Assembly (NCBI GenBank): GCA_001897525.1
Contig: MKTB01000027.1
Span: forward strand, 1 to 52,852
Length of the DNA: 52,852 nt
Origin: Bacteroidetes bacterium 43-16
GTDB taxonomy: Bacteria > Bacteroidota > Bacteroidia > Chitinophagales > Chitinophagaceae
Reading direction: 5' to 3'
In this document: positions 1 to 52,852 of the stretch, piece after piece
How the letters are laid out: every line of letters begins with the position of its first letter
How positions within the stretch are numbered: the stretch's first letter is position 1
The notes under the pieces: generated by a model
Seen by the model: the letters and a program-made list of their open reading frames with translations, nothing else
The model's database searches: none
Told to the model about the DNA's origin: nothing
Position numbers and translations under genes: made by a program

Positions 1-52
1 CTAATGTAGTAGACCTTGAGTAAGACTTTTAGATAATCATACGGTACATTTA

Positions 53-111
53 GAGATTTCTCCGCTCCATCAATTTCTCGTTCCTCGAAATTTATTACGG
101 TCGAAATGACG
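53..111 (+). repeat. Dispersed intergenic repeat, copy 1
   Basis: Starts GAGATTTCTCCGCT and ends CGGTCGAAATGACG. Closely similar end segments occur at 13675-13714 and, inverted, at 52737-52803. No gene is visible in positions 1-214. The interior differs between copies, so only the outer segments are conserved. The function is unknown. Confidence 0.5.
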
Positions 112-170
112 TTGGTGTTTCAAACTTTTACGTCGTGGAGCAATCTCATTAAGAATCTATCTATTATTAC

Positions 171-207
171 AAAAAAACACGGGAACAGTATGAGTTCCCG
201 TGTCTTT
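171..207 (-). terminator. Intrinsic terminator after the ykgJ-like gene
   Basis: A perfect 10-bp stem (177-186 with 194-203, ACACGGGAAC) with a 7-nt loop. On the minus strand it is followed by seven U residues. It lies just after the stop codon of the minus-strand gene at 215-715 and so ends the ispF-thiL-ykgJ operon. A shorter T run on the other side could make it bidirectional. Confidence 0.85.
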
Positions 208-214
208 TATCTAC

Positions 215-715
215 TTAAAAATCGTATTCAGCTTCTATACGCTCTTTGAGGTTTTTGACCAATTCGTAGGTTGCCGGACAACGAAACACATTCTGGATAA
301 AGGTATCGTTATAATCATCAAATGGCCGCTTATCATGGTGTGGGAATTCCGCACAATCGATAGGCCGCACTTCATAGATACTGCATTTATCGTCTTTTAA
401 GAATACGCAGGGCAATATCCTGTTCACCGTACTCCCGGTATCGGCTTCTACTTCCAGGTATTGATCAAAAAAAGCTTCCGGGCTCATGTTGAGATGAGCG
501 GAGATGCGCTTGATGTCCTCTTCTGTGAAGATCGGGGTCATCGTTTTACAGCAATTGGCACACACGGTACAGTCGACTTGCTGCCATACTTTCTGATCTT
601 CTTCCGCAACAATCTCGCCCAGGTCAGGCGGAATGATATCATCAAACTTTTTCAGAAACTTCGTCAGCTTCTTCCGGTCTTTATTGGCGGCTTCCAGTAC
701 TTGTTCCAAATCCAT
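215..715 (-). CDS. YkgJ-type cysteine-cluster protein
   Basis: A 166-residue protein of the YkgJ family (zinc- or iron-binding cysteine cluster). A dense motif CTVCANCC places Cys at residues 49, 52, 55 and 56. Further Cys residues follow at 103, 111, 121 (in RPIDCAEFP) and 146, giving the eight-cysteine pattern usual for the family. There is no signal peptide or membrane segment, so it is probably cytoplasmic. The exact reaction is not known; family members are thought to hold Fe-S or Zn sites. It is the last gene of a minus-strand operon behind ispF and thiL, 44 bp after thiL, and is followed by a strong terminator. The family call is firm; the function is open. Confidence 0.85.
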   Translation of the reverse strand: MDLEQVLEAANKDRKKLTKFLKKFDDIIPPDLGEIVAEEDQKVWQQVDCTVCANCCKTMTPIFTEEDIKRISAHLNMSPEAFFDQYLEVEADTGSTVNRILPCVFLKDDKCSIYEVRPIDCAEFPHHDKRPFDDYNDTFIQNVFRCPATYELVKNLKERIEAEYDF

Positions 716-759
716 TTATTCTTCCTTTTACTTTACAGGATACGCTACTTCTGGTATGA

Positions 760-1794
760 TTAATTAAAGTGCTGCCAGCCCTGGGCCTGCAGGTCATGTA
801 CATTACCTTTACGGGTGATGATCTTCTTGCCTTCCCCGGCTTCTGTAATATATCCTACTACACTTATTTTTTCTGACAGCCTGATCTTATCATAATCTTC
901 CTGCTTAACGGTAAACAACAGCTCATAGTCTTCGCCGCCACTTAAAGCACAGGCCGTAGGATCGATCTCAAAAGTATAGGCCACCTCACGCATTTCATCA
1001 TGGAAAGGAATTTTATCCTCATATATGGTACAGCCTACCGCGCTATCTTTACAGATGTGAAAGAGTTCAGAGCTCAGCCCGTCACTGATGTCCATCATAG
1101 CGGTAGGAACGATCTCCTGGGCAGCCAGCCATTCTACAATATCCAACCTGGCTTCGGGCTTCAATAAGCGCCCTACTACATAGGCCCTGTTGTCCAGGTC
1201 CGGCTGTACGCCCGGGCTTTCCATAAATATCTTTTTTTCTCTTTCGAGCAATTGCAGGCCCAGGTAAGCGCCACCCAGCTCTCCGCTGACACAGATCAGG
1301 TCACCCTGCTGCGCGCCTTTACGGGTCACAAATTTATCGGGGCTTACTTCTCCCAATGCAGTCACACTAATGATGAGTCCCTGGGGTGCAGAAGTGGTAT
1401 CTCCACCGATCAGGTCAATATCGTAATGTTCGCAGGCATAATAAATACCATCATACAATTCCGTCAGTGCTTCCACTGAAAACCTGTTGGAAATACCAAT
1501 GGAAACCGTGATCTGAGCCGGATCGGCATTCATGGCACAAATATCGGAAATGGATGCAGAGACGATCTTATAGCCCAGATGCTTTAAAGGGGTGTACGTC
1601 AGATCGAAGTGTACGCCTTCTATAAACAACTCGGTAGTGACCACCGTCTGGCGGCCAAAATGATCTATTACTGCGGCATCATCACCCACTGCCAGTAAGG
1701 TACCGGCTTTTCTTATTTCAAAATTCTTGGTCAGATGCTCGATCAATCCAAATTCTCCTATTTGATTTACTTCTGTCCTTTCCTGTTGACTCAT
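760..1794 (-). CDS. thiL: Thiamine-monophosphate kinase ThiL
   Basis: A 344-residue ThiL that phosphorylates thiamine monophosphate to thiamine diphosphate (TPP), the last step of cofactor synthesis. The N-terminal AIRS-type domain carries the metal/ATP motif GDDAAV at residues 37-42. It is followed by VVTTELFIEGVHFD, where most ThiL proteins have Asp after the Thr; here it is Glu55, a conservative change at a metal-ligand region. The C-terminal half has the family segment MMDISDGLSSEL and a glycine-rich SGGEDYELLF. It lies 18 bp downstream of ispF and 44 bp upstream of the YkgJ gene on the same strand. It links to the TPP-riboswitch receptor at 27.4 kb: imported thiamine or its phosphate must pass through this pathway to TPP. 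Confidence 0.95.
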   Translation of the reverse strand: MSQQERTEVNQIGEFGLIEHLTKNFEIRKAGTLLAVGDDAAVIDHFGRQTVVTTELFIEGVHFDLTYTPLKHLGYKIVSASISDICAMNADPAQITVSIGISNRFSVEALTELYDGIYYACEHYDIDLIGGDTTSAPQGLIISVTALGEVSPDKFVTRKGAQQGDLICVSGELGGAYLGLQLLEREKKIFMESPGVQPDLDNRAYVVGRLLKPEARLDIVEWLAAQEIVPTAMMDISDGLSSELFHICKDSAVGCTIYEDKIPFHDEMREVAYTFEIDPTACALSGGEDYELLFTVKQEDYDKIRLSEKISVVGYITEAGEGKKIITRKGNVHDLQAQGWQHFN

Positions 1795-1812
1795 TTATTG
1801 ATAATTTATTAT

Positions 1813-2301
1813 TTAAAATTTAGAGATCAGGGCGTTGGCATAAGCCACAAGGCCTTCTTCTCTTCCGGCAAAACCCATACCTTCTGTAGTGGTCGCTTTT
1901 ATAGAAATATCTTCTTCAGAGATCCCCAATGTATTGGCTATTGTGGTCAGCATATGAGGAATATGCGGCGCGATCTTTGGCTTTTCCAGGCAAACGGTCG
2001 CATCGATATTCACTATATTGTAACCATGCTCTTTGATGATGTTATGGGTACGTTTTAAGAGTATTTTACTGTCAATTCCTTTAAGGCTGTCATCTGTATT
2101 AGGGAAATGTTTCCCAATATCGCCCAGCGCTGCTGCACCCAGTAAAGCATCGCAGATAGCATGTAGTAATACGTCTGCATCTGAGTGTCCTACAGGACCT
2201 TTATCATGTTCAATCTGTATCCCTCCCAGTGTAAAAGGAAGACCTGCTTCTAACCTGTGAAAATCCACACCGTTACCAATTCTAAACTTCATACCATTCA
2301 A
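1813..2301 (-). CDS. ispF: 2-C-methyl-D-erythritol 2,4-cyclodiphosphate synthase
   Basis: IspF, 162 residues, the usual length. It cyclises CDP-methylerythritol 2-phosphate with loss of CMP in the MEP isoprenoid pathway. Visible motifs are the Zn ligands DFH (Asp13, His15) and His47, GHSDADVLLHAICDALLGA (39-57), and the C-terminal KATTTEGMGFAGREEG. Met4 is an equally good start and gives the common N-terminus MKFRIGNGVDFH. It is the first gene of the ispF-thiL-ykgJ operon. The later pathway enzyme IspH is encoded at 31.6 kb, so this organism uses the MEP route. Confidence 0.96.
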   Translation of the reverse strand: MNGMKFRIGNGVDFHRLEAGLPFTLGGIQIEHDKGPVGHSDADVLLHAICDALLGAAALGDIGKHFPNTDDSLKGIDSKILLKRTHNIIKEHGYNIVNIDATVCLEKPKIAPHIPHMLTTIANTLGISEEDISIKATTTEGMGFAGREEGLVAYANALISKF

Positions 2302-2421
2302 TTAATTGTTAAGAAAATAAAAGTTTTAGTATTATTTTATCGTCAGAAATGTAGGACAAATCGGACTCGAAGCAATTTAGAGCATTTTCCTAACCTAAAC
2401 AAAAACATTGCTGAATAAAAG

Positions 2422-2459
2422 AAAAAGCACTGTATATCGATGATATAACAGTGCTTTTT
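2422..2459 (-). terminator. Terminator after porV
   Basis: A 12-bp stem AAAAAGCACTGT (2422-2433) pairs with 2448-2459. T-rich flanks lie on both sides. It is 22 bp past the porV stop codon on the minus strand. Confidence 0.75.
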
Positions 2460-2480
2460 ATTAAAATCGGCTTATTAAAA

Positions 2481-3665
2481 TTAAGCTTCTTCTTTATCTT
2501 TAAAGTACTTTTTATTGTTGAAGTTAAACAATAAAGAGAAACGTAATGTATTGCTTAATGGGTTACGTGCAATACTCGATCCGCTTGGTACCAGGTAAGA
2601 AGCATCAATACCGAACATGCTGTATCTTAAGCCTACGCCTAAAGCAAAGTATTGTCTGTTACCTAATAATTTATCCTCGTGGAAGTATCCGGCACGTAAA
2701 GCAAACTGATCCTGGTACCAGTATTCTGCACCGGCACCGATGGTAGTACCGTACATACCCGGAGCTTTAGTAAAGGAACTCAAAGCACCTGAAACCACGC
2801 TCATATCTCTTGGCTGCTCATAAGAGGTTTCGCCATTAGGTAAGATGATACGTTCTGCAGCCGGAACCAGTAATTTTACCAGGTCAACGGATGCGGTGAA
2901 TTTATTGAATTTATCAATATGATAAGTATAAGATGCACCTACCGCTAACTGAGCCGGTAAGAAATCTCTTTGTAACTGGGAGTAAGTAACACGACCACCC
3001 AGGTTTCTCAGGGCTGCACCGAAGTTAAAGGTAGAACCTTGCTCTTCAGTAGTCATAGTTGTTTTGGTATAGAACAGGCCTATATCTGCTGCTGCAGTAT
3101 TGGCCGGCTTGTAGCCAGCGGAACTACCTGTATTTTTTACCCCTGCTGCAATGTTGGAATTAATATAGCGGATGCTGGCACCTAAAGACAGGTTATCGGA
3201 CAGTTTACGGGAATAACCCAGGTCGATAGCCATTTCAAAAGGTTTTCCTATTCCCAGGTCACCATTGAACTCATCACGATAGTTGATCTCACCCAGGTTA
3301 AAATAACGGATGGAACCGCTGATTGCCTGCTCTTTATTCTCACCGAATTTATAGAAGCCTGAAGCATATAAAAGTGCTACATCAGGAACGATATCTTTCA
3401 ACCAGGGAGAATAACTTACAGCAATACCTGCCTCATCTTCATTCATCGCCATTTTACCTACATTATAGTGTTGGCTGTAAGCATCCGGAGACAAAGCCAC
3501 ACCTACATCACCCATGGCACCAGAACGGGCATCGGGAGCAATCGTCAGGAAAGGGACCGCGTAAGAGATCGGACCAACTTCACCATACTCCTGAGCCTGG
3601 GCAATATTACCAATTGCCATACCTAACAATGTGATTCCGGGAACAAACAATTTTCGAGTCATCAA
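2481..3665 (-). CDS. porV: Type IX secretion outer membrane protein PorV
   Basis: A 394-residue PorV (LptO), the FadL-like outer membrane barrel that shuttles cargo from the SprA translocon to the PorU sortase. A signal peptide covers about residues 1-24 (cleavage after AQA). The mature start contains PFLTIAPDARSGAMGDVGVA, the conserved PorV N-terminal segment. The rest is alternating beta-barrel strands with repeated GLRYSMFGIDASYL-type segments, ending in an aromatic strand (LRFSLLFNF) before a short lysine-rich tail. It lies directly downstream of porU on the same strand, 112 bp apart, and has its own promoter candidate in that gap. The adjacency of porU and porV is common in Bacteroidota. 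Confidence 0.94.
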   Translation of the reverse strand: MMTRKLFVPGITLLGMAIGNIAQAQEYGEVGPISYAVPFLTIAPDARSGAMGDVGVALSPDAYSQHYNVGKMAMNEDEAGIAVSYSPWLKDIVPDVALLYASGFYKFGENKEQAISGSIRYFNLGEINYRDEFNGDLGIGKPFEMAIDLGYSRKLSDNLSLGASIRYINSNIAAGVKNTGSSAGYKPANTAAADIGLFYTKTTMTTEEQGSTFNFGAALRNLGGRVTYSQLQRDFLPAQLAVGASYTYHIDKFNKFTASVDLVKLLVPAAERIILPNGETSYEQPRDMSVVSGALSSFTKAPGMYGTTIGAGAEYWYQDQFALRAGYFHEDKLLGNRQYFALGVGLRYSMFGIDASYLVPSGSSIARNPLSNTLRFSLLFNFNNKKYFKDKEEA

Positions 3666-3691
3666 TATATAATTTTGTTTTTGGGGAGGTG

Positions 3692-3721
3692 CAAAACTAC
3701 AACATTTATATTAAGCACCAA
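3692..3721 (-). promoter_or_regulatory. Promoter candidate for porV
   Basis: On the minus strand TAGTTTTG (complement of 3692-3699) fits the Bacteroidota -7 box TAnnTTTG. A TTGG lies 18 nt upstream as a possible -33 box. This would give porV a transcript independent of porU. Confidence 0.5.
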
Positions 3722-3777
3722 TTTCTTATTGTTTTAAAAAATCTGTTTTTACCTGCTGCTGTAACAGCTTCTCCTAT

Positions 3778-6700
3778 TTAACGTGAAAAAACTATTTTAT
3801 GATATACCGTTTTAGAAATTCCTGTACTTGTTTTTATATTTAACTGGCACATATAAACCCCGTTGGCCACTTTGGCACCGCTCCTGTCTGTTCCTTCCCA
3901 GGTCCAGTAGGTGAAACTGCCGGTAGGCTGCATCTGCTGCGATTTATTAAAGATCAATTGACCATTGGTACCGAATATTTTCAGGTCTACTTCCATGGCC
4001 ACATTAGGCTGGTTATGCTGGAAAACGATCCTTGTAGATTGTCCAAACGGATTCGGGAAGTTGTACAGGTTGAAGTCCAGGGCATCGCCTGCTACCACTT
4101 CAAAGTCAATGGATCCTTCACCAAAGTTATTATACACGTCCCAGGCACGCACGGTAAGGGTATGTTTGCCCGGTTCTAAACGGGATAATTGATAATACAG
4201 GTTACCTTTTGTAAAATCATTGGGCTCTGTGCGGTAAAATGAATTGAGGATATAAGGATTACTGTAGTCCCCGTCTACAACGGCGATCAGGTCATGACCT
4301 ACCGAAGACCCGGAAACATTGATCCCGTTATCATCTTCCAGTTCTACATACAACATAGGGTTGGCACTCACAATATCCCCGGAGCGGAAGAAGTTATTGT
4401 CTATAAATGGTTTAACGACAGGACCGGTATTGTCTGAACCGGCATAGGGGCTGAAATCTCCTACCACGAAATTGGTATCTGTGCTGGCCGCCTCTTCTTT
4501 ATCGTCAAAGGCATAATAGGTAATCTTTCCTTTGCCCAGGTCATAGTTAATATCTTTAGGAATGATCACACTCACGGCAAATTCCCCATTTTCTACTGTG
4601 GTATTACCCCGGAACAGTACACTGTTTTGTAAGGAATAAGTTTTATTCGGATCATTTGATATCAATAACTTAGGATTCGTTACAGAAACATCTCTTTTCT
4701 TGTCAAAGATGGTGACATATACCTGGCCGTTAAAATCTGTTTTAGGATTACCTGCCGCATCGGTTATATGTCCTTTGATCACATAGCGGCCTAATGCTTT
4801 TAACGTATCGGTAGCTGCGAGTTCTTCCTCCCCTCTTACTTCCAGGATAGAATCACGGAACACTTTATGCTTAGGTAATGCAGGTGCAAGCCCCGGATCG
4901 CCCAATACCACGAACTTTTTGGAGTTTAAGCGGGTGCTGGAGGTTGAGCTGGCTATATTTTTAGCATTCATAAAGGCTTCTCCGAAGCTAGGGAAGCTAC
5001 CATCCGGCTTTTGCTTGAACTGGTTGTCAATAAAAGCAGCATTCAGGCGGTCATTAGGTCCGGGATATACAAGTTGGGTTGTAGTCAGGGACATGATGGC
5101 TCCGCCATTTTTTTTCATGACCATATTCACGCCAGAAGAAGGCTGTAAAGGATTATCGAAGCGGCCGAAGTCACAGGTCGCAGTGATGACCATCGGTAAT
5201 TTTTCAAAATTGGACCATTGATCAATATCTCCCTGGTACAAGATCTCTTCTACTGCCCATCTGGTAGGGTTACCATGACCGATGTAGTTCATCAGGAAAG
5301 TACCGGTAAATATCTGGTTATTGATGTCCCTGGTAATAGAAGGGAATTTTACACCACTTGGTGTAGCCACCCTGGGAGCGGCATCGGCCAGCAGTTTACT
5401 CGCACCGATCAGGTTATATGCTTCATCCAGGGCATTGCTCATCGATTCTGAACTTTTCAGAAAGCCCATACCCGGTTCAAAATCGTCGGTTACAAAGGTG
5501 GAGTTGAGTTTCCATTCCCCGAAGCTTCCGGCACTGATGTATTGGGCCATTTTAGCCACGTAATTATTTGCCTCATCCAGGTTACGGGCAGGAATCCGGC
5601 CACTTCCGATGTCGATAAACACGCCATCAGTATTATCTTTTATGTCTTCCCCATCGTCCAGCAGGGTAAAATATTCATCGGTTACGTAGGCCGCATTTCC
5701 ATTAGCCGAAATATCGGTCTGGAAGGTGGGCACCACATTTGTATTATTAGGCACCCTGTTCTTAAAGTCAAAGGAGGCTGTACCGAACAGGAGTACATTT
5801 TTAATGTCGTTTGTACCATTGCCACGGTCGTAGAACATCCTGATGAAATTCCTGATCCCGCCGATATCCTGTCCGCCGGAGGAGAATTCATTGTATATTT
5901 TTTCTACCGTAGCCACATTAACCGTTCTGCCAAATTTATCCCTGTGGATAGTGGCCAGGTTTTCGGCTGCAGGTAAAAGGTCTTTATTGGTAATGATCAG
6001 GTAATCTGCCTGGGGCATACCATGCAGGTCCTGATTGTCTATTTTCCCGATCGCAGCAGGGCTCAGGTAGGCAGAGCCGTCAAAGGCTATATATTCTCCT
6101 AAAACGCCCCCGGAATCGGTAAAATTCAATACACTTCCGGAGAGTTGTGCGGTCATCAGCTTAGGTTCCAAAGGATTGCTTACGTTCCAAACCCGGGTAT
6201 TGCCATTGGCATTGGAGAGGTTGAAGGCCACCACAGTGCCCACGGCAGCGCGTTGCTCAAAAGAGCGCAGGCTCAACTGGCCGGAACTAAAGGATAAAGG
6301 GCGCTTATAATTTAAAAGGACATAATCTAAATAAAGAGAAGCATTCACAGAGGCTGCCGTATAGGAAATACCCATATTGAAGCTGGCACTACCGGGCATA
6401 AAGGCCCCGTTGCTTTCCCCGTTTCTATAGTAAGTATAATCTCCGCTGGTGAGACCAATAGAAGCAGTACCTATATTATTAGAACCCACTTTGAGGTTCA
6501 CGCCTATAGATCCGCTCTCCACGATGCCGCCAAAAGTAGCTTTGTAGCGCACGGTATCGCTTATATTGCCCAGGGAGAAAGGTAACTCCAGGGGAGTATT
6601 CCTGGACACTCTCTGCCCCAGCCATTCTTTACCGATACGGCCCAGGTTAACGGTATCCTGTTCCATAACCGTGTAGGCATCAAACTTATTAATGGTAGTA

Positions 6701-7524
6701 CTTGCCGCTCCGGGCACCTGGCCCGCAGTAGCGACTCTTTTTCCCGTACCCAGATCTACATTGATAAAATAGTAACTTTTATCTTCATAAGGGTTTTGTT
6801 TATGCTGAAAATCTTTACCGTTAGCGGCCGGAGTCCATTGTATGGGACCGTTAGCGTAGAAAAGAATGTAATCATTCTGACCGAAGCTGCTGCCACCGGC
6901 ATGTACTTCAATGGCATTTTCCACCAGGTCATCCGGGGTGCCATCGGTTACTGCCTCCGGCATTACCTGCCCGCCATTGCCATAAATACGTATATTGTTG
7001 GGATTAACGCTTGCAGGATTAATGCCTAAAGATTGTAATAAGTTATAATCTACTTTAAAGATCCCTTTCTTGTCTACTGCGATCTTATACCAGTTTCCTG
7101 TGCTTAATACTGAATTGCCGGTATAAGTCCTGGCCATGACTTTAGAAGGTCTTTCTTCTTCCACCTCCATATCAAATGACCGCACTTTGTAGACCTGGCC
7201 GTCCTGCTTATAATAAAGGGGTAGTCTGAATCCTGCTTTTAGTTGTTTTTGCTGTACGCCCCAGAATAAGCTGGGATGAATAGTGCCATCGATAACAGCT
7301 ATTTCAGCAGGGAGCTGACCTTCAAACTTTTCGGCCTGTACATTTTTCAAGATGATGGTACCGGTATCAATACGGTTCTGCATGGTAATGAATCCCACGT
7401 AAACACCTTCCTCAGACACTTCATAGGACTTGAAATCCTTAAAGTTCACCGTTCGTTTTTCTCCCGCTATAGCACTTAAAGTGCTAAGGAGCGTAATGGA
7501 AAAAAGACTTAGATATGTTTTCAT
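3778..7524 (-). CDS. porU: Type IX secretion sortase PorU
   Basis: A 1248-residue PorU, the C25 (gingipain-fold) cysteine peptidase that removes the C-terminal domain of type IX cargo and attaches it to the cell surface. A signal peptide covers residues 1-20. An N-terminal beta-rich region precedes the caspase-like domain, whose catalytic dyad reads as His750 (IGHGNP) and Cys784 (ITATCDFGRFDN). Ig-like domains follow, and the last ~80 residues form a type IX C-terminal domain (NFPNPF start; NGVYMCQLNI and KIVFSR end). That tail on PorU itself is typical and is retained. The gene starts 258 bp after the ABC permease gene and precedes porV. The secreted protein at 45.1 kb is a likely substrate. 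Confidence 0.95.
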   Translation of the reverse strand: MKTYLSLFSITLLSTLSAIAGEKRTVNFKDFKSYEVSEEGVYVGFITMQNRIDTGTIILKNVQAEKFEGQLPAEIAVIDGTIHPSLFWGVQQKQLKAGFRLPLYYKQDGQVYKVRSFDMEVEEERPSKVMARTYTGNSVLSTGNWYKIAVDKKGIFKVDYNLLQSLGINPASVNPNNIRIYGNGGQVMPEAVTDGTPDDLVENAIEVHAGGSSFGQNDYILFYANGPIQWTPAANGKDFQHKQNPYEDKSYYFINVDLGTGKRVATAGQVPGAASTTINKFDAYTVMEQDTVNLGRIGKEWLGQRVSRNTPLELPFSLGNISDTVRYKATFGGIVESGSIGVNLKVGSNNIGTASIGLTSGDYTYYRNGESNGAFMPGSASFNMGISYTAASVNASLYLDYVLLNYKRPLSFSSGQLSLRSFEQRAAVGTVVAFNLSNANGNTRVWNVSNPLEPKLMTAQLSGSVLNFTDSGGVLGEYIAFDGSAYLSPAAIGKIDNQDLHGMPQADYLIITNKDLLPAAENLATIHRDKFGRTVNVATVEKIYNEFSSGGQDIGGIRNFIRMFYDRGNGTNDIKNVLLFGTASFDFKNRVPNNTNVVPTFQTDISANGNAAYVTDEYFTLLDDGEDIKDNTDGVFIDIGSGRIPARNLDEANNYVAKMAQYISAGSFGEWKLNSTFVTDDFEPGMGFLKSSESMSNALDEAYNLIGASKLLADAAPRVATPSGVKFPSITRDINNQIFTGTFLMNYIGHGNPTRWAVEEILYQGDIDQWSNFEKLPMVITATCDFGRFDNPLQPSSGVNMVMKKNGGAIMSLTTTQLVYPGPNDRLNAAFIDNQFKQKPDGSFPSFGEAFMNAKNIASSTSSTRLNSKKFVVLGDPGLAPALPKHKVFRDSILEVRGEEELAATDTLKALGRYVIKGHITDAAGNPKTDFNGQVYVTIFDKKRDVSVTNPKLLISNDPNKTYSLQNSVLFRGNTTVENGEFAVSVIIPKDINYDLGKGKITYYAFDDKEEAASTDTNFVVGDFSPYAGSDNTGPVVKPFIDNNFFRSGDIVSANPMLYVELEDDNGINVSGSSVGHDLIAVVDGDYSNPYILNSFYRTEPNDFTKGNLYYQLSRLEPGKHTLTVRAWDVYNNFGEGSIDFEVVAGDALDFNLYNFPNPFGQSTRIVFQHNQPNVAMEVDLKIFGTNGQLIFNKSQQMQPTGSFTYWTWEGTDRSGAKVANGVYMCQLNIKTSTGISKTVYHKIVFSR

Positions 7525-7731
7525 TATTCAACAGTTTTTCGGGTTATGGTTCAAAAGTCAGGTTGTAGCAATAAGCAGGAAGCTGTCTGCATCAAACTTA
7601 TTACATTAACAACGCAAAACTTTTGATAAAAGTATAACTTTCAAAGTTAACTCATTTGAAGCTAAAATGCTTTGTAAGAAAAAGTGAATATTCGGTATAA
7701 AATCTTCTTTACAGGGTGCTCTTTTGCAAAA

Positions 7732-7763
7732 AAAATCGCCATTAAAATGATTTAATGGCGATT
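7732..7763 (-). terminator. Terminator after the ABC permease gene
   Basis: A 13-bp stem AATCGCCATTAAA (7734-7746) with its complement at 7751-7763 and a 4-nt loop. On the minus strand it is followed by a run of U (complement of the A run at 7728-7735). It separates the ABC operon from porU. Confidence 0.85.
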
Positions 7764-7782
7764 ATATAAATTTTGGCTGGTT

Positions 7783-9093
7783 TTATCCTTTACGAATCAA
7801 CCATTTACCCACTTCTTTCATTGTTATTTTCTTACCGTACATCAGGATACCTGTTCTGTAGATCTTAGCGGCCAAGAATGTGGTGAATATAAATCCTCCG
7901 ATGAGACAGACCACTGAAATGATGAGTTGAGAGGCCGGTACATCAAATGGTATCCTTGCCATCATCACAATCGGGGAAGTCAGCGGGAAGATGCTGCCAA
8001 ACACGGCCAGGCCACTGTTAGGATCTTTAATAGCCGTTGTCATGATCACAAAACTGAAGATAATCGGTAAAGTGATGATGGTGCTGAACTGTTGTGCATC
8101 CTGTTGTCCTTCGTTTACCAGGCTACCTACTGCTGCAAACAAGGCTGCATACAGGAAATAACCACCCAGGAAGAAGAATACGAACCATCCGAAGATAGAG
8201 AGTAAGTTAACGCCTTCCAGTGTACCGGTAGCCATTAAAGTGGTGATTTTACCGGCAATGCCTGCATCACCTCCGGACATCGCCTGTTCCGATATGGCTT
8301 TGGCCTGCTCGGGATCCATCTGCATATTGCCCAATAAAGGCATGGCTACAAAGCCAAGAATCGCAATAAAGGCTACCCAGATAGCTACCTGTGTAAGGCC
8401 CACCATAGCTACACCTACTATCTTACCCATCATCAGCTGGAATGGTTTTACCGAACTCACAATAATCTCGGCTATCCGGTTGGTCTTCTCTTCCATAACA
8501 CTGGTCATCACGCTGGCTCCGTAAAGCAACATGAAGAGGTATAGTAAAAATCCGCTGGCCATACCGATGATACTGGCCAGGTTTGTGTTTCCTTTTTTCT
8601 GTTCTTTACCTACAATATTGTCAAAGCTTACCATATTGGCACTTGCGTCCTTATATTTCTGCTCATCAATACCTGCAATTTTAATACGCTCGCCACGTAC
8701 GATATCGTTGGACTGCTGGTTCAGGTTGGTTTCCACCTCTGTACCCAGGTTCTCATTACTATAGATCTGGAACTTCTGCTTCTGGTCCAGGTTGAATTGT
8801 GGAATATAGATCAGTGCGGTAAAGCTATCGCTGTACAGTTTTTTCTTTAATTCCTCTACAGACTCCTGGGAATAAGAGTATAGTACTGATTTTGAAGACT
8901 TTAGTTTATTTACAAAATATCCGCTGTCATCTTTAACGATTACTTTCTTCTCTCTTGTGCTTTTTGCCGCCAGGTAGCTGGTACCAAACAGGAAGACAAT
9001 AAATAAGATGGGTAATAATAAAGTGGTAATGATAAAGGAGCGTTTCTTGACACGCGAAAGGTATTCTCTTTTTATGATTATGGCTGTTTTCAT
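7783..9093 (-). CDS. ABC-2 type exporter permease (NatB-like)
   Basis: A 436-residue integral membrane subunit of the ABC-2/NatB type. One membrane helix near residues 21-43 is followed by a large extracytoplasmic domain (about 50-165), then a cluster of five or six helices from about 170 to 420. The segment MTSVMEEKTNRIAEIIVSSV between helices is characteristic of this family. It lies 21 bp behind the ATPase gene, so the two form one operon and one transporter. NatAB homologues export Na+ in Bacillus, but the substrate here cannot be read from sequence. A strong terminator follows. Confidence 0.88.
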   Translation of the reverse strand: MKTAIIIKREYLSRVKKRSFIITTLLLPILFIVFLFGTSYLAAKSTREKKVIVKDDSGYFVNKLKSSKSVLYSYSQESVEELKKKLYSDSFTALIYIPQFNLDQKQKFQIYSNENLGTEVETNLNQQSNDIVRGERIKIAGIDEQKYKDASANMVSFDNIVGKEQKKGNTNLASIIGMASGFLLYLFMLLYGASVMTSVMEEKTNRIAEIIVSSVKPFQLMMGKIVGVAMVGLTQVAIWVAFIAILGFVAMPLLGNMQMDPEQAKAISEQAMSGGDAGIAGKITTLMATGTLEGVNLLSIFGWFVFFFLGGYFLYAALFAAVGSLVNEGQQDAQQFSTIITLPIIFSFVIMTTAIKDPNSGLAVFGSIFPLTSPIVMMARIPFDVPASQLIISVVCLIGGFIFTTFLAAKIYRTGILMYGKKITMKEVGKWLIRKG

Positions 9094-9114
9094 GAACCGG
9101 AATATTTTTTGTTT

Positions 9115-10047
9115 TTAGATAGCTTCAAATGGTCTGGCTGTAGGTGAAGTACCTACCAGTTTAATAAAAATATCATTCAGGGAAGGCAGGTGCTCCTGGA
9201 AAGAGTGAATAGGATTGTTCTGCGCGATCAGGTGACTCAATACCCTGTTTGGCATCCCGTCTTCTGATACCTGGAAGCGGATATTCCTGGGACCGCTTTC
9301 GAGGATGGTGACAAAATCAGGCATACTCGCAATGTTTTCATTGGTCGCTACACTAAAGATATGTTCTTTAAACTGCTGCTTCACTTCATTGACACTGCCA
9401 TCTAAAAGTTTCTTGCCTAAGTTCACTAATATGATCTGGTCGCAGATCTCTTCTACCTGCTCCATACGGTGGGTACTGAAGATGATGGTGGTGCCCTCTT
9501 TAGCCAGGCGGAAGATCTCTTCTTTGATCACATTTGCATTCACGGGGTCGAGTCCGCTGAAGGGTTCATCCAGGATCAGGAGCTTAGGGTCGTGGATGAC
9601 TGTGGCCACAAATTGCAGCTTCTGGCTCATCCCCTTACTTAAGTCTTCTACTTTTTTGTTCCACCAGCTGCCCATTTGCAGGCGCTCTACCCAGTATTTT
9701 GCTTTTTGTGTCGCTACATCGCCTTTTAGTCCTTTCAGTTTCGCCAGGTAAAGGATGTGCTCCCCTACTTTCATTTTTTTATACAGGCCACGCTCTTCGG
9801 GCATATAACCGATCAGGTCGGTGTGTTGCAGGCCGTCAAAGGGTTTGTCGCCCATCAATATCTCGCCACTGTCCTGGTGGAAGATCCCGGTGACCATACG
9901 CAGTAAGGTACTTTTACCGGCACCGTTGGGGCCCAGCAAACCAAAGATCGTTCCTTTTTTTATGTCAAAACTAATGTCATCTACAGCCTTATGATTCCCA
10001 TATGACTTCTTCAGGTTCTTTACAGATAATAAAATTGAATCCTGCAT
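9115..10047 (-). CDS. ABC transporter ATP-binding protein (NatA-like)
   Basis: A 310-residue ATPase subunit. The Walker A motif is GPNGAGKST (39-47), the Q-loop region lies near GYMPEERGLY (80-89), the signature is LSKGMSQ (136-142) and Walker B is LLILDEP (156-162), followed by a D-loop GLDPVNA and switch His in FSTHRMEQ. A C-terminal extension of about 80 residues (DUF4162-like) is usual for NatA/CcmA-type exporter ATPases. It is followed 21 bp later by the permease gene. LSKGMSQ in place of LSGGQ is common in this subgroup. Confidence 0.92.
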   Translation of the reverse strand: MQDSILLSVKNLKKSYGNHKAVDDISFDIKKGTIFGLLGPNGAGKSTLLRMVTGIFHQDSGEILMGDKPFDGLQHTDLIGYMPEERGLYKKMKVGEHILYLAKLKGLKGDVATQKAKYWVERLQMGSWWNKKVEDLSKGMSQKLQFVATVIHDPKLLILDEPFSGLDPVNANVIKEEIFRLAKEGTTIIFSTHRMEQVEEICDQIILVNLGKKLLDGSVNEVKQQFKEHIFSVATNENIASMPDFVTILESGPRNIRFQVSEDGMPNRVLSHLIAQNNPIHSFQEHLPSLNDIFIKLVGTSPTARPFEAI

Positions 10048-10100
10048 ATGTGCTATTCTTTTGTGTGTTTTTGTAAGCTAAACATTGATACTAAGCCGTC

Positions 10101-10131
10101 CAAAGTTAATGGAGAATAAAGCAAACTCCAA
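10101..10131 (-). promoter_or_regulatory. Promoter candidate for the ABC exporter operon
   Basis: On the minus strand the -7 box TAACTTTG (complement of 10101-10108) has a TTG 20 nt upstream (complement of 10129-10131). It lies about 54 bp before the ATPase start codon. Confidence 0.5.
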
Positions 10132-10180
10132 GAGGAGCCTTGAATTTCCCCTGAAAAATACCCCTTTGAGGATCAAAAAC

Positions 10181-10702
10181 CTACTCGTTGAGGTAGACAT
10201 CCAGCAACCCTTCCGGTAATCTCAACTTCAATTGTTTGGTAGGAATATCTACGGAAACGATTGTCTGCTCGTTGAGGGGTGCGATCACTTCTTTGTCGCC
10301 TACTGCAATGGTGGCCAGCAATTGACCGGGCGTTTCAAAAAGATGCTCTACTCTACCCAGTTTCCCGGCCTGCTCGTCCCAGGCCTCAAAGCCTATAAAA
10401 TTGATATCGGCCTCTTTGGGATTGAGTTTTTCATACTGTTCTGTGCTTAAGAATACCTGCTTGCCGCTCAGTGATTTGGCCTCTTCAACTGCATCTACTT
10501 CTTCAAGTTTCAAGAACAGTTCCTGGTCGTTATCTACTTTTATCTGTTCGATAAAGAAAGGAATATAGCTTTCGCGCTTAAGTTCGATGAAAATATGTTT
10601 GAGGTTTTTCAGTCCCGGGGTTTTGCCCAGTTTATGAAATACGGTCACATTGCCGCTGAGTCCGTGGGTGCCGGTAATTTTTCCTATTTGAATAAAATCC
10701 AT
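10181..10702 (-). CDS. rimM: Ribosome maturation factor RimM
   Basis: RimM, 173 residues from the ATG at 10702, which gives the standard N-terminus MDFIQIGKITGTHGLSGNV. A longer frame opens at 10822 but would overlap the rpsP coding region and lacks family similarity. RimM binds S19 and aids 30S head maturation. The N-terminal RimM barrel (residues 1-85) is followed by a PRC-barrel (about 95-170) with GFEAWDEQAGKLGRVEHLFETPGQ. It lies 76 bp after rpsP, the classical rpsP-rimM arrangement, with a hairpin in between. Confidence 0.95.
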   Translation of the reverse strand: MDFIQIGKITGTHGLSGNVTVFHKLGKTPGLKNLKHIFIELKRESYIPFFIEQIKVDNDQELFLKLEEVDAVEEAKSLSGKQVFLSTEQYEKLNPKEADINFIGFEAWDEQAGKLGRVEHLFETPGQLLATIAVGDKEVIAPLNEQTIVSVDIPTKQLKLRLPEGLLDVYLNE

Positions 10703-10715
10703 AATCGATCTGGTT

Positions 10716-10754
10716 TCATAAAAAAAGGAAACAACAAAAATGTTATTTCCTTTT
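10716..10754 (-). terminator. Attenuator-like hairpin between rpsP and rimM
   Basis: The arms are 10723-10736 and 10741-10754. In minus-strand RNA the 14-bp stem is complete, with one U-G wobble and a 4-nt loop, and is followed by seven U residues just before the rimM ATG. It could lower rimM expression relative to S16. Confidence 0.7.
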
Positions 10755-10778
10755 GATTCATTTTTTATACAAAAAAGA

Positions 10779-11309
10779 CTATGCCTCTTCTGTTGGCGCT
10801 TCGCCTTCAGCAGCAGGAGCATCTTCTGTAGCAGCAGTTGCAGCTTCAGCTTCTGCTTTAGCAGCAGCCTTGGCAGCAGATTTCTCTTCTACGCGACGAA
10901 CGGATTCCTGTGCAGTAGCATGACGCTTATCTGCTTTGTGTTTACGGTTAGCTTCTTCACGTTTAACCACTAATTGTTCGTGTTCGCCATTCCATTTTTC
11001 AAATTTCTCTTTTGCTTCAGTTTCGTTGAATAAACCTAAAGCTACACCACGCATAAGGTGTTTCATGTACAATACACCTTTGAAGGATAAGATACGACGT
11101 ACTGTGTTAGTAGGTTGTGCACCTTTGTTCAACCACTCAAGAGCAGCTTCACGATTGATACGTACAGTAGCCGGTACAGTCAATGGATTGTAAGTACCTA
11201 ATTTTTCGATAAATTTACCGTCACGTGGAGATGTGCTGTTAGCAGCTACGATAAAGTAAAATGGGCGTTTTTTAGACCCATGGCGTTGCAGGCGGATTTT
11301 TACTGCCAT
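10779..11309 (-). CDS. rpsP: 30S ribosomal protein S16
   Basis: S16 with the normal core in residues 1-80 (start [18 protein letters not shown], then GTYNP). The protein is 176 residues, about twice the length of E. coli S16. The extra C-terminal part runs from a basic, helical region (about 95-135) into an Ala/Glu-rich tail ([16 protein letters not shown], ending PTEEA). Such tails are common in Bacteroidota S16. It is transcribed ahead of rimM. The role of the tail is not known. Confidence 0.95.
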
Positions 11310-11350
11310 AATAATTGAAATTATTTGCGTTAATAAATAAATTAGAAATG

Positions 11351-11358
11351 CAAAATTA
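11351..11358 (-). promoter_or_regulatory. -7 box candidate for rpsP-rimM
   Basis: Minus strand TAATTTTGC fits TAnnTTTG and lies 42 bp before the rpsP ATG. No convincing -33 box was seen, only a T-rich tract. Confidence 0.4.
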
Positions 11359-11451
11359 GGAAAAAAAACTAAAATTATTCATATTATTCATAAAAATATA
11401 AAAAACGGGCAAAAAGAAGCAAGAAGCTGATGCACAGATACTTTCACCCGA

Positions 11452-12276
11452 TTATCCGGCAGATAACAATTTAATAATTCCCGGGACGTGCTTGGCCCCA
11501 TAGATCACCAATATCTTATCTGTTTTAGAAGACTTGAGCAGCCCGGCCACATTTTCGTTGCGGTAATCCAGGATCACGGGTTCAATATCATTGTTCAGTT
11601 TATCACAATTGTAAAGCAGGCTTGTTTTATTAACATCAAAGTCACAGGCTGTAAGGTTGATGGTGCCATATAGCTTTTCATAGTGCTGTACCAGTTGTTC
11701 CACGGTAACATCTGCATTCAGGTCAGATTTTGTCACGCCCAGTGCCTCATATTCCGGCTGCGGCACAATATCCGGGAAAAAGTTTTTCAATACCGCATAA
11801 GTCTGACGGCTAGGCTCCAGGCCTACCAGTTTCCTCAGTTTCAGACTTACGGTGTCCGTTACAGGTCTTGGCCTATTGGTTTCTGCCCTTTTTAATTGTT
11901 CAAAAAATACGGTGTAGCCTTTGGCTTTATAATCGCTAACGATTGACTTTACGGAGGCATAAAACTCGGGCGTGCTGGCATGGGCGATGGGTACAAACAC
12001 GATGGTTTTCTTTTTCCATTGGATGGTCTTTGTTTCCGGCTTACTGGCTTTCATCAGTTTCAGGGCATCTTCCATATCGCCTCTTTTATCTGCAGGCATT
12101 GTGTTCATGGCCATTTTCAACATTGCTTCTACCTGTGCAGGAGGCATTGATTTGATGGAAGCTAAAGCAGCGTCTATCTCGGATTGTGTTTGAGCCTGGA
12201 GGTAAGCTGCCGGAAGCAACAGGCCGGAAATGAACAATGTTTTCCGGATTATCTTTTTAAAAAGCGACATATTCAT
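11452..12276 (-). CDS. Small secreted TraB/GumN-like protein
   Basis: The start was set at the ATG at 12276 (or 12270, MSLFKK) because a clean signal peptide follows (KTLFISGLLLPAAYLQAQ). An upstream ATG at 12306 would add ten unlikely residues. Mature length is about 250. A charged, Met/Ala-rich N-terminal part precedes a domain with VFVPIAHAS, an acidic FFEQL and a C-terminal VIYGAKHVPGIIKLL. The last motif resembles the closing GxxH-P-G of TraB/GumN (TIKI-type) proteins such as the one at 13.8 kb. Family TraB proteins are proposed metalloproteases, but the first GxxH is not intact here (PIAH). The call is therefore tentative. It is probably periplasmic or lipid-facing, and the function is unknown. 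Confidence 0.6.
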   Translation of the reverse strand: MNMSLFKKIIRKTLFISGLLLPAAYLQAQTQSEIDAALASIKSMPPAQVEAMLKMAMNTMPADKRGDMEDALKLMKASKPETKTIQWKKKTIVFVPIAHASTPEFYASVKSIVSDYKAKGYTVFFEQLKRAETNRPRPVTDTVSLKLRKLVGLEPSRQTYAVLKNFFPDIVPQPEYEALGVTKSDLNADVTVEQLVQHYEKLYGTINLTACDFDVNKTSLLYNCDKLNNDIEPVILDYRNENVAGLLKSSKTDKILVIYGAKHVPGIIKLLSAG

Positions 12277-12331
12277 GGTTTTAAACGGGATGAAAAATAA
12301 ATACACTATCTTTTTATGGGGTGAAAAAGTT

Positions 12332-12339
12332 CAAACATA
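12332..12339 (-). promoter_or_regulatory. -7 box candidate for the TraB-like gene
   Basis: Minus strand TATGTTTG fits TAnnTTTG, 55 bp before the chosen start codon. No clear -33 box. Confidence 0.35.
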
Positions 12340-12535
12340 CCAAATAATGATTTATGAAAATGCATTATATCAACGCTTCGTTGCCTGTAGTTTTCAGCTT
12401 TATTGCAAAGGTAATTTTTGCAGGTAAAAGGGTGTGTAAGCTTTTTTTAAAAAAATCAGCCCGATTACAAATAGTAATGTATCTTTACCCGGATTTTTTT
12501 TAAACTCAGAACAATAATCTAATAAAGAATAGTTT

Positions 12536-13519
12536 ATGGCTGAAATAGCTTTTCGTCAGGCCTTACGTGAGGCAATGCAAGAAGAAATGCGTAGAGATGA
12601 GCGTGTATTTTTGATGGGAGAAGAGGTGGCGCAGTACAATGGTGCTTACAAGGTGAGCCAGGGAATGTTAGAAGAATTTGGCCCCAAAAGGATAATTGAT
12701 ACCCCGATCGCAGAATTAGGTTTTGCGGCTATCGCTGTAGGTGCGGCCTCCAATGGTTTACGTCCTATCGTGGAATTTATGACCTGGAACTTTGCTGTTC
12801 TGGCCCTGGACCAGATATTGAATCACTCTGCTAAGATGCTTTCTATGAGTGGTGGCCACTTTGGCAACCCTATCGTTTTCAGAGGACCTAACGGGTCTGC
12901 AGGCCAGTTGGGCGCGCAGCACTCCCAGGCTTTTGAGAACTGGTATGCAAATATCCCGGGTTTAAAAGTGATTTCCGTTTCTAATCCATATGATGCCAAA
13001 GGTTTATTGAAATCAGCGATCCGTGATGATGATCCGGTTGTTTTCATGGAATCTGAGGTTATGTACGGAGACCTGGGTGAAGTTCCTGAAGAGGAATATT
13101 TTATCCCGATCGGTAAAGCGCGTATTGCACGTGAAGGTAAAGACATCACCATTATTTCTTATAACAAAATGATGAAAGTGGCTTTGGCTGCTGCTGAAGA
13201 GTTGGCGAAAGAAGGGATTGATGCCGAGGTGATCGATCTGCGTACCATTCGTCCGCTGGACCATGAAACGATCCTGAATTCTGTAAAGAAAACCAATCGC
13301 CTGGTGATCGTGGAAGAGCAATGGCCTTTTGCTTCCATTTCTTCTGAGATCGCTTATCGTGTTCAGAAAGATGCTTTTGACTTCCTGGATGCACCGGTGA
13401 TCCGTGTGAATTCTGCAGATGCCAATATGCACTATGCTCCTAACCTGGTGGCTGCTTATCTTCCGGATGTAGCGAAAACCATGAAAGCAGTAAAAGAAGT
13501 TATGTATATTAAGAAGTAA
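12536..13519 (+). CDS. pdhB: Pyruvate dehydrogenase E1 component, beta subunit
   Basis: A 327-residue E1-beta subunit of a branched 2-oxoacid dehydrogenase complex, oxidatively decarboxylating pyruvate with TPP. The N-terminus carries [34 protein letters not shown], split here as the typical E1-beta pyrimidine-binding domain (residues 1-180). The transketolase C-terminal domain follows (about 195-320, with IRPLDHETI and EEQWPF). Length and motifs match PdhB of other Bacteroidota, where the subunit genes are often scattered. No pdhA or pdhC lies in the window. It is monocistronic, followed by a strong terminator. Branched-chain E1-beta is an alternative but less likely. Confidence 0.92.
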
Positions 13520-13543
13520 GCTTACCGGATTTCCGGTTTACAT

Positions 13544-13583
13544 AAAAACAAAAGTGGGTGCTCATGCGCCCACTTTTGTTTTT
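13544..13583 (+). terminator. Terminator after pdhB
   Basis: An 18-bp stem (13544-13561 with 13566-13583) closes on the 4-nt loop TCAT; the 3' arm ends in five T. The arm also carries five A at its 5' end, so it can act in both directions. Confidence 0.9.
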
Positions 13584-13674
13584 ATACATTTAGTCTTGCT
13601 CTTTTCTTGCTGCAGGACAGCACTCGTTATCACGGCTGCAATGCAATGTAGTCGGGGGAGCTTAACAATGTTAT

Positions 13675-13714
13675 GAGATGTCTCCGCTTCGCTAAGGCTC
13701 CGGTCGACATGACG
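13675..13714 (+). repeat. Dispersed intergenic repeat, copy 2
   Basis: GAGATGTCTCCGCT at the left and CGGTCGACATGACG at the right match the ends of the copy at 53-111. It sits between convergent pdhB and a TraB/GumN gene, next to the 33-bp palindrome. Confidence 0.5.
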
Positions 13715-13741
13715 GCTCTTTGGTATCCATTAGTTGCAGTT

Positions 13742-13774
13742 AAACCTATAAGGTTTTTGAAACCTTATAGGTTT
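13742..13774. repeat. 33-bp palindromic repeat, copy 1
   Basis: A perfect inverted repeat: the arm AAACCTATAAGGTTT (13742-13756), a 3-nt spacer TTG and the reverse-complement arm (13760-13774). Identical arms occur at 27090-27122 and 29792-29824. This copy lies at the convergent 3' ends of pdhB and the TraB/GumN gene. Confidence 0.9.
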
Positions 13775-13791
13775 TTACGTCCTCTCAACAT

Positions 13792-14700
13792 TTATTTTAC
13801 CGGTTCTACGGTATACCCTGCATCTTTCAACAATTGAAGCACACCTGTTTTGCCCGGTAGATGTGCCGCACCCACCGCAAAGAAGGTAGCCTGCTTCTGC
13901 ATCATTGTTTTCATTTTCGGGATCCAGTTCCTGTTACGATCGTCGAGGAATTTTACTTTATCCATCTTCATGGCTGTTTCCTGGTCGGTGAGTTCATATA
14001 ATTTATTCAATTGTTGCTTTTTATAAGCATTGATCATGTCGGCAAACTGTGCATCCAGTTCTTTTTTATCTTTGCCCTGAACGATATCGTTTATAGATTG
14101 CACGACTTCTTTGTCCGGCATACCCAATATAAAATCGAGTTGCTCGTTGGCCGTTTCCAGGCCCAGGATCTCTTTTTCGCCCTGTTTTGCTTTTTCCATC
14201 AGCTCTGCCTCGTAAGATTTCACCTCATCACAGCTGTACTGCATCATCACCATCGTAGTCCATACTGCAGCAGGTTTCATCATTTCCATTACGCTTACGG
14301 GCACTGCTTTTACGCGCTCCTCAGCATATGCTTTCAATTTTTCATAATCGGCAGGTTCAAAGTAGGATGAAAGTTTTTTACCGCTTTTGTCGACCATGCC
14401 CATAGCCAGGGTCATCTGCAATTGCGGGTCATCCATATCCATCTCCATACAGATCTTTTCTGCGGCATTGAAGGCTTCTTCCATTACGGGGTTCCAGAAG
14501 TAATCTGCTTCGCAGATCAGGTGTATGGTACCGAAAACATAGGAAGCTTTATCGAGCCCGTTACCGGTCACTTTCCAGAGTAAGGAATTCTGGTCTACAT
14601 TTTTTTGTTTGGCAGTTTTCGCCTTTCCCTGTGCGATGACAGAACTTAGGGGCGTTATGGCTAAAAAGGCGGCTATTGCGCCAATGATTATTTTCTTCAT
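13792..14700 (-). CDS. TraB/GumN family protein
   Basis: The start at the ATG at 14700 gives a signal peptide (KKIIIGAIAAFLAITPLSSVIAQ); a longer frame to 14763 runs into a terminator hairpin. The protein has 302 residues. Family marks are SYVFGTIHLICEADYFW (GxxH), CMEMDMDDP (conserved Glu) and the C-terminal VGAAHLPGKTGVLQLLKDAGY (GxxH). This is the TIKI/TraB fold, in which the two GxxH motifs and Glu are proposed metal ligands of a protease. It should be exported to the periplasm. Its substrate is unknown. It lies downstream of hutU but behind a strong terminator. A related, degenerate protein is encoded at 11.5 kb on the far side of pdhB. Confidence 0.88.
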   Translation of the reverse strand: MKKIIIGAIAAFLAITPLSSVIAQGKAKTAKQKNVDQNSLLWKVTGNGLDKASYVFGTIHLICEADYFWNPVMEEAFNAAEKICMEMDMDDPQLQMTLAMGMVDKSGKKLSSYFEPADYEKLKAYAEERVKAVPVSVMEMMKPAAVWTTMVMMQYSCDEVKSYEAELMEKAKQGEKEILGLETANEQLDFILGMPDKEVVQSINDIVQGKDKKELDAQFADMINAYKKQQLNKLYELTDQETAMKMDKVKFLDDRNRNWIPKMKTMMQKQATFFAVGAAHLPGKTGVLQLLKDAGYTVEPVK

Positions 14701-14731
14701 TTTATCTATGCTGCATTTAATGGTTAAAAGT

Positions 14732-14764
14732 AAAAAAATGGTGGTTGAATTATCAACCACCATT
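14732..14764 (-). terminator. Terminator after hutU
   Basis: A perfect 12-bp stem AATGGTGGTTGA (14737-14748) with 14753-14764, loop of 4. On the minus strand it runs into seven U (complement of the A run at 14732-14738). Confidence 0.9.
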
Positions 14765-14787
14765 CACAAATTATCACAATATTATGA

Positions 14788-16443
14788 TTACCAAATATTA
14801 AGACCGAAATTGTCGGCATACTCCGTAGCATCTTCATAACCTGCATCGGTATGACGCAGTACACCCATTGCCGGGTCGTTATGCAATACGCGTTTCAGTC
14901 TTTCTTCTGCATCATCTGAACCGTCGGCAACGATGACCATACCGGCATGCAGGGAATAGCCCATACCTACCCCACCGCCATGGTGGAAGCTGACCCAGCT
15001 GGCACCGCCTGCAGTATTGATCAATGCATTCAGGATAGGCCAGTCGGCTACTGCATCGGAACCATCTTTCATGGCTTCGGTCTCGCGGTTAGGAGAGGCT
15101 ACTGAACCACAGTCCAGGTGATCACGACCAATCACGATCGGGGCTTTTACTTTACCTTCTCTCACGAGTTGGTTAAATAACAGGCCGGCTTTTTCTCTTT
15201 CTCCCATGCCTAGCCAGCAAATACGGGAAGGTAAGCCCTGGAAAGCGATTTTCTCTTTAGCCATTTTCAACCAACGTTGCAGGCCCTCATTTTCCGGGAA
15301 TAATTCTGCCAATGCTTTATCTGTAGTATAGATATCTTCAGGATCTCCGCTTAAGGCTACCCAACGGAAAGGACCTTTACCTTCGCAGAACAAAGGACGG
15401 ATATAAGCCGGTACAAATCCCGGGAAGTCAAATGCATTTTCTACACCGCGCTTATCTTTTGCCTGTCCGCGCAGGTTATTGCCGTAGTCAAAAGTGATGG
15501 CGCCCATTTTTTGTAACTCCAGCATCTGGCGTACGTGTTTGGCCATAGTGTCTAGAGAACGGGATTTATAAGTTTCCGGATCGCTTTCTCGTAAAGTATT
15601 TGCTTCTTCAACAGAAAGTCCTTCCGGGAAATAACCGATCAATTCATCATGTGCAGAGGTCTGGTCGGTTAATGTATCGGGAATGATCTTGTTGTCAATT
15701 AAATATTGCAGCAGGTCTACTACATTACAGCAAACACCTATAGATACCGCCTCGCCATTGGCTTTTGCTTCAAGGGCACGGTCTACAGCTGTTTTGATAT
15801 TGCTATAGCTTTCATCGCAATAACGTGTTTCTATACGTTTGTCGATGCGCCATTGCTCGATCTCTGCTACTAAAGCTACACCTTCATTCATGGTAATGGC
15901 CAGGGGCTGAGCGCCACCCATACCACCCAGACCGGCAGTAACGTTCAAGGTACCTTTTAAGGTGCCGTTATAGTGTTTATTGGCCAGGGATAAATAGGTC
16001 TCATAAGTACCTTGTACGATACCCTGTGAACCGATATAGATCCAGCTACCTGCGGTCATCTGTCCATACATCATCAGGCCTTTGGCTTCCAGCTCACGGA
16101 AATGTTCCCAGTTGGCCCATTTACCCACCAGGTTGGAGTTGGCGATCAATACGCGCGGAGCGTTTTTATGGGAACGCAGTACCCCTACCGGTTTACCGGA
16201 TTGTACCATTAAGGTTTCGTCTTCTTCTAAATTCTTCAAACATTCCAGGATCTTGTCAAAGCTTTCCCAGTTGCGGGCAGCTTTACCAATACCGCCATAC
16301 ACTACCAGGTCCTCGGGACGCTCGGCTACTTCAGGGTCCAGGTTGTTCTGGATCATCCTGTAGGCCGCTTCCGAAACCCAGTTTTTACAGTTCAATGTAC
16401 TGCCGGTAGGCGCTTTTATCACTCTTTTGCCTGTAGTTGCCAT
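14788..16443 (-). CDS. hutU: Urocanate hydratase
   Basis: A 551-residue urocanase converting urocanate to imidazolone propionate in histidine breakdown. It is NAD-dependent: the dinucleotide-binding segment is [14 protein letters not shown]. The catalytic region [14 protein letters not shown] places Cys409 where the Pseudomonas enzyme has Cys410. [20 protein letters not shown] and [13 protein letters not shown] are also intact. Only hutU is present here: hutH, hutI and hutG/F are not adjacent, so the pathway must be scattered or this gene is regulated alone. A near-consensus promoter lies upstream and a terminator follows. Confidence 0.97.
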
Positions 16444-16480
16444 ATATCTTGATTATTTACTTGATTTTTTATTTGAGGCA

Positions 16481-16515
16481 CAAATATACAAATTGCTCAG
16501 ACTTATTGAGTCAAA
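16481..16515 (-). promoter_or_regulatory. Promoter candidate for hutU
   Basis: On the minus strand TATATTTG (complement of 16481-16488) has a TTTG 23 nt upstream (complement of 16512-16515). It is 37 bp before the hutU ATG. Confidence 0.5.
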
Positions 16516-16559
16516 GTAATAGGCCGGGAATGATAAATCAGGATTTTTGCAGCCGGCTA

Positions 16560-17192
16560 TTAGAACCTGTAGTGAAGTCCTATGGATAAATTACCGATTA
16601 AAACTGCTTTATTGTGTGTCTCGTTGCCGCTGATCCAACCGTTATCGGGCCCTACATCGTTAACGAAAATAAAATCATTATTTTTTGACTGGAACCTGCA
16701 ACCAATACCGGCTTCCGGTCTCAGGGAAAGGGTACGCCAAAGCCGGACTGAATAATTGTAATTGGCTAAAAAACCTAAATATTTTAAGTCAATATCTCCG
16801 ACTGCAAGCGGATAGGTATAACTGTATTGTGCTTTTCCCAAAAGGAAATTCAGGCCAAAACTATGCCCGGAAGCCTGATCAGTAGTGCCGGGATAAAATT
16901 TAAGACCCGGGCTGATATAAAATTCACGTCCTTGTAATTTAGAACCCAAACTGTTGTTTTCATTAATGACACCATAGGTAAGGGGTAATACAGCACTGAA
17001 TTTTTTGCTTTTGGAAAAGCAATATTCGTATTCCAGGCCAAATTGCACACCAAAATGATCGTTTGGCTCATTTTGCAGGACTATGTTCGAAAAATTAAAG
17101 GGTTTTATACCTAAAGCATGGCGTGTAGTCTGAGCTAAGGAATTTATACCTGTGGTTGCACACAAAAAGAATAAGAATAAAGGTTTTTTCAT
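16560..17192 (-). CDS. Small outer membrane beta-barrel-like protein
   Basis: 210 residues with a signal peptide (residues 1-20, ending NSLAQ). The remainder alternates hydrophobic and polar residues as in an 8-strand outer membrane barrel and ends with an aromatic residue (IGLHYRF), the usual outer membrane insertion signal. Segments such as GLEYEYCFSKSKKF and SFGLNFLLGKAQYSY alternate like strands. No named family was recognised. It lies between hutU and queG on the same strand, 76 bp after queG, with a -7 box candidate (minus TAGATTTG at 17225-17232) in that gap. The function is unknown. Confidence 0.7.
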   Translation of the reverse strand: MKKPLFLFFLCATTGINSLAQTTRHALGIKPFNFSNIVLQNEPNDHFGVQFGLEYEYCFSKSKKFSAVLPLTYGVINENNSLGSKLQGREFYISPGLKFYPGTTDQASGHSFGLNFLLGKAQYSYTYPLAVGDIDLKYLGFLANYNYSVRLWRTLSLRPEAGIGCRFQSKNNDFIFVNDVGPDNGWISGNETHNKAVLIGNLSIGLHYRF

Positions 17193-17267
17193 GGAAACTC
17201 GTTTAATCTATAAAATATATAAATCAAATCTAAAGGTTTATCAGCTATTTTCTTAATATTTAAAGTT

Positions 17268-18269
17268 TTAAACTTTTAAAAAGTCTATATTTCTTTTAAT
17301 GCCTTTCCACTTGGAACGCTTGATGGGGGAATGTTTCAATAGTTGTTTAAAATAGTCTTCGTTAAGGGCTTCCCAATCGCCTGAAGTAAAGTTGAGTACT
17401 GCATCTATGGGCTTAAAAGCTTCCTGCTGATGGGGCTTGGAAAACCTGTTCCAGGGGCATACGTCCTGGCAGATATCGCAGCCAAACATCCAGTTTTCCA
17501 TCTTCCCGGCAAATTCCGGGGCTATGAGTTCGTCTTTTAACTCGATGGTGAGGTAGGAAATACATTTTGAGCCGTCTACTATGGCCGGGGCAAGAATGGC
17601 TTCTGTGGGGCAGGCATCGATACATTTGGTACAGGTACCGCAATAGTCCCTGGCATAAGGATTGTCATAGTCCAGCTTCAGGTCTACGATCAGGGTAGCG
17701 ATAAAAAAGAAAGAACCGGACTGTTTGGTAATGAGGTTGGCATTCTTCCCTACCCAACCGATACCGCTGCGCTTGGCCCAGGCCCGCTCGAGTACCGGGG
17801 CGCTGTCCACAAAGCCACGACCGTTCACTTCGCCTATATGTTCCCGGACCTCGAAAAGAAACTCGTTTAGTTTTGCACGGATCACTTCATGGTAATCGGC
17901 ACCATAAGCATATTTAGAAATCTTGGGTGCTTCCTCGACCTGGCTTTCTTCCGGGTAATAGTTCAGCAACAAAGTAATGACGGAATGTGCACCGGGCACC
18001 AGCAAAGAGGGGTCAACGCGCAGATCAAAATTCCGCTCCATATAGCCCATATTGCCATTATAGCCTTTATTGAGCCAGGCTTCCAGGTGCCGTGCCTCCT
18101 CATCAAGCCGCTCGGCCTTTGCGATACCGCAATAGTCAAAGCCCAGCCTTGTAGCAAGCTGTTTTACAAATGTGGTATGTTGTGCAGAAAGTGCTATGAT
18201 CTTGTATTTCGGGGCAAAAATACGCTTTCCACGAAATAGATCGAAAATATCTATTGAATGATTCCTCAC
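17268..18269 (-). CDS. queG: Epoxyqueuosine reductase
   Basis: QueG reduces epoxyqueuosine to queuosine in tRNA wobble position 34, using cobalamin and two [4Fe-4S] clusters. The N-terminal cobalamin-binding domain begins at [15 protein letters not shown], and the ferredoxin part has [12 protein letters not shown] and [13 protein letters not shown]. The frame as drawn (333 residues) starts at the only ATG, but its first ~23 residues ([22 protein letters not shown]) are not typical of QueG. They also overlap the divergent MFS gene by 12 bp, and a -7 box candidate sits inside them. The true start may be a non-standard codon near 18200. The identity is firm and the start uncertain. Confidence 0.92.
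18215..18222 (-). promoter_or_regulatory. -7 box candidate inside the queG 5' end
   Basis: Minus strand TATTTTTGCCCC fits TAnnTTTG and the C-rich continuation seen at other promoters here. If it is used, transcription begins about 60 bp inside the longest queG frame. Confidence 0.45.
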
Positions 18270-19595
18270 AATTCAGGTAAATTGCAGCCTCAATCATTCA
18301 AACATCGTCTCTTGAATATATTTTCAAATTTCCTGGCTAAGAATGAAACACTTGGCTATAGGGAATACCGCAATTACCTCTGTATCCGTTTTGGCCTGAT
18401 CTTCGCTTTAAGTATGCAGTTTACCGTAGTTACTTACTGGATCTACCAGATCACTAACCACAGTAAAATGGCCCTGGCCTATGTAGGACTGGCAGAAGTG
18501 ATCCCCGTGATAGCCTGCTCTTTTTTCTCCGGCTATTTTGTCGACCTCAGTGAGAAGCGTAACCTGATGGTCAAGATCATTGTCAGCTATTTGTTGTTGG
18601 GCTTAGGTTTATTTTATCTTTCTCTGCCTGCGGCTGCGACACATTTAAGCCATGACTGGCGCATCGGCCTGATCTACCTCGTCATTTTCCTTGGAGGTGT
18701 CATTCGTTCCTTTGTAGGACCTACAGCATTTTCGCTGGTAGGCTTACTCATTCCTAAAAAACTGTATCCTAATGCGGTAAGCTGGTCGAGTATGGCCTGG
18801 CAGCTGGGCGGCGTGTTCGGTCCTATATTTTCAGGGATCATCATTGCTTCTTATGGCCCGGCCAGTGGTATGGGTATTGTGGTCGCTATTGAATTGCTTT
18901 TATTGATCCCTATCTTAAGGATTGCTGCAAAGCCTATATTAAAAAAAGAAAGGGAACCTATTTTCCAAAGTATAGGAGCGGGTTTAAAATTTGTCTTTAA
19001 AACTCCTGCCCTACTGGGCGCGCAGTTATTGGATATGTTTTCGGTATTGTTTGGCGGTGCTATCGCCTTGCTCCCTGCTGTTGTCGAAGAGCGTTTTCCC
19101 TTAGAAGCAGGCGTTTATTTTTCCGGCCCGGTAGCCTTTGGCCTGCTGCGCTCGGCTATGGGTATCGGTGCGCTGCTCACTTTGGTGCTGCTGGCCTTTT
19201 ACCCACTCAAGACCAATCCCGGGAAAAAGCTATTTGTCTGTACCGGTGGTTTTGCCCTGGGGATCATTGCTTTCGGGCTTTCACCTTATTTATTCCTCTC
19301 TTTTGGCTTGCTGATCCTCACGGGTATGTTTGATGCGGTGAGTGTCGTGGTGAGAGGTACGATCTTACAGCTCGTGACCCCGGACGATATGCGCGGTCGT
19401 GTGGCTTCGGTCAATAGTATGTTTATTAGTTCTTCGAATGAATTGGGGGATTTTGAAAGTGGCACTATGGCGCATTACCTGGGTACTTTCCCGGCCATTA
19501 TCACAGGTGGGTTCATCACCTTACTGGTGGTGGGCATCACTTATTTCAGAACACCACAATTGCGCAAGTTCAGGTTTGAGGACCATGGCGCCTAA
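18258..19595 (+). CDS. MFS transporter
   Basis: A 445-residue major facilitator protein with about 10-12 predicted membrane helices from residue ~45 to ~430. The loop after the second helix carries [14 protein letters not shown], a version of the MFS loop motif (GxxxDrxGrr), and a related charged loop [14 protein letters not shown] lies late in the protein. The architecture resembles the MFS_3/enterobactin-exporter (EntS) group. The C-terminus is short and basic. The substrate cannot be read. It diverges from queG, and the two reading frames overlap by 12 bp at their 5' ends as drawn. Confidence 0.85.
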
Positions 19596-19633
19596 AGCTT
19601 TGCTAAAGCGGCTTTTCAATTAAAAAATTAAGC

Positions 19634-19641
19634 TATATTTG
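19634..19641 (+). promoter_or_regulatory. -7 box candidate for the aldehyde dehydrogenase operon
   Basis: TATATTTG followed by CGCATCC, 31 bp before the start codon. The same GCGCATCC follows the -7-like box of dedA at 35756. The -33 region is only T-rich. Confidence 0.45.
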
Positions 19642-19671
19642 CGCATCCTAAAATTACATTAATCAGTATTT

Positions 19672-21207
19672 ATGAATATCAAGAAAATTCTAAGCGACTT
19701 AGGAATCGAAAAATTAAACGAAGGTACTTCTACAGGTGCTAAATGGCTGAAGAGTACGGGTGCAGAATTGCATTCTTATTCACCGGTAGATGGTAAATTG
19801 ATAGCTACGGTAAAACAATCAACGGCTAAAGATTATGAGAAAGTGATGCAAAAAGCAACTGAAGCTTTCAAAACCTGGAAAATGATGCCTGCGCCGAAAC
19901 GCGGAGAGATCGTTCGTCAATTCGGAGATTCTTTAAGAGCGAAGAAAGATAGCCTGGGAGCCCTGGTTTCTTATGAAATGGGTAAAAGCTTGCAGGAAGG
20001 TTTAGGTGAGGTTCAGGAAATGATTGACATTTGTGACCTGGCTGTGGGCCTTTCCCGTCAATTGTTCGGTTTAACGATTGCCAGTGAGCGTCCGGGACAC
20101 AGGATGATGGAGCAATATCATCCCTTAGGTGTGGTAGGTATCATTTCTGCTTTCAACTTCCCTGTGGCGGTATGGAGCTGGAATACTGCTTTAGCCTGGG
20201 TGTGCGGAGATACTTGTATCTGGAAGCCTTCAGAAAAAACACCAATTACTGCTATTGCCTGTCAAAAGATCATTGGTGATGTATTAAAGAGAAATAATCT
20301 GCCGGAAGGTATTTCCTGCCTGGTGATCGGTGATAAAGTAATCGGTGAATTGTTAAGCGCTGATACACGTATTCCATTGGTATCTGCTACCGGTTCTACC
20401 CGTATGGGTAAAGAAGTAGCGATGACTGTTGCGGGCCGTTTAGGACGTTCTTTACTGGAATTGGGTGGTAACAATGCGATCATCGTTACCGAAAATGCAG
20501 ACCTGGACATTACCCTGGTAGGTGCGATCTTCGGTGCTGTAGGTACTGCAGGACAAAGATGTACGACTACACGTCGCCTGATCATCCACGAAAGTAAATA
20601 TGATGAGCTGAAAAAGAAACTGGTGAGCGGCTACAAGCAATTGAAGATCGGCAATCCTTTAGATACGAAAAACCACGTAGGTCCTTTGATCGATAAAGCT
20701 GCAGTAGAAATGTACCTTGATTCTATCAAAAAAGCAGAAGCCGAAGGGGGTAATGTTTTAGTAAAAGGTGGTGTATTAAGCGGTGCAGGTTATGAAAGCG
20801 GTTGTTATGTGAAGCCATGTGTGATCGAAGCAGAAAATCATTTCGAGATCGTACAGCACGAAACTTTCGCGCCTATCCTGTATATTATGAAGTACAGCAC
20901 CCTGGAAGAAGCTATTGAACTGCAAAATGCGGTTCCGCAAGGCCTTTCTTCTGCAATCATGACCACGAACATCCGCGAAGCAGAGCAATTCTTATGTGCT
21001 GCCGGTAGTGATTGTGGTATTGCCAATGTAAATATCGGTACCAGCGGAGCTGAGATCGGTGGTGCTTTTGGTGGTGAGAAAGAAACCGGTGGTGGCCGTG
21101 AGAGCGGATCTGATGCCTGGAAAGTATATATGCGTCGCCAGACCAATACGGTAAACTACAGTACTCAGTTGCCATTGGCTCAGGGTATCAAATTTGATTT
21201 AAAATAA
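19672..21207 (+). CDS. Aldehyde dehydrogenase of the ALDH7/AmaB type
   Basis: A 511-residue NAD-dependent aldehyde dehydrogenase. Catalytic Cys297 (GTAGQRCTTTRR) and general base Glu263 (LELGGNN) are in place, with the cofactor segment IISAFNFPVAVWSWN. The GQRCTTTRR and LELGGNNAII forms are typical of ALDH7 (antiquitin / alpha-aminoadipic semialdehyde dehydrogenase, AmaB), which oxidises the lysine-derived semialdehyde in equilibrium with piperideine-6-carboxylate. Assignment within the ALDH superfamily is probable rather than certain. It is followed 17 bp later by a small membrane protein gene, then a strong terminator. The peptide synthetase that starts about 700 bp further on may use a basic amino acid, but that link is speculative. 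Confidence 0.88.
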   Translation: MNIKKILSDLGIEKLNEGTSTGAKWLKSTGAELHSYSPVDGKLIATVKQSTAKDYEKVMQKATEAFKTWKMMPAPKRGEIVRQFGDSLRAKKDSLGALVSYEMGKSLQEGLGEVQEMIDICDLAVGLSRQLFGLTIASERPGHRMMEQYHPLGVVGIISAFNFPVAVWSWNTALAWVCGDTCIWKPSEKTPITAIACQKIIGDVLKRNNLPEGISCLVIGDKVIGELLSADTRIPLVSATGSTRMGKEVAMTVAGRLGRSLLELGGNNAIIVTENADLDITLVGAIFGAVGTAGQRCTTTRRLIIHESKYDELKKKLVSGYKQLKIGNPLDTKNHVGPLIDKAAVEMYLDSIKKAEAEGGNVLVKGGVLSGAGYESGCYVKPCVIEAENHFEIVQHETFAPILYIMKYSTLEEAIELQNAVPQGLSSAIMTTNIREAEQFLCAAGSDCGIANVNIGTSGAEIGGAFGGEKETGGGRESGSDAWKVYMRRQTNTVNYSTQLPLAQGIKFDLK

Positions 21208-21223
21208 TTAATTCTTTTCTTAA

Positions 21224-21769
21224 ATGGGCGTTGGAGCAACAATTTTAGAAGTTTTAAAGTACACGATTCCTGCAATCGTTGTATTGATCGCTTGTGCCAT
21301 CATCGTAGGAAAATTTCTTACCGGTGAGTTCAAAAGAAAACAGCTGGCTGTTTTCCAGGAAGGCCAGGAAACTACCCTGCGCCTGCGCCTGCAGGCTTAT
21401 GAGCGCCTGACCATGTTCATTGAGCGTTCACATCCCAGAGAGTTAATGCCAAGGGTATATATCACCGGGATGACGGTGCGTGACCTGCAAACATTGTCTA
21501 TTGCTGCGATCAAAACGGAGTTTGAGCATAATCTTTCCCAGCAGATCTATGTGTCTACCAGTGTGTGGAACACAATCGTATCGGTAAAGGAGCAGGAGAT
21601 TGCGATGATCAACCAGATCGCTATGACACTGAATCCTGAAGATGATGCCAAAGAACTGAATGGCAGGATCATCAACTATATCGTTTCTCATGAGGACGAT
21701 ACACCTGCCCAGATTGCTTTGGAAGCGATCAATAATGAAGCTAAGATGGTGATGTATCAGCAAGCTTAA
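21224..21769 (+). CDS. Conserved membrane-anchored hypothetical protein
   Basis: 181 residues with one hydrophobic segment at about 6-27 and a helical, charged cytoplasmic part. The segment LRLQAYERLTMFIERSHP and the following GMTVRDLQ recall a family common in Bacteroidota (tentatively DUF7935). The function is unknown. It is co-transcribed with the aldehyde dehydrogenase (17-bp gap) and ends at a strong terminator. Confidence 0.7.
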   Translation: MGVGATILEVLKYTIPAIVVLIACAIIVGKFLTGEFKRKQLAVFQEGQETTLRLRLQAYERLTMFIERSHPRELMPRVYITGMTVRDLQTLSIAAIKTEFEHNLSQQIYVSTSVWNTIVSVKEQEIAMINQIAMTLNPEDDAKELNGRIINYIVSHEDDTPAQIALEAINNEAKMVMYQQA

Positions 21770-21787
21770 AAGAAAAAATAAATTTTT

Positions 21788-21823
21788 AAATACGGATTAT
21801 GCAATTTGCATAATCCGTATTTT
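21788..21823 (+). terminator. Terminator of the aldehyde dehydrogenase operon
   Basis: A perfect 16-bp stem (21788-21803 with 21808-21823, AAATACGGATTATGCA) closed by a very short loop, followed by T residues. It separates the ALDH operon from the synthetase gene. Confidence 0.9.
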
Positions 21824-21921
21824 TACTTTATAGATAATGTATTAATTTACAATAACAAACCTAAGATCCGAACAGTTGTCGTCCGTAATAAGATGGTGCT
21901 GTTGTGCTTAAACAAATCGCT

Positions 21922-24900
21922 ATGCAAAGCATTATTCTTGGCAAACAGGAGCCGGATTATATCCGGGAGGAATCGCTTCCGCAGCTGCTCTCGGCAAGCT
22001 TTATAAAATTTGCAGATAAAACTGCTTTTTTCTTTAATGACGAAAAGCTATCTTATGCAGAACTGGACCATTGGAGTAATGCTATTGCCCGTCAATTAAT
22101 TGCTACAGGAATAAAACCCGGAGATACAGTAGGAGTCTGGTATCCAAGGAGCCTGGAGTTACCGGTAATGATTTTGGGTATATTGAAGGCCGGTGCTGCT
22201 TATATCCCATTAGACCGGGAAATGCCTGTAGAGCGCATTCAAAAGGTTTTTACAGATATCGGCGTACGGGCTTATTTTTCAGATGTAGTGATCCCTGTTA
22301 ATGCCGCACCTGCTCTCTTGGCAGAACGACCACTAGCTCCTGTTGCACTACCCGAGCTGTACATTTCCCCCGATTCCCGGGCCTATGTATTATTTACTTC
22401 GGGCAGTACCGGGACACCCAAAGGTATCCCGATCTCGCATAAAAATATCTGTCACCTGGTACGCTCAGAACAGGACGTACTCCGTATCCGGGAAAGTGAT
22501 CTTGTCTACCAGGGCTTCTCGGTGTCTTTTGATATGTGGTGCGAAGAAGTCTGGATCAGCCTGTTTGCCGGTGCTTCCATTTGGATGGCCGATGCGATTA
22601 CGGTTAAAGCGCTGGATGAGCTTTCTGAGGTACTGGCTCAAAATAAAATAACTGTTTTACATGCAGTACCCAGTGTGCTGGCCATTATAGATGAACTACC
22701 GGGTATACGCCTGGTCAATTCGGGTGGTGAGGCCTGCACCCAGTCTGTGCTGGATAAATGGGGCATTGGTGGGCGTATATTTATCAATAGTTACGGCCCT
22801 ACAGAAACGACTGTCAGTTCCAATATGGCTTTTAGCAGGGCCGGAGATGCGATCACTATAGGTCCGCCCTTACCTAATTATAACATTGCTGTAGTGGACG
22901 AATCACTCCGGATCGTTCCCCGTGGGGAAGCCGGTGAAATGATCATTACCGGCCCCGGTGTGAGCCAGGGTTATTTTAATCTACCGGAGTTAACCCGGGA
23001 AAAGTTCCTGGAAAATCCTTTTAAGGAGTTGCCAGGAAGCCATCTTTATAAAACGGGTGATGCTGTACTGATCCGGGAAGATGGCTTTATAGAATTTCAC
23101 GGGCGACTGGACGACCAGATCAAGCTCAGGGGCTACCGGATAGAACTGGGAGAGATTGAAAATCGTCTTTCACGGGTCGAAGGCGTGTCTGCAGCGGCGG
23201 TTACCACCAGGAAAGATGCAAACGACCAGGAGCAATTGGTAGGTTATGTCGTATGGAAACATCCTTCCAGGTCTTTTAATGAGGGAGACACCAGGGCACA
23301 GATTGCCCGTTTCCTGGCACCTTATATGGTACCTGTAGCTATCGTTATGCTTCCGGAAATGCCCAGAATGCCCAGTGGGAAGATCAACCGGAAAAGCCTA
23401 CCCTTACCCGATGCATTCAAGCAACATGGCACCGATGAAGGAGGTGAGTATATAGCTCCGGCAGATGACCTGGAAACAAAGGTGCGGAAGGTATTGCAAC
23501 ATGTATTTCAAAAGCCGGACCTGAGCCTGGAGCATGATTTTTTCACCGATCTGGGCGGGCACTCTTTATTAGCAGCAACTGTAGTATCTAAACTCCGGAA
23601 AGATGCGGGCCTTAGTTATGCTTCTTTAAAAGATATTTATGAGCACAGGCCTTTAAATGCTTTTGCCGCATACTTAAAAGAAAAACAAAACCAGAACGCT
23701 GTTACTGATGCCGGTCGCAGGAAGGTATATGAGGTGAGCACCCTGCAGTATTATTTATGTAATGCTTTACAAACCCTGAGCCTTTTCCTGGTATATGGTT
23801 TGCTGGCTATTGAAGTTATCTTTCCTTACCTGAGTTATTACTATTTCCTGGTAGAAGGGTATTCTCATTTCTCTGCCTTTATGAGTGCGGCTATCTTTTA
23901 TTTACTCATCCCCCCTGCCCTGTCTACCATCGCTATCTTTTTTAAATGGCTGATCGTGGGTAAATTAAAAGAAGGAGATTATCCTTTATGGGGCTGGTAT
24001 TATTTCCGATGGTGGTTCTGGAAAGCGCTCAAGCGGCTTTTACCTTCCCAATTTATAGTAGACACGCCTTTATATCCCCGTTACCTGCGTTTCCTGGGGG
24101 TTAAGGTGGCCGACTCTGCCCAGCTGAGTTTATTGTCTATCGGTGCGGAAGACCTGGTGACTATAGGTAAGAATGTGAGCACGAGTTCTGGCTGTGTGAT
24201 TGATAATGCTTCTGTTGAAGACGGTTATTTAAAACTCCGGAAAGTTGAACTGGGCGACAATGCTTATTTAGGTTCTTCTTCCATCGTCTGTGGCGGTGCT
24301 TTTATTGAAGCAAACGGGGAATTACAGGACCTGAGTTGCCTGCAGGAGGGGCAGCGTATTTTGAGAAATGAGGTTTGGAACGGCAGCCCGGCAAACAAGG
24401 CGGGAGTTAAAGCCGATACCGGAACTATTCCATTAGCTTCGACGACGAAACGGAATATACATGCCTTGAAGTACCTGGCTTCGCTTTTTATTTTCCCTCT
24501 GATCGTGGTGATCCCCCTGCTGCCTACTTTATATATCCTGTATGTGGCAGATAATAATGCAGCTGATTATAACTTCAGTTATTTGTGGCAGGCTCCTTTC
24601 CTGGCCACAAGCTATCTGCTCATCTTTATTACCTGTGTGGTATTGCTTTCCCGGCTTTTGCAGGTGGGTATGAAACCCGGTGATTATTCTATTTATGGCT
24701 TTACTTATTACCGGAAGTGGATGAAAGATCAGTTGATGAACCTGTCTTTAACTGTTTTACATCCCCTATATGCTTCTGTGTACATCTCTTCCTATTATCG
24801 CTTATTGGGCGCTAAAGTGGGCAAGAATACCGAGATCTCTACGGCCAGTGATGTTTCCCATAACCTCTTAGAGATCGGTGCAGACTCTTTTATTGCCGAT

Positions 24901-25851
24901 GCGGTGATCCTCGGAGAGCATGATGTCAAAAATGAAGTGTTGCATTTGAAAAATACAAGGATCGGTAATACTTGTTTTGTGGGCAACAGCGGATTGATCC
25001 CACAGGGTTATCATTTAAAAGATAAAACGCTGATCGGTGTGTTGTCAAAAGCGCCCGAAGAGGAGTTACAGGCCGCACAGGAAAATGTGGATTGGTTCGG
25101 TTCTCCACCGATCGCTTTACCCTCGCGTCAAAAGATGGCGGGTTTTGAAGACAAACGCACCTTTAGCCCTTCATTTGGCCTCAAGCTGTCCCGGGCGGTT
25201 GTTGAGGGCTTGCGGATCATTTTACCACAAACCTGTATCATCATTTGCTCCGTATTGCTGATCGCTTATGCACATGATCTGCTGCAAATGTCTATCGGCA
25301 AGCTGTTGCTGTATATCCCCATGTATTATTTATTTTTCATGGGCATACCGCTATTCCTGGTAACGGTACTGCTCAAATGGGTATTGGTGGGCCGCTACAA
25401 GACGGCCGCTTACCCTATGTATAGCTTAAAGGTCTGGCTCAGCGAAGCGATCACGAGTTTTCATGAGGCATTATCTGTTCCTTTTCTTTTAGATGCACTC
25501 CGGGGCACGATGTGGCTACCCTTGGCCATGCGGCTGTTGGGCGTAAAAACCGGCAAAAGAGTCTGGTTGAATACAACGGACATTACCGAGTTTGATATGG
25601 TCCACATCGGATCAGGAGCTATGCTGAATGAGGATTGCGGTCCGCAAACACACTTATTTGAAGACCGGATCATGAAAATCGGTAGTGTATCTATAGGCGA
25701 AAAAACAACAATCGGCTCCAAAACAATTATACTGTATGATTCTGTTTTAGGCAAGGAGGTCAATATAGGTTCTTTATCCCTGGTGATGAAAGGTGAATCC
25801 ATACCGGACCACAGCTCCTGGTATGGCAGTCCTACAGAGCCGCATCACTAA
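21922..25851 (+). CDS. Pls/PosA-type single-module peptide synthetase (poly-amino acid synthetase-like)
   Basis: A membrane-bound non-ribosomal peptide synthetase of 1309 residues from the ATG at 21922 (a GTG at 21904 would add six). The order is an adenylation domain (about 15-500; A3 core LFTSGSTGTPKG at 157-168, YGPTET at 291-296, Lys487), a carrier domain (Ser548 in LGGHSLL), then a C-terminal region with six hydrophobic segments (about 606-639, 649-679, 852-876, 890-914, 1099-1122, 1127-1154). Three tandem soluble, hexapeptide-like modules each end in W-x-G-S-P (819-823, 1058-1062, 1300-1304). No condensation or thioesterase domain is present. This is the layout and length (about 1319) of epsilon-poly-L-lysine synthetase Pls and of PosA, which make homopolymers without a C domain. 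Pocket residues by alignment to GrsA read D-M-E-H-V-S-S-V-S-K; Glu208 suggests a basic amino acid. The polymer is an inference. Confidence 0.9.
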   Translation: MQSIILGKQEPDYIREESLPQLLSASFIKFADKTAFFFNDEKLSYAELDHWSNAIARQLIATGIKPGDTVGVWYPRSLELPVMILGILKAGAAYIPLDREMPVERIQKVFTDIGVRAYFSDVVIPVNAAPALLAERPLAPVALPELYISPDSRAYVLFTSGSTGTPKGIPISHKNICHLVRSEQDVLRIRESDLVYQGFSVSFDMWCEEVWISLFAGASIWMADAITVKALDELSEVLAQNKITVLHAVPSVLAIIDELPGIRLVNSGGEACTQSVLDKWGIGGRIFINSYGPTETTVSSNMAFSRAGDAITIGPPLPNYNIAVVDESLRIVPRGEAGEMIITGPGVSQGYFNLPELTREKFLENPFKELPGSHLYKTGDAVLIREDGFIEFHGRLDDQIKLRGYRIELGEIENRLSRVEGVSAAAVTTRKDANDQEQLVGYVVWKHPSRSFNEGDTRAQIARFLAPYMVPVAIVMLPEMPRMPSGKINRKSLPLPDAFKQHGTDEGGEYIAPADDLETKVRKVLQHVFQKPDLSLEHDFFTDLGGHSLLAATVVSKLRKDAGLSYASLKDIYEHRPLNAFAAYLKEKQNQNAVTDAGRRKVYEVSTLQYYLCNALQTLSLFLVYGLLAIEVIFPYLSYYYFLVEGYSHFSAFMSAAIFYLLIPPALSTIAIFFKWLIVGKLKEGDYPLWGWYYFRWWFWKALKRLLPSQFIVDTPLYPRYLRFLGVKVADSAQLSLLSIGAEDLVTIGKNVSTSSGCVIDNASVEDGYLKLRKVELGDNAYLGSSSIVCGGAFIEANGELQDLSCLQEGQRILRNEVWNGSPANKAGVKADTGTIPLASTTKRNIHALKYLASLFIFPLIVVIPLLPTLYILYVADNNAADYNFSYLWQAPFLATSYLLIFITCVVLLSRLLQVGMKPGDYSIYGFTYYRKWMKDQLMNLSLTVLHPLYASVYISSYYRLLGAKVGKNTEISTASDVSHNLLEIGADSFIADAVILGEHDVKNEVLHLKNTRIGNTCFVGNSGLIPQGYHLKDKTLIGVLSKAPEEELQAAQENVDWFGSPPIALPSRQKMAGFEDKRTFSPSFGLKLSRAVVEGLRIILPQTCIIICSVLLIAYAHDLLQMSIGKLLLYIPMYYLFFMGIPLFLVTVLLKWVLVGRYKTAAYPMYSLKVWLSEAITSFHEALSVPFLLDALRGTMWLPLAMRLLGVKTGKRVWLNTTDITEFDMVHIGSGAMLNEDCGPQTHLFEDRIMKIGSVSIGEKTTIGSKTIILYDSVLGKEVNIGSLSLVMKGESIPDHSSWYGSPTEPHH

Positions 25852-25857
25852 TTTTTT

Positions 25858-26343
25858 ATGCATAGGATCAACATAAGGTCATTGGACATCATAGCAGAAC
25901 GGAGCACAGCTGCAACCCTGCTGGCGGCATTACACGAATCAGAGCAGGCTTTAAATAGGCATACCGCTGCATGGACGGCTATCGGGCAGCAGTACCTGGA
26001 TTATATAGCTGAATGTATCAACGAATACGATGGTCTTTTCCTGCTTGCAGAAGCAGAAGGAAAACCTATTGGTTTTATTTTTGGTTATATTGAAACGCAG
26101 GACGAAAGTAATTTTGAAGAGGGGGACGGTGATGACCTTTATGTTTCAGAGGGTTTTGTAGAGCCGGCCTATCGTAAGCAGGGTGTTTATAGCTTGCTTA
26201 ACCAGGCTTTTGAACAACATTATAGTTCCTTTAAGCTCCGCAGGATATTCCGCTATACTTTAGTGAATAATGAGCCTATGCACTACTGGCTGCAAAAACA
26301 GGGTTATCAGCCTATTCGTGTCGTTTATGAAAAGTGGCTGTAA
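25858..26343 (+). CDS. GNAT family acetyltransferase
   Basis: 161 residues, starting 6 bp after the synthetase stop codon, so translated from the same mRNA. The acetyl-CoA-binding segment reads PAYRKQGVYSLLNQAF. A strand with FLLAEAEGKPIGFIFGYI precedes it, and the motif-B end is PMHYWLQKQGY. These are usual for GNAT N-acetyltransferases. An acidic stretch in the middle (ESNFEEGDGDDLYV) is unusual. Its position suggests it acts on the synthetase product or its amino groups, for modification or self-protection; that is inferred from position only. Confidence 0.85.
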   Translation: MHRINIRSLDIIAERSTAATLLAALHESEQALNRHTAAWTAIGQQYLDYIAECINEYDGLFLLAEAEGKPIGFIFGYIETQDESNFEEGDGDDLYVSEGFVEPAYRKQGVYSLLNQAFEQHYSSFKLRRIFRYTLVNNEPMHYWLQKQGYQPIRVVYEKWL

Positions 26344-26346
26344 CCC

Positions 26347-26991
26347 TTATGCTAACTCCGTAAACCTGATCTCGTACTCAAATGCGCTTGTACTGGCCAG
26401 GGCCATGCAATAACCCGGCAAAGCATGTAGCAGGCGGCAATGCACCTGATGTGGAGGGATAGCAAGTATTGTTTCGCATGTATTTATGCTCGCTAATGGG
26501 ATCTCATAAATTTTTTTACCGATGGCTTTCAGCGCGGCTTCTTTTTGGGTCCAAAGTGCTATAAATTTTTGCTGCATCATAATTGCATCCAGCTGTTCAA
26601 ATTGCTTTTTTTCCGCTTCATGTAAGTAATCTGTTGTGAAATAATCCTGCTTAGGGTCAATATATTCTATGTCTATACCCACAGGCTGTGTAGTGCATAA
26701 AGCAAGGGCGATCTTGTCATGACTGTGCGACAAGCTGAAATGCAGCCCGATGGTTTTGAAAAAGGGTTGCTCTCCTTCCACGCGGACGATATCCTTTAAA
26801 ACATCCGGAGCATTGGGCATTATTTCCTCTACGGCTTTTTTTAAAAGCAACTGGCTACCGATACGATTCCGGAATTCAGGCCCTGCCGGGTAACTCCCGA
26901 TGCGCTGCCTGGCGGACTCCGGGAATTGGGCCAGCGCCTGCTCAGGCTGCTCCAGGTGATTAGAAGCGAGCCAGACCGTAATTTTAGTCAT
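26347..26991 (-). CDS. 4'-phosphopantetheinyl transferase (Sfp type)
   Basis: 214 residues of the Sfp/AcpT superfamily, which attaches the phosphopantetheine arm of CoA to carrier-domain Ser. The core is present: FSLSHS (85-90), GIDIE with Mg ligands Asp107 and Glu109, and WTQKEAALKAIGK (147-159) with Glu151 and Lys155. It converges on the GNAT gene with only 3 bp between stop codons. A PPTase beside a synthetase that has a PCP points to activation of Ser548. It may also serve fatty acid or other carrier proteins. The start codon is as drawn (MTKITVWLAS). Confidence 0.9.
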   Translation of the reverse strand: MTKITVWLASNHLEQPEQALAQFPESARQRIGSYPAGPEFRNRIGSQLLLKKAVEEIMPNAPDVLKDIVRVEGEQPFFKTIGLHFSLSHSHDKIALALCTTQPVGIDIEYIDPKQDYFTTDYLHEAEKKQFEQLDAIMMQQKFIALWTQKEAALKAIGKKIYEIPLASINTCETILAIPPHQVHCRLLHALPGYCMALASTSAFEYEIRFTELA

Positions 26992-27089
26992 AATAGAAGG
27001 AGGTCAAATAATTAAAGCAATCATTGAAAAACAAATGTACGACCAGCCGGGCAATAAATTTATGGGTATCACCTTGGTTTTTGTACTTA

Positions 27090-27122
27090 AAACCTATAAG
27101 GTTTCAAAAACCTTATAGGTTT
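27090..27122. repeat. 33-bp palindromic repeat, copy 2
   Basis: The same 15-nt arms as at 13742-13774, but with spacer CAA, the reverse complement of TTG, so this copy is in the opposite orientation. Confidence 0.9.
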
Positions 27123-27174
27123 AGTCCTGTTTATAATTTAGCGGAAAAGAATTTTTCTTTCCGGAAATCTGTAC

Positions 27175-27182
27175 TAGCTTTG
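27175..27182 (+). promoter_or_regulatory. -7 box candidate for the TPP-riboswitch transcript
   Basis: TAGCTTTG, then CTCCC, about 24 nt before the riboswitch aptamer. This places the transcription start just ahead of the aptamer. Confidence 0.5.
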
Positions 27183-27205
27183 CTCCCGAATCGCAAATGC
27201 TGATT

Positions 27206-27285
27206 CAACCACGGGGTGCCTTACTTTCAGGCTGAGATCAAACCCGTAGAACCTGGACCAGGTAATGCTGGTTAGGAAATGGTAG
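27206..27285 (+). promoter_or_regulatory. TPP riboswitch
   Basis: A TPP aptamer: CGGGGTGCC at 27212-27220, then GGCTGAGA at 27230-27237, ACCCGTAGAACCTG at 27242-27254, and CCAGGTAATGCTGG at 27258-27271 (P4/P5 loops). Flanking ACCA (27208-27211) and TGGT (27280-27283) form P1. It precedes a TonB-dependent receptor gene and should repress it at high TPP. Confidence 0.93.
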
Positions 27286-27288
27286 GTC

Positions 27289-27306
27289 CGAAACGGTTTC
27301 GTTTTT
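27289..27306 (+). terminator. Short hairpin with T run after the TPP aptamer
   Basis: CGAAA (27289-27293) and TTTCG (27297-27301) with loop CGG, then five T. It could act as the terminator part of the riboswitch. Further hairpins lie downstream (GTAATG/CATTAC at about 27350-27366), so the expression platform is not settled. The leader to the start codon at 27420 holds no gene. Confidence 0.4.
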
Positions 27307-27419
27307 ATACTTACTGAATTTTAAAATGATCTATCTGCACATGGAGCAGTAATGTTTTGCATTACAGGCTTTCCTGTTCAGGCCATTATTGAATTTTTTA
27401 AATATTTAGTCCGTTTAAT

Positions 27420-29603
27420 ATGCATTATAAAATTTTAGGAACCCTCAGCCTATTTACTTTACCCATCAGTATGTGGGCACAGGAAGGAGTAATGGATACG
27501 ATCCCGCAGGAACAATTGTCCGGCGTAACCGTGAACGCCCTCAGGGTGAGCCATAAAGCACCTTTTGCCTTTAGTGATCTCAGAAAAAAAGATATTGAAA
27601 AATTAAATGACGGGCGTGACCTGCCCTACCTGCTGGACCAGACTCCTTCTGTGCTGGTGAACTCCGATGCCGGTAATGGTGTAGGCTATACAGATATCCG
27701 GGTAAGGGGTACGGACAACAGCCGGATCAATCTTACGGTAAATGGAATCCCTGTCAATGATGCGGAATCGCAGGGTGTATTCTTTGTCAACTTCCCCGAC
27801 ATTGCTTCTACGACCAGCAGTATCCAGGTGCAGCGTGGTGTAGGTTCCAGTACCAATGGTTCCGGGGCTTTCGGTGCCTCAATCAATATCAGCAATATAG
27901 AACAGGAAGATGTAGCCAGTGCTACTTTGATCAACTCTGTGGGTTCTTTCGGTACTTTAAGACATACCCTGAATGCAGGCACAGGCCGATTGAACAATGG
28001 ATTTAATTTCGATCTGCGCCTTTCTAAAATTAAAAGTGACGGTTTCATAGAAAGAAGTGCTGCTGACATGAAGTCTTTCCAGTTCATCTCTGGCTGGACG
28101 AGTAAAAATGAGCAAACGAGTCTTAAATTCAACCTGTTCTCCGGTGTACAGAAAACCGGGCAGGCCTGGAATGGCGTTGCCGAGTCTATGCTGAACAGCA
28201 ACAGGCGCTTTAATGAATTAGGGATTAAAGAGGATGGCAGCTTTTATAAAGACCAGACGGATAATTACCAGCAGGATTACTACCAGCTCTTCTTAAATCA
28301 CCGCTTCAACGGTAACTGGAAATTGAATGCAGGCTTATTCCTGACCCGTGGAAAGGGCTATTATGATGAATACCGTATTGGTGAAAAATACCGCGATTAT
28401 GGCCTGGCCAACCCGGTAGTGGGTAATGATACCCTTACGAAAACTTCGCTTACGCGCCAGTTGTGGTTAGATAACTATTATTATGGTGGTATCTTCAATA
28501 TACAATATGCTAAAAACAAGACCATCCTCAACCTGGGTGGTGCGGTGACCCAATATGACGGGGAGCATTATGGCCGTGTCAACTGGGCCGCTAATGGCGG
28601 CATTCCGCAGGCCTACCAATGGTATAAACTGCCCGCACATAAAACAGATGCCAATGTGTACCTGAAAGCGGAACAGGAGCTGGCCGACAACCTATATGCT
28701 ACAGTAGATCTGCAAGTGAGATCGGTGAATTACCAGATCAATGGTTTCCGGAAAAACCAGGATGTGGTCCAGGACAACAATTTCCTGTTCTTCAATCCTA
28801 AGGTCGGCATCAGTTACCTGCACAAAAATCAAAAAATGTATGCCTCTTTTGCAATAGCCAACAAAGAGCCGAACCGGAATGATTTCGAAGCGGGCATTAA
28901 TGATAAGCCTAAAGCAGAACGCCTGTCTGATATCGAACTGGGCTATAGTTACCTGAAAAACGGTACTGAATTTGGTGCCAACCTGTATTATATGCATTAC
29001 AAAGATCAGCTGATCCTTACCGGCAAGATCAATGATGTGGGCGCTTATACCCGTGCGAATGTACCGGTAAGCTACCGTGCAGGCCTGGAATTAATGGCCC
29101 GCCACCGCTTCAGCAACTGGCTGAGTGCCCATGCCAATACTACTTTCTCTCAAAACAAGATCCAGTCCTTTACCGAATATATAGATGATTATGATAATGG
29201 CGGACAAGTAGAAATTGCGCATAAAAATACGGAAATTGCCCTCTCACCATCGGTGATCGCAGTGGCAGGACTGAGCGTAAATCCGTTTACCTTAAGCCGC
29301 GGTCATGACCTGAGTTTTACCCTGAACGGGAAATACATCAGCCGCCAGTACCTGGACAATACCTCAGATAAAAGCAGGAGCATCAATCCTTTTGCACTGG
29401 CCAATTTCAGCGTGATGTACCAGTCTGGCTTTGCAGCCTTAAAGGACCTTAAAGTGATCGCTTCGGTGAACAACCTGCTGGATAAAAAATATGAGAGTAA
29501 AGGTTATACCTTTAGCTATTATGAAGGAGGTCTGCAAACCTTTAATTATTACTTCCCGCAAGCCGGAAGAAACTATAATGTGACCCTGATCCTGGGCTTC
29601 TAA
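27420..29603 (+). CDS. TonB-dependent receptor, likely for thiamine
   Basis: 727 residues: a signal peptide (about 1-20, ending SMWAQ), a plug domain (about 35-165, with RVRGTDNSRINLTVNGIPVND and GSGAFGASINI), then a barrel ending GRNYNVTLILGF with C-terminal Phe. No STN or carboxypeptidase-like N-terminal domain is present, so it is of the BtuB/FecA size class. The TPP riboswitch in its leader makes it a candidate outer membrane thiamine (or thiamine-derivative) receptor, as for TPP-regulated TonB receptors described in Bacteroides. The inner-membrane carrier (PnuT-like) is not in the window. A terminator follows at 29623. Confidence 0.92.
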   Translation: MHYKILGTLSLFTLPISMWAQEGVMDTIPQEQLSGVTVNALRVSHKAPFAFSDLRKKDIEKLNDGRDLPYLLDQTPSVLVNSDAGNGVGYTDIRVRGTDNSRINLTVNGIPVNDAESQGVFFVNFPDIASTTSSIQVQRGVGSSTNGSGAFGASINISNIEQEDVASATLINSVGSFGTLRHTLNAGTGRLNNGFNFDLRLSKIKSDGFIERSAADMKSFQFISGWTSKNEQTSLKFNLFSGVQKTGQAWNGVAESMLNSNRRFNELGIKEDGSFYKDQTDNYQQDYYQLFLNHRFNGNWKLNAGLFLTRGKGYYDEYRIGEKYRDYGLANPVVGNDTLTKTSLTRQLWLDNYYYGGIFNIQYAKNKTILNLGGAVTQYDGEHYGRVNWAANGGIPQAYQWYKLPAHKTDANVYLKAEQELADNLYATVDLQVRSVNYQINGFRKNQDVVQDNNFLFFNPKVGISYLHKNQKMYASFAIANKEPNRNDFEAGINDKPKAERLSDIELGYSYLKNGTEFGANLYYMHYKDQLILTGKINDVGAYTRANVPVSYRAGLELMARHRFSNWLSAHANTTFSQNKIQSFTEYIDDYDNGGQVEIAHKNTEIALSPSVIAVAGLSVNPFTLSRGHDLSFTLNGKYISRQYLDNTSDKSRSINPFALANFSVMYQSGFAALKDLKVIASVNNLLDKKYESKGYTFSYYEGGLQTFNYYFPQAGRNYNVTLILGF

Positions 29604-29622
29604 ACCCGGGTGATCAATACAC

Positions 29623-29651
29623 AAAAGGAGCGGCCTGATGCCGCTCCTTTT
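29623..29651 (+). terminator. Terminator after the TonB-dependent receptor
   Basis: A perfect 12-bp stem AAAAGGAGCGGC (29623-29634... partner 29640-29651) with a 5-nt loop; the 3' arm ends in four T. Confidence 0.85.
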
Positions 29652-29717
29652 GCGTTAACGAACGTGATGTAAGGTATAGCATGTTTCGACTGGCTCAACA
29701 TGACACGTTCTTCATAT

Positions 29718-29741
29718 CACCCTGAGCCTGGTCGAAGGGTG
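29718..29741. repeat. CACCCTGAG/GTCGAAGGGTG intergenic repeat
   Basis: A 6-bp stem CACCCT/AGGGTG enclosing GAGCCTGGTCGA. This sequence type is widespread between bacterial genes. It lies between convergent genes beside palindrome copy 3. Confidence 0.45.
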
Positions 29742-29791
29742 TTTCCTTGCTGCTTCGACGGAACTCTGCAGGATACGATCGTCGCCGGATT

Positions 29792-29824
29792 AAACCTATA
29801 AGGTTTTTGAAACCTTATAGGTTT
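29792..29824. repeat. 33-bp palindromic repeat, copy 3
   Basis: Identical to copy 1, including spacer TTG. It lies 8 bp past the stop codon of the minus-strand ABC-F gene, at convergent gene ends. Confidence 0.9.
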
Positions 29825-29831
29825 TCAGGGA

Positions 29832-31421
29832 TTACGATAAAGTCATTACACCGCTCAGTCCGATATCTTCGAGGAAAGCAGCATCATGAGATACGACAAT
29901 GACCGTACCCTTATAGTCCCGGATCGCATGGGTGAGGATCAAAACATTTTGTATATCCAGGTTATTGGTCGGTTCATCGAGTACGATAAGGTCCGGTGCC
30001 TGCCTGCTCAGGCTAAGGCAGCATAATACCAGGCGCATACGTTCTCCTCCGCTGAGCACCGCGCAGGGCTTGTCCCAGGCTGCTTTCATAAACAGGAAAT
30101 GGGTCAGTTTATTCTTCAGCACTGCTTCTTCTAAAGCACTGTCATTATACTGTTGTAATTGTTCATATACGGTCAATGCATTATTGATCAGCGAATATTC
30201 CTGGTCTATGTAGACAGATTTAAAGCTATTGTGCTGTACCGATCCTGTTTCCGGCAGCTTAAGCCCGAGTATTATATTGATCAGGGTGGTCTTGCCGGAA
30301 CCGTTCCGGCCTTTAATACAAAGCCTTCCCCCGGAATGCAATTGCATTGTCAAGGGAGCTTCCCATAGCAATCTATTACCAATGGCAACATTGATTGCTT
30401 TGGCATCGAACAGGAGCTTTCCTTTATGAAAACCGGATTCATCAAAGCCCAGGCGCATTTTATCCAGGTCTGGAAGCGCAGCCCGCAATGCAGCCAACTC
30501 TTCCTTTATACCGCTTATTTTTTCTCCATGCACGGCTTTGGTTTTTGCGCTACTTTGTTCTGCATTATTGCGCAGCGTGTTCATCATGATCCTCGGTACG
30601 CCTGCCTTTTCCTGCTTCTTTTTGCCGCGGGCATCCAGCTTTTGCTGTCGCTCCAGGGTTTCGCGCTCTTTTTCTTTAGCCTTCCTCAGTTCTTTTTCCC
30701 TGCTCTGTACATCGTCCAGTAAGGCCGATTGTTCAATCGCTTTCTGGGCCACATAGAAATCATAATTGCCGCCATAGGTCTTCAGACCATCTTTAGACAG
30801 TTCCAATGTTGTATCCAGGAGATTGAGCAATTGCTTGTCGTGGCTGACCACGAGCATAGTGCCCCTATAGTTAGTTACGAAATGATATAAAATTTCCCTC
30901 GAGGCGGCATCCAGGTGATTACTCGGCTCGTCCAGCAATATAAACCCGGGCTGATGGATCATCATACCGGCCAGGAATACTTTGGTCTTTTGTCCGCCAC
31001 TAAGGGTACTCATTGATTGTTCCAGGTCAATACCCGGAAGTTCCCAATAAGCAAGGGCTTCATTGCAGCGCTCTTCAATGGTCCAGTCGTCCTGCAACAG
31101 TTCAAACTGTCTTTCACCAGTATCTCCTGCAAGTATGGCGTGCAATGCCGACAGTTTCCCGGCTACACCCAGCGCTGCACCTATGCTCAGGTGATTATAC
31201 TGGCCAAATAGTTGGGGTATATAATAAGGTTTTTCTACCCATTGTACCGTACCGGAAAGTGGCGATAGTTCGCCTGCAATCAGTTTCAGCAAAGTGGATT
31301 TACCGGAACCATTATTCCCGACCAAGGCCTGTTTACTATTTATTGTAAGGGAAAGGTTGATGTGTTCAAACAGCACATCTCTGTTGGGGTGCGCATAAGT
31401 CACCTGTTGTAGTAGCAACAT
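29832..31421 (-). CDS. ABC-F family ATPase
   Basis: 529 residues with two ABC domains and no membrane segment. Walker A motifs are GNNGSGKST (35-43) and GRNGSGKTT (near 370); signatures are LSGGQKTKVFLAG and LSGGERMRLVL; Walker B segments end LLDEPSNHLD and VLDEPTNNLD. A charged linker (about 230-310, rich in Lys/Glu and AREKE-type repeats) is the interdomain arm of ABC-F proteins, which act on the ribosome E site. Some members give antibiotic protection (Vga/Lsa type), others are housekeeping (Uup/EttA). Which applies cannot be decided by eye. It is monocistronic. Confidence 0.9.
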   Translation of the reverse strand: MLLLQQVTYAHPNRDVLFEHINLSLTINSKQALVGNNGSGKSTLLKLIAGELSPLSGTVQWVEKPYYIPQLFGQYNHLSIGAALGVAGKLSALHAILAGDTGERQFELLQDDWTIEERCNEALAYWELPGIDLEQSMSTLSGGQKTKVFLAGMMIHQPGFILLDEPSNHLDAASREILYHFVTNYRGTMLVVSHDKQLLNLLDTTLELSKDGLKTYGGNYDFYVAQKAIEQSALLDDVQSREKELRKAKEKERETLERQQKLDARGKKKQEKAGVPRIMMNTLRNNAEQSSAKTKAVHGEKISGIKEELAALRAALPDLDKMRLGFDESGFHKGKLLFDAKAINVAIGNRLLWEAPLTMQLHSGGRLCIKGRNGSGKTTLINIILGLKLPETGSVQHNSFKSVYIDQEYSLINNALTVYEQLQQYNDSALEEAVLKNKLTHFLFMKAAWDKPCAVLSGGERMRLVLCCLSLSRQAPDLIVLDEPTNNLDIQNVLILTHAIRDYKGTVIVVSHDAAFLEDIGLSGVMTLS

Positions 31422-31586
31422 ACGATTAATTCTTAAAAGATCAGCACAAAGCGGCTTCCATGAGAAGCGGCCATTTACAGTTCCGGATAAGAATCAATTC
31501 TACATGTATATAAATTTATGTGAGGGGTTTAATGCTTAAAAGCAAGGCAAAAATAGACAATTTAAATAAAAATCAAAAGCTAAAAT

Positions 31587-32816
31587 TTAATCTGCATAGA
31601 GTTCCATAGCTTTTTCCAAAGAGGTTGCACTGTCAAACAGGGCGACCAGTCTGCGGATCACATTTTCCACCAAAGCATCGGGACAACTGGCCCCGGAAGT
31701 GATCATAATCCGTACCTTCTGCTTAGCAGGCATATAATTATGGGTCGTAATCACTTTTTTCTCATGAAGGGAGAAGTGTTCTATGGTCTGCTCATCGATC
31801 AGGCAGGTTTCATTGTTGATGAAATAGGTAGGCAGTAGCTCTTCACACAATTCTACCAGGTGCGAGGTATTGCTGGAATTATAGCCCCCGATCACTAAGG
31901 CAATATCTGCTTGAGTACGCAACATTTCGGTCACGGCATTCTGGTTGTCATTTGTAGCATAGCAAAGCGTATCCCGGGTATCGGCAAACTGCAGCCTCAG
32001 CCCGGCTTCATCCAGGCCATAATGTTCTTTGATGGTTTGCTTCAGGAACTCAGCAATCCCTTGCGTATCGCTGGCCAGCATGGTAGTCTGGTTCACGACA
32101 CCGATCCTTTCCAGGTCTTTGACTACATCAAATCCTTCGGAGTATTGTCCTTTGAATTCTTCATAGAACTGCGCTGCAGGCGCTGCCCCGGTGATGTATT
32201 GTGCCAGGCGCTCTGTCTGCTTCATGTCTTTGACCACTATTGTGGGGGTCATAGCCTTGCTGTGCGAGAAGGTAGCGCGCGTTTCTTCATGATTTGGTTT
32301 ACCATGCACTACGATGGTATAGCCTTCTGTACCTATTTTCTCAGAACGGTTCCATACTTTTTCTACGAAGGGACAGGTGGTATTGTATAAGGCGGGCTGT
32401 ATGCCTTTATCCTTCAGTAATTGTTCGATCTCCAGGGTGGTACCGAATGCAGGAACGATAACAATGTCTTCACTGTTTAGCTCGTCCCAGGCGATCAGTT
32501 GATTGCCTTTGGTATCCATGATAAACTGCAGGCCTTCGGCAATGAGGTCGGCATTTACCTGTGGGTTATGGATCATTTCGCTTAATAAAAAGATCCGCTT
32601 ACCGGGATTATCATGAATAGCTTTGAATGCGATCTCAATAGCATTCTCCACCCCATAGCAAAAGCCGAAATGCCGGGCCAGGATAATCTCGATATGATCT
32701 AAAACGAGTGTGCTCGGGTTAAAATCTTTTTTCAGTTTATCCTGCTTCTTCCTGTGGGCTTTAATTGCTGTAATTATCGGGCTTCTGTAATGTACCGGTA
32801 CATCAAAGGTTTTCAT
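31587..32816 (-). CDS. ispH: 4-hydroxy-3-methylbut-2-enyl diphosphate reductase
   Basis: IspH, the last MEP-pathway enzyme, making IPP and DMAPP with a [4Fe-4S] cluster. The start at 32816 ([13 protein letters not shown]) is preferred to the ATG 42 bp upstream, which lies over the promoter. Cluster cysteines are in [24 protein letters not shown] and [15 protein letters not shown]. The protein has 409 residues against about 315 in E. coli, with an N-terminal extension of roughly 45 residues and internal insertions, as in other Bacteroidota. A consensus promoter ends just before the ATG. Confidence 0.95.
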
Positions 32817-32821
32817 ACCTG

Positions 32822-32852
32822 CAAAGATATTAATTAAAATACGCTGTGCAAA
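32822..32852 (-). promoter_or_regulatory. Consensus promoter for ispH
   Basis: On the minus strand TTTG (complement of 32849-32852), 19 nt, then TATCTTTG (complement of 32822-32829). The last G is six nucleotides from the A of the ATG, so the start of transcription should be at or next to the start codon. Confidence 0.75.
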
Positions 32853-32939
32853 TAACAAAGTTATTTGCTACGAAGACGTTAAAACCGCTCATAATCAATA
32901 CAGGCAAGGGTTTCACTTAACAAAAAAGTTTGCAATAAA

Positions 32940-32970
32940 TTTGGCTATGTTAAAATATCTCTTATTTTTG
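32940..32970 (+). promoter_or_regulatory. Consensus promoter for the HU gene
   Basis: TTTG (32940-32943), 19 nt, TATTTTTG (32963-32970). It lies about 43 bp before the HU ATG. Confidence 0.75.
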
Positions 32971-33012
32971 CTATACATAAATAATATTTCATCATTTAAA
33001 AACATAACCATT

Positions 33013-33297
33013 ATGAACAAAGCGGAATTAATTGACAAAATTTCCAAAGATGCCGGTATCACTAAAGTGCAGGCTAACGAAGCTTTAGATTCTTTCACTT
33101 CTGGTGTTATTGCGGCATTAAAAGGTGGAGATAAAGTGACTCTTGTAGGTTTCGGTACTTTCTCGGTATCTGAGCGTTCTGCCCGTAACGGCCGTAATCC
33201 TCAAACAGGAGCCGTGATTAAAATTAAAGCACGCAAAGTTCCTAAGTTTAAAGCTGGTAAAGAGTTTTCGACTAAAATCGGTGGCAAGAAAAAATAA
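33013..33297 (+). CDS. HU-family DNA-binding protein
   Basis: 94 residues from the ATG at 33013 ([15 protein letters not shown]); the longer frame from 32941 starts inside the promoter. Typical HU/IHF motifs are present: the helical N-terminus, then [22 protein letters not shown], the arm that wraps DNA, and the C-terminal FKAGKEF. It acts as a homodimeric nucleoid protein. It is highly conserved. A terminator follows, then the bTHX gene. Confidence 0.95.
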
Positions 33298-33318
33298 TTT
33301 CAACAATAAGCATTTAAT

Positions 33319-33354
33319 AAAAGTGGAATTTCCAGAAATTCCACTTTTATTTTT
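33319..33354 (+). terminator. Terminator after HU
   Basis: A 14-nt stem AAAAGTGGAATTTC (33319-33332) with its complement (33335-33348), then T-rich ATTTTTT. The bTHX -7 box begins at 33355, immediately behind it. Confidence 0.85.
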
Positions 33355-33362
33355 TAACTTTG
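33355..33362 (+). promoter_or_regulatory. -7 box candidate for bTHX
   Basis: TAACTTTG followed by CATCC, 34 bp before the bTHX ATG and directly after the HU terminator. A TTTCC at about 33329 could be the -33 region. Confidence 0.5.
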
Positions 33363-33396
33363 CATCCAATATTTAACCAACAAAATAATTTCAGCA

Positions 33397-33501
33397 ATGG
33401 GTAGAGGTGATAACCGCTCTAAGAAAGGAAAAATTACTACAGGTAGCTTTGGCGTATGTCGCCCTAAAAAAGCTAGAAATGCAAAAGCAAAAAGAGCTTA
33501 A
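33397..33501 (+). CDS. 30S ribosomal protein bTHX
   Basis: A 34-residue, very basic protein: start MGRGDNRSKKGKITTGSFGV, then CRPKKARNAKAKRA. The KKGKI..GSFG..RPKK pattern is the THX (bTHX, Thx) family, which sits in the 30S head of Thermus and is widespread in Bacteroidota. It is shorter than usual ORF cutoffs. It has its own -7 box and terminator, between the HU and PspC genes. Confidence 0.9.
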   Translation: MGRGDNRSKKGKITTGSFGVCRPKKARNAKAKRA

Positions 33502-33510
33502 ATTTTTCTT

Positions 33511-33554
33511 AAAAATCTTTCCTGATAACAAATTAAAAGGAAAGATTTTTTTAT
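33511..33554 (+). terminator. Terminator after bTHX
   Basis: A 12-bp stem AAAAATCTTTCC (33511-33522) with GGAAAGATTTTT (33539-33550), loop of 16, then TT. It ends 24 bp before the PspC gene and overlaps its promoter region. Confidence 0.75.
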
Positions 33555-33563
33555 TGAAATACG

Positions 33564-33571
33564 TAGCTTTG
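33564..33571 (+). promoter_or_regulatory. -7 box candidate for the PspC gene
   Basis: TAGCTTTG ends 6 nt before the ATG at 33578. Used as such, it would give a leaderless or nearly leaderless mRNA. No -33 match was found. Confidence 0.45.
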
Positions 33572-33577
33572 TAACTT

Positions 33578-33808
33578 ATGAGCCAACCATTAATTAAACT
33601 GAAAAGCTTTGTAGAGTACCAGGCCTTTGGTGTCTGTACTAAACTGGGAGAGAAAATGAATATTGCTTCTTCCAAGATTCGCTTGTGGTTTATTTATATC
33701 TCCTTCCTCACTTTAGGCTCTCCTATCATCGTCTACATGATCCTTGCTTTCTGGATGAACCTGAAAAGGTATATAGGTATGGGTAAAAGAAATCCTATAC
33801 AGGCTTAA
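33578..33808 (+). CDS. PspC-domain membrane protein
   Basis: 76 residues, a bare PspC domain: FGVCTKLGEKMNI, then SKIRLWFIYISFLTLGSPIIVYMILAFW, which is a reentrant/transmembrane hairpin (about 35-62), and a basic C-terminus. PspC domains act in envelope stress responses; single-domain forms are common in Bacteroidota and their function is unproven. It converges with the ClC gene, leaving 21 bp between them. Confidence 0.85.
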   Translation: MSQPLIKLKSFVEYQAFGVCTKLGEKMNIASSKIRLWFIYISFLTLGSPIIVYMILAFWMNLKRYIGMGKRNPIQA

Positions 33809-33829
33809 GCGCAACACGCGCTTCAGCTA

Positions 33830-35650
33830 CTAGAAATAATTCAAACTTTTATTGATCTCCTGGCGGTATTTACTGAAAATGGCATTTTTGGTAATAAAGC
33901 CTGCAAACTGTCCGTCCCTGTTGAGTACCGGTAAGGTCCGGATATTTTTCCGCTCCATTTGCTGGATCACTTCATAGATCGGTGTATCCAGGTAGACCAG
34001 TTCCAATGCAGGTTGTGCCAGGTCTTTCATCAGCACACTTGCTTCTTCCAGTTTATCTTTCAGCTTTACCACATCTTCCAGCAGCTGCTCACTAAAGACC
34101 AGCCCGGTAAATGTGCCATCTGCTTCCACTACGGCAAATATGTTCTTTTTAGCATCCAGGATCTTCGAAATATTGTCCGAGAGTTTACTCTCTGCAAGGA
34201 AAGCCATGTAATCGGTTTCCAGTAGCTGCCCTACATCTACTGCCGCAAGCAGGGTCCTGTCGCGGTCTTCAAGGCTCAGCAGGTTACCCTCTTTGGCCAG
34301 TGACTGGGTATAAATAGAATATTTATTGTGTCTCCTGTTGACGTAATAGGCAATAGCGGCACCGATCATCAGGGGTACCATCAGCTTATAGCCACCGGTG
34401 ATTTCTGCAATAAGGAAGATACCCGTCAGCGGTGCATGCATGACCCCACTGAGGCAGGCAGCCATACCTACTACGATGAAATTGGTCACATTAAGTTGTG
34501 TGCCTGCAAAGGTATTCAGCCCGTAGGCAAATACAAATCCTATAAAGCCACCCATGACCAGGCTGGGACCAAAGCTGCCGCCATTACCACCTGCCTGCAC
34601 GGTGACCAATGCTGCGATCGATTTACCGAAAAGGGTCAGCAAGGCAAATAAGAATACCGACCAGTCTGTATGGGCAAAATCTTTAAAGAAACTCACCTGC
34701 AGCATATAGCTGTAATTGCCGTTGAGCAGTTCCTGGATGGTAATGTATCCCTCTCCGTATAAAGCGGGAAATACAGCGATCAGAATACCGAGTACCAGCC
34801 CACCGACAATGACTTTGGTCCATTTGTTTTTAATGGAATGGAACAATGCGCCTACCCAGGTATTTAATTTGGTAAAGTAACTGCAGAAATAGCCGATACC
34901 TAAAGCCATCAGGATATAATAAGGCAGCGCATCAAAACGCCAGCCTTCTGCCACGAAGACAAAAAGGGGCTCCGGGCTCAGGAACTGGGAAACTACCGTG
35001 GCTACTGCTGAAGCGATGAGTAAGGGGATGAAGGCCGGGATGCTGAACTGCGGCAAAAGGAGTTCCAGGGCCAGTACCATACCTGCAATAGGACTGTTGA
35101 AAACGGAGGCGATACCTGCTGCGGCACCACAGGCCAGCAGTAAGGTGCGGTCCCTGTAGTTCAGCCCGAAGATTTTACTCGAATTGGAGCCGATAGCTGC
35201 ACCAGTAACCGCGATAGGGGCTTCAAGCCCTGCAGAGCCACCGAAACCTACGGTAAGGGCACTACTGATGATTTGTGAATAGGTATTATGAATGGGTATT
35301 TTACTTCCGGACTTGGAGATGCTGTAGATGAGTTGTGATAAGCCATGCTCAAACTTCGATTTCCGGATAAAGCCGGAGATATACACGACCGTAAGCAGGA
35401 TACCAATAGAGGGAAATATGAGCAAAATGTAATATTTCAGGCCCCAGTCTATACCTTGTATACTGTGCTCAATCGTATGGGTTAAGAGTTTCAGGAGTGC
35501 TCCGGCAAGGCCGCCCAGCAAACCGACAAATGCTGCTGCGATAATCAGGAAATTGGCCCCGCTGAGTTGCCGCTTACGCCATACATTTACTTTACGTAAG
35601 TGTACCATTGACCTGAGATACATATGTCTGAACCTACCACCTGCTTTCAT
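33830..35650 (-). CDS. ClC-family chloride channel/transporter with CBS domains
   Basis: 606 residues: a ClC membrane domain (about 30-445) followed by two CBS domains (about 455-600). The gating glutamate is present as Glu143 in GFGGSAGLEAPIAVTG, and the anion site GNGGSFGPSLVMGG is intact. The internal proton glutamate of E. coli ClC-ec1 (Glu203 in FIIEEMRPQF) aligns with Leu197 in LALELLLPQF, while the neighbouring Glu202 is kept as Glu196. That points to a channel, or altered H+ coupling. A consensus promoter lies upstream. Met10 and Met15 are alternative starts. Confidence 0.92.
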   Translation of the reverse strand: MKAGGRFRHMYLRSMVHLRKVNVWRKRQLSGANFLIIAAAFVGLLGGLAGALLKLLTHTIEHSIQGIDWGLKYYILLIFPSIGILLTVVYISGFIRKSKFEHGLSQLIYSISKSGSKIPIHNTYSQIISSALTVGFGGSAGLEAPIAVTGAAIGSNSSKIFGLNYRDRTLLLACGAAAGIASVFNSPIAGMVLALELLLPQFSIPAFIPLLIASAVATVVSQFLSPEPLFVFVAEGWRFDALPYYILMALGIGYFCSYFTKLNTWVGALFHSIKNKWTKVIVGGLVLGILIAVFPALYGEGYITIQELLNGNYSYMLQVSFFKDFAHTDWSVFLFALLTLFGKSIAALVTVQAGGNGGSFGPSLVMGGFIGFVFAYGLNTFAGTQLNVTNFIVVGMAACLSGVMHAPLTGIFLIAEITGGYKLMVPLMIGAAIAYYVNRRHNKYSIYTQSLAKEGNLLSLEDRDRTLLAAVDVGQLLETDYMAFLAESKLSDNISKILDAKKNIFAVVEADGTFTGLVFSEQLLEDVVKLKDKLEEASVLMKDLAQPALELVYLDTPIYEVIQQMERKNIRTLPVLNRDGQFAGFITKNAIFSKYRQEINKSLNYF

Positions 35651-35683
35651 AATTATGTCGTTTCCCGCTGTAACAAATTAAAG

Positions 35684-35713
35684 CAAAAATAGTTCAAATC
35701 GACAATTTACCAA
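35684..35713 (-). promoter_or_regulatory. Consensus promoter for the ClC gene
   Basis: On the minus strand TTG (complement of 35711-35713), 19 nt, TATTTTTG (complement of 35684-35691). It lies 33 bp before the start codon. Confidence 0.65.
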
Positions 35714-35803
35714 TTCCTTAGGGATTTTGCCTGTTTCCGGTTGCACAAAATGTGCTATTTTCGCGCATCCTTTTAGCGTTAACTTATTACACGATACTCA
35801 AGC

Positions 35804-36478
35804 ATGGACGTGATTATAGATTTTTTCAGTAACCTTACAAATCCCGAATGGATTATGGCAAATGGTGGTATGTATATCATCCTGGCTATCATCTTTGCAG
35901 AGACAGGGCTTTTGTTAGGCTTTATTCTTCCTGGCGATTTTCTCATCTTTTTGACCGGTACTATTATAGCAAGCGGCAACAAACCTTTTGACGATCCTTT
36001 ACAAAACCTGCTCTTCTGGGAACTGATGATGGTGCTGGCAGCAGTGGTCGGTAATATGTTCGGTTATTGGTTTGGTAAAAAATCAGGCAACTTCTTATTT
36101 GAACGTAAAGACACCTGGTACCTGAAGAAGAAGCACATCGTGCAGGCTAAAGAATTCTATGAGCGTAAAGGCGGCGGTGCTATTGTACTGGCGCGTTTCG
36201 TCCCTATCGTAAGAACGTTTGCCCCTATTATTGCCGGGGTGGTGAGAATGCCTTACCGGAAGTTTATGCTGTATAACATCATTGGTGCGGTACTCTGGAT
36301 CTGTTCCCTGTGTACCGTAGGTTACTTCCTGGGTGCTAATCCATGGGTGAAAAGAAACCTGGAGTATATCGTTTTAGGTATGATCGTGGTGGCTACAGGG
36401 CCTGTAATCTGGAAAATGATCTTCAGCAAAAAGAAAGAAAGCCCGGCGATCAGCGCTACAGATAAAGAAACGGCTTAA
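35804..36478 (+). CDS. DedA family membrane protein
   Basis: 224 residues with 4-5 membrane segments. DedA/SNARE-associated motifs are visible: ETGLLLGFILPGDFLIF, VVGNMFGYWFGKKSG, FYERKGGGAIVLARFVPIVRTFAPIIAG with the conserved Arg residues, then MPYRKFMLYNIIGAVLW. DedA proteins act in lipid (undecaprenyl or phospholipid) transport across the membrane and in proton-linked envelope homeostasis. A -7-like TATTTTCG (35756) followed by CGCATCC lies 41 bp upstream. The TonB receptor gene follows 9 bp later. Confidence 0.9.
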   Translation: MDVIIDFFSNLTNPEWIMANGGMYIILAIIFAETGLLLGFILPGDFLIFLTGTIIASGNKPFDDPLQNLLFWELMMVLAAVVGNMFGYWFGKKSGNFLFERKDTWYLKKKHIVQAKEFYERKGGGAIVLARFVPIVRTFAPIIAGVVRMPYRKFMLYNIIGAVLWICSLCTVGYFLGANPWVKRNLEYIVLGMIVVATGPVIWKMIFSKKKESPAISATDKETA

Positions 36479-36487
36479 ATTTGCCGT

Positions 36488-38431
36488 GTGAGTCCTACAA
36501 ACAAATTTTTATTTATATTATTAATAAGCTTGCTACCCATCACTCCCAAGGTGATGGGTCAGGTTTTTTATGATACCCTGCCCGGCATCAAAGTAAGCGC
36601 CGGCAGGATACAGAAAAGCTCTGATATCAAGTCTACATTGAATACCGGGCAGTATAGCGACAGCTTTGCAACCCGTACCCTGAAGCAGTACCGCCATCTT
36701 TCTATTGCTACCCTGCTCAGCCAGCAGTCGCCTGTTTTCATCAAGTCTTATGGCATCAACAGTATGGCTACCTTATCTTTCCGTGGGGCATCGGCAGCAC
36801 AGTCCATGGTCTTATGGAAAGGTATTCCCTTAAACAATCCTGCTTTGGGGGTATCCGACATCTCCCTGATCCAGACGGGCCTGTTCAGCAAGATAGGCCT
36901 CCAATATGGCGGTAATGCGGCCCTGCTGGGCAGTGGTAATATCGGTGGTGCGCTGATCCTGGACGATCAGCCACAAGACCCGGATCAATCTACTTATAAT
37001 TTCTCCTTAGGGGCAGGCTCTTTTGGCCGCAAAGACATTAGTGCACAAGGGGGCTGGAATTATAAAAAATGGCAGTTCGGTATTAAAGGTTTTGCACAGA
37101 GCATGCGCAACAATTTTAAATACCTGGATATAAACGGGGCAACTCAAAGAACCCAAAACGCGGAATTACTGGCAGCAGGCGCTATAGGTACGATCAATTA
37201 TTCCTTTTCTGAAAGACAAAACCTGAGCCTGGATGTCTGGTACCAAAATTATTACCGGGAGATTCCCAAAGCACAGTTTGAAGACTTTTCTACCAAGATA
37301 CAGGAAGATAAAGCCCTCAGGAGTTTATTACAGTGGAACAATCAAAGCCGCATCGGGCATTGGTTTGCCAAGCTGTCGTTCAATACCGATTATTTAAATT
37401 ACCAGGACAGTTTCTATAATATTCATAACAATAATATTACGCGGCAGTATTACCAGGAGATCGGCTGGAAGCATAGCCTGAGTTTCCACCAGACAAAGGC
37501 GCAACATACGTTCTTTGTCAATGCACCTTTCCAGTATGCATGGATCGATTTGCAGGACGGAAGAACACCTTACCAGTCCAAACCTGCAATATCCGCCGCT
37601 TACCAGTACCTGCACGGCAATAAAAGACTGGGCCTGCAAGCCAATGTTCGCCAGGAATGGCTGAATGGCGATCCTATACCTTTATTACCAGGCGGCGGGC
37701 TGCAATACCTTTTATTTAACCGGGAACAATTACGCTTTACCCTAAAAGGTAGTGTGCAAAGGACCTACCGGGTCCCTACCCTCAATGAACTGTATAATTT
37801 CCCCGGCGGTAATGAAAACCTGAAACCAGAACAGGGCTGGAACCGGGAACTGGCTTATGACTTAAGCTGGAACAATAAGGCAGGTACCTTGCGCCTCAGC
37901 CACCAATTGAATTATTTCAACCGTAAGATACAGGATTGGATCTACTGGCTGGGCGGATCCATATGGACCCCCCACAACCTGGCTAAAGTGCATAACCGGG
38001 GTGTGGAGACCAATAATGCGCTGAATTATGATTGCAACAAAGACCTGGTACTGCATATCGGCATCAAGACGGCTTATGTGCTGTCCACTACTCTGGAATC
38101 CTATATGCCTAATGATGGCAGCATTGGCAAGCAGATCCCCTATGCACCACGTTATTCCGGCAATATAAATGCAGGTCTGACCTATAAAGGAATACTGGTT
38201 AATTACAACCATACTTACACCGGTTATCGTTTTGTGACCACCGATGAATCCATCTTCCTGCAGCCCTATAATACAGGCAACCTGCAAGTGATGTTTCCCC
38301 TGCCTTTTAAAAAAGCGGACACACAGCTGGGGGTACAGGTGCAGAACATCTGGAATACACAATATGAAGTGATCGCTTATCGGCCCATGCCTTTGCGTTT
38401 TTTCTTAATTAACCTGAGTGTCGCCTTATAA
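36488..38431 (+). CDS. TonB-dependent receptor, BtuB-like
   Basis: 647 residues, starting at a GTG 9 bp after dedA, with a signal peptide (about 1-25, FLFILLISLLPITPKVMGQ). The plug (about 30-150) has SYGINSMATLSFRGASAAQSMVLWKGIPLNN and GSGNIGGALIL. The barrel is about 480 residues and ends FFLINLSVAL. It is small and lacks N-terminal accessory domains, like BtuB/vitamin or metal-chelate receptors. The ligand is not evident. It is probably co-transcribed with dedA and is followed by mnmE 18 bp later. Confidence 0.88.
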   Translation: MSPTNKFLFILLISLLPITPKVMGQVFYDTLPGIKVSAGRIQKSSDIKSTLNTGQYSDSFATRTLKQYRHLSIATLLSQQSPVFIKSYGINSMATLSFRGASAAQSMVLWKGIPLNNPALGVSDISLIQTGLFSKIGLQYGGNAALLGSGNIGGALILDDQPQDPDQSTYNFSLGAGSFGRKDISAQGGWNYKKWQFGIKGFAQSMRNNFKYLDINGATQRTQNAELLAAGAIGTINYSFSERQNLSLDVWYQNYYREIPKAQFEDFSTKIQEDKALRSLLQWNNQSRIGHWFAKLSFNTDYLNYQDSFYNIHNNNITRQYYQEIGWKHSLSFHQTKAQHTFFVNAPFQYAWIDLQDGRTPYQSKPAISAAYQYLHGNKRLGLQANVRQEWLNGDPIPLLPGGGLQYLLFNREQLRFTLKGSVQRTYRVPTLNELYNFPGGNENLKPEQGWNRELAYDLSWNNKAGTLRLSHQLNYFNRKIQDWIYWLGGSIWTPHNLAKVHNRGVETNNALNYDCNKDLVLHIGIKTAYVLSTTLESYMPNDGSIGKQIPYAPRYSGNINAGLTYKGILVNYNHTYTGYRFVTTDESIFLQPYNTGNLQVMFPLPFKKADTQLGVQVQNIWNTQYEVIAYRPMPLRFFLINLSVAL

Positions 38432-38448
38432 AATTGTAATATTGCAAC

Positions 38449-39828
38449 ATGCTTTTTAAAGATACCATAGTAGCCATTTCTACCGCTGCGGGTGTGGGTG
38501 CCATCGGCCTCGTACGCCTTAGCGGTGCTCAATCTCTTGCCATCGTCAGCCAATTGTTTGCCGGGAAAGCCCTGGAGCGACAGGCCACGCATACCGTGCA
38601 TTTCGGAAGATTATATGATCGTCCTCATAAAGCCGGAGGTGCTCAACTGATCGATGAGGTAGTGGTAACGCTTTTCCTAGGCAATAAAAGTTTTACCGGA
38701 GAAGATACTGTAGAGATTGCGGCACATGGTTCGCCTTATATCCTGGACCAGGTGTTGCATGCCTGCATTATGGCCGGGGCAAGGCTGGCCGCACCGGGAG
38801 AGTTTACCCAAAGGGCTTTCCTGAATGGCAAGATGGATTTGGCGCAAGCCGAGGCCGTGGGTGACCTGATCGCTGCGGAGAATAAAGCGAGTCATGAGAT
38901 CGCGCTGAACCAGATGCGTGGCGGAGTAAGTTCAGAGCTGGCGGCTCTGCGTGAGCAACTGATCAATTTTACGGCTTTGATGGAGCTGGAACTCGACTTC
39001 TCTGATGAAGATGTGGAGTTCGCCGACCGCACTGCTTTAAAAGGGTTAATTCAAAACTTAAAATTCAAAATTCAAAATTTGATTAAGAGTTTTGAGTATG
39101 GCAATGCCATTAAGAATGGTGTGCCGGTGGCGATTATCGGCAAACCTAATGCCGGTAAGTCTACCCTGCTCAATGCTTTGTTGAAAGAAGAAAGAGCTAT
39201 TGTGAGTGATATTGCCGGTACCACGCGCGATGTGATCGAAGAAGCCATCAACCTGGAAGGCATTACTTTCCGGTTTATAGATACCGCCGGTATCCGCAAT
39301 ACCGAAGATACGATTGAAGCCATTGGCGTGGAGCGTGCCAAAGAAAAGGTACAGCAGGCCAAAGTGGTGATCCACCTGTATGAGCAGGATACCGATATTT
39401 TAGATGAATTGTCAGATAGTTTGCAGGACAAACTGGTGTTTAACCTGCAGAGTAAGGTGGATCAATCCGGTGCTGAGAATGATACCGCTGCATTACAGCA
39501 GCGTTACCCTGCTTACCAGCATTTTGGTTTGTCGGTAAAGACCCATCAAAACCTGGACCGACTGACGGATGCTTTAGTGGTTCATTTTAAGGCCCAGCAA
39601 GGCAATCAATCGGTGATCATTACCAATATCCGGCATAAAGAAGCCCTGCAGCGTGCTTTTGAAGCCCTGGAGCAGGTAGATACGGGTATGCAAATGGGCT
39701 TGAGCGGTGACCTGCTTTCCCTGCACCTGAAAGATGCCTTGTATCAATTGGGCACCATCACGGGTAAGATCGAAGTGGACCGGGATATCCTCGGGGCTAT
39801 CTTCGGGAAGTTTTGTATCGGGAAGTAA
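38449..39828 (+). CDS. mnmE: tRNA uridine-34 modification GTPase MnmE
   Basis: 459 residues, the usual size. The N-terminal formyl-THF-binding domain starts DTIVAISTAAGVGAIGLVRLSG. The G domain follows from about residue 225: GKPNAGKST (G1), DIAGTTRD (G2), DTAGI (G3), ending at the C-terminal FCIGK with the conserved Cys. With MnmG it makes cmnm5/nm5 U34. Codons around 205-216 (LKFKIQNLIK) are built on a repeated AATTCAAAA run, but the length between domains equals E. coli, so nothing was inserted. It is the last plus-strand core gene before the AT-rich island. Confidence 0.95.
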   Translation: MLFKDTIVAISTAAGVGAIGLVRLSGAQSLAIVSQLFAGKALERQATHTVHFGRLYDRPHKAGGAQLIDEVVVTLFLGNKSFTGEDTVEIAAHGSPYILDQVLHACIMAGARLAAPGEFTQRAFLNGKMDLAQAEAVGDLIAAENKASHEIALNQMRGGVSSELAALREQLINFTALMELELDFSDEDVEFADRTALKGLIQNLKFKIQNLIKSFEYGNAIKNGVPVAIIGKPNAGKSTLLNALLKEERAIVSDIAGTTRDVIEEAINLEGITFRFIDTAGIRNTEDTIEAIGVERAKEKVQQAKVVIHLYEQDTDILDELSDSLQDKLVFNLQSKVDQSGAENDTAALQQRYPAYQHFGLSVKTHQNLDRLTDALVVHFKAQQGNQSVIITNIRHKEALQRAFEALEQVDTGMQMGLSGDLLSLHLKDALYQLGTITGKIEVDRDILGAIFGKFCIGK

Positions 39829-39874
39829 AACAATACCCGAAAGCATTAGACTTTATCTATTTTCGGGCATTGTT
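39829..39874 (+). terminator. Terminator after mnmE
   Basis: Arms AACAATACCCGAAA (39829-39842) and TTTCGGGCATTGTT (39861-39874), one mismatch, loop of 18. It begins right at the mnmE stop codon. The AT-rich island starts beyond it. Confidence 0.65.
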
Positions 39875-39912
39875 GTATATTGCTATATTTTTTCATATTA
39901 ATTGTATTGATA

Positions 39913-41286
39913 TTACTTTGCAGTTTTTATTATATCTTTTGCCTTATCAACCAAATCACCCAATGCATCCTTAATATTATTTATATCCTTTTTACTGTTA
40001 TACTTTTTATTACTGATTGGGCTCTTATAAACATTGTAGACAGCCTTTAATATCAATTGATCCTTATTTATATCTTCTTTTAAAATATCTGAATAAGCTT
40101 TAATAGTTAAAGCTGAAGCTGACTTAAAAGCATATTCTTCCTGAAAATTTCTCTCTTTATTGTATTGGGAAATAGCATAATATAACAAAAATAATATAGG
40201 AGTTGATTTTAAAAAATTAACTACGATTGACTCCCAAGATATTGCTGGTATTGGACCTAATTTACCAAAGAAGTTTGTAAATAATGCCAAAACTATAACG
40301 AAAGATATTATACCCATTGCAATCACAGACCAGCGCCAAAAATTCAAAGGTTTATTCAGTTCAGACTTTCTCTGTTTAAAAGTTTCAAATAAAGATGCAC
40401 CAACCTCTCTTCCTATTAAATTATCTAAATACATATTCCTTTCATTGAAGTAGTCAGTTTTGTTTTCAACAAATTCAAGCCTTTGCTGAAAATTATCATT
40501 ATGTTTTTTATATAAACTATCGCTTTCTTGTAATTCACTTAACAATATGTTATAGTTTGAAGTTAGATCGTTAAACTTAGTTTGTGTTTCATTGTTTAGA
40601 TTTTCTACTCTTAATTTTTCCTTATCTATTTGCTCTAGAAGACTGCTAATTTTTGTATTATTTATTGTTGATTGATTTAATAGTTCATTAATTTGATTTG
40701 AATTATTTGTTGAATTTGAAAGGTTATTAGTAATACTTTGCAGTTCTTCTATTTTTTGATTCTGAAATTTTTCAATATCCGATCTTGTTGTTGCAATTTT
40801 TTCAAGCAGTTCTGAATAAGCAATATTTAAATTTTTGAAATTTTCAGTTAACAAATCAAGTTTATCCTTCTGTTCTTGAACTTTAAAATTTTCAATTGCA
40901 TGCAACTTATACTTTGATCTATCATAAAACCCATTATTTAATGCATACTGTGATAACCAAAACAAAGTATTTTCCGCATTAGTTAACTGATTATTGCTTA
41001 TTTGAGAATTGAGTATTGAAATAGCTTGATCCAAATTATATTGCCCTACTTCTAAAACATTATATACAAAAGGTAAGACAAATCTGTTTTCAGAATGTAT
41101 CTCTTTTTCGATTTGCTTTAGCACTCTTTTTGTCAAAGAAATAAATTCTCCAGTGCTCAACCTACTTATTTGAATTTTATCAATTTCTGATTGGTCTTTA
41201 TAAATTTCTGATATTCTTTTATCAATATCAGACTTTAAAAGATTATCAATTTGAGATTGTACCAATTTACTTTGTTCAATATTCAT
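39913..41286 (-). CDS. Coiled-coil protein with two membrane segments
   Basis: 457 residues, no family recognised. The N-terminal part (1-125) is helical and mostly uncharged in its second half; a long coiled coil runs from about 130 to 290 (heptads rich in Asn, Gln, Leu, Glu). Two membrane helices follow (about 317-339, WSVIAMGIISFVIVLALFTNFF, and 355-374, ESIVVNFLKSTPILFLLYYAI). The C-terminal ~80 residues are soluble and basic. There is no signal peptide. It diverges from the DUF6119-like gene 215 bp away, and both share the AT-rich base use, so they may form one unit. A coiled-coil sensor anchored in the membrane is one possibility. Confidence 0.75.
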   Translation of the reverse strand: MNIEQSKLVQSQIDNLLKSDIDKRISEIYKDQSEIDKIQISRLSTGEFISLTKRVLKQIEKEIHSENRFVLPFVYNVLEVGQYNLDQAISILNSQISNNQLTNAENTLFWLSQYALNNGFYDRSKYKLHAIENFKVQEQKDKLDLLTENFKNLNIAYSELLEKIATTRSDIEKFQNQKIEELQSITNNLSNSTNNSNQINELLNQSTINNTKISSLLEQIDKEKLRVENLNNETQTKFNDLTSNYNILLSELQESDSLYKKHNDNFQQRLEFVENKTDYFNERNMYLDNLIGREVGASLFETFKQRKSELNKPLNFWRWSVIAMGIISFVIVLALFTNFFGKLGPIPAISWESIVVNFLKSTPILFLLYYAISQYNKERNFQEEYAFKSASALTIKAYSDILKEDINKDQLILKAVYNVYKSPISNKKYNSKKDINNIKDALGDLVDKAKDIIKTAK

Positions 41287-41501
41287 AACTCTTATTTTAT
41301 AAAATACAAATTATAATTAAAAAAAATATACAATAAGGCTTTCTTTGTAAAATCTCACAATTATAATAATAAATTTTAAAAGTAACATTTATATATAATA
41401 TTATTTTACTAAATAAAAATATATACTAATTTTACAACTATTTAAAAGCATTTATAATTAATATTTTTAAATATTTAAAATATATTAATAAATTTAATTC
41501 T

Positions 41502-43298
41502 ATGAGCATAAACGAAATAAAATTCAACTTAAAAATTTTTCAAATTGACCAATATCATTATGAGTTAGAGGGTAAGAATATTGATGAAATAATTGAAACA
41601 ATTAGGGAAAATCATAAAAGATATATTTACGCAAATGAAGACGACATATTAAAAACTAAACCACAATTTGAAACACATAAAGAAAAAGATTTTAAATACT
41701 ATTCTTATTGTTTTAACCAGCTAAAAGACCAGAGCTATTGGAAACTCTTTCTTCCTGAAGAGCTTACTCAACAACAAGATTTTGAAATTTACGAATTTTC
41801 TTATGTTTTATTCTTAGTTTACAATTCTCATATTTATGCAGTTATTGGCGGAAGTGGAATGAATGTCATCAAAAAATACGTTAACGATTATTTTGGAATT
41901 GAATTCTATCAGCATTTTGCAAACTTAAATGAAGATATTGCATTATCAATTAATACACGAGGAGTTACTGGTAACTTATCACAGAGATCTAATACTTTCA
42001 ACTCAGTTCAAACAATCAGAGAATCTCTTGTGTATTCTGAAATCCCTAAAAAATTGAAGTTAATAATGAGAGAAGAACTAAGAAATGGACTATTCAAAAA
42101 ATATAAACTGTCTGGCAATTCGCCATTAATGGAAATCGGAGCATATTTTAGTATCCGAAAAAAATTAAGCTTTAAGGAGTTAAAGTCTTTGATTATTGAT
42201 ATAGAAGAAATTTTAGAGGATAAGACTAACTATGTAAATCTTAGCCTTTTTAATCGTGTAAAAGAAAAGAAATTAACAGATAGACTCGACAATGAATTAA
42301 ACTACACACTAGTTACTGATATTCTTCTACATAATACACCCGAAGATTTACGATTTCATCAATTTGAAATTATAGAAGTCGTAAATTATAAAAAACTTGA
42401 AAATTTTTATGAGTGCAACAACTATAAGCTACATTTAAAAAATAAACTTTCAAAGAATGATAAAACAATTGAAAATAGAAAAGATCTATATTATGAAGTA
42501 ACAAAATACATAAATCAAAACCTTGAAAACGAAGCTGACCAATTTGAAATTTCAAAGAAACTTTATGAAACTTCTATTATTGGGATGATTGAAGATAAAG
42601 AAGTAACATTTGGAACATTTTTAAGTCATATTGTAACAGAGTTGGAGCTTGACAATATTAAATTTTTCAGAATTGATAATCAATGGTTTCAATTAGATGA
42701 TTTATACTTGGCTCAAATTCAATCAGAGGCGATAAATAATTATAATACTTTTGAATTAAGAGCCAATATTTTAAACACATGGTTCGACAAAAAGATAAAT
42801 GAAGATGAATATAATCAAAGTCATCAAACTGATAAACATTTCGTTTTTGACAAAAAAATAAAAGACAATATTGAACTGTGTGATGTAATGTATTTGGATA
42901 GCAATGACATTTATTTCATTCACGTAAAGGACGGATTCAATACTCATATGAGGAGTTTGTATAGTCAAATCACTTTAGCATCACAAAGGCTTTGGAACGA
43001 TCTAAACAATAAGGATGGAAGTTCTTATTTTATTGAAACAATTGAATACTATAATAAATTTAGCCAGCAAAACAAATTAGACTCAACTGATATTCTTTCA
43101 AAAATACAGCAAGGAACATTAAAAGTAATCTTTGTAATGGCCTACAGGAACCTTGCATACAAGGGTAAGACAGCTATCGAAAAAATTGAATTAAGTAAGT
43201 CTAATATTGCAAAGTTTTCATTAGTACAGACCGTAAATGAAATCAGAAACTTTAAAAATTTTTATATAAAGATCATAGACATATCTCAATTAAAATGA
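41502..43298 (+). CDS. DUF6119/TIGR04141-like sporadic protein
   Basis: 598 residues. The start region (NEIKFNLKIFQID), FLVYNSHIYAVIGGSGMNVIKKYVNDYFGI (about 104-133) and the following Arg-Gly-Val-Thr-Gly (LSQRSNTFNS) recall TIGR04141 (DUF6119), a family found in scattered genomes, often near defence or mobile genes; its function is unknown. The C-terminal third has IELCDVMYLDSNDIYFIHVKDG (457-478) with Glu458, Asp461 and His474-Val-Lys476, a layout loosely like a nuclease core. No signal peptide. It is extremely Lys/Asn/Ile-rich. It diverges from the coiled-coil gene and is followed by a transposase remnant. The family assignment is from memory of the pattern and is uncertain. Confidence 0.65.
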   Translation: MSINEIKFNLKIFQIDQYHYELEGKNIDEIIETIRENHKRYIYANEDDILKTKPQFETHKEKDFKYYSYCFNQLKDQSYWKLFLPEELTQQQDFEIYEFSYVLFLVYNSHIYAVIGGSGMNVIKKYVNDYFGIEFYQHFANLNEDIALSINTRGVTGNLSQRSNTFNSVQTIRESLVYSEIPKKLKLIMREELRNGLFKKYKLSGNSPLMEIGAYFSIRKKLSFKELKSLIIDIEEILEDKTNYVNLSLFNRVKEKKLTDRLDNELNYTLVTDILLHNTPEDLRFHQFEIIEVVNYKKLENFYECNNYKLHLKNKLSKNDKTIENRKDLYYEVTKYINQNLENEADQFEISKKLYETSIIGMIEDKEVTFGTFLSHIVTELELDNIKFFRIDNQWFQLDDLYLAQIQSEAINNYNTFELRANILNTWFDKKINEDEYNQSHQTDKHFVFDKKIKDNIELCDVMYLDSNDIYFIHVKDGFNTHMRSLYSQITLASQRLWNDLNNKDGSSYFIETIEYYNKFSQQNKLDSTDILSKIQQGTLKVIFVMAYRNLAYKGKTAIEKIELSKSNIAKFSLVQTVNEIRNFKNFYIKIIDISQLK

Positions 43299-43366
43299 TA
43301 GTAATAATCATTTCACAAGGAACTATCTCATTAAGTGTGTAAATTTTTAACCGGGAAGGTTGGTTT

Positions 43367-43606
43367 TTACAACATTATTCTGTTGCCAAAAATAGTTAAA
43401 AATTGATTCAGGATCATACCCCAGTTTCTAATGGGCATGGTCCATTTTTTTGATGCTTCGCGTAATGTCAAGTAAACAGACTTCATGACTGCATCATCAG
43501 TTGGGAATGACAACTTGTTTTTAGTGTACTTTCTTATTTTTCCGTTGAGGTTATCAATAAGGCTAGTGGTATATATAATTTGCCGGATCTCTATGGGTAA
43601 CCTCAT
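43367..43606 (-). pseudogene. Truncated IS256-family transposase
   Basis: 79 residues match only the C-terminus of IS256/Mutator-type transposases: [59 protein letters not shown]. The N-terminal DNA-binding and DDE parts are missing; the upstream sequence up to 43690 does not continue the match. The sequence TTAAGTGTGTAAATTTTT at about 43332 could be the remaining IS end. This is a remnant at the right edge of the AT-rich island. Confidence 0.85.
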
Positions 43607-43688
43607 TGCACCAGTTTGTTTTTTATATAGGCTTATTGCACCTTACAATATCTCCAATAAAGTACATTTAAACTTCCCGGAGTCTACC

Positions 43689-44126
43689 CTACTCTTCAAT
43701 CGATTTATTGGTGCTGATCGCGATCCTGTTCCAGGCATTGATGGTAACAATAGCCATGATCAACTGGCTGATGTATTCCTGGTCAAAATACTTTTGCGCC
43801 AACTCATAAGTTTGATCACTCAATCCGTTCTGGTGTATCAGGGTGATCTCCTCCGTCATCGCCAGGATGGCCTTTTCCTCGGCAGTAAATAAATGGGTTT
43901 CTTTCCAGGCATTGAGCAGGAAAATGCGCTGGGCGGTCTCCCCCTGCTGCAAAGCATCCTTAGTATGCATATTGATGCAATAAGCACAGCCATTGATCTG
44001 TGAAGCACGGATCTTGATCAACTCTTTATGCGATTTGGAGAGTTGTGTATGTTGTAAATAAGTTTCTAAAGCATACATTGCTTTGTACGCCTCGGCTTGT
44101 AGGTCTAACCTGTTTTCCATATCCAT
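43689..44126 (-). CDS. Carboxymuconolactone decarboxylase-family (AhpD-like) protein
   Basis: 145 residues. The redox motif is NGCAYCINMH with Cys47, Cys50 and His54, as in AhpD-type CMD proteins, followed by ALQQGETAQRIFLLNAWKET and LIMAIVTINAWNRIA. It probably forms an oligomer with alkylhydroperoxidase-like activity. It starts 51 bp after the Crp/Fnr regulator gene on the same strand, a pairing seen often in Bacteroidota. Confidence 0.88.
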   Translation of the reverse strand: MDMENRLDLQAEAYKAMYALETYLQHTQLSKSHKELIKIRASQINGCAYCINMHTKDALQQGETAQRIFLLNAWKETHLFTAEEKAILAMTEEITLIHQNGLSDQTYELAQKYFDQEYISQLIMAIVTINAWNRIAISTNKSIEE

Positions 44127-44177
44127 TTAATTTGAAGCAAAGATCGGAAGCGCACTCCCTAAAAATCTTAAACTGGT

Positions 44178-44753
44178 TTAAGAACGTCTTTTGGCCCTGA
44201 TCTCACTGAGGTATTCCGGGGTCATGCCCAGGTAGGAGGCGAGTAAATACTGGGGCACTCTTTGTACAAATTCCGGGAACCGGCTGCTGAAGTGCTCATA
44301 CAGTTCTTCCCTTGAAAACTCATGCAGGTATTTGGAGCGAAGCTGCAGTGCTCCATAATTTCTTTGATAGATCAGCCGGAAATAACGCTCCAGCAGCGGA
44401 AATTGTGCAAGCAATGCTTCCTGTTGTTTATAATCGATCATCAAGACCTCCGTTGCTTCTAGCGCCTGTATCGAAAAGCTGCTCCTGCTTTGCCTTTCAA
44501 AAGAAAGATAATCCGTCAGCCACCAGTTCTCAATGGCAAATTGGGCGGTCTGCTCAATTCCTTTTTCGTTCAGGTAAAACATCCTCAGGCAACCTTTGAC
44601 TACGAAAAAATGAGGGATACTCCGCGCATTTTCAGCAAGCAGGATATTTTTCTTAGCAAAAGTTGCGGTGCGGAAATGCGCTGCAATTTCCGCCTCATCC
44701 TTTTCCTCAATAGCAATGTAGTTCCTGAAATGCTGCAACAGTTCTCTGGACAT
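44178..44753 (-). CDS. Crp/Fnr-family transcriptional regulator
   Basis: 191 residues. A cyclic-nucleotide-binding-like barrel occupies about 25-115 (FFVVKGCLRMFYLNEKGIEQTAQF and NWWLTDYLSFE). A helix-turn-helix follows at about 165-190 (YLLASYLGMTPEYLSEIRAKRRS). No Cys set for an Fe-S cluster is seen. It probably regulates the adjacent AhpD-like gene. The effector is unknown. Confidence 0.88.
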   Translation of the reverse strand: MSRELLQHFRNYIAIEEKDEAEIAAHFRTATFAKKNILLAENARSIPHFFVVKGCLRMFYLNEKGIEQTAQFAIENWWLTDYLSFERQSRSSFSIQALEATEVLMIDYKQQEALLAQFPLLERYFRLIYQRNYGALQLRSKYLHEFSREELYEHFSSRFPEFVQRVPQYLLASYLGMTPEYLSEIRAKRRS

Positions 44754-45061
44754 AATGATCTTGTGCCGGGCTTGTACCAGATGATACAGCAGACCCGGTA
44801 TGCTTTTGTGAACTTCGAAAATACTGAATATCCTTAAAGCAAACAGAGACGAATTTATTTATAGCACCGGTAAAGGATCTGTCATACTCTTAAAACTTAT
44901 ACTTACAATCTCAGCAAGCGGACACATAACACAATTGTTATATGTATCTGATAGTAAGTTTGTTACAAGAAAAATAATATAAAAAATCGCTCATTTTCCT
45001 GTGACTTTTCTAAAAGCTTTTTTACTTTTGGCCCCGCAAAACATAATACCCCCAAACAAGT
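44754..45061. other. Intergenic region between the Crp/Fnr regulator and a T9SS cargo gene
   Basis: 308 bp without an open gene between divergent coding regions. It holds a -7 box TACTTTTG at 45023-45030 (followed by GCCCC) 31 bp before the cargo ATG. Nothing else definite was seen. Confidence 0.5.
45023..45030 (+). promoter_or_regulatory. -7 box candidate for the T9SS cargo gene
   Basis: TACTTTTG then GCCCC. Fits TAnnTTTG. Confidence 0.45.
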
Positions 45062-47596
45062 ATGAACAAACTATTTACAGCATCGCTCTTATTATTGCTT
45101 TGCCCCAAACTGCATGCGCAGACCCTGCCGGTTACCGACAGTCTCCAACTCTGGCTCGATGCTTCCGAGGTAAGCACAACAAATCCCCTGAACAACGGAA
45201 CGTTTACAAGCTGGAAAGACAAGTCCCCAAAAAACCGCGCAGTAACCCTGCTCAGCGGCTTTAATGCGGCGACTTTCCGTACCAACCAGATCAATGGTAA
45301 ATCAACCGTTCGTTTTACCCGTAGCTCTCCTACAATGGGTACCGTATTTAATGTACCTACCCTGGATATCCGTGCAAGAAGTATGAAAGCCTTAACGATC
45401 TTTACGGTGTACCGCCAGGGCACCAATGTAGAGTCGCAACAAGGGCTCTGGGGTAATGATGACGGGGCCTGGGATCGCTTCTTCATGACGATCTTTGCCA
45501 ATGGCAGTCCAAACGGCGCTGTTTCTATCGGCACGGTCAGCCCGTTTAATGTGGCCATCACCAATGCCGGTGTACCCAATGAAACCAAATTATTGACCGC
45601 AGTTTATGACCACAGGGTAACGAATGGTTCTACCATTTATTTCAATGGTGTAGCCGTACAATCCGTAACCGACAATACCGATTCAGTAAATGCACGCTCT
45701 TCCTTTTACCTGGGATGGGATGGCGATAACAATACCTATGACGGAGATATCGCTGAAGTGGTGGTGTACAACCGCAAATTAAGCTTATGTGAGATCCAGC
45801 AGGTAAACCGCTACCTGGGTACCAAATATGGCTATACTTATTCAACAGTAAGCATCAGCGCTTCCGGCAGCACAGCTATATACCCGGGCAATACGGTAAC
45901 CCTGACTGCCAGTACTACCGGCACTTACCAGTGGCTGAAAGACGGTGCAGTGATCTCCGGAGCTACGGCACAAAGCTATGCTGCCAACGCAGCAGGCGAT
46001 TACCGGGTAATTGTGAACAATGGTTGTGCAGATACTTCATCTGTACAGTCCGTAACACAGGCGATCATGCCGGCTCCTGGTCATGCCCTGAACTTTGCAG
46101 GAGGGGCTTCCGGTAACGATTATGTAGACCTGGGCAATATCCCTGCTACCAGTGTTAAAACAATGGAATGCTGGGTCAAGTTCAATGATATGAATGGCAG
46201 CCAGGAACTGATGAACCGCTCCATCACCGGTTATGGTATTGAATTATTAGTGTACAATAATAACCTGGCCTTCTTCTGTATGGATGGTACCAACAATAGT
46301 AATGTAGTCTATAGCGGGGCCAACCTTACGCCCGGCAGATGGTACCATGTGGCCGCTACCTGGAACGGTACCAATAAAAGTACGATGAAATTGTACCTGG
46401 ACGGCAAAAGTGTAGGCGACCTGAACGTGGTAGGAACTGCGGTATCGCCGGTAAGTAATATAGCTCCATCCTTTAAACTGGGCCGCTGGTCTGATACCGA
46501 TCCGCGTTCTTTTAACGGTGCTATGGATGAGGTGCGGATCTGGAGTACAGAACGCAGCCAGGCGCAGATACAAGCCAATATGTACAGCCCCCTCAGCCTT
46601 CCTCAAAACGGATTGCTCGGCTACTATATGTTTGACAATGGTGCTGCTATTGCCAACGGCAACAACACCACCCGTAATACTGTATATGATTACTCCGGCA
46701 ACAACAATACCGGTACGATCACCAATTTCAACCTGACGGGCACTACCTCTAACTGGACAGAGAGCTATGCTATGGTACACCCGGTAATGACGACAGAATC
46801 AGCCGCAGGGGCTTCCGGCTTTACGGCCAACTGGACGGCTCCCGCTACAGGTACCGTAATCCACTACCTGCTGGATGTAGCTACGGATAGCTTATTCAAT
46901 AATAAACTGAGCAATTACAATAGCCGTAATGTAGGTAATGTGACGAGCTTTAATGTAAGCGGCCTGAGCAATAATACGAAATACTTTTACCGCGTTACAC
47001 CCGTTAAAAGCGGAACTGATGGCGTGGCAGGTCCTTCAGCAGTAAGATCGATCACCACAGCAACTCCACTGGATTTCACTTTGATCTCTTTTGAAGCTAA
47101 AGTGCTGGCCCAACAAGTGCAACTGGACTGGAAAACAGCTACAGAAAAAGCCACTTCTGCATTTGAGATCGAGCGCAGCAGCAATGGTGCAGACTTTAAG
47201 GTAATCGGCCGCGTGAATGCTGCCGGTAATGCCAGCGAAGCAACCGGCTACCGCTTTGATGATGTACAACCGGAGAAAGGCCTGAACCTGTATCGCCTGA
47301 AAATGCTGAATGCAGACGGTACCTGGTCTTACTCACCGGTACGGAATGCACGCTTCCAGTCTGCAGCTACGGCACACCAGCTCTACCCTGCCCCTGCAAA
47401 AGCAAATGTCACCCTGAAATTAAGCGATGCTCCCGCTGCTGCAGTACAGGCCTACCTGTATGATATGCATGGAAGAGTAGTGAAACAAATCAAGATCAGC
47501 CAACAGGAAACGGTAATCGATATCCGTGATATCGCTACAGGTCAATACCTGCTGGTACTGAGCGACGGATCAAGCTTTAAAGTAGAAAAGATCTAA
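45062..47596 (+). CDS. Secreted LamG/Ig/FN3 protein with T9SS sorting tail
   Basis: 844 residues. A signal peptide (1-19) is followed by a LamG/ConA-like domain (about 22-265, starting DSLQLWLDASEV), an Ig-like domain (about 268-335, YQWLKDGAVISGA), a second LamG domain (about 345-560, ALNFAGGASGNDYVDLG and MECWVKF), an FN3 domain (about 580-675) and an interdomain region with LDWKTATEKATSAFEIERS. The last ~75 residues (LYPAPAKANVTLKL, then GQYLLVLSDG) are a type A type IX sorting domain. It should pass through the PorV/PorU route (porU and porV are encoded at 2.5-7.5 kb). Both LamG domains suggest adhesion or glycan binding. The ligand is unknown. Confidence 0.9.
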   Translation: MNKLFTASLLLLLCPKLHAQTLPVTDSLQLWLDASEVSTTNPLNNGTFTSWKDKSPKNRAVTLLSGFNAATFRTNQINGKSTVRFTRSSPTMGTVFNVPTLDIRARSMKALTIFTVYRQGTNVESQQGLWGNDDGAWDRFFMTIFANGSPNGAVSIGTVSPFNVAITNAGVPNETKLLTAVYDHRVTNGSTIYFNGVAVQSVTDNTDSVNARSSFYLGWDGDNNTYDGDIAEVVVYNRKLSLCEIQQVNRYLGTKYGYTYSTVSISASGSTAIYPGNTVTLTASTTGTYQWLKDGAVISGATAQSYAANAAGDYRVIVNNGCADTSSVQSVTQAIMPAPGHALNFAGGASGNDYVDLGNIPATSVKTMECWVKFNDMNGSQELMNRSITGYGIELLVYNNNLAFFCMDGTNNSNVVYSGANLTPGRWYHVAATWNGTNKSTMKLYLDGKSVGDLNVVGTAVSPVSNIAPSFKLGRWSDTDPRSFNGAMDEVRIWSTERSQAQIQANMYSPLSLPQNGLLGYYMFDNGAAIANGNNTTRNTVYDYSGNNNTGTITNFNLTGTTSNWTESYAMVHPVMTTESAAGASGFTANWTAPATGTVIHYLLDVATDSLFNNKLSNYNSRNVGNVTSFNVSGLSNNTKYFYRVTPVKSGTDGVAGPSAVRSITTATPLDFTLISFEAKVLAQQVQLDWKTATEKATSAFEIERSSNGADFKVIGRVNAAGNASEATGYRFDDVQPEKGLNLYRLKMLNADGTWSYSPVRNARFQSAATAHQLYPAPAKANVTLKLSDAPAAAVQAYLYDMHGRVVKQIKISQQETVIDIRDIATGQYLLVLSDGSSFKVEKI

Positions 47597-47611
47597 GCAC
47601 ACATAAAGTAT

Positions 47612-47650
47612 AAAATTGAGGGCCGGGAAATATTCCCGGCTCTCAATTTT
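47612..47650 (+). terminator. Terminator after the T9SS cargo gene
   Basis: An 18-bp stem with one wobble (47612-47629 with 47633-47650), loop of 3, ending in T residues. Confidence 0.85.
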
Positions 47651-47686
47651 TATACCCTATTCTATTCCTGAACTACTTAGCTTTGA

Positions 47687-50626
47687 TTACTCACTCCTGG
47701 GATCGGGCTTTACGGGCATACGGGCACATTTCTCTACCTCAACGGCCGGGCAACCAAAGTCGCTCACCACCTTACCCTGTACCAGGTAAATGCCCTCTCC
47801 CTGCAAAGGATATTGCCGGAGCTGTGGCGGAAAATGCACCGTATCTATAAAGTCGCCACGCTCATCTATGAACGTACCGAATTTCATCAGCTGCCCGTTC
47901 CGGGTATGTACTTTCTTATCACAGACAAAGTCGACCACCAGGCGTACCGTCTCTCCTTCCAGCGCAGGCAGGTCTGTAGCCATGGCCGTGCCCCTGTAAT
48001 CGCTTCGCAGCAGTTCAAAGCCGGAGGCAGATACCGGGAATCCCAGCAATTCTATTTCATCATACAGATCTTCGGCCAGACTGCCCTCCAGCCGCGGCAG
48101 TACCGGTTTTTTAGAATTATGCTCAAATAAGGAAGCAGGCGCTTTGCTTTTGTGTTCATTACACAAGAGGTGGGCCTCCCACAACAATTCCTTCTTACCC
48201 GTTCCGGTAAAACGAAAAGCTCCGCAACGAATGAGCAGGATCAGCTGCTCCAGTCCGGCACCCGTTCGCTGCATAAAATTTTCAAGACTGGTATAGTCGC
48301 CGTTCCTCCGCTGCTCTGCTGGAATAAGCTGCGCCAGCCCTTGCTCCAGATTTAAGATCCCGTCATAACCCAGGTAAATGTCCCGGCCCCGGATACCGGT
48401 ATTATAAATACTGTTATTAACACAGGGCAGGCAGATCGTAGCGCCCGCTTTCTTTGCCTCGTTGACATACACTTTCCTGCGGTAAAAGCCCCCGTAATTG
48501 TTCAGCACCGCCACCATAAACTCAAGGGGATAATAAGTTTTTAAATAAAGGCTCTGGTAGCTCTCCACGGCAAAGCTGGCACTGTGGGCCTTATTGAAAC
48601 TGAAGCCTGCAAAAGATTCCATCTGCCGCCAGATCTCCCGCGATACCGCTTCCGGGAAGTTACTGGCCCGGCAATGATCAAAAAAACGTTGCTCGATCTC
48701 GTTTAATGCCTTTTGATCACGGGTCTTCCCAGACATCATACGACGTAAAACATCGGCATCTGCAAGGTCCAGGCCACCGTAATAGTGGCCCACCTTCATC
48801 ACATCTTCCTGGTAGACCATGATCCCATAAGTTTCTTCCAGCTGCTCTTTAAATACAGGATGCGGATAGACCGCCAGCTCCGGATCATGATGCCTTTCAA
48901 TATAAGCTTTCATCATGCCGGAGGAAGCCACGCCCGGCCTGATAATAGAGGAGGCCGCTACCAGTGTTGCATAATTATCACAATGCAGCTTGGTGAGCAA
49001 TTGCCGCATCGCAGGACTTTCAATATAAAAGCAACCAATAGAATCTGCCGACCTGAGCCGGGCCGCTATCTTTTCATCGCGGAACAGGCGTTCCGGCTCA
49101 TCGGTGCGCACGATCTCTCCCCTGTTGAGCCGGATGAGCTCCCGGCAATCCCTGATATGGCCGATACCCCTCTGGGAAAGAATATCGAATTTCTCAAAAC
49201 AGATCTCCTCTGCCATATACATATCCATCTGTGTAGTGGGTAAAGCTTTCGGGGGATAATCCAAGGCGCAGTAATTGGTCAGCGGCAATTCCGAGATCAG
49301 CACGCCCGAAGCATGAATGCTGCGCTGGTTGGGCAGGTCCTCCATCTGGTTATATACCAAATAGATCAGGTCCGTCACTTCATTCTTATTGAGGGCATGA
49401 TGCGGATCATGTACCAGTCGATCAATATCTGCTTTAGGCAGGCCATATATCTTGCCCAGCTCACGAATGATGGACCGGGAGCGGAAAGTGCTCATCGTAC
49501 CCATGAGGGCTACATGACCTTTAGGGTATTTATTAAAAATATAATCATAGACCGCATCCCTTTCATTCCAACTGAAATCAATATCGAAATCAGGCGGAGT
49601 CTTACGTTTGGGATTTAAGAAGCGTTCAAAATAGAGGCTTAAGGCAACCGGGTCCACATCAGTGATCCCCAGGCAATAAGCCACTATGGAATTGGCCCCG
49701 CTCCCTCTGCCCACATAATGAAATTGCTGCGACCGGGCAAAGCGGCAGATATCATCCGTGATTAAGAAGTAAGCGTTAAACTGCAGGTCATCGATGATCT
49801 GCAGCTCCTTTTGCAATCGTTCCCGGGCTACCCGGTCATCGCTGCGGTACCTTTTCCCGAAGCCTTCAATCGCATACTGCAAGAGCAACTCTTTATCGGC
49901 ATACCGTTCCCCGGTAAACCGCTGCTTATTTTTCACCGCTTTAAAGTCAAAATCAAAACTGCATTGCTGCAAAAGCCAGGCTGTATTCCGCAGCAGCTCG
50001 GGGAAATGTGCATACCGTTTGCTTAATTCCTCAAAAGGCATAATGATCTCATCGCCCCCTGCCAGCTGCCCGTCACTCAACTGGGAGATGAGCAGGTTAT
50101 GATCAATGGCACGGAGTTGTACATGCAATTTATATTCATCAGGATGAAAGGTAACCGGCTGGAAGATCACATAACGCGCTTTGTAAGCCGCAGGATCGAG
50201 CAGGATCTTGTTCAACTGGCCCGCCCTGACACCAATGTATTCATTATCGCGCAGTTCCGGGACCTTCTTTTTACCATAAGGATAAATAATAAAAACATGG
50301 TCCATAGCCGGGGGGGATGCCGGGTAAGGACTATGCTCCCGGTGAGCGGCCGTAAGCAATTCATTCAGCTCGCGGAAGCCTTGCGTATTCCGGGCAATGC
50401 CCACATACAAGAGTTCATCCCCGTTGCGGAATTCCACACCCGCCAGGCCATGGAATCCTTTATCCTGTGCTTTTTGAATAAAATCAAGCACCGCACTGCT
50501 GTTATTGATGTCCGTAAGCACGGCCGATTCGTACCCGTTCTGTTTAAGGCTATCGATCAGCCGGTCCGGGCTCAGGGTGCCATAACGCAGGCTGTAATAG
50601 CTATGTACATTAAGCAACATGATCAT
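47687..50626 (-). CDS. DnaE-type DNA polymerase III alpha subunit of an SOS-like cassette
   Basis: 979 residues, shorter than a main replicase DnaE (about 1150-1200). The N-terminal PHP-like domain is degenerate: LNVHSYYSLRYG has Asn6-Val-His8 where active PHP domains have HxH. The polymerase core has VGRGSGANSIVAYCLGITDVDP (306-326), catalytic Asp348 and Asp350 in PDFDIDF, and a third Asp in FEKFDIL. A C-terminal OB-fold follows (about 860-960). It starts inside the 3' end of the Y-family polymerase gene (17-bp overlap), so the two are coupled. With that polymerase and the divergent S24 repressor it resembles damage-inducible mutagenesis cassettes (DnaE2/ImuC-like). Met3 is another start. 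Confidence 0.9.
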   Translation of the reverse strand: MIMLLNVHSYYSLRYGTLSPDRLIDSLKQNGYESAVLTDINNSSAVLDFIQKAQDKGFHGLAGVEFRNGDELLYVGIARNTQGFRELNELLTAAHREHSPYPASPPAMDHVFIIYPYGKKKVPELRDNEYIGVRAGQLNKILLDPAAYKARYVIFQPVTFHPDEYKLHVQLRAIDHNLLISQLSDGQLAGGDEIIMPFEELSKRYAHFPELLRNTAWLLQQCSFDFDFKAVKNKQRFTGERYADKELLLQYAIEGFGKRYRSDDRVARERLQKELQIIDDLQFNAYFLITDDICRFARSQQFHYVGRGSGANSIVAYCLGITDVDPVALSLYFERFLNPKRKTPPDFDIDFSWNERDAVYDYIFNKYPKGHVALMGTMSTFRSRSIIRELGKIYGLPKADIDRLVHDPHHALNKNEVTDLIYLVYNQMEDLPNQRSIHASGVLISELPLTNYCALDYPPKALPTTQMDMYMAEEICFEKFDILSQRGIGHIRDCRELIRLNRGEIVRTDEPERLFRDEKIAARLRSADSIGCFYIESPAMRQLLTKLHCDNYATLVAASSIIRPGVASSGMMKAYIERHHDPELAVYPHPVFKEQLEETYGIMVYQEDVMKVGHYYGGLDLADADVLRRMMSGKTRDQKALNEIEQRFFDHCRASNFPEAVSREIWRQMESFAGFSFNKAHSASFAVESYQSLYLKTYYPLEFMVAVLNNYGGFYRRKVYVNEAKKAGATICLPCVNNSIYNTGIRGRDIYLGYDGILNLEQGLAQLIPAEQRRNGDYTSLENFMQRTGAGLEQLILLIRCGAFRFTGTGKKELLWEAHLLCNEHKSKAPASLFEHNSKKPVLPRLEGSLAEDLYDEIELLGFPVSASGFELLRSDYRGTAMATDLPALEGETVRLVVDFVCDKKVHTRNGQLMKFGTFIDERGDFIDTVHFPPQLRQYPLQGEGIYLVQGKVVSDFGCPAVEVEKCARMPVKPDPRSE

Positions 50627-51776
50627 CTTCTTTATGGGGTAATAAAATGCCTTTTTTGATACTATCTTTCCCGTAGCGCAGGCGGATGTGGTCCATGGCC
50701 TGCATCAGCGACAGGTCTTCGGCTACATCATTGAAAAGGTCTACCTGGTAAGCACCGGTAACCAGCTCGCTGAACTTAACCCCGATCAGCCGGATCAGCA
50801 TACGCCTGGAGTATAGTTTTGTAAATAAGGATTTGGCCTGCTCCAGCAGCACTTTTTCAGAACAGGAGAAGCTGATCTTCTGTTGCCGGGTCACCGTCTC
50901 AAAATTGGAATAGCGGATCTTGAGGGTAATACAACCCGTCAGCTTGCGCTCCTGCCGCAACTCAAAAGACAGTTCATCAATCATCTGTGCGATGGTCCGG
51001 TTCAGGTCCGTCATATTAATGGTATCACTTTCATAAGTATGTTCCTTGCTCATGCTCTTTTGCTCATGAAAAGGCAATACCGGCGCATGGTCTATCCCGT
51101 TTGCCTTGCGCCATATGGACACGCCGTTTTCGCCCAGGACACGATGCAGTGTATCCGCTTCCATTTCCTGCAGCGTCCGGATCTGGGAAATGCCCATATT
51201 CCGCAGCTTCATATAAGTTTTATCGCCTACCATCGGGATCTTACGGATGGATAAAGGCCCCAGGAAATGCTTCTCTGTGCCCTGGTCTATTTTCCTTTCA
51301 TTACAGGGCTTGGCCTCGCCTGTGGCGATCTTGGACACTGTTTTATTGACCGAGAGGCCGAAGGAAATGGGCAGGTGTGTTTCCTTAATGATGCGCTGCC
51401 GCAATTCCTGCGCCCATTTCCAGCAACCGAAATATTTATCCATACCGGTGAGGTCCAGGTAATGCTCATCAATACTCGCTTTCTCTACCAGGGGTGTATA
51501 AGCCTCTATGATCTCCGTCACCATCCTGGAGAATTTGCTGTACTGGTCATGGTCGCCCCTTACCACAATTGCCTGCGGGCACAACTGCCGGGCCAGCCGC
51601 ATAGGCATAGCCGAGTGTACCCCGAACTGCCGCGCTTCATAAGAGCAGGAAGCGACCACCGCCCTGTCCGAAAACCCACCCACCAGGACCGGCTTACCGG
51701 CCAGGTCTTTATTCAGCAAGCGTTCTACCGAAACAAAAAAAGTATCTAAATCACAATGCACGATATGTCTTTCCAT
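50610..51776 (-). CDS. dinB: Y-family DNA polymerase (DinB/Pol IV-type)
   Basis: 388 residues from the ATG at 51776 (MERHIVHCDLDTFF); an upstream ATG at 51809 lies in the operator. The active site has Asp9, Asp103 and Glu104 (ASIDEHYLDL), as in E. coli DinB, and the steric gate is Phe14. YEARQFGVHSAMP is present. A clamp-binding motif QVDLF lies at 344-348, ahead of a ~40-residue tail. It is translesion-type and probably error prone. It is coupled to the downstream dnaE-type gene and divergent from the S24 repressor. Confidence 0.93.
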   Translation of the reverse strand: MERHIVHCDLDTFFVSVERLLNKDLAGKPVLVGGFSDRAVVASCSYEARQFGVHSAMPMRLARQLCPQAIVVRGDHDQYSKFSRMVTEIIEAYTPLVEKASIDEHYLDLTGMDKYFGCWKWAQELRQRIIKETHLPISFGLSVNKTVSKIATGEAKPCNERKIDQGTEKHFLGPLSIRKIPMVGDKTYMKLRNMGISQIRTLQEMEADTLHRVLGENGVSIWRKANGIDHAPVLPFHEQKSMSKEHTYESDTINMTDLNRTIAQMIDELSFELRQERKLTGCITLKIRYSNFETVTRQQKISFSCSEKVLLEQAKSLFTKLYSRRMLIRLIGVKFSELVTGAYQVDLFNDVAEDLSLMQAMDHIRLRYGKDSIKKGILLPHKEDDHVA

Positions 51777-51785
51777 AAAAAATAC

Positions 51786-51793
51786 TATTTTTG
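51786..51793 (+). promoter_or_regulatory. -7 box candidate for the S24 repressor
   Basis: TATTTTTG, directly followed by the palindromic operator at 51794-51823. No clear -33 box. Confidence 0.45.
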
Positions 51794-51823
51794 TTACAAA
51801 TTGCAACATAATGTTGTTTGTAA
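51794..51823. promoter_or_regulatory. Palindromic operator candidate of the mutagenesis cassette
   Basis: TTACAAA-TTG-CAACAT-A-ATGTTG-TTTGTAA: both outer and inner half-sites are inverted repeats (TTACAAA/TTTGTAA and CAACAT/ATGTTG), with a 3-nt asymmetry on the left. It lies between the divergent dinB and S24-repressor start codons, 15-18 bp from each. Confidence 0.7.
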
Positions 51824-51838
51824 TAATAACAAGTAAAC

Positions 51839-52630
51839 ATGGAAAAGCAAAAAATATTTTTTAAAGAAAATCTTAAACTGCTCAGGGAAAGGAAGCAATA
51901 CAGCCAGGAAACGCTGGCCGGGAAGCTGGGTTACACCCGGGCTAAGATAGCAGCGCTGGAAAGCGGCCATACCAAATCTCCGCAGCCGGAAGACTACCTG
52001 GCCCTTTCTCTTTTGTTTAAAATAAGTATGGACAGCCTCTTAAAGGTCAACCTGGCCAGGTTGTCGGAACTGCAATTGCGCGACCTGGAAGCAGGCAATG
52101 ATGTCTATATGACCGGCAGCAAGGTGCGCGTATTGGCCATAAGCGTGGATAAGGAGAATAAAGAGAACAGTGAATTTGTACCCATTAAAGCGAAAGCCGG
52201 GTACCGGGACGGCTATGCCAATCCGGAATATATAGCGGCTTTACCCAAGTTCAACATTCCCGGCCTTCCCGCCCATGCCAGTTACCGCACCTTCCCCATC
52301 ACGGGCAATTCTATGCTCCCCATCACACCAGGCAGCCTGGTGACGGGTAAATATATAGAGAACTGGCAAGCGATAAAGCCCGACACGCCCTGTATCCTTA
52401 TCCTGAACGGGGAGGCGGACTTCGTCTTCAAGATGGTGACGGTACATAAGGACGGCACATTTTTATTGCGTTCGCTGAACAAAGAATTCCAGCCCTATAC
52501 GTTGAGTGCCGGGGAGATCCTGGAGATCTGGGCATTCAGCATGTATCACTCTAAAGATTTTCCGCAGGCAATGACCGACCTGGAAGAAATCAAAGAAATG
52601 CTGGTTGCTATGAGTCAAAGGTTGTCTTAG
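51839..52630 (+). CDS. XRE-S24 (LexA-like) self-cleaving repressor
   Basis: 263 residues: an XRE helix-turn-helix at about 8-68 (YSQETLAGKLGYTRAKIAALESG), a linker, then an S24 peptidase domain. Catalytic Ser158 (ITGNSMLPI) and Lys198 (FVFKMV) are 40 residues apart, close to LexA. The bond Ala120-Gly121 (PIKAKAGYRDGY) is the likely self-cleavage site. It should repress itself and the divergent dinB-dnaE operon until DNA damage activates RecA-linked cleavage. Bacteroidota of this group often lack true LexA and use this kind of protein. Confidence 0.92.
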   Translation: MEKQKIFFKENLKLLRERKQYSQETLAGKLGYTRAKIAALESGHTKSPQPEDYLALSLLFKISMDSLLKVNLARLSELQLRDLEAGNDVYMTGSKVRVLAISVDKENKENSEFVPIKAKAGYRDGYANPEYIAALPKFNIPGLPAHASYRTFPITGNSMLPITPGSLVTGKYIENWQAIKPDTPCILILNGEADFVFKMVTVHKDGTFLLRSLNKEFQPYTLSAGEILEIWAFSMYHSKDFPQAMTDLEEIKEMLVAMSQRLS

Positions 52631-52736
52631 TAATGGTGGGTGGTGGGTGATGGGTGATGAGTGATGAATGGTAGGATAAACGCCTTAATCATTCATTCTT
52701 TGTCCTCTCGATCGGGCTCAAGCGACATCAGGAAGC

Positions 52737-52803
52737 TGTCATGTTGCGCCTGTCGAAACATCTGCCGTTCTCTCGACCAAGCGCCAGCGCGTGGAGACAT
52801 CTC
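52737..52803 (-). repeat. Dispersed intergenic repeat, inverted copy 3
   Basis: On the minus strand GAGATGTCTCCAC at one end and CAACATGACAG-like sequence at the other resemble the copies at 53-111 and 13675-13714. The bases from 52631 to the end hold no gene; 52631-52672 is a GGTGGGTGAT-type simple repeat. Confidence 0.35.
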
Positions 52804-52852
52804 TTCCTAATTATTAATGGTTAATTATTGATGGTTAATTTATAGTAGTCAT

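Follow-up and report, generated by a model that had tools for sequence, protein, structure and literature searches.

The window analysed here, 52,852 nucleotides of Bacteroidetes bacterium 43-16 (contig MKTB01000027.1), encodes a large protein with one adenylation (A) domain, one carrier (T) domain and a long C-terminal part. We asked to which kind of synthetase it belongs, which product it is likely to make, and whether the genes next to it take part.

Features of the synthetase locus (positions in the window)
Feature	Position	Strand	Basis or remark
MFS gene	18258-19595		upstream of synthetase
L-piperidine-6-carboxylate dehydrogenase	19672-21207		upstream of synthetase
DUF7935 gene	21224-21769		upstream of synthetase
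Terminator-like hairpin, gap between DUF7935 gene and synthetase	21788..21822	+	16 pairs, 5 G-C
Pls/PosA-family synthetase, A-T-terminal domain	21904..25851	+	1315 aa from GTG 21904
Adenylation domain, residues 35-493	22006..23382	+	Pfam and profile models
Carrier (PP-binding) domain, residues 526-591	23479..23676	+	Pfam
NRPS terminal domain, residues 621-1310	23764..25833	+	TIGR02353, predicted structure
QTHLFEDRIM motif, residues 1248-1257, third module	25645..25674	+	motif conservation
GNAT-family N-acetyltransferase, 161 aa	25858..26343	+	Pfam, gene linkage
4'-Phosphopantetheinyl transferase, convergent	26347..26991	-	profile models, Pfam

A synthetase of the Pls/PosA family

The reading frame is open from a GTG at 21904 or an ATG at 21922 and closes with the stop codon at 25849-25851. 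Judged by eye against the N-termini of relatives, the ATG is the likelier start. Pfam (five families in all) placed AMP-binding at residues 35-358, AMP-binding_C at 417-493 and PP-binding at 526-591, and found neither a condensation nor a thioesterase domain in the protein, which confirms the layout read from the sequence in the first-pass annotation. The phosphopantetheine site of the carrier domain is Ser554 in a GGHS motif, and this serine is kept in all 76 aligned proteins.

The same annotation had proposed a Pls/PosA-type synthetase, a proposal open to refutation through the C-terminal part or through the grouping of the A domain. Both held. The protein scored 620.5 bits against TIGR02353, the curated Pls/PosA model (cut-off 423.1), and residues 621-1310 aligned to model positions 1-694 of 695, a match that chance cannot explain. 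The A domain exceeded the cut-off of TIGR01733 (376.4 against 317.4 bits) and stayed below the cut-offs of the DltA models (215.5 and 233.9 bits). In a tree of A domains it grouped with 12 other Pls/PosA A domains at a fork supported by 98/96, while four further AMP-binding proteins encoded in this genome fell outside the group. By tree and model scores, the A domain does not go with acyl-CoA ligases or DltA. It is also the sole A domain of the genome above the NRPS cut-off. Hence the synthetase is a member of the Pls/PosA family, enzymes of a kind already known, and widespread in Bacteroidota.

A consensus scan found two terminator-like sites in the 301-base region scanned (shuffle mean 0.3), and the putative hairpin points to a transcription unit of which the synthetase would be the first gene. 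None of the three upstream genes had a BLASTP homologue in the regions of 40 relatives (thresholds: E of 1e-8 and 60% coverage of the shorter protein). We therefore dropped the idea that they supply lysine or aminoadipate.

Substrate pocket and probable product

The ten pocket residues (D210, M211, E214, H253, N272, G274, S296, V304, S305 and K493) read DMEHNGSVSK. PosA of Acinetobacter baumannii, which makes delta-poly-L-ornithine, has the code DMEHNGTVSK (PMC10522769). Nine of ten positions are thus identical, and the single change, Thr to Ser at position 7, retains the hydroxyl group. According to the same paper, loss of Asp217 or Glu221 abolished PosA activity (PMC10522769). The window's protein retains both residues, as D210 and E214, so that the Asp and Glu for a diamino acid are present at pocket positions 1 and 3. 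On the other side of the balance, a T304A exchange in PosA came at a 33-fold cost (PMC10522769). The pattern DMEHNG[ST]V[ST]K occurred in 75 of 75 named relatives examined and in 37 of 40 proteins of the other sample of relatives, where one more differed by Lys in place of Asn.

PosA also shares the architecture and the third-module motif described below, with 36.8% identity over the entire protein, but the two proteins fell in separate clades. In a tree made by a quick method with only seven non-Bacteroidota proteins, the Bacteroidota clade stood beside, not inside, the group of PosA, Azospirillum and Rhizobium proteins, of which the latter two carry another pocket, DLED. Since the Bacteroidota clade does not have PosA as its exclusive sister, the assignment of ornithine rests on the pocket residues and not on close kinship. 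Most likely, judging from these residues, the product is a short, positively charged ornithine chain like that of the Acinetobacter enzyme. The earlier suggestion of an unknown cationic polymer consequently appears unlikely. For a large Bacteroidota branch of the family, this amounts to a strong substrate prediction.

Could the enzyme polymerize another diamino acid, lysine or 2,4-diaminobutyrate? Substrates do vary among family members, and two of the 40 Bacteroidota relatives (L074 and L085) have the epsilon-polylysine-like pocket DAESIG, so the family is not uniform in this phylum. Moreover, the PosA A domain adenylates lysine weakly, although full-length PosA gave no lysine polymer in the experiments covered by the excerpts of PMC10522769. 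What speaks against another monomer is the length-gauging position, which is Met in the window as in PosA, whereas Ala occupies it in lysine enzymes and Phe in PDAP/PDAB enzymes (PMC10522769). We consider this reading improbable. The synthetase also lacks the Ala of epsilon-poly-L-lysine synthetases (Pls) at pocket position 2, where it has Met211. Pls of Streptomyces, for which we used the annotated protein of Streptomyces sp. NBC_01454, has the same domain layout, length and third-module motif (QTHLF.DR), but its pocket reads DAESIGTVVK and identity to the window's protein is 32.9%. A product with one amide bond, for instance a dimer or an ornithine conjugate, would fit an enzyme with just one A and one T domain, and the terminal domain weakly resembles beta-helix acyltransferases, which transfer a single acyl group. 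Yet the characterised members named in PMC10522769 make polymers and the third-module motif was found in every protein examined, which makes a one-step product very improbable. An ornithine polymer is the reading that we follow below.

The terminal domain and its third module

The AlphaFold2 model of the terminal domain (pLDDT 87.4) predicts three pairs of long helices, six in all, with beta-helix-like strands after each pair, and thereby bears out, as a prediction, the six membrane segments and three modules read from the sequence beforehand. A hydropathy scan gave a looser picture of the terminal domain: four blocks stood apart, and a fifth, long one at 1097-1165 has room for two helices and merges the last pair. 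At the threshold used, three weak blocks appeared in the A domain as well.

We found no solved structure of the terminal domain; the profile search returned beta-helix matches only (best E 1.1e-8), as did Foldseek, whose matches were weak, with a best E of 3.2e-4 and a TM-score on the query of at most 0.16 among the matches listed. These were mostly beta-helix acyltransferases and gamma-carbonic-anhydrase-like chains, and included the LpxD-type N-acyltransferase 4ihg, whose structure was determined together with acyl carrier protein. In LpxD/LpxA-type acyltransferases the acyl donor is carrier-bound. These enzymes are not known to have a six-helix membrane part, and we take the resemblance as one of working principle, not of family membership. 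The motif QTHLxxDRxM was present in the third module of 123 of 123 proteins (111 distinct), and this conservation makes it, with His1250, a candidate catalytic site.

In the scheme that we propose, the A domain would activate L-ornithine as its adenylate and charge it onto Ser554, whose 4'-phosphopantetheine arm would come from the neighbouring transferase. The membrane-embedded beta-helix terminal domain would then link the monomers via the side-chain amine, so that a short isopeptide-linked chain forms whose alpha-amines stay free. The step in which the amine takes over the monomer from the carrier thioester may be catalysed at the third-module motif, with His1250 acting as general base in a chemistry akin to that of the LpxA/LpxD-type enzymes. 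Finally, the adjacent GNAT might acetylate the polymer's amines, or those of its degradation products, as self-protection or tailoring. We hold this four-step scheme as a whole to be probable.

Probable partner genes of the synthetase

A linked acetyltransferase had been noted at the first reading, and a GNAT gene does begin 6 bases beyond the stop codon of the synthetase. The convergent phosphopantetheinyl transferase gene, which that reading left unmentioned, likely serves to activate the carrier domain. At posA of A. baumannii, in contrast, neither gene is annotated within 5 kb, in a gene table that is incomplete. We compared loci in two samples, 40 relatives and 80 named loci, with at least 12 loci common to both. 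GNAT was the next gene downstream on the same strand in 7/40 and 32/80 loci and was absent beside the synthetase in 33/40 and 48/80, six of the 80 named loci having less than 700 bases of downstream sequence. The transferase lay near the synthetase in 17/40 and 22/80 loci.

Within the bacterial family of the window, a synthetase was present in 17 of 20 genomes with the GNAT and in 42 of 294 overall (Fisher p 1.4e-13). Counted by genus, the figures were 9/11 against 21/101 (p 6e-6), and once the seven genomes in which the two genes adjoin were set aside, a synthetase was still found in 10 of 13 GNAT genomes (p 4.6e-8). In a sample of the phylum, GNAT occurred in two of 395 genomes, both with a synthetase. 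Because Fisher's test takes no account of relatedness, and because one neighbour gene recurs in 7 of the 13 unlinked GNAT regions retrieved, these p-values overstate the true significance.

The GNAT may modify or tame the product. Alternatively, it could be a bystander, or act on free ornithine or an unrelated amine, and be linked to the synthetase because a chromosomal segment was inherited as a whole. Most loci have no GNAT next to the synthetase, three of the 20 GNAT genomes (one of them 79% complete) lack a synthetase, and the fold matches are generic to GNATs. From the first two observations it follows that some hosts can do without the GNAT. Against mere hitchhiking, adjacent copies invariably lie next downstream on the synthetase strand, GNAT co-occurs with the synthetase in trans, and GNAT and the transferase are the only genes found at the locus across several genera, the other neighbours varying. 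We regard a bystander as possible but rather unlikely. An anti-phage role was discarded, as PADLOC matched neither synthetase nor GNAT.

In an open-access literature search we found no description of an acetyltransferase or GNAT paired with a polylysine synthetase or acting on cationic homopoly-amino acids. The search likewise yielded no paper on a diaminobutyrate pocket code. Excerpts of PMC11613949, which mentions NAPAA clusters, name no such product for Bacteroidota; the six terms looked for are absent from the main text of PMC9248904, a survey of Bacteroidetes products, and the main text of PMC10522769 makes no mention of Bacteroidota. The company of GNAT and phosphopantetheinyl transferase is what this locus adds to a known kind of synthetase. 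Together with the conserved motif, the two partner genes open the questions of how a membrane domain polymerizes and how a producer tolerates a polycationic product. A bolder and quite doubtful view would be that Bacteroidota share a widespread, horizontally shuffled delta-poly-L-ornithine cassette, in which a dedicated GNAT acetylates the free alpha-amines for immunity or tailoring and a single third-module histidine site (QTHLxxDRxM) forms the polymerisation centre.

A comparable arrangement exists on a plasmid of Sphingomonas parapaucimobilis (NZ_CP155753.1), where a synthetase with the pocket DMEHNGTVTK precedes a transferase gene and a GNAT gene, in an order unlike that of the window. Common ancestry of the two GNATs was dropped, as BLASTP gave no match between them, and the pairing of synthetase and GNAT may therefore have arisen twice.

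Domain architecture and substrate pocket of the synthetase

The open reading frame of the synthetase is intact. Judged by eye from the sequence, the ATG at 21922 chosen in the first-pass annotation is the likelier start compared to the GTG that opens the frame, because the N-termini of some relatives fall near there. As had been claimed, Pfam finds one adenylation (A) domain and one carrier domain, together with weak hexapeptide matches, and condensation and thioesterase domains were absent from the Pfam result. The assignment to the Pls/PosA family was right: the terminal domain matches the NCBIfam model TIGR02353 with 620.5 bits (cut-off 423.1). An AlphaFold2 model of this domain, built from the window protein and 36 relatives (mean pLDDT 87.4, pTM 0.88), contains long helices in three pairs with beta-helix-type strands after each pair, and agrees with the PosA model described in PMC10522769 (section 13). 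The helices would probably lie in the membrane; a hydropathy scan backs membrane helices but merges the last pair into one and, at the threshold used, also gives three weak blocks within the A domain.

Coordinates of the genes discussed (residues of the synthetase are counted from GTG 21904)
Feature	Sequence	Position	Strand
Synthetase	window	21904-25851	+
GNAT	window	25858-26343	+
4'-phosphopantetheinyl transferase	window	26347-26991	-
L-piperidine-6-carboxylate dehydrogenase	window	19672-21207	
C25-family peptidase	window	3778-7524	
Polymerase gene pair	window	47687-51809	
Second PF01648 match	host genome	G000:C37:38037-38297	
Synthetase, transferase, GNAT	L105, Sphingomonas parapaucimobilis plasmid NZ_CP155753.1	3932-9047	
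Synthetase, transferase	L108, Rhizobium sp. CCGE531 plasmid	3111-7780	
M1-family metallopeptidase	L107, Streptomyces sp. NBC_01454 plasmid	7049-8461	

Ten pocket positions were placed via the A-domain motifs. They read DMEHNGSVSK in the window protein versus DMEHNGTVSK in Acinetobacter baumannii PosA, which was fetched and aligned here; PMC10522769 gives the same PosA code. Given these pockets, the "unknown cationic polymer" suggested before is unlikely; that the Bacteroidota branch is predicted to use ornithine is one of the new points. DMEHNG[ST]V[ST]K occurs in 37 of the 40 relatives and in all 75 proteins aligned from the 80 named-species loci; left out were L129, L146, L152 and L188 (open frame below 1,280 residues) and L169, whose longest frame is not the synthetase frame. 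One relative (L075) carries K in place of N. A quick tree of 48 proteins placed the window protein and 38 of the 40 relatives in one clade (39 rows, SH-aLRT 100), which adjoins PosA with Azospirillum and Rhizobium on long outgroup branches, where such joins may be false. Outside this main Bacteroidota clade lie two Bacteroidota synthetases (L074 and L085, 2/40) with the epsilon-polylysine-like pocket DAESIG[ST]VIK, resembling that of the annotated Streptomyces Pls.

A conserved motif in the third module

Across an alignment of 48 proteins spanning three phyla, seven residues never vary (Q1248, T1249, H1250, L1251, D1254, R1255 and M1257), and the pattern QTHL..[DE]R.M was found in 123 of 123 proteins (111 distinct). 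The window protein carries it in its third module but not in the first and second modules aligned to that one; we count it among the new points. Acyltransferases of the LpxA/LpxD beta-helix type rely on a histidine as the general base and receive the acyl group from a carrier protein; we therefore propose His1250 as candidate catalytic base. A 2013 mutational study, going by its title, reportedly addressed the three tandem domains, and given that study the site may already be known. The study is cited in the reference list of PMC4668381. In the accessible text of PMC10522769, "histidine" denotes solely the amino acid, and the word "motif" is absent.

Distribution and partner genes

Counting as present what scored over the cut-off, and including the host genome (4.73 Mb, 39 contigs), we found the synthetase in 10 of 59 genomes of a first sample of relatives (with 3 of 4 congeners), in 42 of 294 family genomes and in 6 of 395 phylum genomes. 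Furthermore, a two-peptide pattern matched 586 stretches in named-species genomes, 541 of them encoding relatives; the best 80 loci, which were retained, include Chryseobacterium, Elizabethkingia, Mucilaginibacter, Chitinophaga, Ferruginibacter and Niabella. The Pls/PosA family is widespread. The 80 loci and the 40 relatives share at least 12 identical proteins.

The company of GNAT and transferase is likewise new. In flanks of up to about 8 kb per side, the transferase lies near the synthetase in 17 and GNAT in 7 of the 40 relatives (either or both in 21, both in 3). The named-species loci gave 22/80 and 32/80 (either or both 43/80, both 11/80), slightly too low since 6/80 have less than 700 bases downstream. 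GNAT, wherever present, is invariably the next downstream gene on the same strand, with spacings in the named-species loci from a 33-base overlap to a 232-base gap; the transferase lies on either side, at most 1.4 kb away. Further genes common to many loci are each restricted to one lineage, such as a gene we take to be phosphoribosyltransferase-like in Chryseobacterium and Elizabethkingia loci. Few of the other window ORFs have homologues near any synthetase of the 40 relatives. L-piperidine-6-carboxylate dehydrogenase (840.4 bits, cut-off 730) is encoded in the window, and none was found near those synthetases. The sole other PF01648 match in the genome is presumably a transferase serving fatty acid synthesis, a role that we guess.

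The GNAT profile matched 20 of the 294 family genomes, 17 with the synthetase (both counts treated as one draw, as the totals and the genome labels agree), and 2 of the 395 phylum genomes, both with the synthetase. Among 13 unlinked GNAT regions fetched, GNAT was seen in the ORF set of 12, the exception being L212. GNAT and synthetase distances correlate (r 0.969, 32 pairs, a value that none of 2000 permutations reached), and shared species history alone could be sufficient to give this correlation. The model of GNAT shows a GNAT fold (pLDDT 82.9), and its best Foldseek matches include acetyltransferases of aminoglycosides and polyamines (14-21% identity), whose acceptors are cationic amines, but such matches are common for any GNAT. 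Since the alpha-amines stay free when ornithine is delta-linked, we infer that GNAT might acetylate these and so lower the charge of the chain.

Other loci and window genes

Synthetase, transferase and GNAT stand in tandem in L105, where GNAT has no BLASTP similarity to the window GNAT; this is the same gene set in another phylum, possibly assembled independently. In L108 a synthetase with a DLEDIG pocket is directly followed by a transferase gene, without GNAT. At the end of a gene annotated as epsilon-polylysine synthetase, L107 has an overlapping metallopeptidase gene, which perhaps encodes a polymer-degrading partner. Within the window, Pfam identifies a C25-family peptidase of 1248 aa that includes a FlgD Ig-like domain and resembles the type IX secretion sortase PorU, and a DNA polymerase III alpha-like gene adjoining a Y-family polymerase gene, an arrangement like that of imuB-dnaE2 mutagenesis cassettes.
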